DNA of 46,973 bases, from NCBI RefSeq assembly GCF_028868675.1, contig NZ_JAGWUA010000015.1:1-46973 (forward strand). Direction: 5' to 3'. The position numbers and the translations under genes were made by a program. A model generated the notes under the pieces. The model ran no database searches. It saw only the letters and a program-made list of their open reading frames with translations, and was not told where the DNA came from. This document shows positions 1-46,973 of the stretch, one piece after another. This stretch comes from Bradyrhizobium sp. Its GTDB lineage: Bacteria > Pseudomonadota > Alphaproteobacteria > Rhizobiales > Xanthobacteraceae. Numbering within the stretch: the first letter of the stretch is position 1; each line of letters starts with the position of its first letter.

Positions 1-728
1 TCGCGCGCGATCACGCTGCGCGCGCCGTGGCCGAGCCCCACCACGCCCCAGCCGGAACCGCCGATATGGAAGATCGGCATCGCGACCAGCGACACGTCGT
101 CGGTCGTCCACCTGTTCCAATCGGGGGTGTCCTCGGCGCCGCCGGCCTCGAGCAGGCTCTTGAAGTTCGAATGCGACAGCATCGCGCCCTTCGGCTTGCC
201 GGTGGTGCCTGAGGTATAGAGCTGGATCGCAATGTCCTTCGGGCTGATCGGCACCTTCGCGTCATCGCCGCTCTGGGCGTCGCGCCAGGGCGTGAAATCC
301 GGCCATTCGCCTGCGCCGCCCTCGGTGGTGACGATCGTACGCGCGCCCGGCAGCTTGTCCCTGATCTGGCGCACCAGCGTGATGAACTCGGGTCCGACGA
401 ACAGCACCGGCGCCTTGCAGTCCTCGACGATGAAGGCGACCTCGGGACCGGCGAGCCGCCAGTTCACCGGCGCCATCACCACGCCCACCTTGATCGCGCC
501 GAGCAAGAGCTCGAAATAGATGTCGCTGTTCTTGCCGAGATAGGCGATGCGGTCGCCCTTCTTCAGGCCCATCGCCGTCAAGGCATTGGAGACCTTGTTG
601 GTCCTGACGTCGAATTCGGCAAAGCTCGTGGTGCGGCCCTCGAACTCGTAGGCGACGGCGTTGCCGCGGCTCGTGGCGCGTTCGCGCACCATGTCGGCGA
701 GGTTGGCAACCGGCTGCAGGCTGGACAT
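1..728 (-). CDS. Acyl-CoA synthetase (AMP-binding), 3' part outside window
   Basis: ATP-dependent activation of a carboxylic or fatty acid to its CoA thioester through an acyl-adenylate. Reading leftward from an ATG at 728-726, preceded by a GGGAGA ribosome site, the frame stays open to base 1. That gives 242 residues of a protein usually 500-550 long. The adenylate-forming P-loop motif YTSGTTGKPKG is at about residue 171, and the N-terminal AMP-binding fold precedes it. It lies downstream of the dienoyl-CoA-reductase-like SDR on the same strand, separated by an extragenic palindrome, so co-transcription is possible. The C-terminal lysine domain lies outside the window. The substrate cannot be told from this part. 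Confidence 0.88.
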   Translation of the reverse strand, partial: MSSLQPVANLADMVRERATSRGNAVAYEFEGRTTSFAEFDVRTNKVSNALTAMGLKKGDRIAYLGKNSDIYFELLLGAIKVGVVMAPVNWRLAGPEVAFIVEDCKAPVLFVGPEFITLVRQIRDKLPGARTIVTTEGGAGEWPDFTPWRDAQSGDDAKVPISPKDIAIQLYTSGTTGKPKGAMLSHSNFKSLLEAGGAEDTPDWNRWTTDDVSLVAMPIFHIGGSGWGVVGLGHGARSVIAR

Positions 729-779
729 GTTTCTCCCGTGGATCTTGTTCTGTTTGCGTTTCTCATGACGTTTCTCAGG

Positions 780-925
780 ACGTCGTCCCGGACAAGCGCA
801 GCGAAGCGGAGCGCCGATCCGGGACCCATAACCACGGGCAGATGTGGCTATCGGGACTCGGAGTTAAAGCTTCGCGCCGCAACTTCTCCCTGGGGTTATG
901 GGTCCCCGCTTTCGCGGGGACGACG
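780..925. repeat. Long imperfect extragenic palindrome (family A)
   Basis: The stretch between two minus-strand genes carries inverted arms. GGGACCCATAACCAC at 821-835 is mirrored by GGGGTTATGGGTCCC at 892-906 with one mismatch. Outer GTCGTCCC (782-789) and GGGGACGACG (916-925) arms extend the symmetry. It looks like a mobile-type intergenic palindrome and could fold in the transcript between the SDR and the acyl-CoA synthetase. No coding sequence is seen in it. Confidence 0.7.
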
Positions 926-938
926 GCTGAGAGCGACA

Positions 939-1811
939 CTACCCCCGTGCCGCGCGGTCCTTCTCGTTCTGCGCCTTGATGCTCTCGCGCGCCTTGTTCC
1001 AGTCGTCGTCCTTCCAGTCGCGCAGCTGATAGAAATTGCCGCCCATGGCGAGCGCCTGGGCGCCGTCCATGGCGATGGTCTCGCCGTTGATCCAGTCGCA
1101 GCCGCCGGAGATCAGGAACACCGCGACGTTCTGCAGCTCCTCCATGGTGCCGACGCGACCCATCGGATTGACCGCCTTGGTGCGCGCCCCGGCCTCGTCG
1201 CCGGGCTTGATGCGCTTGCTCATGCCCTCGGTCGGGATCTCGCCCGGCGCGATCGTGTTGAGGCGGATGCCGTATTTGCCCCATTCGACCGCGAGCGACA
1301 TGGTCATGGCGTGGATCGCGGACTTGCTCATCGCCGACGGCACGACGTAGGGCGAGCCGTTGCGCACCCAGGTCGTGGTGATCGACACGATGTTGCCGGG
1401 TTGCCTTGCGGCGATCCAGCGCTTGCCCACCGCATGCGTGACGTAGAACGTGCCGTGCATGACGATGTTGGCAACCGCGTCGAAGCCGCGCGGCGAGAGT
1501 TCCTCGGTCCGCGAGATGAAGTTGCCGGCGGCGTTGTTGATGAGATCGGTGAGCGGCGCCTCGCGAAAGATGTTGTCGATCATCTCCTCGACCGCGAGCG
1601 CGTTGCGGATGTCGACGCCGTGGCTGGTGACGCGGCCGCCATGCAGGTCCATCAGCTCGGTCGCGGTCTCGTCGCAGACGATCTTGCGCCGGCCGCAGAT
1701 GTGCACCTCCGCGCCGAGTTGCAGGAAGCGCGCCGCCATGGACTTGCCGAGCCCGGTGCCGCCGCCGGTCACCAGGATGCGCCGGCCGGCCAGAAGATTT
1801 TCCTTGAACAT
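939..1811 (-). CDS. SDR oxidoreductase, 2,4-dienoyl-CoA reductase-like
   Basis: Predicted NADP(H)-dependent reductase of the short-chain dehydrogenase family, 290 residues. The Rossmann glycine motif TGGGTGLG is at residues 15-22, and a NNAAG motif follows near residue 93. The canonical Tyr-x3-Lys is absent. The region reads PSAMSKSAIHAMT and is followed by EWGKYGIRLN, which is the pattern of 2,4-dienoyl-CoA reductases (DECR/PDCR), not of classical SDRs. Such enzymes remove double bonds so that unsaturated fatty acyl-CoAs can enter beta-oxidation, which fits the flanking acyl-CoA synthetase and hydratase genes. It is divergent from the plus-strand hydratase starting at 1928. Family call firm, exact substrate inferred. 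Confidence 0.85.
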   Translation of the reverse strand: MFKENLLAGRRILVTGGGTGLGKSMAARFLQLGAEVHICGRRKIVCDETATELMDLHGGRVTSHGVDIRNALAVEEMIDNIFREAPLTDLINNAAGNFISRTEELSPRGFDAVANIVMHGTFYVTHAVGKRWIAARQPGNIVSITTTWVRNGSPYVVPSAMSKSAIHAMTMSLAVEWGKYGIRLNTIAPGEIPTEGMSKRIKPGDEAGARTKAVNPMGRVGTMEELQNVAVFLISGGCDWINGETIAMDGAQALAMGGNFYQLRDWKDDDWNKARESIKAQNEKDRAARG

Positions 1812-1927
1812 GGGTGTTTCCCCCGTAGGGATTGTCAGTTAATTGGTCGATTGACTAAATCCGGCCGTCGGCGTCCTGTAAAGCGGCAACCGGTCAGGAA
1901 CAGGCAAGAACAGGGGAGAATTGGTCC

Positions 1928-2740
1928 ATGGAAGAGCGCGTCTCGATCTCGATTTCGGAGGGCGTCGCCGACGTCCGCCTGGTGCGGGCGGACAAGATGA
2001 ACGCGCTGGATCAGGCCATGTTCGAGGCGCTTGTCGCGGCATCCGACCGGCTGTCCCGGGAAAAGGGCGTGCGCGCGGTGGTGCTGTCCGGCGAGGGCCG
2101 GGCGTTCTGCGCCGGTCTCGACATGGGGCGCTTCGCCGCCATGAAGGAGAAGGGCGGGAACGGAATTCCGGGCGGCGAAAATCGCGACCTGACCGTGCGC
2201 AGCCACGGCAAGGCCAATTTCGCCCAGCAGGCGGTGTGGGGCTGGCGCCAGCTGCCGGTGCCCGTGATCGCCGCCATTCACGGCGTCGCCTTCGGCGGTG
2301 GCTTCCAGCTCGCGCTCGGCGCCGACATGCGGTTCCTGTCGGCGGATGCGCGGATGTCGATCATGGAGATCAAATGGGGCCTCGTGCCCGACATGGCGGG
2401 CACGCCGATCCTCGCCTCGCTCGTGCGCGACGACATCTTGCGCGACCTCACCTATACGGGCCGTATCTTCTCGGCGCAGGAGGCGATGAGTTTCGGCCTC
2501 GCCACCCGCATCTGCGACGATCCGCGCGCCACTGCGCTGGAGGTCGCGCGCGACATCGCGGGCAAGAGCCCCGATGCGATCCGCGCCGCAAAACGCATGC
2601 TCAACAATCTCTCGCTCGATCCGGGTCCGGCGCTGCTCGCCGAATCCGTCGAGCAGCAGAAGCTGATCGGCAGCCCGAACCAGACCGAAGCCGTCCGCGC
2701 CAACATGGAAAAGCGCGCGCCGAGATTTGCGGACGTGTGA
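1928..2740 (+). CDS. Enoyl-CoA hydratase/isomerase (crotonase family)
   Basis: Crotonase-fold protein of 270 residues, normal for the family, acting on acyl-CoA thioesters in beta-oxidation-type pathways. The CoA and oxyanion-hole signature GEGRAFCAGLDM lies near residues 57-68. The second oxyanion segment, AAIHGVAFGGGFQLALGADM, follows near residue 115. In the next segment MEIKWGLVPDMAGT retains a Glu at the position of the first catalytic Glu of true hydratases and has Asp in place of the usual Gly of PGAGG. Start at 1928 follows a GGGGAGAA ribosome site. The acyl-CoA synthetase at 2878 follows on the same strand after a palindrome. Hydratase versus isomerase cannot be settled from sequence alone. 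Confidence 0.88.
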   Translation: MEERVSISISEGVADVRLVRADKMNALDQAMFEALVAASDRLSREKGVRAVVLSGEGRAFCAGLDMGRFAAMKEKGGNGIPGGENRDLTVRSHGKANFAQQAVWGWRQLPVPVIAAIHGVAFGGGFQLALGADMRFLSADARMSIMEIKWGLVPDMAGTPILASLVRDDILRDLTYTGRIFSAQEAMSFGLATRICDDPRATALEVARDIAGKSPDAIRAAKRMLNNLSLDPGPALLAESVEQQKLIGSPNQTEAVRANMEKRAPRFADV

Positions 2741-2753
2741 GTCCACGCGTAGC

Positions 2754-2838
2754 GTCATGGCCGAGCTTGTCCTGGCCATCCACCTTCTTGCGTGCGGCGA
2801 CGAAGGACGTGGATCACCGGGACAAGCCCGGTGATGAC
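2754..2838. repeat. Extragenic palindrome (family B)
   Basis: Two 30-base arms at 2754-2783 and 2809-2838 are near-perfect inverted copies, with cores CGAGCTTGTCCTGG and CCGGGACAAGCCCGG, around a 25-base loop. A second member of the family is at 10909-10984. It sits between two co-directional genes and may act as a processing or attenuation hairpin in their mRNA. Confidence 0.75.
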
Positions 2839-2877
2839 GAAAACCAACAGCGTCGCAAGGCAACAACAAAGACAACA

Positions 2878-4425
2878 ATGACCGAACCGTCCCAAGACTT
2901 CCTCGGCGTCGTCTCCGGTGACCGCCGCCGCACCCATGCCGAAGTCGCCGAGCGCGCGGACCGCATCGCGAGCGGCCTGAGCAGGCTCGGCGTCGGGCAG
3001 GGCGATTGCGTCTGCATGCTGATGCGCAACGACATCGCCTTCATCGAGGCGGCCTATGCGGCGATGCGGCTTGGAGCCTATGGCGTGCCGATCAACTGGC
3101 ACTTCAAGCCGGAGGAGATCGAGTACATCCTGAAGGACTCCGCGACGTCCGTGCTGATCGGCCACGCCGACATGCTGCATGGCCTGCGCGAGGCGATTCC
3201 GGCGGACGTCACCGTGCTCAGCGTGCCGACGCCGCCGGAGATTTTGAAGACCTACAAGATCGATCCCGCCCGTCTGGCGACGCCGGATTTCGCCATCGAC
3301 TTCGACGCCTGGCTCGCGCAGCACCCGCCCTACGACGGCCCGGTGGTGCCGCAGCCCACGAACATGATCTACACCTCGGGCACCACGGGCCATCCCAAGG
3401 GCGTGCGCCGTGCCGCGCCGACGGCGGAGCAGACCGCCGCCGGCGAGCGCATGCGTGCGATGGTCTATGGGCTGAAGCCCGGCGCCCGCGCGCTGTTGCC
3501 GGGCCCGCTCTATCACTCCGCGCCGAACTCGTTCGGCTTGCGCGCAGGCAAGCTCGGCGGCGCGCTGGTGCTGATGCCGCGCTTCGAGCCCGAGGAGTTC
3601 CTGCAGTTGATCGAGACCTACCGGATCGACACCATCTTCATGGTGCCGACCATGTTCATTCGCCTGATGAAGCTGCCCGAGGCGGTGCGCAGGAAATACG
3701 ACGTCTCCTCGCTGCGCCACATCATTCATGCCGCCGCGCCCTGTCCGCCCGACGTCAAGCGCGCCATGATCGCGTGGTGGGGGCCGGTGATCTACGAATT
3801 CTATGGCTCGACCGAGTCGGGCGCCGTGACCTTTGCCACTTCCGAGGACGCGCTGAAGAAGCCGGGCACGGTCGGAAAGATCTCGCCCGGCGCGGAGCTG
3901 CGCTTCCTCGGCGAGGACGGTCGCGTGCTGCCGGCGGGCGAGGTCGGCGAGATCTATTCGCGCATGCGCGAGATGGCCGACTTCACCTACCACAACAAGC
4001 CGGAGAAGCGGACCGAGATCGACCGCGACGGCTTCATCACCTCCGGCGACGTCGGCTACATCGACGCCGACGGCTACGTCTTCATCTGCGACCGCAAGCG
4101 CGACATGGTGATCTCGGGCGGCGTCAACATCTATCCGGCCGAGATCGAATCCGTGCTGCACGCCGTGCCCGGCGTGCACGATTGCGCGGTGTTCGGCATC
4201 CCCGACGCCGAGTTCGGCGAGGCGCTGATGGCGGTGGTCGAGCCGCAAGCGGGCGTCACGCTGGACGAGGCCGCCATCCGCGCGCAGCTGAAGGCGCATC
4301 TCGCCGACTACAAGGTGCCCAAGCACGTCGAGATTCGCACAAACCTGCCGCGGGAAGATTCCGGAAAAATCTTCAAGCGCCGCCTGCGCGATCCCTATTG
4401 GGACCATGCCGGGCGGAAGATCTGA
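2878..4425 (+). CDS. Acyl-CoA synthetase (AMP-dependent ligase)
   Basis: Complete adenylate-forming ligase of 515 residues. It activates a carboxylic acid with ATP and then transfers it to CoA. Motifs in order: YTSGTTGHPKG at about 165-175, YEFYGSTESG at about 306 (adenine pocket), SGDVGYID near 390 followed by the hinge DRKRDMVISGG, and the C-terminal catalytic lysine K497 in DSGKIFKR. The ATG at 2878 is chosen because the frame upstream belongs to the family B palindrome and carries no family homology. It follows the enoyl-CoA hydratase on the same strand. The downstream side is interrupted by an IS element. It is clearly different from the partial ligase at 1-728. Substrate unknown. Confidence 0.92.
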   Translation: MTEPSQDFLGVVSGDRRRTHAEVAERADRIASGLSRLGVGQGDCVCMLMRNDIAFIEAAYAAMRLGAYGVPINWHFKPEEIEYILKDSATSVLIGHADMLHGLREAIPADVTVLSVPTPPEILKTYKIDPARLATPDFAIDFDAWLAQHPPYDGPVVPQPTNMIYTSGTTGHPKGVRRAAPTAEQTAAGERMRAMVYGLKPGARALLPGPLYHSAPNSFGLRAGKLGGALVLMPRFEPEEFLQLIETYRIDTIFMVPTMFIRLMKLPEAVRRKYDVSSLRHIIHAAAPCPPDVKRAMIAWWGPVIYEFYGSTESGAVTFATSEDALKKPGTVGKISPGAELRFLGEDGRVLPAGEVGEIYSRMREMADFTYHNKPEKRTEIDRDGFITSGDVGYIDADGYVFICDRKRDMVISGGVNIYPAEIESVLHAVPGVHDCAVFGIPDAEFGEALMAVVEPQAGVTLDEAAIRAQLKAHLADYKVPKHVEIRTNLPREDSGKIFKRRLRDPYWDHAGRKI

Positions 4426-4530
4426 CAAGACGTAGCCCGGATGGAGCGCAGCGAAATCCGGGTCGGCGTATGGAGTGCACCCCAAAAGTGAGACAAGAAA
4501 AACCGGGGACAGTTCTCTAAAGGAGAACGG

Positions 4531-4941
4531 ATGCCCAACAAATCCCCCCGTAAGTTCGATCGAGAATTCAAGCTTGAGGCGGTCCGCCGGCTGTTGGCGG
4601 GCGAGACGGTCAGAGCACTTTCAGAGGAGCTGAAGGTGCTGCGCAAAGATCTCTATTCGTGGCGAAAGCTGTTCCGGGCGGGCGGGGCAGAGGCGCTGCG
4701 CCCGCTGGGTAGGCCTCGCAAGGGCGATGGCGTCGCGACGGCGAAAGTGAAGAAGCGGGCGCGCGAGATCGCGACTAGTGATCCCGCCGCGGCCGAGCGA
4801 ATTGCCGAGCTCGAACGCAAGGTCGGTCAGCAGCAGATCGAACTGGATTTTTTTCGACAAGCCTTGCGGCGGGTCAGGGAAGCACGGCGGCCGACCGCCG
4901 GACCTGGCGCGACGGGATCTACGCGGTCATCCAAGCGATGA
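4531..4941 (+). CDS. IS3-family transposase OrfA
   Basis: DNA-binding subunit of the transposase, 136 residues. The N-terminal helix-turn-helix reads FDREFKLEAVRRLLAGETV with a following YSWRKLF segment. A leucine-zipper-like stretch, ERIAELERKVGQQQIELDFF, comes near residues 90-109. The start follows AAAGGAGAACGG. A run of seven T at 4848-4854, in the codons for Asp-Phe-Phe, forms a perfect T-TTT-TTT slip site. OrfB lies in the -1 frame and is open from before that site, so an OrfAB fusion by programmed frameshifting is expected. The OrfA stop overlaps the OrfB ATG as ATGA. Intact. Confidence 0.92.
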   Translation: MPNKSPRKFDREFKLEAVRRLLAGETVRALSEELKVLRKDLYSWRKLFRAGGAEALRPLGRPRKGDGVATAKVKKRAREIATSDPAAAERIAELERKVGQQQIELDFFRQALRRVREARRPTAGPGATGSTRSSKR

Positions 4942-5846
4942 CAGCCGCCCTGTCGCAAGGCGAACTCACGATCGATCGGATGTGCGCCCTGGCGGGCGTC
5001 AGCCGTGCCGGCTATTACCGTCACTGGGCAGCCTCCGCCCCGCGTGCGGAAGAGACCGAGGTGCGGGACGCGATCCAGCGGCTGGCGCTGGCGCACCGGC
5101 ATTATGGCTATCGCCGGATCACGGCTCTGCTACGCCGGGAAGGCTTTGCGGTGAACAGCAAACGCGTGCTGCGCCTGATGCGGCGGGATAACCTGCTGTG
5201 CCTGCGGCAAAAGCCGTTCGTGCCCGTCACGACGGACTCGCACCATGGCTGGCGCGTGGTGCCGAACCTCGCCCGCGGCATGGTGCCAAACGGTCTCGAC
5301 CAGCTCTGGGTAGCCGACCTCACCTACATCCGGCTGGGAGAAGAGTTCGTCTATCTCGCCGTGGTGATCGATGCCTTCAGCCGGCGCGTGATCGGCTGGG
5401 CGCTGGAAACGCACCTCGAGGCAAGCCTTGCGATCGCAGCACTCGCGATGGCGATCGAGGCGCGTCGGCCGACGCCCGGCAGCCTGGTCCACCACTCCGA
5501 CCGCGGTACCCAATATGCCTGCGCCGACTACACCGAACTGCTGCAGCAGCACGACATTGTCGCCAGCATGAGCCGGGTCGGCAATCCCTACGACAATGCC
5601 AAGGCGGAGAGCTTCATGAAGACTCTCAAAACGGAGGAGGTCAACGGCCAGACCTACCGCGATGCGCAGCATGCCAGAAATGCCATCGGCAACTTCATCG
5701 AGGAGGTGTACAACCGACAACGCCTGCACTCGGCGCTCGCCTACCGGCCCCCCGCCGAGTTCGAAGAAATTTTACCGCTCTGCGGGGCTGCTGCGCAGCA
5801 GCCCCGCAGAGCGGCCCCGATCGCTCAACCTGTCCAGCCGGCCTAG
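4938..5846 (+). CDS. IS3-family transposase OrfB (DDE integrase core)
   Basis: Catalytic part of the transposase, 302 residues from the ATG at 4938. An HTH_21-type segment (GYYRHWA, then HRHYGYRRITALLRREG) precedes the rve integrase core. The three catalytic acids are visible: Asp in LWVADLTYI, Asp in VHHSDRGTQYA, and Glu in NPYDNAKAESFMKTLK, with the DDE spacing normal for IS3. The frame is also open upstream of the ATG (from about 4848), supporting synthesis as an OrfAB fusion. The 3' end contains a 40-bp perfect palindrome at 5775-5814. No disabling mutation is seen. Confidence 0.93.
   Translation: MTAALSQGELTIDRMCALAGVSRAGYYRHWAASAPRAEETEVRDAIQRLALAHRHYGYRRITALLRREGFAVNSKRVLRLMRRDNLLCLRQKPFVPVTTDSHHGWRVVPNLARGMVPNGLDQLWVADLTYIRLGEEFVYLAVVIDAFSRRVIGWALETHLEASLAIAALAMAIEARRPTPGSLVHHSDRGTQYACADYTELLQQHDIVASMSRVGNPYDNAKAESFMKTLKTEEVNGQTYRDAQHARNAIGNFIEEVYNRQRLHSALAYRPPAEFEEILPLCGAAAQQPRRAAPIAQPVQPA
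5775..5814. repeat. 40-bp perfect palindrome inside the end of orfB
   Basis: Two 20-base arms meet without a spacer. The left arm, 5775-5794, begins CCGCTCTGCGGGGC. The right arm, 5795-5814, is its exact reverse complement. It encodes the LCGAAAQQPRRA segment at the transposase C-terminus and could extrude as a cruciform or form an RNA hairpin that limits read-through out of the IS. Confidence 0.85.
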
Positions 5847-5982
5847 GGCGGTGGACCCAACCTGTCCCCCCGTTATCGTGTCTCACGATAGGGGTGCACT
5901 CCAGTACGAGCACATGCAGTTGTCCCGGATTACGCTGCGCTCCATCCGGGCTACAAGTTCCGATAACGACCAGGAGGTTTTC

Positions 5983-6798
5983 ATGAGTGATGCGGCAGCC
6001 GCAGGCAAGGCCGAGACGAAGGAAGTCCTCTGCGAGGTCGCCGACCACATCGCGGTCGTCACCCTGAATGCGCCCGAGCGGATGAACACGATCTCCGGCC
6101 CGATGCTCAACGAGCTGGCACGGATCCTGATCGTGGCCAACGAGGACCCGAACGTCCGCTGCGTCATCCTCACCGGCAAGGGCCGCGCCTTCTGCGCCGG
6201 CCTCGATCTGCGCCGCGAGCGCGACGGCAACGGCTTGAGCGCGGCGTCCTCGCCGACCACGCTCAATTTGCGCAACACGCCGCCGACCGTGCTGCACGCC
6301 ATGGACAAGCCGACGATCTGCGCGGTGAACGGCGGCGCCGCCGGCTACGGCATGGACACCGCGCTCGGCTGCGACATCCGCATCATGGCGGAATCGGCAA
6401 AGCTCGCAGCCGCCTTCGTCAAGCGCGGCGTGGTGCCGGAATCCGGCGGCACCTGGCTGTTGCCCCGCATGCTCGGCTGGGCAAAGGCCTCCGAGCTGAT
6501 CTTCACCGGCCGTACCCTCAGCGCGCGCGAATCTCTGGAATGGGGCCTCGCCAACGAGGTGGTGCCGGACGGCGAGCTGATGGGCCGCGCCGTGATGCTC
6601 GCCCGCGAGATCGCCGCCAACGCGCCGCTCGCAGTGCAAGCCTCCAAGCGCATGATGCGGATGGGCCTCGACGAGACCTTCCCCGACCACGTCCATCACG
6701 TCTACCTGCAGCTCCTGCCGCTGTTCAAGACCCACGACATGGCCGAGGGCATGAAGGCCTTCATGGAAAAGCGCGCGCCGAAATTCGAGGGACGGTAG
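5983..6798 (+). CDS. Enoyl-CoA hydratase/isomerase (crotonase family)
   Basis: Second crotonase-family protein, 271 residues, starting at an ATG 5983 with a strong CAGGAGG ribosome site. The oxyanion-hole signature GKGRAFCAGLDL is at about residues 65-76, and the second, AVNGGAAGYGMDTALGCDI, is near 110. In the following segment AAAFVKRGVVPESGGTW the first catalytic Glu position of hydratases is occupied by Phe, while PESGG carries a Glu typical of several other crotonase branches. It is therefore probably not a plain enoyl-CoA hydratase and may be an isomerase or a hydratase with altered chemistry. It is now separated from the upstream acyl-CoA synthetase by the IS and its split palindrome. 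Confidence 0.87.
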   Translation: MSDAAAAGKAETKEVLCEVADHIAVVTLNAPERMNTISGPMLNELARILIVANEDPNVRCVILTGKGRAFCAGLDLRRERDGNGLSAASSPTTLNLRNTPPTVLHAMDKPTICAVNGGAAGYGMDTALGCDIRIMAESAKLAAAFVKRGVVPESGGTWLLPRMLGWAKASELIFTGRTLSARESLEWGLANEVVPDGELMGRAVMLAREIAANAPLAVQASKRMMRMGLDETFPDHVHHVYLQLLPLFKTHDMAEGMKAFMEKRAPKFEGR

Positions 6799-7093
6799 GG
6801 CGGGCCCCATACTCAGCACGCGTAGCCCGGATGAAGCGGAGCGAAATCCGGGGCCGGTGCCGTCCCGTATTCCGCTTCGCTTCATACGGGCTACCAGCCG
6901 ACGGTGCCGGTGAGCGACACGACATCCGCGCCAATCACCTACGACATCGAGTATCGCTTCGCCTGCCTTGGCCCCAATATCTACTGTGCATGGGGTTGAA
7001 CCTCAAAAAGAGGAGCCTCCAACTTCATCTTGCACCGCGGCAAAAAACTTGCACACTCGGCCGGGCCGGGACTGCCACGGGAGGCGCTCACTC
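6799..7093. other. Intergenic region with palindrome upstream of ppc
   Basis: This 295-bp gap holds a family C palindrome at 6822-6894. The rest (6895-7093) carries no convincing gene. Two TTGCAC copies around 7031 and 7051 could be promoter elements for ppc, but no matching -10 is clear. GGGAGGCG at 7079-7086 is the likely ppc ribosome site. Confidence 0.6.
6822..6894. repeat. Intact palindromic extragenic repeat (family C)
   Basis: Left arm 6822-6852 (GTAGCCCGGATGAAGCGGAG...) and right arm 6864-6894 (ending CATACGGGCTAC) are inverted copies around a short loop. It is the same element as the one split by the IS at 4432-5954, with a few arm differences. Confidence 0.8.
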
Positions 7094-9886
<2,793 letters not shown>

Positions 9887-9890
9887 CCAG

Positions 9891-9943
9891 GCGAATGGCG
9901 AGCAGCGAATGGAATCGCTCGCCATTCGCCACTCGCTGCTCGC
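9891..9943. repeat. CGAATGGCGA-type hairpin repeat (family D)
   Basis: GCGAATGGCGAGC (9891-9903) pairs perfectly with GCTCGCCATTCGC (9917-9929). GCGAGCAGCGAATGG (9898-9912) pairs with CCACTCGCTGCTCGC (9929-9943) with one mismatch, giving two competing hairpins. It lies between convergent ppc and the SDR gene, where it may act as a transcription barrier. A relative built of the same words is at 25463-25535. Confidence 0.75.
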
Positions 9944-9945
9944 GC

Positions 9946-10860
9946 TCAGACGGGATCCCAGGAGAAGATGTCGCCCGACCGGTCGAGCTTGTAGAAGGAG
10001 TCCTTGAGCGCCGGCATGCCGTGCTCGGCGATGCTCTGCGGCGTCCAGCCTTCGCCGCGGTGCACCGAGCGCAGCGGACGGTTCTGGCTGAACAGGAAGA
10101 TCTCGTTCATGCGCACGCCGAAGATCTGCCCGGTGACGTCCTTGGCGTGATCGCCGAGCAGATAGGCGCAGACCGGCGCGATCTTTTCCGGGCCCATCTG
10201 CTTGATCTTCTCGACGCGCGCCTTCTGGGCGTCCGTCTCGGTCGGGATGGTGCCGATCATGCGGGTCCAGGCGAAGGGAGATACGCAGTTGGAGCGCACG
10301 TTGAAGCGGCCCATGTCGAGCGCGATCGACTTGGAGAGCCCGACGATGCCGAGCTTGGCGGCGGCGTAGTTCGCCTGGCCGAAGTTGCCGATCAGGCCCG
10401 AGGTCGAGGTGAAATGCACGAAGGAGCCGCTCTCCTGCTCGCGGAAGATCCGCGCCGCCGCGTGGCTGACGTAGAACGAGCCCATCAGGTGCACCTTGAT
10501 GACGGCCTCGAAGGCTTCCACGCTCATCTTGTGGAAGATCATGTCGCGCAAAATGCCGGCATTGTTGACCACGCCGTCGAGCCGGCCGAAATGATCGGTC
10601 GCGGTCTTGACGATCTTGCTCGCGGGAATGGCCTCGGCCACCGACTCGAAGTTCGGCACGGCCGTCCCGCCGCGCCTCTTGATCTCCTCGACCACCTCCT
10701 CGGCGGGAGTGGCCGACGAACCGGCGCCGTCCGCCGCGCCGCCGGGATCGTTGACCACCACCTTGGCGCCCTCGGCCGCGCAGAGCAGCGCGATCTCGCG
10801 CCCGATGCCGCGGCCCGCGCCGGTGACGATGATGACCTTGTCCTGCAGTGATTTTGCCAT
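9946..10860 (-). CDS. SDR oxidoreductase (3-hydroxyacyl-CoA dehydrogenase-like)
   Basis: NAD(P)-dependent short-chain dehydrogenase of 304 residues. The N-terminal Rossmann motif TGAGRGIG is near residues 13-20, NNAG near 100, and the catalytic Tyr165 and Lys169 lie in NYAAAKLGIVG. The extended form, with a VVNDPGG segment after beta-2 and a long tail, resembles the dehydrogenase domain of peroxisomal-type multifunctional (HSD17B4-like) enzymes, so a 3-hydroxyacyl-CoA substrate is likely. Start at 10860 follows GAGGGTATC. The frame extends further upstream into repeat-like DNA, which was rejected. It lies downstream of the thiolase on the same strand, with a palindrome between them. Substrate is inference from context. 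Confidence 0.86.
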   Translation of the reverse strand: MAKSLQDKVIIVTGAGRGIGREIALLCAAEGAKVVVNDPGGAADGAGSSATPAEEVVEEIKRRGGTAVPNFESVAEAIPASKIVKTATDHFGRLDGVVNNAGILRDMIFHKMSVEAFEAVIKVHLMGSFYVSHAAARIFREQESGSFVHFTSTSGLIGNFGQANYAAAKLGIVGLSKSIALDMGRFNVRSNCVSPFAWTRMIGTIPTETDAQKARVEKIKQMGPEKIAPVCAYLLGDHAKDVTGQIFGVRMNEIFLFSQNRPLRSVHRGEGWTPQSIAEHGMPALKDSFYKLDRSGDIFSWDPV

Positions 10861-10908
10861 GATACCCTCTTGTGTTGTTGTTCCTCGCGGCAGAGCCAAG
10901 CACCTCCC

Positions 10909-10984
10909 GTCATGCGCGGGCTTGACCCGCGCATCCATCCACCTTCAGAAGAGGATGGATTGCCGGGTCAAGCCCGGCAATGAC
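10909..10984. repeat. Extragenic palindrome (family B)
   Basis: GTCATGCGCGGGCTTGACCC (from 10909) and its mirror ending CAAGCCCGGCAATGAC (10984) form a long hairpin with GGATGG/CCATCC arms inside. It is the same family as 2754-2838 and sits between the thiolase and SDR genes. Confidence 0.75.
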
Positions 10985-11006
10985 GGTTGTGCGTTGCTCA
11001 TGCCGC

Positions 11007-12146
11007 TCACCTCTCGTTCGTAAAGATGATCGTGCCGGAGGCGGCGAACATGCCGCCGACGCCGTGACACACCGAAATCTTCGCGTTCGGCACCTGCGCC
11101 GGCGCGATGCCGCGCATCTGCCGCACGCTCTCCTGCAGCGCGTACATGCCGTACATGCCCGAATGCATGTAGGAGAGCCCGCCGCCATTGGTGTTGAGCG
11201 GCAACTTGCCGCCCGGCCGCGTGTTGCCGTCCGCGATGAACTTGCCGGTCTCCTCATGGGGCATGAAGCCGAGATCGCCGAGCCCGAACAGCGGCAGGTG
11301 CGCAAACGCGTCGTAGATCATGAGATGATCGACGTCCTTGTGGGCGATGCCGGCCTCCTTGAAGGCGAGCGGGCCCGCCACCTTGAAGGCGCGCGAGGAG
11401 TTGAAGGTCTCCATCTGGCTGACCATCGGGGTCTCGACGCTCTCGCCGGTACCCATGATGTAGACCGGCTTCCTCGGAAAGTCCTTGGCGCGGTCGGCCG
11501 AGGTCAGGATCAGCGCGCCGCCGCCGTCGGTGACGAGGCAGCACTGCAGGAGCCGGAACGGATAGGCGATCATGCGCGAGTTGAGCACGTCGGCGACCGT
11601 GATCGGGTCCTTCATCATGGCGCGCGGGTTCTTCGCCGCCCATTCCCGCTGCACCACGGCGACCATGGAGAGCTGCTCATGGGTGATGCCGTAGGTCTTC
11701 ATAAAGCGCAGCACGGGGATCGGGAACATGCTGGGCGGGCCGTAGACGCCGAACGGCGCCTCGAACTGGCCCTGCAGGCTGTCGGCCGGGATCGAGCGCG
11801 GCAGCTTGCCGATCATCGACTTGCCGCTCTCGGCGTGCGTGATCAGCACGGTCTTGCACAGGCCCGCCTCGATCGCCGCCGCGGCATGGCGGACATGAAG
11901 CATGAACGAGCAGCCGCCGACCGAGGTGCCGTCGACCCAGGTCGGCTTGATGCCGAGATAGTGGCAGACCTGCTGCGGGCTCTCGACCGCGGTGGCAAAA
12001 CCGTCGATGTCGGACAGTTTCAGCCCGGCATCGGCAATGGCATTCAGCGCCGCATCCGCGTGAAGCTGGATCTGCGACATGTTGGGGATGACGCCGAGCT
12101 CGGTGGTTTCGGCCGCGCCGACGACGGCGACCTGGTTCCTGCGCAT
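11007..12146 (-). CDS. Thiolase-family protein (SCP-x/acetyl-CoA acetyltransferase-like)
   Basis: Thiolase-fold protein of 379 residues, typical of the non-classical lipid-transfer (SCP-x-like) group that works with DUF35 partners. The N-terminus VAVVGAAETTELG and the stretch DGTSVGGCSFMLHVRHAAAA near residue 80 match this branch. Near the C-terminus, GGGLSYMHSGMYG takes the place of the thiolase GHPxGxTG loop, and VCHGVGGMF holds the Cys-His pair. The residue Cys79 may not be the classical nucleophile, so decarboxylating, retro-aldol or true thiolytic activity is open. It starts six bases after the DUF35 gene ends, indicating an operon. Probably cleaves or condenses an acyl-CoA. Confidence 0.87.
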   Translation of the reverse strand: MRRNQVAVVGAAETTELGVIPNMSQIQLHADAALNAIADAGLKLSDIDGFATAVESPQQVCHYLGIKPTWVDGTSVGGCSFMLHVRHAAAAIEAGLCKTVLITHAESGKSMIGKLPRSIPADSLQGQFEAPFGVYGPPSMFPIPVLRFMKTYGITHEQLSMVAVVQREWAAKNPRAMMKDPITVADVLNSRMIAYPFRLLQCCLVTDGGGALILTSADRAKDFPRKPVYIMGTGESVETPMVSQMETFNSSRAFKVAGPLAFKEAGIAHKDVDHLMIYDAFAHLPLFGLGDLGFMPHEETGKFIADGNTRPGGKLPLNTNGGGLSYMHSGMYGMYALQESVRQMRGIAPAQVPNAKISVCHGVGGMFAASGTIIFTNER

Positions 12147-12152
12147 CGCCGC

Positions 12153-12566
12153 TTACCCCTTCGCCGGACGGAACACGGGGAGGGTGATCTTGTCGTCGAG
12201 CTGCTCGAAGGCGACCTCGAGCTTCATGTCGAGCGCGAGCGCCTCCGGCGTCTGCGGGCAGTCGATGATGTTGCTCATCATGCGCGGCCCTTCCTCGAGT
12301 TCGACCACGGCGATCGCATAAGGCGCGGTGAAGCCGGGCGCAGCGGGGCGATGATTGATGACGTAGCTGTAGAGCGTGCCCTTGCCGCTGGCCTTGAAGG
12401 TGGTGACCTTGCGGTGCGCGCAGGACGGGCAGAACGGGCGCGGCGGGAAATAGACATGGGCGCAGGCGTCGCAGCGCTGCAGGCGCAGTTCGCTGGCTTT
12501 CGTGCCGTCCCAGAAGTGCTGTGTTTCCGGCGTCGGTTTCGGTCGCGCGCGCTGCGGTTCGGCCAT
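12153..12566 (-). CDS. DUF35 OB-fold/zinc-ribbon acyl-CoA-associated protein
   Basis: Small accessory protein of 137 residues. A rubredoxin-like zinc ribbon, CDACAHVYFPPRPFCPSC, is near residues 32-49. An OB-fold follows, with GKGTLYSYVINHRPAAPGF and YAIAVVELEEGPRMMSNI. Proteins of this family bind SCP-x-type thiolases and are needed for their activity or acyl-CoA positioning. The gene lies directly upstream of such a thiolase. The start at 12566 (MAEPQRARPK) is preceded by GGAGGA. A longer frame to 12635 has no ribosome site. It faces the divergent amidase gene across a 196-bp promoter region. Confidence 0.88.
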   Translation of the reverse strand: MAEPQRARPKPTPETQHFWDGTKASELRLQRCDACAHVYFPPRPFCPSCAHRKVTTFKASGKGTLYSYVINHRPAAPGFTAPYAIAVVELEEGPRMMSNIIDCPQTPEALALDMKLEVAFEQLDDKITLPVFRPAKG

Positions 12567-12705
12567 CTCGGCGGGTCCTCCAAAGGTGCGGACCGATCGC
12601 CCGCTCGTTCCGGTCTTGATGCGACAATTGACCATTCTCCGTCAACGGTCCAGCAAGGCGCGCGCATGGATGCATCCCTGACGCGCATAATCGAGGCGGC
12701 CAAGC

Positions 12706-12733
12706 TTGTATCGCGCCGGAAGCGCGATAGATT
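12706..12733 (+). promoter_or_regulatory. Candidate amidase promoter with embedded operator palindrome
   Basis: A -35-like TTGTAT (12706-12711) and -10-like TAGATT (12728-12733) are 16 bp apart. The spacer region holds a perfect inverted repeat, TATCGCGC (12709-12716) and GCGCGATA (12722-12729), around CGGAA. A repressor dimer bound here would block the polymerase. The amidase ATG follows 29 bases downstream. No regulator gene is adjacent. Confidence 0.45.
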
Positions 12734-12762
12734 GCCGACACCAAATATTCCGCGAGACAGAC

Positions 12763-14112
12763 ATGCCCAATCATCCGACGCTGGCCACGCTGGCCGCCGA
12801 CCTCGACAGCGGCCGTACGACATCCCGCAAGCTGGTAGAGGAATGCCTTGCCCGGATCGCCGATCCTGCCGGCGAGGGGCGGCGCGCCTTCGTCCATGTC
12901 GACAAGGGGGCAGCGCTTGCCGCGGCCGAGGCCATGGACGGCCTGCGCAAGGTCAACGCGGCGCCGTCGCGCTATGCCGGCATTCCGATCTCGATCAAGG
13001 ACCTCTTCGACATCAAGGGCCAGGTGACGCGCGCCGGCTCCCGGGCGCTCGACGATTCCCCGCCGGCGGAACACGATGCGGCCACGGTGGCGCGGCTGCG
13101 CGCGGCCGGTTTCGTGCTGATCGGCCGCACCAACATGACCGAGTTCGCCTATTCGGGCATCGGCATCAATCCGCATTTCGGTACGCCCAAGGGAGGGTGG
13201 AACCGCGCCGCGGGCCACGTTCCCGGCGGCTCCTCCTCGGGCGCCGCGGTATCGGTGCTGGACGGCATGGCGCATGGCGCGCTCGGCACCGACACCGGCG
13301 GTTCCTGCCGGATTCCGGCGGCCTATAACGGCATCGTCGGCTACAAGCCGACGCAGCGCCGCGTGCCGCTGGACGGCGCGGTGCCGCTGTCGTTTTCGCT
13401 CGACAGCATCGGGCCGCTGGCGCGCTCGGTCGGCTGCTGCGCCGTGCTCGATGCGGTGCTGGCCAACGAGCCGATCGTCGCGCCAAGACCTCGTCCCGTG
13501 CAGGGCATGCGGCTTGCGCTGCCGACCACGATCGCGCTCGACGATCTCGACGCCGAGGTCGCCGCAACGTTCGAACGCGCGCTGAAATCGCTGTCGAGCC
13601 ACGGCGCCTTCATCGAACGCATCGAGATGGCGGAGCTCCACGACATCGGGCCGATGAACGCCAAGGGCGGCTTCGCCGCCGCCGAGAGCTTTGCCTGGCA
13701 CCGCTATCTCATCACCAGCAAGGGGCAGGTCTACGATCCGCGCGTCGCGGTGCGCATCATGCGCGGCGAAGCACAGAGCGCGGCCGACTATATCGATCTC
13801 ATCAACGAGCGCCGGTCGCTGATCGCGCGGGTCAACGCGCGGCTTGCGCCCTACGATGCGCTGGTGCTGCCGACCACGGCCAACACGCCGCCGAGGATCG
13901 CCGATCTCGCCGACGACAAGGCGTTCACCACGGCAAATCTGCGTTCCTTGCGCAACTGCACCCTGATCAACATGATCGACGGCTGCGCGATCTCGCTGCC
14001 TGCGCACCGCGAGGGCGAGATGCCGGTTGGTCTGATGCTCGCGGGCGCCGGCGGATCGGACCGGCGCATCTTCGAGCTCGCCGCCGGCATGGAGGCGGTG
14101 ATCCGTGTTTGA
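12763..14112 (+). CDS. Amidase (amidase signature family)
   Basis: Serine amidase of 449 residues that hydrolyses a carboxamide or similar C-N bond. The Ser-cisSer-Lys triad is visible: Lys79 in SIKDLFDIKG, Ser157 in GGSSSGAAVS, and nucleophile Ser181 in DTGGSCRIP, with the normal 24-residue spacing between the serines. The ATG at 12763 is preferred over the in-frame ATG at 12706 because the latter lies inside the promoter palindrome. The DUF2848-like gene overlaps its end by eight bases, so the two are probably translationally coupled. Resembles the GatA-like branch used for small amides. The real substrate is unknown. Confidence 0.93.
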   Translation: MPNHPTLATLAADLDSGRTTSRKLVEECLARIADPAGEGRRAFVHVDKGAALAAAEAMDGLRKVNAAPSRYAGIPISIKDLFDIKGQVTRAGSRALDDSPPAEHDAATVARLRAAGFVLIGRTNMTEFAYSGIGINPHFGTPKGGWNRAAGHVPGGSSSGAAVSVLDGMAHGALGTDTGGSCRIPAAYNGIVGYKPTQRRVPLDGAVPLSFSLDSIGPLARSVGCCAVLDAVLANEPIVAPRPRPVQGMRLALPTTIALDDLDAEVAATFERALKSLSSHGAFIERIEMAELHDIGPMNAKGGFAAAESFAWHRYLITSKGQVYDPRVAVRIMRGEAQSAADYIDLINERRSLIARVNARLAPYDALVLPTTANTPPRIADLADDKAFTTANLRSLRNCTLINMIDGCAISLPAHREGEMPVGLMLAGAGGSDRRIFELAAGMEAVIRV

Positions 14113-14791
14113 CCTGACGTTCACCGTCGACGCGAAGGGGACGACGACGCCGCTGACGCTTGCCATCGATCGGGCCGTCATCGCCGGCTGGACCGGGCGC
14201 GATCCCGTCGCCCGCGACAGGCACATTGCGGAACTGGAGGCGGTCGGCATCGCACGGCCGGCCACGACGCCGATCTACTACCGCGTCTCGGCGCGGCGGC
14301 TGACCATGGCTGACGCGATCGAGGTCTGCGGCGGCGATTCCTCGGGCGAGGTCGAGTTCGTGCTGATCGGCTGGCAGGGCCGCATCTTCGTCGGCTGCGG
14401 CTCCGACCACACCGACCGCAAGGTCGAGGCCTACAACGTGACGGTGTCGAAGCAGATGTGCGACAAGGTGGTGGCGCCGGTGCTGTGGGAGCTCGAAGAC
14501 GTCGCCGGCCACTGGGACCGGATGATTTTGCGGGCGCATGCCTGGATCGACGGCGCGCGCGTGCTCTACCAGGAGGGTACGCTGGACGCGATGCTGTCCG
14601 TGGACGAACTGATCGCGCGCGGCTTTGCGGAAAAACGCCTGCCGGACGGCTGCGCCATGTTTGGCGGCACCTTCGCCGCCAAGGGCGGCATCCGGCCCGC
14701 CGACCGCTTCGAGTTCGAGCTGGAGGACCCCGTGCTGAAGCGCACGATCCGGCATGGGTATGATGTGATCGCGCTGCCGGTGCTGGGGTGA
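14105..14791 (+). CDS. DUF2848-like protein
   Basis: Protein of 228 residues, here assigned from memory to the DUF2848 family on overall pattern. The features are FDLTFTVDAKG at the N-terminus, RDRHIAELEAVGI near 40, PIYYRVS near 57, FVGCGSDHTDRKVEAYNV near 98, and FGGTFAAKGGIRPADRFEFELEDP near the end. Start is a GTG at 14105 inside the last codons of the amidase gene. No signal peptide or membrane segment is visible. Genes of this type often sit beside amidases or hydrolases. The Gly-Ser-Asp-His and Glu residues are suggestive of a metal or substrate site, but function is unknown. Confidence 0.7.
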   Translation: MFDLTFTVDAKGTTTPLTLAIDRAVIAGWTGRDPVARDRHIAELEAVGIARPATTPIYYRVSARRLTMADAIEVCGGDSSGEVEFVLIGWQGRIFVGCGSDHTDRKVEAYNVTVSKQMCDKVVAPVLWELEDVAGHWDRMILRAHAWIDGARVLYQEGTLDAMLSVDELIARGFAEKRLPDGCAMFGGTFAAKGGIRPADRFEFELEDPVLKRTIRHGYDVIALPVLG

Positions 14792-14869
14792 TTTGTCGTC
14801 ATTGCAATGATGGCGGAGACGACGGAAATCGGGTGGCGACGTGCGTGTGGTTTTGCGAAGGTTTCGGCC

Positions 14870-15616
14870 ATGACGGCGACTGCACGAAAATCAGCTCAAT
14901 CCCTTGCCGCCAATCCCGCCACCCGCGTCGATGCGCTCGACTGGACGAGCATCACGAGCGAGCTCGACGCGCAGGGCTGCGCCGTCCTGAAAGACCTGCT
15001 CACGGCCGACGAATGCTGTGCCGTCGCCGCGCTCTATCCCGACGACTCCCGCTTCCGCAGCCGCGTCGTCATGGGTCGCCACGGCTTTGGCCGCGGCGAG
15101 TACAAGTACTTCTCCGATCCGTTGCCGGAGCTGATCGCCGAGCTCCGACCGGTGCTCTACGCACATCTGCAAGGCATCGCCAACCGCTGGAACGAGGCGA
15201 TGGGGATCGACATCCGCTATCCCGCGGCGCACGCGGCGTTCCTGAAGCGCTGCCATGAGGCGGGCCAGACCCGGCCGACGCCGCTATTGCTGCAATACGA
15301 GGCCGGCGACTACAACTGCCTGCATCAGGATATCTACGGCGAGCACGTCTTCCCGTTGCAGGTCGCGATCCTCTTGTCCGAGCCGGGCCGCGACTTCACC
15401 GGCGGTGAGTTCGTGCTGACCGAGCAGCGCCCGCGCATGCAGTCGCGTGCCGAGGTCGTGCCGCTGGCGCAGGGCGATGCGGTGGCGTTTGCCGTGCATC
15501 ACCGCCCGGTGCAGGGGACACGCGGCACCTATCGTGTGAATTTGCGGCATGGCGTCAGCCGGATCCGCTCGGGGCGGCGCCACACACTCGGTGTGATCTT
15601 CCATGACGCCAAGTGA
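14870..15616 (+). CDS. 2OG-Fe(II) oxygenase
   Basis: Predicted 2-oxoglutarate and iron-dependent dioxygenase of 248 residues. The iron-binding HxD appears in CLHQDIYGEHVFPLQVA, the distal His in VAFAVHHRPVQGTRG, and the 2OG-binding Arg in YRVNLRHGVSR. The double-stranded beta-helix strand FTGGEFVLTEQRPR lies between. The start MTATARKS at 14870 was chosen because sequence before it is not family-like; upstream starts at 14807 and 14810 remain possible. It lies 12 bases before alkB, also a 2OG-Fe(II) enzyme, so the pair may form a repair or modification operon. The substrate (protein, DNA or small molecule) is not known. Confidence 0.85.
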   Translation: MTATARKSAQSLAANPATRVDALDWTSITSELDAQGCAVLKDLLTADECCAVAALYPDDSRFRSRVVMGRHGFGRGEYKYFSDPLPELIAELRPVLYAHLQGIANRWNEAMGIDIRYPAAHAAFLKRCHEAGQTRPTPLLLQYEAGDYNCLHQDIYGEHVFPLQVAILLSEPGRDFTGGEFVLTEQRPRMQSRAEVVPLAQGDAVAFAVHHRPVQGTRGTYRVNLRHGVSRIRSGRRHTLGVIFHDAK

Positions 15617-15628
15617 ACCCATTCATCG

Positions 15629-16279
15629 ATGACGGACCTGTTCGATCGCGTCGCCGAAACGCAGCCGCCGCGCGAGGACATCGCCGATGGCGCGGTGCTG
15701 CTGCGCGGGTTCGTCAGGCCGATCGAGAACGATCTGCTCGCGGCCTTGCGCGCGATCGTCGCCCAGGCGCCGTTCCGGCGGATGTTCACGCCGGGCGGCC
15801 ACCAGATGTCGGTGGCGATGACCAGTTGCGGCGATTGCGGCTGGGTCACCGATCGCAGCGGCTATCGCTACGATGCCGCCGATCCGCAATCCGGAAAGGC
15901 CTAGCCGGCGATGCCGGATGTGTTCCGTGAGCTTGCGGCGCGATCGGCGGAGGAGGGCGGCTTTGCCGGCTTCGCGCCCGATACCTGTCTCATCAATCGC
16001 TACGAGCCCGGCGCGCGGATGTCGCTGCATCAGGACAGGGACGAGCGGGATTTTTCCGCGCCGATCGTCTCGGTCTCGCTCGGGCTTCCCGCGATCTTCC
16101 TGTTCGGCGGCCTGAGGCGCGCCGACAAGCCGCGGCGCTTTCGGCTCGCCCATGGCGACGTCGTGGTCTGGGGCGGACCGTCGCGGCTTGCCTATCACGG
16201 CGTCGCGCCGCTTGCCGATGGCGAGCACCCGCTGTTGGGTCGGCAACGCGTCAACCTGACGTTCCGCAGGGCGCGCTGA
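15629..16279 (+). pseudogene. alkB: alkB, DNA oxidative demethylase, interrupted by an amber codon
   Basis: AlkB removes 1-methyladenine and 3-methylcytosine lesions from DNA by 2-oxoglutarate-dependent oxidation. The frame is co-linear with E. coli AlkB over its length (216 residues if read through). The pieces are LFDRVAE at the start, MFTPGGHQMSVAMTSCGDCGW, then DPQSGKA, a TAG at 15902-15904, and PAMPDVF. E. coli has Trp in the corresponding KPWPAMP, so TGG has become TAG at codon 92. All catalytic parts lie after the stop: HxD in SLHQDRDE, His in YHGVAP, and the Arg in RVNLTFRRAR. Restart at ATG 15911 would lack the nucleotide-recognition lid. Likely inactive, unless suppressed or a sequencing error. 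Confidence 0.88.
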
Positions 16280-16310
16280 CGCGTTTCCTCCGGTTACCTT
16301 GGTCCAAGCT

Positions 16311-17939
16311 TCACGGCTTCGGCGGGTGGATGAACGCCCACGGGCTGACCTCGGAATCCCGGGTCACCTCGACAGAGATCAGATACGGGCCGCCGTGGCT
16401 CAGCGCCTTCTCCAGCGCCGCCTTGAAGTGATCCGGCGAGGTCACGCGCGACGCCGCCACGCCAAAGGACTCCGCGAGCTTCACGAAATCCGGATTGACG
16501 AGATCGGAGGCCACCACGCGGCCGTCGAAGCGCTCGCGCTGGTCGCGGCGAACGTTGCCGTAGGCGTTGTTATTGAACACCAGCGTCACCACGCCGATGT
16601 TGAATTGCACGGCGGTAGAGAGCTCCTGTACGCCGAACATGAAGCCGCCGTCGCCGGTGATCGCCACCACCGGCCTGTCGGGATTGGCGACCTTCGCACC
16701 GAGCGCGCTCGGAAAGCCCGACCCGAGCGTGCCCTGATAACCCGAGCTGATGAAGGTGCGCGGCTCGTAGACCGGAAAGCCGTACCAGGAGGCGAAGCCG
16801 ACCTGCGATAATTCGTCGGTCACGATCGCATTCGCCGGCAGCACCTCGCGCAGGATGTCGAGATACGCCATCTGCGGCTGGATGCGCTGGATCTCCTGCT
16901 GCGCGGCGGCCGTCGCCTCGCGGATCGCGGCGCGGCGGCCGCTGGTCCTCGCATAGCCGCCCCTCTTCACCGCTGCGACGAGATCGGCCGTCCCGGCCTT
17001 GGCGTCGGCCACAATGGCCGTATCGGAGGTTAGCCGCCGCATCTCTGCCGGATCGATATCGATCCGAACGGACTTCAGCCCCTTCGGTTGATACGGCCAG
17101 CGGAAGCCCGATGCCGGCAGCTCCGCGCGGGTACCGATTGCGATCATCAAATCGGTTGTCGGCCACAGCCTGTACGCCGCCGCCATCGTCAGCCCGAGCT
17201 CGTGCGCGTTGGAGACGATGCCGCGGCCACTGCGGAACGCGACCACGGGCGCATCGATCATCTCGGCGAGCTCGAGGATCTCCTCGCGCGCCTCGATCGC
17301 GCCGCTGCCGACGAAAATCATCGGCGCCTTGCTGGCCTTGACCAGCGCTGCCGCCTGCTTGATCAGGTCGGAATCGGGCTGCGGCGCGGGCAGGGGTGCG
17401 AGCACCTTGGCCGCCGCCGTATCCGCGCGCTGCGTGAACACGTCCCAGGGCATCTCCACCGAGGCCGGGCCGCGCCGTCCCGACATCATCTCCTGGAAGG
17501 CGCGCGCGACGACCGTGGGCGCATTGCCGGGATATTCTATTCTGTCGGCCCACTTCACATAGGTGCGCAACGTCGCGAGCTGGTCCGGCATCTCGTGCAG
17601 ATGGCCGCGGCCCTTGCCCAGGAATGCGGTCGGCACCTGGCCGGTGACGCAGAGCACCGGCTCGTTGCAGCCGAACGCCGTGAGCAGCGCTGCACTCGCA
17701 TTGAGCACGCCGGGGCCCGGCACCACGCTGAACACGCCGGGTTTGCCGCTCGAACGGGCAAAGCCGAACGCCATGTAGCCGCAGGCTTGCTCGTGGCGGG
17801 CGCCGATTACCTTGAGCTGCGCCTGCTGGAACGCGTCGAACAGGCCGTAGATCTGTGCGCCGGGCACACCGAACACGGTATCGACGCCATGTGCGACAAG
17901 GCCGCTTACGATCGCTTCGCCGCCGGTGAGGGAAGTCAT
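16311..17939 (-). CDS. ThDP-dependent enzyme, acetolactate synthase-like
   Basis: Thiamine-diphosphate enzyme of 542 residues with the three-domain layout of the acetolactate synthase/benzoylformate decarboxylase superfamily. The N-terminal Pyr domain has the catalytic Glu in ARHEQACGYMA. The middle domain contains IFVGSGAIEAREE. The C-terminal PP domain has the ThDP/Mg motif GDGGFMFGVQELSTAVQF ending NNNAYGN. It is the last gene of the hpa minus-strand run, 25 bases after the HpaG-like gene. It could decarboxylate a 2-oxo acid (for instance an arylpyruvate-type precursor) or carboligate. No FAD-specific or regulatory subunit is adjacent, so a role in branched-chain amino acid synthesis is unlikely. 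Substrate unknown. Confidence 0.82.
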   Translation of the reverse strand: MTSLTGGEAIVSGLVAHGVDTVFGVPGAQIYGLFDAFQQAQLKVIGARHEQACGYMAFGFARSSGKPGVFSVVPGPGVLNASAALLTAFGCNEPVLCVTGQVPTAFLGKGRGHLHEMPDQLATLRTYVKWADRIEYPGNAPTVVARAFQEMMSGRRGPASVEMPWDVFTQRADTAAAKVLAPLPAPQPDSDLIKQAAALVKASKAPMIFVGSGAIEAREEILELAEMIDAPVVAFRSGRGIVSNAHELGLTMAAAYRLWPTTDLMIAIGTRAELPASGFRWPYQPKGLKSVRIDIDPAEMRRLTSDTAIVADAKAGTADLVAAVKRGGYARTSGRRAAIREATAAAQQEIQRIQPQMAYLDILREVLPANAIVTDELSQVGFASWYGFPVYEPRTFISSGYQGTLGSGFPSALGAKVANPDRPVVAITGDGGFMFGVQELSTAVQFNIGVVTLVFNNNAYGNVRRDQRERFDGRVVASDLVNPDFVKLAESFGVAASRVTSPDHFKAALEKALSHGGPYLISVEVTRDSEVSPWAFIHPPKP

Positions 17940-17964
17940 TGCAATATTCCGTTCGCGTTGTTGT

Positions 17965-18834
17965 TCAGGCTTCGTCGACCACGCCGTTGTGCAAAGTTCC
18001 GATGCCGTCGGTCTCGACCTCGACGACGTCGCCGGGTTTGAGATAGCGCGGCGGATCGAAGCGCGCACCGGCGCCGGTCGGCGTGCCCGTGACGATGATA
18101 TCGCCGGGCACCAGCGTTGCGAATGTCGAGATATAGTGCAGGAGATAGCGGAAGGGAAAGATCAGCCGGCTGGTGCGATCGTCCTGCCGCAACTCGCCGT
18201 TGACCCGCGTGGTCAGGCGGATGTCGGCGATCTGCGCCTCATTCGTGTAAGGCACGAGCCACGGGCCGAGGCTGCCGCTGGAATCGAAATTCTTGCCCTG
18301 CGTGACGTTGAATTTTGCGTGGCGCAGCCAGTCGCGCACCGAACCCTCGTTGCACAGGGTGATGGCCGCGATGTGATCGAGCGCGCTGCTCTCCGGGATG
18401 TGGCGGCCGGCCTTGCCGATCACCAACACGATCTCGCCTTCATAGTCGAGCTGGTGCGAGGCGCGCGGGCGCACCAGCGGCGTCTCGTGGCCGACGAAGG
18501 AGCGCGGGCTGCGCATGAACATGCTCGGATATTTCGGCGCGTCCTGGCCATCCCTGTACTCGGCGTTGCGGTCGGGATAGTTGACGCCGATGCAGATGAT
18601 CTTTTCCGGGGCGGGCACCGGCGGCAGCCAGGTGATGTCGCCGACGGCATGATCTGGTGCACAGCCGGCGGCTTCTTCGGCGAACTTCAGCAATTTGCCT
18701 GCGACGATCACGTCGCGCAGCGTCGGATAGTCCTTGCCGTGGCGCGCCGAGAGATCGACGAGGCCGCCGTCGACGACGGCGCCGTATCTGGTCGTGCCCT
18801 TGACGGCGTAGGTGGCGAGGCGAGGGGAGGTCAT
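17965..18834 (-). CDS. hpaG: FAH-family hydrolase/decarboxylase, HpaG-like
   Basis: Fumarylacetoacetate-hydrolase-fold protein of 289 residues, predicted to act as 5-oxopent-3-ene-1,2,5-tricarboxylate decarboxylase in homoprotocatechuate degradation. Family motifs are IICIGVNYPDRNAEY at about 94-108, the metal-binding glutamates in HQLDYEGEIVLVIGK near 140, and TGTPTGAG near 250. It is a single-domain form, whereas enterobacterial HpaG is a duplicated two-domain protein. The start ATG at 18834 has GGGGAGG just upstream. It follows hpaD by five bases. The role in the pathway comes from context, since FAH-fold enzymes have varied substrates. Confidence 0.8.
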   Translation of the reverse strand: MTSPRLATYAVKGTTRYGAVVDGGLVDLSARHGKDYPTLRDVIVAGKLLKFAEEAAGCAPDHAVGDITWLPPVPAPEKIICIGVNYPDRNAEYRDGQDAPKYPSMFMRSPRSFVGHETPLVRPRASHQLDYEGEIVLVIGKAGRHIPESSALDHIAAITLCNEGSVRDWLRHAKFNVTQGKNFDSSGSLGPWLVPYTNEAQIADIRLTTRVNGELRQDDRTSRLIFPFRYLLHYISTFATLVPGDIIVTGTPTGAGARFDPPRYLKPGDVVEVETDGIGTLHNGVVDEA

Positions 18835-18839
18835 GAGAT

Positions 18840-19823
18840 TCAATCCGCCACCAGCACGTCGGCCACGAAGCGCGGCTCGCGCACAGCTTGCCCGGTGAAC
18901 GGCGAGCCCTGCTCGAACCAGGAGCGCGGCGCGGGCGCGCCCCACAGCGTCTGCCGGCGCGGATCGCGCAGCGACCAGCGCAGCGGCTCGTGGTCGTGAT
19001 CGCCGGTGAAATAGTCGCTGGTGTAGAGCTCCAGCCGATGGCCGTCGGGATCCCTGACATAGAGGAAGAAGGCGTTCGAGATGCCGTGGCGCCCCGGTCC
19101 GCGCTCGATGTTCTTGACGAAGCCGGAGGAGGCCATGACGTCGCAGAGGTGGATGATGTTCATCGCGGTCGGCACCCAATAGGCGAAATGGTGCAGCCGC
19201 GGTCCCTTGCCGTTGGTGAAGGCGAAGTCGTGAACGTTACCCTTGCGATGCATCCAGGCTGCCGCAATGCGCCCGTTGGCGCCGTCCTCCTCGGCATATT
19301 CGCTCAGCCGGAAGCCGAGGCGGGCGTAGAAGTCCACGGTGTCCTGCACCTCGGGGGCGAAGGCGTTGAAATGGTCGAGCCGCTGCGGGTGGCAGCCCTT
19401 GTAGAGATCGTAGCGGCGCAACAGATGCGGCCGCTTCTCCATCGCGGCGTAAAGCTCGATCTGGAAGCCGAAAGGATCGGTGAATTGCAGGGTGCGGCCC
19501 TGGAACGGCTGCTTGACGAAGGCATGGGCGATGCCGTTCTCGGAGAAGAAGGCGGCCGCCTCGTCGAGATCCTTCTCGTTGCCGACCTTGAAGCCGAGCC
19601 GGTTGCAGGCAGGCACGGCGGCCTTGCGCAGCACCAGCGAGTGATGCTGATGCTCCTCGAAGCCGCGCAGGTACACCGCGCTGTCGTCGGCGGCCTCCAC
19701 ATGCAGGCCGACCGTGGTCTCGTAGAATTCGCGGCTGAGCTTCAGATCGGTCACGTCGAGCACGGCGTGGCTCGAGCGGATGATGTTGAAGGGCGGCTCG
19801 AAGACGTGTTGCGGAACGGGCAT
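18840..19823 (-). CDS. hpaD: Homoprotocatechuate 2,3-dioxygenase (extradiol, VOC fold)
   Basis: Fe or Mn-dependent ring-cleaving dioxygenase opening 3,4-dihydroxyphenylacetate to 5-carboxymethyl-2-hydroxymuconate semialdehyde. It has 327 residues and two VOC modules. Metal ligands visible are His151 in RLDHFNAF, His211 or His212 in LHHFAYW, and Glu265 in GHRLELYTSDY, matching the His-His-Glu facial triad of type I extradiol enzymes. GFEEHQHHSLVL near 54-65 is typical of the N-terminal module. Start ATG at 19823. The frame further upstream runs into the palindrome 19845-19908 and was rejected. Middle of the hpa operon. Confidence 0.91.
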   Translation of the reverse strand: MPVPQHVFEPPFNIIRSSHAVLDVTDLKLSREFYETTVGLHVEAADDSAVYLRGFEEHQHHSLVLRKAAVPACNRLGFKVGNEKDLDEAAAFFSENGIAHAFVKQPFQGRTLQFTDPFGFQIELYAAMEKRPHLLRRYDLYKGCHPQRLDHFNAFAPEVQDTVDFYARLGFRLSEYAEEDGANGRIAAAWMHRKGNVHDFAFTNGKGPRLHHFAYWVPTAMNIIHLCDVMASSGFVKNIERGPGRHGISNAFFLYVRDPDGHRLELYTSDYFTGDHDHEPLRWSLRDPRRQTLWGAPAPRSWFEQGSPFTGQAVREPRFVADVLVAD

Positions 19824-19844
19824 TGGTTTCCTCGGCTTGGTATT

Positions 19845-19908
19845 CCGGGGCGCGTAGCGCGAACCCGCAATCTCCAGGTCCCGGGTTCGCGCTGCGCGCG
19901 CCCCGGGA
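19845..19908. repeat. GC-rich extragenic hairpin (family E)
   Basis: CCGGGGCGCGTAGCGCGAACCC (left arm from 19845) and its mirror, GGGTTCGCGCTGCGCGCGCC, near 19883-19902, form an imperfect hairpin between hpaE and hpaD. It may terminate or stabilise segments of the operon message. Confidence 0.65.
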
Positions 19909-19918
19909 CGACGGTTGT

Positions 19919-21460
19919 TCAAATTCCCAGTTTCTGAATCTTGTGCGTGCCCCGTGCCAGCGAGACGTGCTTGGTTTCCATGTAGAAGTCGAAGGAGTAG
20001 TCGCCGCCGTCGCGGCCGATGCCCGAGGCCTTCATGCCGCCGAACGGCGTCGGCAGGTGGCGGACGTTTTCCGAGTTGAGCCAGATCATGCCGGCTTCCA
20101 GCGCATCAGCGACGCGAAGCGCGCGGCCCATGTCGTTGGTCCAGACATAGCCGGTCAGCCCGTAGCGCACGTCGTTGGCGATCTCGATCGCGTCCTTCTC
20201 GTCGCGGAAGGAGAGCACCGTGAGGAACGGTCCGAACACCTCCTCCTGCGCCACGCGCATCCTGGCCGTCGCGCCGGTCACCAGCGTCGGCTGCACATAG
20301 TGCCCGCCGCCCGGGCCGTCATGGGCCTTGCCGCCGACCGCGATGACCGCGCCGTCCTGACGCGCGACGTCGAAATAGGAGCAGACTTTTGCCAGGTGCC
20401 GCTCGTGGATCAGCGGCCCGATCTCGGTCGCGGGATCGAGGGGGTGACCGACCTTCAGTGCCTTGACGCGTGCGGCGAGCTTCTCGATGAACTTGTCGGC
20501 GATGCTCTGCTGGATCAGGAGGCGGCTGGAGGAGGTGCAGCGCTCGCCGTTGAGCGAGTAGATCATGAACACCACGGCATCGAGCGCGCGGTCGAGATCG
20601 GCGTCGTCGAACACGATCACCGGGTTCTTGCCGCCGAGCTCGAAATGCACGCGCTTTAGCGTCGGCGCGCCCTGCCTCATGATCGCCGATCCTGTCGCGC
20701 TTTCGCCGACGAAGCCGATCGCCTTGATTGCGGGATGTTCCGTCAGCGCCTTGCCGGCCTCTTCGCCAAGACCGTGCACGGTGTTGAGCACGCCGTCAGG
20801 GAGGCCTGCCTCCTTGGCGAGCCTTGCCAGGATATCGGCGGTGATCGGCGACCATTCGGCGGGCTTGTGCACCACGGTGCAGCCGGCGGCGAGGGCAGGG
20901 GCGATCTTCCAGGTCGAGAGCATGAACGGCGTGTTCCACGGCGTGATCACGCCGACGGGGCCGATCGGCACGCGGGTGGAGACGTTCCAGTGCTCGTCGC
21001 TCGGCGTGTTGAGGCCGTCTCTCGCCTCGGCGCATTTGTCGGCGAAGAAGCGGAAGTTTTCGGCGGCGCGGACCGCGGCCTTCGCCATGAAGCGGTAGGC
21101 CTGCCCGGTATCGATGCATTCGAGCACGGCGATGTCGTCGGCATTATCCTCGATCGCGTCCGCCACCCGGTGCAGGAGCTTGCGCCGCATCGCCGGTCCC
21201 ATGTCGCGCCAGGACTTGAAGGCGAGCGCGGCGGCGGTCGCCGCGCGGTCGATGTCCTCGGCATTGCCGCGGGCGACGCTTGCGAGCGTCGCGCCGTCGA
21301 CCGGCGAATTCGTCTCGAAGGTCTCGCCCGAGATCGACGGCACGACCTTGCCGTCGATCCTGTGACCGATGCCGTCGGCGCGCAGCTTCTTCAGGAGCGG
21401 TGCCGCGCGGTCGCGGTTGGCCTGGAACATTTCGGCCGGCTTCGGCGCGGGCTTATCCAT
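19919..21460 (-). CDS. hpaE: 5-carboxymethyl-2-hydroxymuconate semialdehyde dehydrogenase
   Basis: NAD-dependent aldehyde dehydrogenase of 513 residues oxidising the ring-cleavage semialdehyde to 5-carboxymethyl-2-hydroxymuconate. ALDH signatures are the catalytic Asn176 in ITPWNTPFM, Glu274 in VHFELGGKNP, and the nucleophile Cys308 in LNGERCTSSSR, with the usual NAD fold between. The start codon ATG at 21460 lies inside hpaF: the two genes overlap by eight bases, pointing to translational coupling. Highly similar in layout to HpaE/HpcC proteins. Assignment to this substrate rests on neighbouring hpaD, hpaF and hpaH. Confidence 0.91.
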   Translation of the reverse strand: MDKPAPKPAEMFQANRDRAAPLLKKLRADGIGHRIDGKVVPSISGETFETNSPVDGATLASVARGNAEDIDRAATAAALAFKSWRDMGPAMRRKLLHRVADAIEDNADDIAVLECIDTGQAYRFMAKAAVRAAENFRFFADKCAEARDGLNTPSDEHWNVSTRVPIGPVGVITPWNTPFMLSTWKIAPALAAGCTVVHKPAEWSPITADILARLAKEAGLPDGVLNTVHGLGEEAGKALTEHPAIKAIGFVGESATGSAIMRQGAPTLKRVHFELGGKNPVIVFDDADLDRALDAVVFMIYSLNGERCTSSSRLLIQQSIADKFIEKLAARVKALKVGHPLDPATEIGPLIHERHLAKVCSYFDVARQDGAVIAVGGKAHDGPGGGHYVQPTLVTGATARMRVAQEEVFGPFLTVLSFRDEKDAIEIANDVRYGLTGYVWTNDMGRALRVADALEAGMIWLNSENVRHLPTPFGGMKASGIGRDGGDYSFDFYMETKHVSLARGTHKIQKLGI

Positions 21461-21851
21461 GGGCGGCCTCCGCCTTCAGGGCATCGTGGATGTTGTTGCG
21501 CTTCCAGCTCGTCTCCTTGTCGTTGATCTGCATGTCGAACGACAGCGCGAACTTGCTCGCGGCAAAGACGGGATCGAGATGGCCGGAGAGGGCGCGGAAG
21601 ACGTGCTCGCCGGCCTTCTTACGGGTGGCGAGATCGCGGCCTTCGCCGAGGCGCAGCAGCATGGAGAGAAAGCCGTAGTCGGTTCTCCCATCCGCGATCG
21701 CATAATGCTCGCACTTGATGGCGCGGACGCGGATGCCGCCGACCGGAAAGACGCCGGTCTCGGCCGCCGCCTTGCGCACGATTTCGCACACCGCGCCCAT
21801 GTCGAGGCGGTCATCGAGATTGGCCGAATATTCGATCGTGAAATGCGGCAT
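21453..21851 (-). CDS. hpaF: 5-carboxymethyl-2-hydroxymuconate delta-isomerase
   Basis: Tautomerase-superfamily enzyme, 132 residues, normal for HpaF. It moves a double bond of 5-carboxymethyl-2-hydroxymuconate before decarboxylation. The catalytic Pro follows the initiator Met (MPHFTIEYSANL), where it becomes the N-terminal base after Met removal. The fold elements GGIRVRAIKCEHYAIADG and LLRLGEGRD are characteristic. Its end overlaps hpaE by eight bases, and hpaH ends 37 bases before it. Single-copy, intact. Confidence 0.92.
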   Translation of the reverse strand: MPHFTIEYSANLDDRLDMGAVCEIVRKAAAETGVFPVGGIRVRAIKCEHYAIADGRTDYGFLSMLLRLGEGRDLATRKKAGEHVFRALSGHLDPVFAASKFALSFDMQINDKETSWKRNNIHDALKAEAAHG

Positions 21852-21888
21852 GGCGGTTTCACTCCCTCATCGTTCGCGTTCGCGCCGC

Positions 21889-22695
21889 TCAGGCGAAGTA
21901 GCAACTCACCGAGCCGCAGGCACCATAGTCGGCCTGGATTGTGTCGCCCTTGCGGGTCTCGATCGGGCGGATGAAGGAGCCGGCCAGCACGACCTGGCCG
22001 GGCTCGAGCGCCAGGCCCAGCGGCGCGATCTTGTTGGCGAGCCAGGCCACGGCAGTGGCGGGATGGTTGAGCACGCCGGCGGCAAGGCCGGTCTCTTCCA
22101 ACTGGCCGTTCTTGAAGCATAGGGCGCCGATCCAGCGCAAATCGGTGTCCAGCGGCCGGATCGGCCGGCCGCCGAGCACGATGCCGGCATTGGCCGCGTT
22201 GTCGGCGATGGTGTCAAATATCTTCCGCGTCGCCTTGGTCTCCTGGTCCACGCGCTCGACCCGCGTGTCCAAAATCTCCAACGCCGGCACGACGAAATCG
22301 GTGGCGTCGAGCACATCGAACATCGTGCAGTCGGGCCCCGCGAGCCGCTTGTTCATGATGAAGGCAAGCTCGGCCTCGACGCGGGTCGCGATGAAGCGGT
22401 CCGACGGCACCAGCCCGCCATCGGCAAAGAACATGTCGTCGAGCAGTACGCCGGAATCCGGCTCGTCGATGTCGAGCGCGCTCTGCATCGCCTTCGACGT
22501 CAGGCCGATCTTGTGGCCTTTGACGATACGGCCCTCCGCGAGCTTGATATCGACCCAGGCCTTCTGAATCGCGTAGGCATCCGCGATGGTGATCGCGGGA
22601 TAGTCCTGCGAGAGCTGGCGGATCTGCGTGCGGGTCTGCTCCGCCTGATGCAGGCGGTTCGCGCAACTCTGGATATCGTCGTTGGACAGCGCCAT
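21889..22695 (-). CDS. hpaH: 2-oxohept-3-ene-1,7-dioate hydratase
   Basis: Hydratase of the HpaH/MhpD branch of the FAH-fold group, 268 residues, adding water to 2-oxohept-3-ene-1,7-dioate to give the aldolase substrate. The motifs NRLHQAEQTRTQIRQLSQ at the N-terminus, KGHKIGLTSKAMQ near 60, the metal-binding VEAELAFIMNK near 107, and LGGRPIRPLDTDL near 173 are characteristic. It is the first gene of the minus-strand run and begins 35 bases after the TTAACATGTTAA palindrome shared with hpaR. Intact. Confidence 0.91.
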   Translation of the reverse strand: MALSNDDIQSCANRLHQAEQTRTQIRQLSQDYPAITIADAYAIQKAWVDIKLAEGRIVKGHKIGLTSKAMQSALDIDEPDSGVLLDDMFFADGGLVPSDRFIATRVEAELAFIMNKRLAGPDCTMFDVLDATDFVVPALEILDTRVERVDQETKATRKIFDTIADNAANAGIVLGGRPIRPLDTDLRWIGALCFKNGQLEETGLAAGVLNHPATAVAWLANKIAPLGLALEPGQVVLAGSFIRPIETRKGDTIQADYGACGSVSCYFA

Positions 22696-22725
22696 GGGAT
22701 GCTTGCAAATTGAGGTCGTAACGAG

Positions 22726-22754
22726 ATAATTAACATGTTAAGTGAATTCGTCAA
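22726..22754 (-). promoter_or_regulatory. Candidate hpaH promoter
   Basis: Read on the minus strand, TTGACG (22754-22749) and AATTAT (22731-22726) are 17 bases apart, like a sigma-70 -35/-10 pair, 30 bases before the hpaH ATG. The operator palindrome lies inside the spacer. On the other strand TTGAGG at 22710-22715 may be the -35 of the hpaR promoter, whose -10 would overlap the same palindrome. Confidence 0.5.
22730..22741. promoter_or_regulatory. HpaR operator candidate, TTAACATGTTAA
   Basis: Perfect 12-base palindrome in the 121-bp gap between divergent hpaH and hpaR. It fits the TTAA-centred dyads bound by MarR-family regulators. It lies between the proposed -35 and -10 of hpaH and near that of hpaR, so binding would repress the catabolic genes and hpaR itself until inducer binds. 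Confidence 0.65.
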
Positions 22755-22816
22755 ACCGAATCTGTTCGTGTTGCAGCGCAACCGGATTTGGCTTTGAGAG
22801 CACGAGGCGTTTGGCG

Positions 22817-23338
22817 ATGGCGAAGAAGCAACCGGCCGATCCTGCGAACGGAAACCCGTCGGCCGCCCGGCAGGTGCCGATGCGCGAATTCTCCCGCTCG
22901 TTGCCGATGTCGCTGTTGCGGGCGCGGGAGGCCGTGATGCGGCAGTTCCGTCCCTCGCTCCGCCAGCACGGCCTCACCGAGCAGCAATGGCGAATCCTGC
23001 GCGCGCTCGCGGCGATCGATGCCGTCGAGGTCACGGAACTCGCCCGCACCGCGTTTCTGCTGGGTCCGAGCCTTTCGCGCATCCTGCGCGATCTCGAGGC
23101 GCGCCACCTGATCGAGCGCAGGACGGCCAAGGCGGATCAGCGGCGCAGCATGGTCTCGATCTCCGAGAAGGGCGTGAAGCTGATGGCATCGGTGGCGCCG
23201 AATTCGGAAGCCATCTATGCCGAGATCACGCGGCACTTCGGCGCCCACAAGCTCGCGGAGCTGCAGGAGATGCTGGGCGAACTGGAGCAGAGCCTCGCCG
23301 GCCTCGGCGGCGCGGACGAGGCAAGCGCCGAGGAGTGA
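22817..23338 (+). CDS. hpaR: HpaR-type MarR transcriptional regulator
   Basis: Repressor of the homoprotocatechuate genes, 173 residues. The winged helix-turn-helix is visible: LTEQQWRILRALAAIDAVEVTELAR, then the recognition helix SLSRILRDLEARHLIERR, and the beta-wing RRSMVSISEKG. The N-terminal REFSRSLPMSLLRAREAVM is typical of HpaR. The start MAKKQPAD at 22817 is chosen because the longer frame from 22742 would begin inside the operator. It is divergent from hpaH across the TTAACATGTTAA site, consistent with autoregulation. A strong hairpin and T-run follow at 23361-23391. Confidence 0.9.
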   Translation: MAKKQPADPANGNPSAARQVPMREFSRSLPMSLLRAREAVMRQFRPSLRQHGLTEQQWRILRALAAIDAVEVTELARTAFLLGPSLSRILRDLEARHLIERRTAKADQRRSMVSISEKGVKLMASVAPNSEAIYAEITRHFGAHKLAELQEMLGELEQSLAGLGGADEASAEE

Positions 23339-23360
23339 GAGCAGATATGCGCGGGCGCGC

Positions 23361-23391
23361 GCCGCGGGCCATGGACAGCGCGGCTTTTTTT
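23361..23391 (+). terminator. Intrinsic terminator after hpaR
   Basis: GCCGCG (23361-23366) pairs with CGCGGC (23379-23384), a 6-bp GC stem with a 12-base loop, followed directly by seven T (23385-23391). It would separate hpaR transcription from the downstream dehydrogenase gene at 23465. Confidence 0.65.
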
Positions 23392-23464
23392 CGCTCAAAG
23401 TGCCGATCAAGCCGGTCTGTTCAAAACCGGCGACGGGAACAAGGTAGAGGCAGATAGACCCGCT

Positions 23465-24553
23465 ATGGTCACCATCCAGGTTCAGAAGCTGATCGACTTC
23501 GTCGCCGACGTCTTCGCGCATGCGGAGTCCTCGCCGGAGGAAGCCAGGCGTATCGCAACTTACCTTACGACCGCCAATCTCACCGGCCATGACAGCCACG
23601 GCGTGATCCGCGTGCCCGTCTACATCCGCTGGAAGAAGATGGGCTCGGTCGTGCCGAACCAGACCGCCGAGGTGGTGCTCGACACGCCGTCGCTCGCGGT
23701 GGTCGACGGCAAGTTCGGCTACGGCCAGACGGTGACGCCGCAGGCGGTGAGGATCGGCATGGAAAAATGCAGGAAGGCCGGGCTCGCCGCGGTCGCGCTG
23801 CGCAATGCCGGCCATATCGGCCGCGTCGGCGACTGGGCCGAAATGGCGGCCGCCGAAGGACTGGTATCGGTGCATTTCGTCAATGCCGCGGGCTCGCTGC
23901 TGGTCGCGCCGTTCGGCGGCGTCGAGAAGCGGCTGTCGACCGCGCCCTATTGCGTCGGCATTCCGCGTCCGGGGCAGGATCCGATCGTGCTCGATTTCGC
24001 CACCTCGATCGTCGCCGAGGGCAAGGTGCTGGTCGCAAGCCGCGGCGGCAAGAAGCTGCCCAAGGGCGCGCTGGTCGATGCCGACGGCAGCTTGAGCGAG
24101 GATCCGGCCGTGCTCTACGGGCCCCACACGCCCGACGGTCCGCGCGATCACACCCAGGGAACGGGCGCCATCCGCGCCTTCGGCGAGCACAAGGGCTCGG
24201 GGCTTGCGCTGATGTGCGAACTTCTGGGCGGCGCGCTCACCGGAACGGGCGCGACCTCTTCGGGCCGCCGCTTCGCCAACGGCATGCTGGCTTTCTACGT
24301 CGACCCCAAGGTCGTCGACACCAGCAGGATTTTCGACGCAGAGGTCTCTCGCTACGTCGATTTCATCCGGGCGACGAAACCGATCGCCGGCGTCGAGCAG
24401 GTGTTGATCCCCGGCGATCCCGAGCGAAAAACGCGGGCCGAGCGCACCAGGAACGGCGTGCCCTTGCCGGACGATACCTGGGCGGCGATAGTGAATACCG
24501 CCCGCGAGGTCGGCGTCAGCGAGGTCAGCATCCAGCGGGCCACGGCTTCATGA
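23465..24553 (+). CDS. Ldh2-family malate/lactate-type dehydrogenase
   Basis: NAD(P)-dependent 2-hydroxy acid dehydrogenase of the Ldh2 (malate/L-lactate/ureidoglycolate) family, 362 residues. The catalytic segment TGHDSHGVIRVP is at about residues 40-51, with conserved His near HDSHG. NAGHIGRVGDWAEMAA (about 116-131) and IVLDFATSIVAEGKVLVA near 178 match the family. FGEHKGSGLALMCELLGGALTG follows near 240. This fold is unrelated to Rossmann-type lactate dehydrogenase. It lies between hpaR and hpaI on the plus strand. Homoprotocatechuate degradation has no usual step for it, so it may reduce or oxidise a side-chain 2-hydroxy acid or sugar-acid intermediate. Confidence 0.85.
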   Translation: MVTIQVQKLIDFVADVFAHAESSPEEARRIATYLTTANLTGHDSHGVIRVPVYIRWKKMGSVVPNQTAEVVLDTPSLAVVDGKFGYGQTVTPQAVRIGMEKCRKAGLAAVALRNAGHIGRVGDWAEMAAAEGLVSVHFVNAAGSLLVAPFGGVEKRLSTAPYCVGIPRPGQDPIVLDFATSIVAEGKVLVASRGGKKLPKGALVDADGSLSEDPAVLYGPHTPDGPRDHTQGTGAIRAFGEHKGSGLALMCELLGGALTGTGATSSGRRFANGMLAFYVDPKVVDTSRIFDAEVSRYVDFIRATKPIAGVEQVLIPGDPERKTRAERTRNGVPLPDDTWAAIVNTAREVGVSEVSIQRATAS

Positions 24554-24559
24554 GAATTC

Positions 24560-24647
24560 GTCATTGCGAGGAGCGTTCGCAAACGGAGCAATCCAGATTG
24601 CCTCTCCGGAGACGGTCTCGGGTGCTTTTTTATGGCTCGGCAATGAC
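24560..24647. repeat. GTCATTGCGAGGAGCG-type extragenic repeat (family F)
   Basis: The element begins GTCATTGCGAGGAGCG at 24560 and ends CAATGAC at 24647, with AGCAATCCAGATTGCCT-like internal arms. It resembles a widespread proteobacterial REP-like sequence. It fills most of the gap between the Ldh2-type gene and hpaI. Confidence 0.7.
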
Positions 24648-24679
24648 AGCGCAACCAGCCAACAGGGAAGGAAGGCAAC

Positions 24680-25456
24680 GTGGCGAATAAAGTCAAAGAG
24701 ATCTGGAAGTCGGGCAAGGCCGTGGTCAACGCGTGGCTCGCAATTCCCTCCGGCTTCTCGGCCGAGATGGTCGCGCAATGCGGCTTCGACAGCGTCACCG
24801 TCGACATGCAGCACGGCGTGCAGGACTATCTGTCGATGGTCCAGTGCTTCCAGGCCATGGACAAGCATCCGATCACGCCAATGGTGCGCGTGCCCTGGAA
24901 CGAGCCCGGCATCATCGGCAAGGTGCTCGATGGCGGCGCCTATGGCGTGATCTGCCCAATGGTCAACACGCCGCAGGAGGCCAAGAACCTCGTCTCTTAT
25001 TCAAAATACCCGCCGAAGGGCGTGCGCTCCAACGGACCGATCCGCGCCGGCATGTACGGCACCGCCGGCTCCTATCAGAAGACGGCGAACGACGAGATCG
25101 TGCTGCTGCCGATGATGGAGACCAAGACCGCAGTCGGAAACATGGAAGCGATCCTCGACGTCGAGGGCATCGACGGTGTCTATATCGGGCCGTCCGATCT
25201 CGGCTTCTCCTACGGCCTCGAGCCGAAGCTCGATCGCACCGAACCGGAGATCCTCGCGATCTACGACAAGATCATCAAGGAGTGCGGCAAGCGCGGGCTC
25301 AACCCGGGCATCCATTGCAGCGGCGCCGAAGGCGCGGCGCGCGCCATCAACATGGGCTTCAAGCTGGTGACGCTGTCGAACGAGGTCGGCCTGATGGCGA
25401 CCTACGCCAAGATGCAGGTCAACCAGACCCGGAAGGATTCCGGCGGCAAGGCGTAA
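24680..25456 (+). CDS. hpaI: HpcH/HpaI-family aldolase (4-hydroxy-2-oxoheptanedioate aldolase)
   Basis: Class II pyruvate-dependent aldolase of 258 residues. HpaI splits 4-hydroxy-2-oxoheptane-1,7-dioate to pyruvate and succinic semialdehyde. Catalytic and metal residues match E. coli HpaI: His45 in VDMQHG, Arg70 in MVRVPW, Glu147 in MMETKT and Asp173 in GPSDLGFSYG. Start is GTG at 24680 after AGGAAGG. The family also includes 2-dehydro-3-deoxyglucarate aldolase (GarL), and the next gene is a UxaA/GarD-type dehydratase, so this enzyme could serve a sugar-acid route as well. Confidence 0.88.
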   Translation: MANKVKEIWKSGKAVVNAWLAIPSGFSAEMVAQCGFDSVTVDMQHGVQDYLSMVQCFQAMDKHPITPMVRVPWNEPGIIGKVLDGGAYGVICPMVNTPQEAKNLVSYSKYPPKGVRSNGPIRAGMYGTAGSYQKTANDEIVLLPMMETKTAVGNMEAILDVEGIDGVYIGPSDLGFSYGLEPKLDRTEPEILAIYDKIIKECGKRGLNPGIHCSGAEGAARAINMGFKLVTLSNEVGLMATYAKMQVNQTRKDSGGKA

Positions 25457-25462
25457 GCTGCC

Positions 25463-25535
25463 GCGAATGGCGAATAGGGAGTAGCGAATAGCGCTACTCG
25501 CGTTCCCTATTCGCCACTCCCCATTCGCTACTCGC
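25463..25535. repeat. CGAATGGCGAATAG-type hairpin repeat (family D)
   Basis: GCGAATGGCGAATAGGGAGTAGCG is mirrored by the 3' half, which reads CGCTACTCGCGTTCCCTATTCGCC and then ACTCCCCATTCGC. Interlocking inverted repeats fill the gap between hpaI and the dehydratase gene. It shares its building words with 9891-9943. Confidence 0.72.
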
Positions 25536-25552
25536 CTCCGAAGGAGAACCCC

Positions 25553-27076
25553 ATGACCCCGGCTCCCGTCATCCGCCTGCATCCCGATGATGGCGTGCTG
25601 ATCGCGCGCGCGAGCTTGTCGCCGGGCACGGTGGTGGCCGAGGGCGTGAGCACGGTCGAGCGGATTCCCTCGGGCCACAAGGTCGCGATCAAGCCGATCG
25701 CCGTGGGCGAGCCGATCAGGCGCTACGGCCAGATCATCGGCTTCGCGACGCAGCCGATCGCGCCGGGCCAGCACGTGCATACGCAGAACTGCGGCATGGG
25801 CGATTTCGCCAAGGACTATGCCTGGTGCGTCGACGTGAAGCCGACGCCGAATTTCGATCTGCCCGCCACCTTCGAGGGCATCCGCCGGCCCGACGGCCGC
25901 GTCGCCACGCGCAACTACATCGGCATCCTCACCTCGGTGAACTGCAGCGCGCACGTCGCTGGCCTCGTCGCCGACGTCTTCAAGAAGAATCCGTTCACCG
26001 GCGACAATCCGCTGGCCGATTTTCCCAATGTCGACGGCGTCGTCGCGCTCACCCACAAGACCGGCTGCGGCATGACGCAGGACGAGCCGCTGGCGCTGCT
26101 TCGCCGCACGCTCGGCGGCTATGCGCGGCACGTCAATTTCTCCAACGTGATCGTGCTCGGGCTCGGCTGCGAGGTCAACCAGATCGGCGGCCTGATGGAG
26201 GAGCAGAAGCTCGCGGGCCGGCTGCGTGCCATGGACATCCAGGAGGTCGGCGGCACCCGCAAGACGGTGGAAGCCGGCGTCGCCTTCGTGCGTGAGGCGC
26301 TGACCGATGCCAACAAGGTGAAGCGGGAGACCGTGCCGGCGAGCGAACTGACCGTGGCGCTGCAATGCGGCGGCTCGGACGGCTATTCCGGCGTTTCCGC
26401 CAACCCCGCGCTGGGTGCCGCCAGCGATCTCATCGTGCGCCACGGCGGCACCGTGATCCTGTCCGAGACGCCGGAGACCTACGGCGCCGAGCATCTCCTG
26501 ACGCGCCGGGCGGTCAGCCGCGAGGTCGGCGAGAAGCTCGTCGATCTCATGCGCTGGTGGGAGGAATACACGCAGCGCGAAGGCGCCGAGATGAATGCCA
26601 ATCCGAGCCCCGGCAACAAGGCCGGCGGTCTCACCACGATCCTCGAAAAATCGCTCGGCGCGATGGCCAAGGCCGGCACCACCAATCTCGTGGATGTGCT
26701 GCACTACGCCGAGCCCGTCACCAAGAAGGGGTTCGTGTTCATGGACACGCCGGGCTACGACCCGGTCGCGGCGACGGGGCAGGTCGCGGGCGGCGCCAAC
26801 CTCGTCTGCTTCACCACGGGCCGCGGGAGCGTGTTCGGCTGCAAGCCGGCGCCGTCGATCAAGCTCGCGACCAATACGCCGATGTACAAGCGCATGGAAG
26901 ACGACATGGACGTCAATTGCGGCACCATCCTCGAGGGCGAGGAGAGCGTGCAGCAGTGCGGCCAGCGCATCTTCGACCTCATCCTGAAGACGGCCTCCGG
27001 TCAGCCGACCAAGAGCGAAAGCTTCGATTTCGGCGGCGCCGAGTTTGCGCCCTGGGTGCTCGGCGCGACGATGTAG
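25553..27076 (+). CDS. UxaA/GarD-family sugar-acid dehydratase
   Basis: Altronate/galactarate dehydratase family protein, 507 residues, full length. The N-terminal SAF domain (about 1-95) has IRLHPDDGVLIARASLSPGT and HVHTQNC. A large C-terminal domain contains RVATRNYIGILTSVNCSAH, THKTGCGM, LGLGCEVNQI, QCGGSDGYSGVSANPALG and ETPETYGAEHLLTRR, typical of the iron-dependent dehydratases. The start follows CGAAGGAGAA. Family members remove water from aldonates or aldarates to form 2-keto-3-deoxy acids, the natural substrates of HpaI/GarL-type aldolases. That gives a plausible link to hpaI. It ends 56 bases before a convergent gene. Confidence 0.9.
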   Translation: MTPAPVIRLHPDDGVLIARASLSPGTVVAEGVSTVERIPSGHKVAIKPIAVGEPIRRYGQIIGFATQPIAPGQHVHTQNCGMGDFAKDYAWCVDVKPTPNFDLPATFEGIRRPDGRVATRNYIGILTSVNCSAHVAGLVADVFKKNPFTGDNPLADFPNVDGVVALTHKTGCGMTQDEPLALLRRTLGGYARHVNFSNVIVLGLGCEVNQIGGLMEEQKLAGRLRAMDIQEVGGTRKTVEAGVAFVREALTDANKVKRETVPASELTVALQCGGSDGYSGVSANPALGAASDLIVRHGGTVILSETPETYGAEHLLTRRAVSREVGEKLVDLMRWWEEYTQREGAEMNANPSPGNKAGGLTTILEKSLGAMAKAGTTNLVDVLHYAEPVTKKGFVFMDTPGYDPVAATGQVAGGANLVCFTTGRGSVFGCKPAPSIKLATNTPMYKRMEDDMDVNCGTILEGEESVQQCGQRIFDLILKTASGQPTKSESFDFGGAEFAPWVLGATM

Positions 27077-27132
27077 CAAGACGGGCCGCGCGCTGCGCTC
27101 GGCTCGCCGGCGGTCAGCCTGCCTGCATCCCT

Positions 27133-28548
27133 TCACCCGATCCGGTTGAGCGTGTTCCGGATGGTCGCGAAGATCCCGCCGATCTCCTTTCGCAGCGCGT
27201 CGAGCGTGGTGAAATTCTCGAAAATCTGGCTCAGTCTGCCCTCGATCTCGCGCTTGCTCCGCGACAGCGTCTCGACCTGCGCGCCGAGCGCCCTGTCGCC
27301 GCTCGATTCGATTTCCTCGATCGTCTTGACCAGGAGATCGCGAACGGTGTGGACTTCGGCGATCAGGGCTTCGATGCCGAACACCGGCGCCTGCAGGGGG
27401 ATGAGATCGGCTTGCGATTTGGCGAGCTCTTCCTTGAACCTGTTCAGCGTCGCGAAGGACTCCTGCAATGCTCCGAGACGCAAGCGGGACTGAACGACGA
27501 ATTCGTTCAGCGCATTCTGGCGATCGATCAGGCTCTTGCCGCCGGCGTCGGTCTCGACGTCGGCGAGTGAGCGCTCCAGGCGCGCCTGGCGCTGCCTCAG
27601 CTCCTCGAAATCCAGCCGGATCGCGTCCAGGATATTGAAACTGTCCTCGACGCGTGCGACCCGCTGCTCGATCTCGAGCTTGCTCCTGGAGAGCGCTTCC
27701 ACCTTCGCGTTCAGCGCATCGTCGCCGCTCGATTCGATCTCGTCGAGCGTCTTGGCGAGCGCGTCGCGGCCGAGGCGCAGTTCGCCGACCAGCGCGTTGA
27801 TGCCGGCTTCCGGCGCCCGCAGGGGGACGAGCTCGGCTTGCGACTTGACCAGTTCCTCCCTGAACCGGTTCAGCGTCGCGAAGGACTCCTGGACCGTATT
27901 GACCCGCGCAAGCAGCGCCGAGGCGTCGCGGTCCAATTCCCTGAGACGATCGCCGAGATTGTTCTTCCTGTCGTCGGTCTCGATATCGACCAGCGCTCGC
28001 TCGATCTGGTGCTGGCGATCCTTGATCTCGGTGAAGACGGGTTCGATCGCACGCCGCTCGGCGGCAACCTTGCCGACCATCTCGCGAAGATCCTGTTGCC
28101 GGCGCCGGATTTCGGCGAGCTGGTCGTGCATGTCGGTGGACTGGTTGCGGCTTTGCTGCAGAACGGCCCGCTTCTCGACATCGCCCAGCTTGGCGTGGAG
28201 CGAGGAGACGGCTTCCCGCGGGTCGCTCTCGATCAGATGCTGCACGGTCGCGTCGAGGTGGTTCTGCAGGGCATGGGCGACCACCACGTCCTCGCGGGTG
28301 TTCTTCAGACGGTCGCGCAGGCTCCTCAGGCTCCTGTCCTGGCGGGAGAGCCGGTAGGCCTGAAAGACGGAGGCGCCGATCAGCACCGCCGTCATGCTCA
28401 GGATGGCGCTGGTGGCATATCGCTGCGCCGGGGGCAGCGCGGAGAACAGGGCGGAGACGTGGGCGACATCGTAACCGAAGGCCTGCTGTGCGAAGGCCGC
28501 GATCACGATCAGAAGGCCTATCCAGACAAGCACGAAAAACAGCCACAT
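27133..28548 (-). CDS. Membrane-anchored coiled-coil protein with a 142-residue duplication
   Basis: Protein of 471 residues, not assigned to a known family. Two hydrophobic helices lie at about 2-20 and 45-63, followed by a long, charged, probably alpha-helical coiled coil to the C-terminus. Two copies of a 142-residue unit are visible. The hallmark QESFATLNRF occurs at 220 and 362, followed in each by EEL-KSQA-L-PL-AP, then KT-EIESSGD and LSRSK-EIE. The Met at 28548 is preceded by GAGGAATTCACG. Coiled-coil proteins anchored like this act as scaffolds for envelope, division or chemosensory assemblies. No such role can be proved here. Convergent with the dehydratase gene. Confidence 0.75.
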   Translation of the reverse strand: MWLFFVLVWIGLLIVIAAFAQQAFGYDVAHVSALFSALPPAQRYATSAILSMTAVLIGASVFQAYRLSRQDRSLRSLRDRLKNTREDVVVAHALQNHLDATVQHLIESDPREAVSSLHAKLGDVEKRAVLQQSRNQSTDMHDQLAEIRRRQQDLREMVGKVAAERRAIEPVFTEIKDRQHQIERALVDIETDDRKNNLGDRLRELDRDASALLARVNTVQESFATLNRFREELVKSQAELVPLRAPEAGINALVGELRLGRDALAKTLDEIESSGDDALNAKVEALSRSKLEIEQRVARVEDSFNILDAIRLDFEELRQRQARLERSLADVETDAGGKSLIDRQNALNEFVVQSRLRLGALQESFATLNRFKEELAKSQADLIPLQAPVFGIEALIAEVHTVRDLLVKTIEEIESSGDRALGAQVETLSRSKREIEGRLSQIFENFTTLDALRKEIGGIFATIRNTLNRIG

Positions 28549-29040
28549 CGTGAATTCCTCACTTCGCGACCTATCCGTCCGTCCGTTGCTATTTGGGAAC
28601 CCGCCCAAGATCAAGTTCCCCAAGCCGCATCCTCCACTGTCAGCGACCCGCGCCGTTGCGGCGAGGGGGGCCTCACGGGTGGGGCAGGGGTACCCCGACT
28701 GGTTGGCGGCTTGCCGCACTGCACAGACGGGAGCGGAAGGCGATCCGGCCGCCGCCCCGCGATGGGGCTTGCGGCACGTGATGCAGTCAGTTGGGCGGAG
28801 CCGATCGCCCGTTTGCGCTTGACGCCCCAGGGGTCTGCATCGCGTCAAGCACCTGAAATGCCGCGCAGATGATCGAAGACGTGACGGGAGGCTGCAGCAT
28901 GGTACCGCGTATCCGCGTTTGGAGGGCTTTGCGGGTTTGGTCAGCCGACCCCAGATGGGCTATGCTGGTTGATGGTCCACGGCGAGAACGGCGAGACGTC
29001 AGAAGTTGCGCGGGATACGACCGACAACGGGGCTGCATCC
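28549..29040. other. 492-bp intergenic region
   Basis: GC-rich DNA between divergent genes. It holds the ribosome site of the coiled-coil gene at its left end. At 28818-28849 an 8-bp inverted repeat, CTTGACGC/GCGTCAAG, with a 16-base loop could be a regulatory hairpin or binding site. A TTG at 28969 and ATG at 28972 open the HD-gene frame early. No tRNA or clear structured RNA was recognised, and small ORFs here have no family signature. Confidence 0.5.
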
Positions 29041-29868
29041 ATGATGACGTTACCGGGACTGGCGGCAGACGCCCTGGAGGAGTTTCTCGGCTCGTTCATG
29101 CGTCGCCGGTTCGACGAGCATCATGCCAAGATGGTCGAAATCGGCGCCCGCATGGCACTGGAATGCATCGGCAACAGCGACGCGCTCTATCACAACATCG
29201 AACACACGATGCTGGTGACGCTGGCCGGACAGGCCATCCTGCGCGGCCGCGGGCTGCACGCCCACCTCTCGGCGGAGGACTATACCCATATCCTGATCGC
29301 TTGCCTCGCCCACGACATCGGCTATGTCCGCGGCCTGTTCGAGGAGGACGACGAGGACGGCTTTGTGATCGACGAGGCCGGCACCAAGATTGCGCTGTCG
29401 CGCGGCGCGTCCGACGCCAGCCTGATGGCCTATCACGTCGACCGTTCGAAGCTGTACGTGATGCAGCGGCTGGAGCCCATTCCCGGCCTCGACCGGGAGC
29501 GCATCGCCCGCGCGATCGAAGGGACGCGGTTTCCCGCCAGGGAAGGCCAGGACTTCGGCGAAGACGCCTCGATCCTGCGCGCCGCCGATCTGATCGGCCA
29601 GCTCGGCGATCCCAACTACCTGCGCAAATCCAACGCGCTCTACTACGAGTTCGAGGAGGTCGGCATGAACCGGCAGCTCGGCTATGACTCGCCCGCCGAC
29701 ATCGTGAACCGCTATCCGCAATTCTATTGGGACAGCGTCGCCCCGCACATCCAGACCGAGATCGGCTATCTCAACAAGACCGAGATCGGACGGCAGTGGA
29801 TCGCCAACCTCTACAGCAACGTGTTCCGTGCCGAGCGCGATATCTCGCTGTCCGGCCCGCAGAGATAG
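29041..29868 (+). CDS. HD-domain metal-dependent phosphohydrolase
   Basis: Predicted metal-dependent phosphohydrolase of 275 residues from the ATG at 29041. HD-superfamily metal ligands appear in order: DALYHNIEHT (His51, His55), LAHDIGY (His91, Asp92), and the distal Asp in RAADLIGQLGDP near 183. The YHN-EHT plus AHDIGY pattern resembles the HD phosphodiesterase/phosphohydrolase subclass that handles nucleotides. No signal peptide is seen. The in-frame ATG at 28972 is an alternative start with a weaker family fit. The alpha/beta hydrolase gene starts 13 bases after its stop, so the two are likely co-transcribed. Substrate unknown. Confidence 0.82.
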   Translation: MMTLPGLAADALEEFLGSFMRRRFDEHHAKMVEIGARMALECIGNSDALYHNIEHTMLVTLAGQAILRGRGLHAHLSAEDYTHILIACLAHDIGYVRGLFEEDDEDGFVIDEAGTKIALSRGASDASLMAYHVDRSKLYVMQRLEPIPGLDRERIARAIEGTRFPAREGQDFGEDASILRAADLIGQLGDPNYLRKSNALYYEFEEVGMNRQLGYDSPADIVNRYPQFYWDSVAPHIQTEIGYLNKTEIGRQWIANLYSNVFRAERDISLSGPQR

Positions 29869-29881
29869 TTCTTTCGCAAGC

Positions 29882-30775
29882 ATGCAGGCGAAGATCGTCA
29901 CCGCAGGCGTCCTCGATGTCGCCTATCGCGAATATGGCCCTGCGGACGGCTGGCCCTGCATCATGGGCCACGGCTTTCCCTACGACGTCCACGCCTATGC
30001 CGAAGTGGCACTCGTGCTCGCGCAGTCCGGCGCGCGCGTGCTGGTGCCGTGGCTGCGCGGCTATGGGCCGACGCGCTTCCGCTCCGCCAGGACGCCGCGC
30101 TCCGGCGAACAGGCGGCGCTCGGGGCCGACCTGCTCGCCTTCATGGACGCGCTCGGAATCGGTCGCGCGGTGCTCGGCGGCTACGACTGGGGCGGGCGTG
30201 CCGCCTGCATCGTCGCGGCGCTGCATCCCGAGCGTGCCACAGGTCTCGTCTCCGGCAATTCCTACAACATCCAGGACATCGCCCGCGCGATGGAGCCGGC
30301 CTCGCCGCCGGAGGAGGCCGCGCTCTGGTACCAGTACCTGTTCCACAACGAGCGCGGCCGCCGCGCCCTTGAACGCAACCCGCGCGGCTTCGCTCGCCAG
30401 CTCTGGTCGATGTGGTCGCCGAAATGGGCGTTCGACGACGCGACCTTCGCGCGCAGCGCGGAAGCCTTCGACAATCCGGACTTCGTCGACGTCGTGATCC
30501 ATTCCTACCGGCATCGCTACGGCCTGGTCGCCGGCGATCCCGCCTGTGCCGCGATCGAGCAGCGGCTCGCCGCGCAGCCGCAGATACGCGTCCCGACCAT
30601 TGCGATCGACGGGGATTCCGACGGCGTCAATCCCGGCACCGCCCACCACGCCCGCAAGTTCGAGGGCCATTTCGAGCGGCGCGTATTCCGCGATGCCGGC
30701 CACAATCTGCCGCAGGAGCGCCCCGCCGAATGGGCGCAGGCCGTGCTGGACGTGCGGAAGGCGGCGCTCGGCTAG
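29882..30775 (+). CDS. Epoxide hydrolase-like alpha/beta hydrolase
   Basis: Alpha/beta-hydrolase of 297 residues. The oxyanion motif HGFPYD is at about 30-35. The nucleophile elbow GGYDWGGR at 99-106 has Asp102, not Ser, which marks the epoxide hydrolase/haloalkane dehalogenase group that works through an ester intermediate. The acid is likely an Asp in [10 protein letters not shown] near 245, and the base is His in DAGHNLPQE near 280. Start ATG 29882 sits directly after the HD gene. There is no export signal. It would open an epoxide or dehalogenate a small substrate in the cytosol. The physiological substrate is not evident from the context. Confidence 0.85.
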
Positions 30776-30821
30776 CGGCGGGGCCGCGGCGAGCCTGCCG
30801 GCCTGATTTTTCGCCACCCCG

Positions 30822-30846
30822 GGAACCTTTTGCGATCGGCGCCGTC
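30822..30846 (+). promoter_or_regulatory. Candidate EcfG (general stress) promoter upstream of folE
   Basis: GGAAC at 30822-30826 is followed after 16 bases by CGTC at 30843-30846. That resembles the alphaproteobacterial EcfG consensus GGAAC-N16/17-CGTT with one mismatch in the -10. It lies 48 bases before folE and would drive the folE/Rieske reductase run, and possibly the HdeD-like and LapA-like genes. Alternative: chance match. Confidence 0.4.
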
Positions 30847-30894
30847 CAATCTCTGCCACGCGATATCCCGTCGCCTGGTTCGAGGGAGACGTCA

Positions 30895-31521
30895 ATGAGC
30901 CGACAGGTGCGCGCGCTGGAGCGCGTCGCGATCGCCGAACAACCCGCCGCGAGGCCGAGCCGCATGGAAGTCGCGGAAGCCGTGCGAACCATGATCCGCT
31001 GGGCGGGCGACGATCCCGCGCGCGACGGTCTGCGCGAGACGCCGGACCGCGTGGCGCGGGCCTTCCAGGAATATTTCGCCGGCTACGCGCAGGACCCGGC
31101 CGAAATCCTGCAAAAGACCTTCGAGGAGATCGAAGGCTATGACGAGATGATCGTGCTGCGCGGCGTGCGCTTCGAGAGCCATTGCGAGCACCACATGGCG
31201 CCGATCGTCGGGCGCGCCTGGGTCGCCTACATCCCGCAAGGGCGCGTGGTCGGCATCAGCAAGCTCGCGCGCGTCGTCGACATCTATGCCAAGCGCCTGC
31301 AGATCCAGGAGAAGATGACGGCGCAGATCGCCAACACGATCAACGAGGTGCTGAAGCCCGAAGGCGTCGGCGTCATCATCAAGGCGACGCATCATTGCAT
31401 GACGACGCGCGGTGCGCACAAGCCGGGCACCGACCTCGTGACCAGCCGCATGCTGGGCGTGTTTCGCGACAACGCCCTGACGCGCCAGGAATTGCTGGGT
31501 CTTGCCAATTCGGACGATTGA
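30895..31521 (+). CDS. folE: GTP cyclohydrolase I (FolE)
   Basis: Converts GTP to 7,8-dihydroneopterin triphosphate, first step of tetrahydrofolate (and related pteridine) synthesis. It is a cytosolic toroidal decamer with active-site zinc. Full length at 208 residues. Zinc ligands Cys97 and His100 are in [11 protein letters not shown], and Cys168 is in [11 protein letters not shown]. The active-site loop [22 protein letters not shown] follows the first site. Start ATG at 30895, with CGAGGGAGA upstream as ribosome site. The Rieske reductase gene starts 30 bases downstream. Placement behind a stress-like promoter suggests a second or stress-regulated copy, which cannot be checked here. Confidence 0.96.
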
Positions 31522-31551
31522 TCCGCGGTTCTCCGCGACGGAGGCGACGCC

Positions 31552-33075
31552 ATGACCGATGAGAAGAAGCAGCCGAGCGGGCCGGACCTGACGCAAGGCG
31601 TATCGCTTGCCGATTTCAAGGACGGCAAGCTGCTCGGCCACGTCGGGGATGACGACGTGCTGCTGGTCAAGCTCGGCACGGAGGTCATGGCGATCGAGCC
31701 TTTTTGCAGCCACTACCACGGTCCGCTGGCTGAAGGGCTGGTGGTGGACGACACCATCCGTTGCCCCTGGCATCACGCCTGCTTCTCGCTGCGCACGGGC
31801 GAAGCCCTGGTTGCACCGGCGCTGACTGCGCTGGCGGTATGGGAGGTGGTTCGCGAGCGGGACAGGATCATCGTGCGCGGCAAGCGCGAGCCTGCGAAGC
31901 CCGCACTGCGGCGGATCGCGACGGACCCGGACAGGATCGTCATCGTCGGTGGCGGCGCGGCCGGCTTTGCCGCGGCCGATATGCTTCGGCGCGAAGGATT
32001 TTCCGGCGCCGTCACCATGCTGAGCGACGACAGCGCCGCGCCGGTCGACCGGCCGAACCTGTCCAAGGACTATCTGGCCGGCAATGCGCCGGAAGAGTGG
32101 GTGCCGCTGCGGCCCGAGGCGTATTACGGGGACGCCGGCATCGATCTCAGGCTCAACACCAAGGTTGCCGCGATCGATCCTCGCAGCCGCAGCGTCACTC
32201 TCGGCAATGCCGATGTCCTGCCGTTCGATCGCCTGCTGCTCGCAACCGGCGCCGAACCGGTCCGGCTGCAGATTCCAGGTGCCGACCAGCCGCACGTCCA
32301 CACGCTGCGCTCGCTTGCCGACAGCCGCGCCATCATCGCCGCGGCCGGTAGCGCCAAGCGCGCGCTGGTGATCGGGGCAAGCTTCATCGGTCTGGAAGTC
32401 GCGGCTTCGCTGCGGGCGCGCAAGCTCGAGGTCCACGTCGTCGCGCCCGAAGCGCGGCCGATGGAGAGGGTCCTCGGCCGCGACATCGGGGACTTCGTCC
32501 GCGCGCTTCACGAAGAGAACGGTGTGAATTTTCATCTCGAGGATACCGTGGAGAGGTTCGACGGCAAGCGCGCCATGCTGAAGGGCGGCGGCGCCATCGA
32601 GGCCGACCTCGTCGTGGTCGGCATCGGCGTCAGGCCGCGCACGGGACTCGCCGAGCAGGCGGGGCTGGCGACCGATCGCGGCGTCCTCGTCAACGCCTTC
32701 CTCGAGACCAGCGCGCCCGGCGTGTACGCCGCCGGCGACATTGCACGCTGGCCGGATCGGCATTCGGCGGCCAACATCCGTGTCGAGCATTGGGTGGTCG
32801 CCGAACGGCAGGGCCAGACCGTGGCGCGCAACATGCTCGGCCGGCGCGAGCCTTATACGGCCGTGCCGTTCTTCTGGAGCCAGCACTACGACGTGCCGAT
32901 CAACTATGTCGGCCACGCCGAGGGATGGGACGAGATCAGGCTCGACGGCAGCGTTGCCGGCAAGGATTGCCTGCTGCAGTACCGGCGCGGCGGCCGCGTG
33001 CTTGCGGTCGCCTCGATCTATCGCGACCTCGACAGTCTCGAGGCCGAACTGTCGATGGAGCGCGAACGCGCGTAG
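31552..33075 (+). CDS. Rieske-domain FAD/NAD(P)-dependent ferredoxin-type reductase
   Basis: Fusion of an N-terminal Rieske [2Fe-2S] domain and a class II pyridine-nucleotide-disulfide-oxidoreductase-like reductase, 507 residues. Iron-sulfur ligands are Cys52 and His54 (FCSHYHG) and Cys71 and His74 (CPWHHA). The FAD Rossmann motif IVIVGGGAAGFAAADML starts near 129. The NAD(P) motif RALVIGASFIGLEVAASL is near 265, and the second FAD motif GVYAAGDIARWP is near 390. The architecture is that of AIFM3/Nfrl-like proteins and rubredoxin- or ferredoxin-type reductases. Electron partner not seen nearby. It lies between folE and the HdeD-like gene in the same direction. Confidence 0.88.
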   Translation: MTDEKKQPSGPDLTQGVSLADFKDGKLLGHVGDDDVLLVKLGTEVMAIEPFCSHYHGPLAEGLVVDDTIRCPWHHACFSLRTGEALVAPALTALAVWEVVRERDRIIVRGKREPAKPALRRIATDPDRIVIVGGGAAGFAAADMLRREGFSGAVTMLSDDSAAPVDRPNLSKDYLAGNAPEEWVPLRPEAYYGDAGIDLRLNTKVAAIDPRSRSVTLGNADVLPFDRLLLATGAEPVRLQIPGADQPHVHTLRSLADSRAIIAAAGSAKRALVIGASFIGLEVAASLRARKLEVHVVAPEARPMERVLGRDIGDFVRALHEENGVNFHLEDTVERFDGKRAMLKGGGAIEADLVVVGIGVRPRTGLAEQAGLATDRGVLVNAFLETSAPGVYAAGDIARWPDRHSAANIRVEHWVVAERQGQTVARNMLGRREPYTAVPFFWSQHYDVPINYVGHAEGWDEIRLDGSVAGKDCLLQYRRGGRVLAVASIYRDLDSLEAELSMERERA

Positions 33076-33185
33076 CCTCGACCGTCGGCCCCAACTTCTG
33101 CCTTGCGCGTCGCCCGGCAGGGATTTCTGACGGCGTCCGTCCGTGCTATCCTGACGCGTGCCCCGCATCAGTTGGGAGTGCCGTC

Positions 33186-33761
33186 ATGACGAGTGCTTCG
33201 GATACGTCACAAAATTCCGGTTTGGGATCGGGCAGCGCGGCGCTGCATGCGAAATGGGGATGGATCGTCGCCCTTGGCGTCGTCTACCTCATCGCCGGCT
33301 TCGTCGCGCTCGGCAGCGTCGTGCTGGCGACGGTGGCGAGCGTGCTCGTGGTCGGCGCGATGATGATCGTCGCCGGCGTCGCCGAGGTGTTCGGCGCTTT
33401 TCAGATGAAGAGCTGGGGCAAGTTCCTGATCTGGGCCTTGCTCGGCGTGCTCTACGTCGTCGCGGGCTTCCTGACGTTCGAAAATCCGCTGTTCGCGGCG
33501 GTGTTGCTGACCCTGTTCCTGGGCGCCTCGCTGCTCGTATCCGGCGTCGTGCGGCTGTTCCTGGCCTTCAGCATGAAGCGCGAAAGCCCCTGGGTCTGGG
33601 TGGCGCTGTCGGGCGTCATCACGCTGCTGCTCGGCCTGTTGATCCTGGCACGCTGGCCCGTCAACAGCGTCTATATCCTTGGCATCTTCCTCGGCATCGA
33701 TCTGGTCATGGCCGGCGGCGGCTGGGTCGGGCTGGGCTTGAGCCTGCGTCGCCGCCGGTAA
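33186..33761 (+). CDS. HdeD-family (DUF308) membrane protein
   Basis: Integral membrane protein of 191 residues with about six hydrophobic helices (about 24-46, 49-70, 79-97, 103-125, 138-154, 163-183), and a basic C-terminus ending RRRR. The pattern of paired helices with short polar turns and GVxxxxxGxxxL repeats matches HdeD, linked in E. coli to acid-stress survival. Start ATG at 33186 with TTGGGAG upstream. It follows the Rieske reductase by 110 bases. Function in envelope stress tolerance is inferred from family and from the candidate stress promoter further upstream. Confidence 0.82.
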   Translation: MTSASDTSQNSGLGSGSAALHAKWGWIVALGVVYLIAGFVALGSVVLATVASVLVVGAMMIVAGVAEVFGAFQMKSWGKFLIWALLGVLYVVAGFLTFENPLFAAVLLTLFLGASLLVSGVVRLFLAFSMKRESPWVWVALSGVITLLLGLLILARWPVNSVYILGIFLGIDLVMAGGGWVGLGLSLRRRR

Positions 33762-33825
33762 GCGGGCTGGCACAGGGCTGATCACGCAGGTGCCGGACAA
33801 TGGTGCCCGGCCGCAGGAGTTCGTC

Positions 33826-34050
33826 ATGCGCTGGGTCTATCTTGCCGTCATCGTGCTGTTTGCCGCAGCGGTCGTCGTCTTCGCCGTGCAGAATTTCGAG
33901 ACCGTCACGATCACGTTCTTCAGGCTCGACATCAGTGCGCCGCTCGCGCTGCTGACCATCGTCGTCTACCTGCTCGGTGCCGCCACCGGCGGCAGCCTGT
34001 TTGCGCTGCTGCGGCGATCCTATGAAGGTTCGCGCCGGTTCATCCAATGA
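33826..34050 (+). CDS. LapA-like (DUF1049) small inner-membrane protein
   Basis: Small protein of 74 residues with two membrane helices (about 2-22 and 37-59). Between them is the motif FAVQNFETVTITFFRLDISAPLAL, with the conserved xQN-xxxVxxxF of LapA/YciS-type proteins, which in E. coli help assemble LPS. The C-terminus is basic and cytosolic. Start ATG at 33826 with GCAGGAG as ribosome site. A longer frame from 33790 lacks one. Immediately after the HdeD-like gene and in the same direction. Confidence 0.82.
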   Translation: MRWVYLAVIVLFAAAVVVFAVQNFETVTITFFRLDISAPLALLTIVVYLLGAATGGSLFALLRRSYEGSRRFIQ

Positions 34051-34184
34051 CCGACCGGGTGCCCCAATCTGTGGCTCAGCCGCTCGACGCAAGACCGGAA
34101 AACTGGAGTCGGTTGGTGTGAGTGCTTGACCGTCTCTTCGTATCGCGCCGACGCGCGCCGTCATGGCGGCGCACAGGAGGATCC

Positions 34185-35402
34185 ATGGATTTCAGGCATT
34201 CCGACCGTTCGCTGGAGTTGCAGGATCGCGTCCGCCAGTTCATGCGGCAGCATGTCGAGCCGGTCGAGGAGCTCTATTACGAGCAGGTCAGGCCGGAAGC
34301 CGCGCGCTGCAAGACTCCGCAAGTGTTGCAGGACCTCAAGCGCCTGGCGCGCGAGCAGGGCCTCTGGAACCTGTTCCTGGCCGGCGAGCATGGCCCGGGG
34401 CTGAGCAATCTCGACTATGCGCCGGTCAAGGAGATCATGGGCCGGGTGCTGTGGGCGCCGGAGGTCTTCAACTGCTCGGCGCCCGACGTCGGCAACATGG
34501 AGGTGCTGGCCCAGTACGGTACGCCGGCGCAGCAGGAACGCTGGCTGCGGCCGCTGCTGGAGGGGCGCATCCGTTCGGGTTTCTCGATGACCGAGCCCGC
34601 GGTCGCCTCCAGCGATGCCACCAACATCCAGTGCGAGATCAGGCGCGACGGCGACGGCTACGTCATCAACGGGCGCAAATGGTTCACCTCGGGCGCCATG
34701 AATGAGGATTGCGAGATACTGATCGTGATGGGCAAGACCGCGCCCGATCATCCCGACCGCCATCGCCAGCAGTCGATGATCCTGGTGCCGAAGGCGACGC
34801 CGGGCGTGCGGATCGTGCGCGACATGCTCACTTACGGCTATGACGACGCGCCGGCCGGCCATCCCGAGATCGTCTACGACAACGTCCGGGTGCCCGCGGA
34901 GAACATCCTGCTCGGCGAGGGCCGCGGCTTCGAGATCGCGCAGGGGCGGCTCGGGCCGGGTCGCATCCATCACTGCATGCGGCTGATCGGCTGCGCCCAG
35001 CGGGCATTGGAGCTGATGTGCCAGCGGGCGGTGTCGCGGGTTGCCTTCGGCAAGCCGCTCGCCGAGCAGGGCTCGGTCAAGGAGGACATCGCCCACTCCT
35101 TCTGCGAGATCGCCCAGGCGCGACTGCTGACGCTGCAGGCGGCCGACAAGATGGACCGCGAGGGCAACAAGGCGGCGCGCGATTTGATCGCAGCGGCCAA
35201 GATCGTCGTGCCCAGCATGGCGGCTCGCGTGATCGACCGCGCGATCCAGCTCCATGGCGCCGCCGGCGTGTCGCAGGACACGTTCCTGGCGCGCGCCTAC
35301 GTCTATGCCCGCTTCATCCGCATCGGCGACGGGCCCGACCAGGTGCATCTGGCCGCGGTCGGCAAGGAGTTGATCAAACGCGGCGGGATCGCTACCGCGT
35401 GA
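34185..35402 (+). CDS. Acyl-CoA dehydrogenase (ACAD10/11-like)
   Basis: FAD-dependent acyl-CoA dehydrogenase of 405 residues, introducing a C2-C3 double bond in an acyl-CoA. Features in order are the N-terminal helical domain, [17 protein letters not shown] near 135 (FAD/CoA loop), [11 protein letters not shown] near 160, [26 protein letters not shown] near 265, and a C-terminal [33 protein letters not shown]. The DGPDQVH tail and the [15 protein letters not shown] stretch are typical of the ACAD10/11-like branch. The ATG at 34185, after ACAGGAGG, is chosen over one at 34122. Ends seven bases from the convergent chemoreceptor gene. Chain-length preference unknown. Confidence 0.9.
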
Positions 35403-35409
35403 GGCCGGT

Positions 35410-37149
35410 CTAGCCGGCCTTGGCCGCGCGGCCGTCCGTCGCGCCCGAGCGCAGGTTCTGGAAGAACTTCTCCACCTCGCGCGACAGCGTCTCCGCGGTC
35501 GCGGTGAGGCTGCTGGCGGCCGTCAGCACGGAGGAGGCCGCCGTGTCGGTCTCCCCGATCGCGTCCCGCAGCGAGGCGATGTTGGAGACCAGCGTCTCGT
35601 TGCCCTGCGCCGCCGATTGGGCGTTGGAGGAGATTTCGCGGGTCGCGGCGTCCTGCTGGCTGATGGCGGTGGCGATGTTGGTGGTGACGTCGTTGATCTC
35701 GCGCACCGCGCCGCCGATGTCGCGCACGGCATCCACCGCGTTGCGGGTCGAGGTCTGGATCTGGCTGATGTTCTCGCCGATCTCGGCGGTCGCTTTGGCG
35801 GTCTGGCCGGCCAGGGCCTTGACCTCATGGGCAACGACCGCGAAGCCGCGGCCGGCGTCGCCGGCGCGCGCTGCCTCGATCGTGGCGTTGAGTGCCAGCA
35901 GGTTGGTCTGTGCGGCGATGGCCTGGATGAGGTTGAGCACGCCGTCGATGCGCTGGGTCGCAGCCGCCAGGCTCTCGATTTCCGAAATCGACTTTTCGGT
36001 GCGCTGCCCGGTCTGCTCGACCGCGCCGGCCGATTGCCGGACCTGGCGGCCGATCTCCTCGACGGAGGCCGACAGCTCCTCGGCGGCGCTCGCCACCGCC
36101 GAGACGTTGTGGGAGGCCTGTTCGGTGGCGCTGGCCGCCGTGCCGGCGCGGTTGTTGGCGTCCGAGGTGACCCGGCTGATGGTCTGCGCGGTTTCGCGCA
36201 TGACGGCGGCATTGTCGGTGAGACCGCGCATGACCGCGCCGATCGCGTCGCGGAACTGCTCGACCGCCACTTCGATGTGGCGAGTGCGTTGCTCGCGCGA
36301 GGAAGAGTCCTGCGACACCTGGGAGGCGAGGTTGCGGTTGCGGTCCATCGCGTCCTTGAAGATCTGGATCGCGCGCGCCAGCGCACCGATCTCGTCGGCG
36401 CGCTCCGCATGGGGTACCTCGACGTTCTCGGCGCCGTCGGCGACCTGCTTGATGGTGGCAGTAATGACGGAGAGCGGGCGGGCAATCGAGCGGGCGATGA
36501 TGACGATGCCGATCGCGACCAGCGCCAGCGCCAAGCCACCGAGGCAGGTGAGGACGAAGGACAATTGGCGGTTGGTCTCGGTCTGCTGCGCGATCTGACG
36601 CGCGCGCTCGGCATAGACCTTCGACAGCGCCTCGAGATCCTTGTTCAGGGCCGAGCGCACGCTGCGGTTGGCGTCATTGTCGCCCCATTCGCGGCCTGCG
36701 GCCGGGCTGACCTCGTTGGCGCGGCGGACCAGCTCCTTGCGGAATTCGACGAACTGCTCGATGCGCTTCTTGAAGGTCGAGAACTGCTCGGCGTCGTCGG
36801 CCTTGACGATGGTCTCCCAGCGCTTCACGACCTCGAGGATCTGCCCGTTGAACTTGAGCAACCCTTCGCCGTATTTCTTCACCACCGCCGGGTCGGTCGA
36901 CATGTAGACGCCGCGGGACTCCATCACGACCGCGTAGACCAGCGAATTGACGCGCTCGACGTTCAGCGCCGCCGCATTGGCGGTTGCGATCGCGCTCGTC
37001 AACTCGGCGCCCCTGCGGCTGTTGTAATCCGACAGCATCGCGATGGCCGCGGTCAGCAGCGCGAACAGCGCGAAGATCGAATAGAGCCTCGTTGCGAGGG
37101 TGAAACGGCCTGCCAGGCCAGCGGCATTCCCAGAACGACGTGTTGTCAT
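35410..37149 (-). CDS. Methyl-accepting chemotaxis protein
   Basis: Inner-membrane chemoreceptor of 579 residues. One helix at about 20-40, a periplasmic sensor of about 155 residues (predicted helical bundle), a second helix at about 197-219, a HAMP domain around 219-272, and a cytosolic MA domain. The conserved hairpin tip [19 protein letters not shown], then [14 protein letters not shown], is at about 411-442 and contacts CheA/CheW. Methylation-type Glu/Gln stretches flank it. No CheR-tethering pentapeptide at the C-terminus (ends GRAAKAG). The ligand is unknown. Convergent with the acyl-CoA dehydrogenase, divergent from eutB. Confidence 0.94.
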
Positions 37150-37447
37150 GGCTGTCAGGGGTCCAAGTCGCCTCGGCGGAGGCCGCAGGCGCGATCGAAT
37201 AGAATTAATGCAAAATCATGCAGGATGAAGATGGACACGCCGTTAACGCCAGAAGGCTCCGCGGCTGCGCGTTCATATAAAAATATGACGTAATATCAAT
37301 AACTTAAATTCAATCACAAGATTCGGAGATCGATGTCCATGTTCGGACAGTCTGCGAAGGTGGGCCCGCGTCACGACTGCCAAGGGCGCATGATGCCGGG
37401 TTAGATTGCGGCCTCCGCCGCTATCCGACCCATCCGGAGGGCAGTTC
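37150..37447. other. AT-rich divergent promoter region between chemoreceptor gene and eutB
   Basis: This 298-bp gap carries an AT-rich island (about 37270-37325), unlike the surrounding GC-rich DNA. It includes the dyad CATATAAAAATATG at 37274-37287. It is a likely promoter zone for the chemoreceptor gene or for eutB. CGGAGGG at 37435-37441 is the ribosome site for the eutB TTG start. No gene is seen within it. Confidence 0.55.
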
Positions 37448-38830
37448 TTGGCCTACCGCCATACGATCGACGCCACGACCCACACATTCGCCGATTTGCG
37501 GGATTTGCTCGCCAAGGCGAGCCCGCCGCGCGCGGGCGACCGACTTGCCGGCATCGCAGCCGACAGCGCCGAGCAGATGATCGCGGCGCGGATGGCGCTC
37601 GCCGACGTGCCGCTCGCGCGGTTCTTGCAGGAGGCCGTGATCCCCTACGAGGCCGACGAGGTGACGCGGCTCGTCATCGACGGCCATGACGCGCGCGCCT
37701 TCGCGCCGGTCGCCGCCATGACCGTCGGCGGCTTCCGCGACTGGCTGCTCTCGGATGCCGCCACGCAGGAGGCATTGCGACGGCTCGCGCGCGGCATCAC
37801 GCCGGAGATGGCCGCCGCGGTGTCCAAGCTGATGCGCAACCAGGACCTGATCCTGGCGGCGCGCAAATGCGAGGTGGTCACCGCCTTCCGCAACACCATC
37901 GGCCTGAAGGGGCGGATGAGCACGCGCCTGCAGCCCAACCATCCCTTCGACGACGCTCGCGGCATCACCGCCTCGATCCTCGACGGCATCTTGCTCGGCG
38001 CGGGCGACGCTTGCATCGGCATCAATCCGGCGAGCGACGATCCCGCCACGATCGCGCAGCTGCTGCGGCTGCTGGACGAGATCATCGCGAAGCTGAAGAT
38101 GCCGACCCAGGGCTGCGTGCTCACTCACGTGACCACGACGCTGTCGCTGATCGGGCAGGGGGTTCCGGTCGATCTGGTGTTCCAGTCGGTTGCCGGCACG
38201 GAAGCCGCCAACCGCAGCTTCGGCGTCGATCTCGCGCTGCTTCGGGAGGCCCGGCAGGCGGGTCTGTCGCTCGGACGCGGCACCGTCGGGCGGAACGTGA
38301 TGTATTTCGAGACCGGGCAGGGCTCGGCGCTGTCGGCCAACGCCCATCACGGCGTCGACCAGCAGACTTGCGAGGCACGTGCCTATGCGGTCGCCCGCGT
38401 CTTCGATCCCTTGCTGGTCAACAGCGTGGTCGGATTCATCGGCCCGGAATATCTCTATGACGGCAAGGAGATCATTCGCGCCGGCCTCGAGGACCATTTT
38501 TGCGGCAAGCTGCTCGGCCTGCCGCTCGGGGTCGACATCTGCTACACCAACCACGCCGAGGCGGACCAGGACGACATGGACAACCTGCTGACCCTGCTGG
38601 CGGCGGCAGGCGTCACCTTCATCATGGGGGTTCCGGGCGCCGACGATGTCATGCTGAACTACCAGTCGACCTCGTTCCACGACGCGCTCTATGTCCGCGA
38701 CGTCTTCGGGCTGCGGCGGGCGCCGGAGTTCGACGATTGGCTGGCGCAGACCGGCATTGCCTGCAGCGATTTCCGCCTGGCTCGCGACGCCGGGCTGCTG
38801 CCGGATTTCGCCTCGCGGCTGATCGCGTGA
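37448..38830 (+). CDS. eutB: Ethanolamine ammonia-lyase large subunit
   Basis: Adenosylcobalamin-dependent enzyme subunit that converts ethanolamine to acetaldehyde and ammonia, partnering with EutC. It has 460 residues and is co-linear with E. coli EutB: PTQGCVLTHVTTTLSLI, FETGQGSALSANAHHGVDQ with substrate-site Glu288 (E287 in E. coli), VVGFIGPEYLYDGKEIIRAGLEDHF, and CYTNHAEADQDD near 375. The start is TTG at 37448, following CGGAGGG. An upstream in-frame start at 37406 would place extra residues before the family N-terminus. The adjacent gene is not eutC but the hopanoid methylase hpnP, with eutC behind it. No carboxysome-like eut shell genes are present. Confidence 0.92.
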   Translation: MAYRHTIDATTHTFADLRDLLAKASPPRAGDRLAGIAADSAEQMIAARMALADVPLARFLQEAVIPYEADEVTRLVIDGHDARAFAPVAAMTVGGFRDWLLSDAATQEALRRLARGITPEMAAAVSKLMRNQDLILAARKCEVVTAFRNTIGLKGRMSTRLQPNHPFDDARGITASILDGILLGAGDACIGINPASDDPATIAQLLRLLDEIIAKLKMPTQGCVLTHVTTTLSLIGQGVPVDLVFQSVAGTEAANRSFGVDLALLREARQAGLSLGRGTVGRNVMYFETGQGSALSANAHHGVDQQTCEARAYAVARVFDPLLVNSVVGFIGPEYLYDGKEIIRAGLEDHFCGKLLGLPLGVDICYTNHAEADQDDMDNLLTLLAAAGVTFIMGVPGADDVMLNYQSTSFHDALYVRDVFGLRRAPEFDDWLAQTGIACSDFRLARDAGLLPDFASRLIA

Positions 38831-38997
38831 TCCGGAACAAAAGCGCGCGAAAGTCCACGGCTTGGGCCTGAACCGCGGAAACCATCGGCACCTCTCGGGG
38901 ATTGAGGCCGTGTCACAATATTGAGGAATTTCGGGCCCAGCGTTACACTGTGTCTGTTCCTGCGGCCCCTGCGGGCTCGTCGCGTGAGGAAAGTTCG

Positions 38998-40584
38998 ATG
39001 CGAGTTCAGAGCAACGGAACGATCCGGCACATTCTCTGTGTCTTCCCGCGTTACACCTCCTCCTTCGGCACCTTCGAACACGCCTATCCGCTGACCGCGG
39101 GCGTCAAGGCGTTCATGCCGCCGCAGGGCCTGCTCCTGATCGCGGCCTACCTGCCGAAGGATTGGCCGGTCCGTTTCGTCGACGAGAACATCCGTCCTGC
39201 CTCGAAAGAGGACTTCGAGTGGGCCGAGGCGGTGTTCGTCAGCGGCATGCACATCCAGCGCCAGCAGATGAACGACATTTGCCGCCGCGCGCACGAGTTC
39301 GACCTTCCGGTCGCCCTCGGTGGTCCTTCGGTCAGCGCCTGCCCGGACTATTATCCCGCCTTCGACTATCTCCATGTCGGCGAGCTCGGCGACGCCACCA
39401 ACCAGTTGATCGAGACCCTGTCGCGCGACGTCTCGCGTCCGCCGCGGCAGGTCGTGCTGACGACCGGCGACCGTGTGCCGATGACGGAGTTTCCGATTCC
39501 CGCCTACGAGCTCGTCGAGATCAAGAAATATCTCCTCGGCAGCGTCCAGTATTCCAGCGGCTGTCCCTATCAATGCGAGTTCTGCGACATCCCCGGCCTC
39601 TACGGCCGCAACCCGCGCATCAAGACGCCGCAGCAGATCATCGCCGAGCTCGACCGCCAGCGCGAATGCGGCATGACCGACACGATCTACTTCGTCGACG
39701 ACAATTTCATCGGCAACCGCAAGGCGGCGATGGACCTGTTGCCGCATCTGGTCGAATGGCAGAAGCGGACCGGCTATGTGGTGAGGCTCGCCTGCGAGGC
39801 GACGCTCAACATCGCCAAGCGCCCGGAAATCCTGGAGAAGATGCGCGAAGCCTTCTTCGTCACCGTCTTCTGCGGCATCGAGACGCCCGACCCGGACGCG
39901 CTGCACGCGATGCACAAGGACCACAACATGATGGTCCCGATCCTGGAGGGCGTACGCACCATCAATTCCTACGGCATTGAAGTGGTGTCCGGCATCATCA
40001 TGGGGCTCGACACCGACGGCCCGAACACCGCGGAAGCGCTGATCGATTTCGCCGAGGAGTCGCGCATCCCGCTGCTGACGATCAACCTGCTCCAGGCATT
40101 GCCGAAGACGCCGTTGTGGGACCGGCTGGAGCGCGAGGGGCGGCTCGTCCATGACGAGAGCCGCGATTCCAACGTCGAATTCCTGCTGCCCTACGAGGAT
40201 GTCGTTGCCTCGTGGAAGCGCTGCATGGAGATCGCCTACGCGCCGGCGAAGGTCTTCGCGCGCTGCGAATATCAGTGCACCCACACCTATCGCAACCGCG
40301 TCAAGGTGCCGGTGCCCGAGGAGATGAAGACCTGGGCTCACGCCAAGCGCGCCCTGATCATGCTGCGCAACATCTTCTGGAAGGTCGGCGTGCTCGGCGA
40401 CTACAAGCGTGTGTTCTGGAAGTTCGCGCTGGGCCGGATCAGGCAGGGAGACCTCGAGGGGCTGATCGGCTGCACCATGATCGCACACCATCTGATCACG
40501 TTCACCCGCGCGGCGTCCCGCGGCCATCAGAACGCGTCGAACTACTCGATCCGGCTGCGCGAGGCGTCCGTTCCTGCCGAGTAA
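38998..40584 (+). CDS. hpnP: Hopanoid C-2 methylase (B12-binding radical SAM)
   Basis: Radical-SAM, cobalamin-type methyltransferase, 528 residues, predicted to add the 2-methyl group to hopanoids. The N-terminal cobalamin-binding-like Rossmann domain (about 1-170) includes [21 protein letters not shown] and [19 protein letters not shown]. The [4Fe-4S] motif CPYQCEFC has Cys189, Cys193 and Cys196. The barrel follows with [17 protein letters not shown] and [14 protein letters not shown]. Length and pattern match HpnP of Rhodopseudomonas and Bradyrhizobium. HpnR-type C-3 methylase is the alternative, less likely given the surrounding hpn genes. Start ATG 38998, GTGAGGA upstream. It lies between eutB (167-bp gap) and eutC (7-bp gap). 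Confidence 0.88.
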
Positions 40585-40591
40585 CCGTGCC

Positions 40592-41377
40592 ATGTCCGGC
40601 CCGCCAGCCCCGGCCCGCCCGACCCTGGACCTGCGGGCGCTGACGCCCGCGCGCGTGGCGCTGGGCCGCTGCGGCGCCAGCCTGCCGACCGGATCGTTGC
40701 TGAATTTCACGCTGGACCATGCCCGCGCCCGCGATGCCGTCCATGCGGCGTTCGAGGCGGAGCGGATCGTGGACGATCTCGCCGCGTTCGGGCTTCCCGT
40801 CTCCGCGGCGAGGAGCCGCGCCGTCGATCGCCGGGACTATTTGCGCCGGCCGGATCTCGGCCGGCAACTCGATGCCGCCTCCGCGGCTTGTCTTTCGGTA
40901 GGGACGGCGAGGTCCTGCGAGCTTGCAATCGTGATCGGCGATGGATTGTCGCCGACCGCGGTGCATCGGCACGCGGCGCCGCTGCTGAAGCGCCTGCTGC
41001 CGCTGTTGTCGGGCGCGGAGGCCGTCGCGATTGGCCACATCATTGTCGCGTCAGGCGCGCGCGTCGCGCTGGGCGACGAGGTCGGCGCCATTCTCGGGGC
41101 CCGCATGCTGCTGATGCTGATCGGCGAGCGGCCCGGCCTGTCGGCCCCCGACAGCCTCGGCGCCTACCTGACCTTCGCGCCGAGGCCCGGACGCACCGAC
41201 GCCGAACGTAACTGCGTCTCCAATATCCACGGCGCCGGGCTGAGCCATGACGAGGCCGCGGTCAAGATCGCCTGGCTGATCCGCGAGGGGCTGGCGCGGC
41301 AGGTCACCGGCGTGGCGTTGAAGGACGACAGCGGCGAGCGGGCGCCGCGTCGAATCGGTACCCACCCACCCGAATGA
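40592..41377 (+). CDS. eutC: Ethanolamine ammonia-lyase small subunit
   Basis: Small subunit of the adenosylcobalamin-dependent ethanolamine ammonia-lyase, 261 residues. Recognisable segments are [31 protein letters not shown] at the N-terminus, [17 protein letters not shown] near 74, [22 protein letters not shown] near 111, [21 protein letters not shown] ([29 protein letters not shown]) near 165, and [22 protein letters not shown] near 205. The Cys and Gly-Asp residues contact B12 in the enterobacterial enzyme. It starts seven bases after hpnP stops, so it is almost certainly translationally coupled to hpnP rather than to eutB. A 213-bp gap separates it from the HpnN-like gene. Confidence 0.93.
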
Positions 41378-41590
41378 CTCTTCCGGCATCAAGAGCCTGG
41401 ATCGCGGCATCTTGACTGTTTCGGCGCGCTGCCGCCTGCTTGCGAGGGGAGGGGCGGACCTGCTAAACCCGTGCGGCGTTTTCCCGCGTGTTTTCAAAGG
41501 GCAAGCCTCCCATCTCCAGGGCGTTTTCAGGCCCATCAGCGGTGCGCGATAAGCTCGACAGGCGAGTCGATTTCAGGAACTGGACAAGGC

Positions 41591-43957
41591 ATGCTCGAAA
41601 AGCACAGCGAGAGTGAGGTTCATGTCGACAAGGTCGAGCAGGGACCGGCTTCCTCCATCGCTTTCGGGCTGGAGCGCCTCGGGCTGATCGCCGTCAAGGC
41701 GCCGGTCGTCTCCTGCCTCGTGCTGATCGCGCTGATCGTCGTCGCCATCTTCGGCATCGAACGCATCAAGATCGACGATTCGCTGTCGCAGCTGTTCCGC
41801 TCCAACACCAAGGAATTCCGCCAGTACGAGGAAGTCACCAAGCGCTTCCCGGCGACCGAGTTCGACGTGCTGGTGGTGGTCGAGGGCAAGACGCTGCTCG
41901 CGCGCGACAATCTCGAGAAGCTGCGCGACTTCGTCACCGACATCCAGCTCGTCGACGGCACCCGCGGCCTGGTGTCGCTGTTCTCGGCGCGGCAGGCGCC
42001 GGCGCCGGGCCGGCTGCCGGCGGCGCTGTTCCCACAGGAGCTGCCGACGGGCGCCGCCTACGACAAGTTCATCGCGACCGTCAAGAGCAACGAGATCATC
42101 CGCGGCAAGTTGTTGTCGGAGGACGGCACGCTGGCGCTGATCGTGCTGTCGCTCGATCCCAAGGTCGTCGCGAGCAACGATCTCGGCAAGACCATCGGCG
42201 ACATCCGCAAGCTGATGAAGGACGATCTCGGCGACACCGGGCTCAACGTGCAGCTTTCGGGCGTGCCGGTGATGCAGCTCGAGATCCGCAACGCGGTCGA
42301 ACGCGACGGGCTCACCTACAACATCCTCGGCATTCTCGCCGGCTGCATCATCGCCATCATCTTCTTCCGCAAGATCTCCTTCATGGTGGCGGCGGCGTTC
42401 CCGCCCATGATCGCGATCCTGCTGGCGCTCGGCGGGCTCGGCTGGGCCAATTTCAATCTCAACATGTTCCTGAACGTGATGACGCCGCTCATCATGGTGA
42501 TCAGCTTCTCCGACTCGATGCAGCTCACCTTCGCAGCGCGCGACCGGCTGATCGCGGGGCAGGACAAGTATACCGCGTTCAGGAACGCCGTGCTGGTGGT
42601 TGGGCCGGCCTGCGTGCTGACGCACGGCACCGCCGGCATTTCCTTCATCGCGCTGCAGTTCTCCGATTCCGACCTGATCCGCAAGTTCGGCGAGGCGGGG
42701 CTGGCCGCGACCATGATCGCGCTCGTCGCGGTGCTGTCGCTGGTGCCGGTGTTCGGCGTGCTGTTCGTACGCAACGAGAGGGTCTTCGCGGTCAAGTTCC
42801 AGAGCGCGGACGCCGGCGTGCAGGCGCTGCGCAACTTCTGCTACTGGATCGCGGTGCGCATGGTCGGCCGGCCCGGCCTGTTCAGCCTGATCGCGGTGCT
42901 GTTCGTCGGCAGCCTCGGCGTCGTCTACGCCAATCTCCAGCCGCGCTACCGGCTCGCCGACCAGGTGCCGGACAAGCGCCAGGCCGTCGCGGCCTCCAGC
43001 CGGCTCGATGCGAAGCTCACCGGCGCCAATCCGATCGACGTGCTGATCGAATTCCCCAAGGGCGAATCGCTCTATTCGAAGAGCACGCTCGACACCATTG
43101 CCGAGGTGCATTCGATCGTGGAGAAGGCGGCCGGCGTCGGCAACGTCTGGTCGCTGGAGACCTTGCGGCGCTGGCTCGCCGAAAAGGCCGGCTCGACCGA
43201 CGTTGCGACGCTGAAGGAATATGTCGACGTGCTCCCCGAGCACTTGGTGCGCCGCTTCATCGACAAGGAGCAGGACGCGGTCGTGGTGTCGGGCCGCGTG
43301 CCGGACCTCGACTCCAGCCAGATCCTGCCCATGGTCGAGAAGCTCGACCACGAACTCGACGCCGTGCGCAAGGCGCACCCCGGCTACGAGATCGCGGTCA
43401 CCGGCCTGTCGGCGATCGCCGCGCGCAACTCGGCAAACATGATCGAGAAGCTCAACCGCGGCCTCACCGTGGAATTCGCGCTGGTCGCGATCTTCATCGG
43501 GCTCGCTTTCCGCTCCTGGGTCGTGATGTTCGCCTGCATTCTGCCCGGCATCTTCCCGGTGGTGCTGGCGGGCACCGTACTGTGGGCGCTCGGGGAGGGG
43601 TTGCAATTCGCAAGCGTGGTGGCGCTCACGGTCTCCTTCGGCCTGGGGCTGAGCGCGACCATCCACTTCCTCAACCGCCTGCGGCTGGAGGGCAAGCCCG
43701 GTGTCTCTTCGGCGCTCGCCGTGGAACGGGCCACCGTCCTGGTCGGGCCGGCGCTGATCCTGACCACGGTGGTGCTCGCCTGCGGCCTCGTCGTGACCGT
43801 GTTCTCCGACCTGCCGTCACTACGCCTGTTCGGCTGGCTCGGGGCCTTCTCGATGGTCGCGGCGCTCGTCGCCGATCTCTTCATCCTGCGCCCGACGGCG
43901 ATGTGGCTGATCAACCTGCATGAGCGGCTTCAGGGCAGCGACAAGCGCGCGATCTGA
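41591..43957 (+). CDS. hpnN: HpnN-like RND/MMPL family hopanoid transporter
   Basis: Large inner-membrane protein of 788 residues of the MMPL/RND type. One helix near the N-terminus (about 30-48), then a large periplasmic domain, a cluster of about five helices (about 240-400) with sterol-sensing-like character, a second helix and periplasmic domain, and a final cluster (about 625-775). The segment SFSDSMQLTFAARDRLI carries the acidic residues of the proton relay. HpnN-type proteins are required to place hopanoids in the outer membrane of Rhodopseudomonas. This is the neighbour of hpnP, hpnC and hpnD. It is slightly shorter than some HpnN. A second, paralogous hpnN may exist elsewhere. Start ATG 41591. 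Confidence 0.82.
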   Translation: MLEKHSESEVHVDKVEQGPASSIAFGLERLGLIAVKAPVVSCLVLIALIVVAIFGIERIKIDDSLSQLFRSNTKEFRQYEEVTKRFPATEFDVLVVVEGKTLLARDNLEKLRDFVTDIQLVDGTRGLVSLFSARQAPAPGRLPAALFPQELPTGAAYDKFIATVKSNEIIRGKLLSEDGTLALIVLSLDPKVVASNDLGKTIGDIRKLMKDDLGDTGLNVQLSGVPVMQLEIRNAVERDGLTYNILGILAGCIIAIIFFRKISFMVAAAFPPMIAILLALGGLGWANFNLNMFLNVMTPLIMVISFSDSMQLTFAARDRLIAGQDKYTAFRNAVLVVGPACVLTHGTAGISFIALQFSDSDLIRKFGEAGLAATMIALVAVLSLVPVFGVLFVRNERVFAVKFQSADAGVQALRNFCYWIAVRMVGRPGLFSLIAVLFVGSLGVVYANLQPRYRLADQVPDKRQAVAASSRLDAKLTGANPIDVLIEFPKGESLYSKSTLDTIAEVHSIVEKAAGVGNVWSLETLRRWLAEKAGSTDVATLKEYVDVLPEHLVRRFIDKEQDAVVVSGRVPDLDSSQILPMVEKLDHELDAVRKAHPGYEIAVTGLSAIAARNSANMIEKLNRGLTVEFALVAIFIGLAFRSWVVMFACILPGIFPVVLAGTVLWALGEGLQFASVVALTVSFGLGLSATIHFLNRLRLEGKPGVSSALAVERATVLVGPALILTTVVLACGLVVTVFSDLPSLRLFGWLGAFSMVAALVADLFILRPTAMWLINLHERLQGSDKRAI

Positions 43958-43999
43958 GCGATCCGGGGCGAGCCGCGCCTCCGATCGCGGACGAGAAAA

Positions 44000-44025
44000 A
44001 ACCCTGGTTCGGAACAACCAGGGTT
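44000..44025. terminator. Bidirectional intrinsic terminator
   Basis: AACCCTGGTT (44000-44009) pairs perfectly with AACCAGGGTT (44016-44025) around CGGAAC. On the minus strand the stem is followed by six T (44001-43996 side), a strong signal for the secreted-protein gene. On the plus strand CTTT follows for the hpnN-like gene. Confidence 0.85.
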
Positions 44026-44056
44026 CTTTGCAGTCTGGTCGGAAGGGGAAAGCGCG

Positions 44057-44551
44057 TCAGCTCTTCACCATCGTGATGTTGACGCCGCGGATCTCGCCCT
44101 TGGAGATGATGTTCACCGTCTGCTTGCTGCCGTTGGTGCGCAGCGTCAGGTTGGCGGCGAAGCCCGCAGCCTCGACGAACACGTCGATCTGGCCGCCGCC
44201 CGCTGTGCCCTGCAGCTCGCCGAACACGTTGCGGCTGGCTTCGCTCCACCTGCCGGAAATCCGGTCGCCCTGGCTCGTCACGTCGCTGGAGAGATCGAAC
44301 TTGTAGCTGTCGCTGGCGCAGTGCAGGTTCTGCTTCAGGCTGAGGCCGCCGCCGCCGACCTTGTAGTCCGCCTTGCAGCGGATGCGCTCGGTCGAGCCGT
44401 CGGACAGCGATACCGTGCCGGTGCCCGACCACGCGCCGTCGAAGCCGGCAAAGGGCCCGGACTGAGCATGGCTCGCCGACACCGAGAACAGCAGTGCCGC
44501 GCCGATGCCGGCTGCCTTGATCGCCTGTCCAGATCGCCCAAAGAACTTCAT
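44057..44551 (-). CDS. Conserved hypothetical secreted protein
   Basis: Protein of 164 residues with a clear Sec signal peptide: basic MKFFGRSGQAIK, hydrophobic AAGIGAALLFSVSAS, and cleavage likely after SHA. The mature part is rich in beta-prone, polar residues (GAWSGTGTVSLSDGSTERIRC, LSLKQNLHCASDSYKF, GRWSEASRNVFGELQG) and has two Cys that could form a disulfide. It probably forms a small periplasmic beta-sandwich or lipocalin-like fold. Located opposite the hpnN-like gene. A role in envelope lipid homeostasis is only suggested by position. No known motif. Confidence 0.75.
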   Translation of the reverse strand: MKFFGRSGQAIKAAGIGAALLFSVSASHAQSGPFAGFDGAWSGTGTVSLSDGSTERIRCKADYKVGGGGLSLKQNLHCASDSYKFDLSSDVTSQGDRISGRWSEASRNVFGELQGTAGGGQIDVFVEAAGFAANLTLRTNGSKQTVNIISKGEIRGVNITMVKS

Positions 44552-44920
44552 GTCAGAATATCCCGCTTTGGAATGACGTTCCCATCAGTCAAGAACGCCT
44601 CGCCGCATCGAAAGTTTAGTGTCCCCCGTGCCGCACCAGGTTCAATGATTAAGAGCGAGCGATGCATCACTGCAACAGGTAAATGGCAAAACGCGGGGTT
44701 CCCGGATAATCTTGTAGTATCAACCTGTTACATCTGGCAAATGGAGGGTGCGAAAGGTACGATTTGCCGGGCTCGGGGCCAATTTGGCCGCATTTTCCGG
44801 CGCTTCTGCTCTTCTCGTTGCTGCGCGTGTCGCGGCACACCTCATCAGAACATTCCGTTCCGGCCGTCCGCCTGTGCTGTCGGGCAGCGGAGGATTCTGG
44901 CGTCAGAATGAAGGACCATC
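44552..44920. other. 369-bp divergent intergenic region
   Basis: No gene is convincing here. It lies between two divergently transcribed genes for secreted proteins, so it should hold both promoters. An AACAGGT...ACCTGTT inverted repeat (about 44672 and 44730) is separated by about 50 bases, and GTAAATGGCA and CTGGCAAATGG recur nearby. An AT-richer stretch lies near 44700-44730. Ribosome site GAAGGACC precedes 44921. Confidence 0.5.
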
Positions 44921-45157
44921 ATGCGTAAGCTTCTCCTCGCTCTCACCGTGCTGTCGGCGTCGCTCTCGACGGCGGCGTTTGCCCAGCAACAGCGCAGCGG
45001 CACCCCCGAAGAGCAGAAGGCCTGCACCCGCGACGTGCAGAAGTTCTGCCGGCCCGTCATCGACCAGGGCGATTTCACCATTCTGGCGTGCCTGAAGGAG
45101 AACCGGTCGAAGATCTCGCCGGCGTGCGACCAGGTCCTGAAGACCCACAATCAATAA
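44921..45157 (+). CDS. Small secreted cysteine-rich protein
   Basis: Small exported protein of 78 residues. The signal peptide is MRKLLLALTVLSASLSTAAFA with cleavage before QQQRSG. The mature part of about 57 residues has four regularly placed Cys in ACTRDVQKFC, LACLKEN and SPACDQVL, resembling one cysteine-rich repeat unit (as in GLG1-type repeats). Two disulfides are likely. Start ATG 44921 with GAAGGACC. It lies just before hpnC in the same direction, with a gap of about 180 bases. Function unknown. Confidence 0.8.
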   Translation: MRKLLLALTVLSASLSTAAFAQQQRSGTPEEQKACTRDVQKFCRPVIDQGDFTILACLKENRSKISPACDQVLKTHNQ

Positions 45158-45336
45158 GCCTTGCGCGCCGGCGCCCGGCGGCTCCGCCGTCCGTCGCGCG
45201 GCCCGCAGGGGATGTCAGAGACAGGATTGGTTTTGCGGCCGTCTTCCCCTATATGGGGGCCGCGACGGCCTTGCCCGGCGTGACCCCGTGCAAGCGGAAG
45301 ACCTTTCCCGTTCAGACGATTGTTGACCCGTCCTCG

Positions 45337-46221
45337 ATGGCCTCTGCGAGCGAATTGCGATCCGGCAAGACCGACCGTGACGAGAATTTTCCCGTCGCGT
45401 CGTGGATCATTCATCCGCGTCATCGGGCGCTGATCCTGGCGTTCTACGATTTCGTCCGGACCGCCGACGACATCGCCGACCACGCCACGCTCGGCCCCGC
45501 GGAGAAGCTCGCCTTTCTCGACCTGCTCGAGCGCGAGCTGCTCGGAGGCGGCGACACCCAGGCCGAGGCCGTCAACCTGCGGCGCGCGCTCGGCGAGCGC
45601 GGCATGGCGCCGCGCCATGCGCTCGACGTGCTGGTGGCGTTCCGGATGGACGTGACCAAGCTGCGCTACGAGACCTGGGACGAGGTCATCCATTATTGCC
45701 GCTATTCGGCGATGCCGGTCGGCCGCTTCATGCTCGACGTCCACGGCGAGAGCACCGCGACCTGGGCCGCCTCCGACGCGCTCTGCGCGGGCCTGCAGAT
45801 CAACAATCACCTGCAGGACTGCGGCAAGGATTTTCGTGCGCTCAACCGCGTCTATCTGCCGCGCGACGCGCTTGCCGCGAGCGGTGCTTCGGTCGAGCAG
45901 CTCGGGCTCGACCAGTCGCCGCCCGCGATGCTGCAATGCCTGCAGGCCCTCGCCGCACGCAACGAGCAGCTGCTCGGGGAGAGCAAGTCGCTCAGCGCCG
46001 AGGTGAGGGATCTTCGCCTCGGCCTCGATATCGCGGTGATCCAGGCCTATGCCGACCGCATCGTGCGCCTGCTCAAGGTGCGCGATCCCCTGCGCGAGCG
46101 GGTGCATCTGAACAAGCTCGAACTCGCCACCTTCAGCCTCGCCGGCATGCTCGGCGAAATCGGCCGCCGTGCCATCGGGCGCAAGGCGATCTCCAATCCG
46201 GGGCCGGCGCATGACGCTTGA
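45337..46221 (+). CDS. hpnC: Hydroxysqualene synthase (squalene-synthase-like HpnC)
   Basis: Enzyme of the three-step squalene route. HpnD makes presqualene diphosphate and HpnC converts it to hydroxysqualene, which HpnE then dehydroxylates. It has 294 residues. The first aspartate motif TADDIADH (Asp44, Asp45, Asp48) and the second, LQDCGKDF (Asp161, Asp165), are where the trans-IPPS fold holds Mg and diphosphate. Start ATG at 45337 (MASASELRSG); an in-frame ATG at 45253 is possible. The hpnD start overlaps its end by 11 bases, so the pair is translationally coupled. hpnE is expected beyond the window end. Confidence 0.92.
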   Translation: MASASELRSGKTDRDENFPVASWIIHPRHRALILAFYDFVRTADDIADHATLGPAEKLAFLDLLERELLGGGDTQAEAVNLRRALGERGMAPRHALDVLVAFRMDVTKLRYETWDEVIHYCRYSAMPVGRFMLDVHGESTATWAASDALCAGLQINNHLQDCGKDFRALNRVYLPRDALAASGASVEQLGLDQSPPAMLQCLQALAARNEQLLGESKSLSAEVRDLRLGLDIAVIQAYADRIVRLLKVRDPLRERVHLNKLELATFSLAGMLGEIGRRAIGRKAISNPGPAHDA

Positions 46222-46973
46222 GGCGACGCCGCCCAGCGCCGCATACGGCACCAGCGCATCCGGCAGCTCCTTCTACGCCGCGATGCGCATCCTGCCGCGC
46301 GCCCAGCGCGAGGCGATGTTCCAGATCTACAGCTTCTGCCGTCAGGTCGACGACATCGCCGATTCCAACGGGCCGCGCGACGAGCGCCTTGCGGCGCTCC
46401 AGCAGTGGCGCGACGACATCGACGCGCTCTATCGGGGCCGTCCGCCGGCCCGGCTCGCCGACTACGTCGCCTCGGTGAAGAGCTTCGGCCTCAAGCGCGA
46501 GGATTTCCTCGCCATCATCGACGGCATGGAGATGGACGTGCCGCAGGACATCCGCGCCCCCGACATGGCGACGCTCGATCTCTACTGCGATCGCGTCGCC
46601 AGCGCCGTCGGGCGGCTGTCGGTGCGGGTGTTCGGCATGCCCGAAGACGACGGCATCCAGCTCGCGCATCATCTCGGCCGGGCGCTGCAGCTCACCAACA
46701 TCCTGCGCGACATCGACGAGGACGCGACGCTCGGGCGGCTCTATCTGCCGCGCGAGGCCCTGCTGCATGCCGGAATCACCGGCAGCGATCCGATGCGCGT
46801 GACCGCCGAGCGCGCGCTGCCAAAAGTCTGCCTGCCGCTCGCGCAGCGGGCGAAGGCGCATTTCGACAAGGCGAACGAGATCATGGACCGCAACAGGCGC
46901 CGCGCCGTGCGTGCGCCGCGGATCATGTCGAGATACTACCACGCGATCCTCGACCTCCTGCTCGAGCGAGGCT
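46211..46973 (+). CDS. hpnD: Presqualene diphosphate synthase (HpnD), 3' part outside window
   Basis: Condenses two farnesyl diphosphates to presqualene diphosphate, feeding HpnC. 254 residues are present before the window end, and the full family length is about 280. The first Asp-rich motif is VDDIADSNG (Asp47, Asp48, Asp51), and the second is LRDIDEDATLGRLYLP (Asp167, Asp171). SFYAAMRILPRAQREAMF near the N-terminus is characteristic. The ATG at 46211 overlaps hpnC by 11 bases. The frame is open to the last base. Confidence 0.93.
   Translation, partial: MTLEATPPSAAYGTSASGSSFYAAMRILPRAQREAMFQIYSFCRQVDDIADSNGPRDERLAALQQWRDDIDALYRGRPPARLADYVASVKSFGLKREDFLAIIDGMEMDVPQDIRAPDMATLDLYCDRVASAVGRLSVRVFGMPEDDGIQLAHHLGRALQLTNILRDIDEDATLGRLYLPREALLHAGITGSDPMRVTAERALPKVCLPLAQRAKAHFDKANEIMDRNRRRAVRAPRIMSRYYHAILDLLLERG

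Follow-up and report, generated by a model that had tools for sequence, protein, structure and literature searches.

Gene content of the locus

The window, by which we mean the whole analysed stretch of 46,973 nucleotides from Bradyrhizobium sp., carries the genes for the two subunits of ethanolamine ammonia-lyase (EAL) with a complete hpnP gene between them (Table 1). The coordinates agree with the sequence-only reading, which had placed the three genes on one strand with the hpnP stop 7 bases before eutC.

Table 1. Features at the eutB–hpnP–eutC locus, in window coordinates
Feature	Position	Strand	Remarks
eutB, ethanolamine ammonia-lyase large subunit	37448..38830	+	TTG start, GGAG just 5′; profile matches
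eutB–hpnP gap	38831..38997	+	167 bp; putative promoter region of hpnP–eutC
Conserved non-coding block	38912..38944	+	about 30 bases, in the eutB–hpnP gap; probably belongs to hpnP
hpnP, predicted hopanoid C-2 methylase (B12-binding radical SAM, DUF4070)	38998..40584	+	ATG start
eutC, ethanolamine ammonia-lyase small subunit	40592..41377	+	ATG start, 7 bases past hpnP
MMPL/RND transporter	41471..43957	+	conserved neighbour 3′ of eutC
hpnC (squalene synthase HpnC)	45088..46221	+	true start codon may be further in

Both EAL subunits encoded in the window match curated models over their full length: EutB matches NF011649 at 699.3 bits (cut-off 554) and contains the PF06751 domain (707.9 bits), and EutC matches NF003971 at 303.7 bits (cut-off 230). 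In an alignment with 3abo_A, read and numbered by hand, EutB keeps the positions aligned to the E. coli active-site residues R160, Q162, N193, E287 and D362. A genome-wide search of the same assembly returned a single EutB match. A profile search of the protein encoded between the two subunits found B12-binding, radical SAM and DUF4070 domains, the first at 30.5 bits, just below its cut-off of 32.1, and the CxxxCxxC cluster motif is present as GCPYQCEFC. No NCBIfam model scored above its cut-off for this protein, and we presume it to be HpnP on the basis of its three-domain make-up and the nearby hpnC; production of 2-methylhopanoids is accordingly a prediction. According to PMC10697835, this domain make-up is common to HpnP and HpnP-like proteins. 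The RND protein encoded 3′ of eutC was considered as HpnN and rejected (it scores 62.5 bits, with the cut-off at 751.85).

Conservation and origin of the gene order

The expectation that eutB and eutC normally lie side by side was borne out, the two being adjacent in all 15 loci where eutBC is unlinked to hpnP. The order eutB–hpnP–eutC is kept across Bradyrhizobium: it occurs in 80/80 named loci (the best 80 of 311), and in a sample of the genus eutB precedes hpnP by less than 400 bases on the same strand in 96 of the 97 hpnP-bearing genomes, so that the order is beyond chance. It was found again in seven other genera, eutC following hpnP in all 20 other-genus loci that had been picked for having eutB near hpnP. 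In two groups (g25, loci L198 and L199; g17, locus L194) the trio is present without its RND and MCP neighbours, while the stretch of a further locus (L195) ends too early for its flanks to be judged. The order might in principle reflect misassembly, the window's genome being a 375-contig draft, or a rearrangement confined to this strain; as it is common to the 80 loci and to the genus sample, this explanation is already refuted and its probability is practically nil. The sequence-only reading had named an order unique to this strain as one ground for refuting its proposal, and that ground does not apply. A listing-level literature search found no account of this gene order, though older hpnP papers may contain one.

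To examine the origin of the order we built trees from the window, nine of the 80 loci (taken at intervals of nine) and those of loci L180–L258 whose matches were long enough, giving 64, 63 and 72 rows. The broken eutB of L212 was too short to be included; the HpnP tree is a quick tree, and all roots are midpoint roots. Split-type EutB forms one clade (support 99/97), whose only other row, L232, also comes from a split locus, one in which the contig breaks off within hpnP. Split-type EutC likewise forms one clade (99/95). Since both subunits of the split type fall into single clades and unlinked eutBC genes are adjacent in all 15 loci, hpnP probably entered an adjacent eutBC pair a single time. 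The adjacent pairs (L219–L231, L233, L234) likewise encode both subunits in this order on one strand, but in the split loci the subunit genes are separated by hpnP with its putative promoter region, and the split EutB and EutC each fall into a separate clade. No common neighbour was shared among three adjacent eutBC loci (L219, L222 and L224). Inheritance has not been purely vertical, because the HpnP of three loci from the window's genus (L239–L241) groups with g26 while their EutB groups with the genus.

At 14 loci hpnP has neither eut gene beside it, and in the quick HpnP tree these loci are nested among split loci. Eight of the 14 genomes encode EutB elsewhere, as an adjacent eutBC pair in the three that were looked at (L227, L230 and L231). 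No convincing remnant of eutB or eutC was found at the 14 sites (best E value 0.007). Where the split EAL was lost or replaced, both eut genes would have gone and hpnP would have been kept. In nine more hpnP loci, of which four come from other families, the neighbourhood contains no eut gene either. The hpnP loci outside the group (L235–L238 from other families; L216–L218 from g10, g12 and g13; perhaps L214 and L215 from g43) encode a homologous methylase, 56–65% identical, but differ in having neither eutB nor eutC in the stretches examined. Two of the four loci used as outgroup (L214–L217) are from g43 and group with g17, a split group, in the quick tree of HpnP (support 87); these two may represent a further loss of the eut genes.

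The spacing between hpnP and eutC is close. Across 120 loci it is −4 bases in 28 and 6 bases in 57, and in 110 the genes overlap or lie at most 20 bases apart, in keeping with the earlier proposal that the two are coupled. The close spacing, together with the 4-base overlaps, suggests translational coupling. This bears on whether the arrangement matters at all. The insertion could have been neutral and have persisted since clean removal of hpnP is unlikely, with a promoter layout of no consequence for EAL; the single origin, the repeated absence of the eut genes and the failure to find a common regulator fit such a frozen accident, but the overlaps and the tight spacing speak against it, and we give it somewhat less than an even chance. 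A neutral insertion is compatible with the insertion history that we favour.

Promoter motifs and the conserved block before hpnP

Expression of hpnP is raised by EcfG in Rhodopseudomonas palustris TIE-1, as stated in PMC4676935, which cites Kulkarni 2013, and GGAAC-N16-CGTT is given in PMC3892343 as the EcfG1 motif of R. etli. We searched for GGAAC-N16/17-CGTT with at most 1 mismatch, taking expected counts from shuffles that ignore the kinship of the loci. Outside the genus, the motif lies inside the eutB–hpnP gap in 19 of 21 loci (0.9 expected), always with a perfect GGAAC; in the two g25 loci L198 and L199 the best match falls inside the coding end of eutB, outside the gap. Of the 14 eut-less loci, 13 have it in the 230 bases preceding hpnP (1.0 expected), and in the four outgroup loci no motif was found within 1 mismatch. 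In Bradyrhizobium the motif is in the gap in only 13 of 99 loci, against 2.8 expected; GGAAC is never perfect there, and the best match in the window has 2 mismatches. The motif in Bradyrhizobium seems to be weakened or lost. Compared with TIE-1, where the same enzyme family is under EcfG control (Kulkarni et al. 2013, as reported in citing papers), most of the tested relatives outside Bradyrhizobium are alike in having the motif before hpnP, while the Bradyrhizobium loci, the window included, differ in mostly having no good one. An EcfG motif upstream of eutB was considered and rejected (0/119 loci with a stricter pattern). The window's genome has 13 matches to the sigma-factor family. No sigma-70 consensus promoter was found in 37150–41600.

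The gap also contains a conserved block, present as a single copy in its own genome with no other site within 3 mismatches. Its looser core occurs in 89/99 loci of the genus, 10/22 other split loci, 0/14 eut-less loci and 0/4 outgroup loci, and a longer 29-base pattern scores at least 23 in 5 of the 14 eut-less loci. An N-terminal extension of hpnP does not account for it: the block is in frame in the window, but all three frames are represented (29, 26 and 12) among the 67 loci of 144 in which it was detected with a threshold too strict for many Bradyrhizobium variants. RNAalifold predicted no structure for the block on 86 distinct rows, nor did it for column-shuffled controls.

These observations bear on whether a single promoter upstream of eutB serves all three genes. 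Such an operon would fit the shared strand, the short gaps, the lack of any terminator-like site on the plus strand of the eutB–hpnP gap and the Bradyrhizobium loci that have no good EcfG motif before hpnP. It is at odds with the EcfG-type motif in the gap of non-genus loci and before hpnP at eut-less sites, with a block that lies in the gap and precedes hpnP at some eut-less loci too, and with the region upstream of eutB, where no conserved block was seen; we regard it as unlikely. Separate promoters had been named beforehand as an argument against one functional unit; the motif in the relatives points to a promoter of its own for hpnP, while for Bradyrhizobium, including the window, that signal is weak.

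Taken together, we consider it likely that hpnP was inserted once into an adjacent eutBC pair, giving a hybrid unit in which eutB is followed by hpnP, the latter having a promoter of its own and taking eutC along. The insertion would have taken place in an ancestor shared by Bradyrhizobium and its near relatives and have left eutB, a gap with the hpnP promoter region, and hpnP–eutC as a closely coupled pair. From its motif, the hpnP promoter outside Bradyrhizobium would be an EcfG general-stress promoter; hpnP, and so probably eutC, would be transcribed from it, with read-through from eutB probably adding to hpnP transcription.

Cobalamin, ethanolamine and the meaning of the split order

EAL uses cobalamin. 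So does HpnP, according to PMC10697835, and the sequence-only reading was right that both systems depend on this cofactor. It had gone on to suggest shared regulation by B12 or a metabolic tie between ethanolamine and hopanoid methylation. Searching the window (30000–46973) and 10 related loci for a cobalamin riboswitch returned no Rfam match at the gathering threshold, and neither proposal gained support. Against both stand the 14 loci at which hpnP is without an eut neighbour and the eight of their genomes with EutB elsewhere. A functional module of EAL and HpnP, joined by a common cobalamin supply or by a link between hopanoid methylation and ethanolamine from phosphatidylethanolamine turnover, would draw on the shared cofactor, on an order kept with hardly an exception across the genus sample and on the persistence of the trio where the flanks differ (g25 and L194). 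Besides the points just given, it is opposed by the nine further hpnP loci, including those from other families, and by the absence of any ethanolamine permease TIGR00908 over the cut-off in the window's genome, although all 14 control genomes likewise stayed below it; we judge it quite improbable. The locus has the appearance of a single old insertion equipped with a switch of its own, and it does not speak for a common B12 or ethanolamine pathway.

More speculatively, and with little weight on our side, a stress-responsive hpnP promoter may have captured EutC and hence the amount of active EAL, EutB keeping its own control, and the conserved block may be where a dedicated and as yet undescribed regulator of hpnP acts, one that replaced EcfG in Bradyrhizobium. 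If so, stress would set the EAL holoenzyme through one subunit while the other remained under separate control. An unrelated gene between two subunit genes, fixed in a large group of soil bacteria, offers a test case for the fate of an enzyme when one subunit may come under a foreign promoter. The block before hpnP is a lead to the control of 2-methylhopanoid production in Bradyrhizobium, and the split order can serve to mark this group's hpnP lineage by gene order, which is useful given that 2-methylhopanes are interpreted as molecular fossils.

Conservation and spread of the eutB-hpnP-eutC arrangement

In the window, hpnP lies between eutB and eutC, at a distance of 167 bases from the former and 7 bases from the latter. 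The EutB positions matching E. coli R160, Q162, N193, E287 and D362, active-site residues of ethanolamine ammonia-lyase (EAL), are all retained in a hand-numbered alignment, and this is the only EutB match in the window's own genome. The hpnC reading frame starts ~4.5 kb 3′ of hpnP; in the genomes analysed in PMC12583986, hpnP and hpnR are described as usually lying apart from the other hopanoid genes.

Features of the hpnP region in the window
Feature	Position	Strand or orientation	Assignment
Methyl-accepting chemotaxis protein (chemoreceptor) gene	35410-37149	divergent from eutB	upstream neighbour
eutB	37448-38830	+	curated EutB model, over cut-off
Conserved non-coding block, ~30 bases	38912-38944		in the eutB-hpnP gap, before hpnP
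hpnP	38998-40584	+	B12-binding (slightly below cut-off in the domain search of the window protein), radical SAM and DUF4070 domains; CxxxCxxC motif
eutC	40592-41377	+	curated EutC model, over cut-off
MMPL/RND transporter	41471-43957		downstream of eutC; far under HpnN cut-off
Small gene		opposite strand	no match; between RND transporter and hpnC

The arrangement described in the sequence-only reading is real and conserved. Among named genomes, all of the best 80 of 311 loci (79 titled Bradyrhizobium, one Frankia) carry eutB-hpnP-eutC on the same strand. EutB was matched in every one of 98 genomes sampled from the window's genus, and hpnP in 97 of them. In 96 of the latter, eutB and hpnP share a strand and eutB ends less than 400 bases ahead of hpnP. 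The exceptions are genome G064, in which the EutB genes are located elsewhere, and G040, which is without an hpnP match and whose eutB match begins at a contig end. In the family sample (296 genomes, the window's genus included) hpnP was found in 143 genomes (E up to 1e-120) and EutB in 171 (E up to 1e-60); in a sample spanning the order, 31 of 397 genomes had hpnP. We found no description of the eutB-hpnP-eutC order in the literature searched, a coverage to which the main hpnP papers do not belong.

Three side observations concern these samples. The locus titled Frankia sp. RB7 is Bradyrhizobium-like, with 84% HpnP identity and unchanged gene order, and the record is probably mislabelled or contaminated. 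In one single-contig genome (G077:C1:2404712-2406089) the eutB match consists of two overlapping pieces beside an intact hpnP. Among the matches listed, many genomes of the genus have a second protein that is 36-42% identical to HpnP.

Outside the genus, eutC follows hpnP in all 20 loci fetched on the criterion that hpnP and eutB be near each other (genera g6, g17, g20, g25, g26, g28 and g46). Loci L198 and L199 (g25) and L194 (g17) keep the order in the absence of the RND and chemoreceptor neighbours. The chemoreceptor gene next to eutB is divergent in most fetched Bradyrhizobium loci, with a co-directional one in L186, and the RND transporter after eutC is retained in most split loci, i.e. 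those with hpnP between the eut genes, and in 11 of 14 loci where hpnP has neither eut gene beside it (eut-less loci). The hpnP-eutC coupling previously noted in the window stands as judged by spacing: no more than 20 bases separate the two genes in 110 of 120 loci, and in 28 of these they overlap by 4 bases. The eutB-hpnP distance in the same 120 loci is 85 to 333 bases (median 154).

Separation of hpnP from the eut genes and history of the locus

The 14 eut-less loci comprise L200-L211, from g20, g25, g28, g40 and g45, and L213 and L244 from the window's genus. Eight of the 14 genomes have EutB elsewhere (G121, G160, G291, G170, G206, G235, G375 and G064), as an adjacent eutBC pair in all three cases fetched (L227, L230 and L231). 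Likewise, 15 of 16 loci picked for unlinked EutB contain adjacent eutBC without hpnP; the remaining locus, L232, is of the split type and truncated by a contig end. The eut genes are also absent from the fetched stretches of nine further hpnP loci (L214-L218 in the family, L235-L238 in other families). No single loss of eutB or eutC was seen among the fetched loci, barring end-cut stretches and L212 (genome G283, 9342-10723). This locus has a frameshifted eutB and other ORFs between eutB and hpnP, one of which looks by eye like an outer-membrane protein; it is either a decaying split locus or contains a sequencing error in eutB.

Split-locus EutB forms one clade (99/97), with L232 as the sole additional row, and so does split-locus EutC (99/95). 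Eut-less rows sit among split rows at about six points of a quick HpnP tree, whose well-supported branches require a minimum of seven label changes, some of them towards outgroups. Two placements do not fit purely vertical inheritance: in L239-L241 of the window's genus, HpnP groups with g26 and EutB with the window's genus, and the quick HpnP tree puts g43, which lacks eut genes, together with split g17 (support 87). The former hints at exchange of hpnP within the unit. The simplest history would be a single insertion of hpnP between eutB and eutC, after which inheritance was mainly vertical with some exchange, and both eut genes were later lost several times; we infer the direction of this event, since the trees were midpoint-rooted.

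Putative regulatory elements before hpnP

According to PMC4676935, citing Kulkarni 2013, hpnP expression in R. palustris TIE-1 is raised by the general stress sigma factor EcfG, and PMC3892343 gives the Rhizobium etli EcfG1 motif as GGAAC-N16-CGTT. Searching the 230 bases before hpnP for GGAAC/CGTT separated by N16 or N17, with at most one mismatch and expectations taken from single-base shuffles, we found the motif at 21 of the 22 non-Bradyrhizobium split loci (1.2 expected) and 13 of 14 eut-less loci (1.0 expected), versus 14 of 99 Bradyrhizobium loci (4.3 expected), and in none of four outgroup loci. The matches in L198 and L199 fall within eutB, not in the gap. When the count is restricted to the gap, 19 of 21 loci outside the genus have the motif (0.9 expected). 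GGAAC is perfect in every one of these 19 and in none of the 13 loci with the motif among the 99 of Bradyrhizobium (2.8 expected). A stricter pattern was not found upstream of eutB in any of the 119 loci tested. Judged by these motif counts, the EcfG-type motif goes with hpnP outside Bradyrhizobium and seems weakened or replaced within it, which suggests that regulation of hpnP has changed in Bradyrhizobium.

The gap also contains the conserved block, with the consensus G[CT]CACAATNTTGA..AATT...CCCAGC.TT. Of the 99 Bradyrhizobium loci, 89 carry its core, as do 10 of the 22 other split loci (shuffles gave 0.0). None of the 14 eut-less loci has this core; a longer pattern detects a version of the block in five of them. 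The block matches once in the window's own genome (within three mismatches), its reading frame relative to hpnP is not fixed across loci, and it resembles no known motif that we recognised. RNAalifold predicted no structure for the block over 86 distinct rows, and none for the column-shuffled controls. We take the block as a putative regulatory site of hpnP.

Because no riboswitch was found in the window's locus region or in the related loci searched, and because hpnP and EAL are repeatedly separate, neither shared regulation by B12 nor a metabolic tie between ethanolamine and hopanoids, both proposed earlier for this gene order, gains support. The most useful prediction places eutC expression under the hpnP promoter. 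If true, outside Bradyrhizobium one EAL subunit would come under the general stress response.
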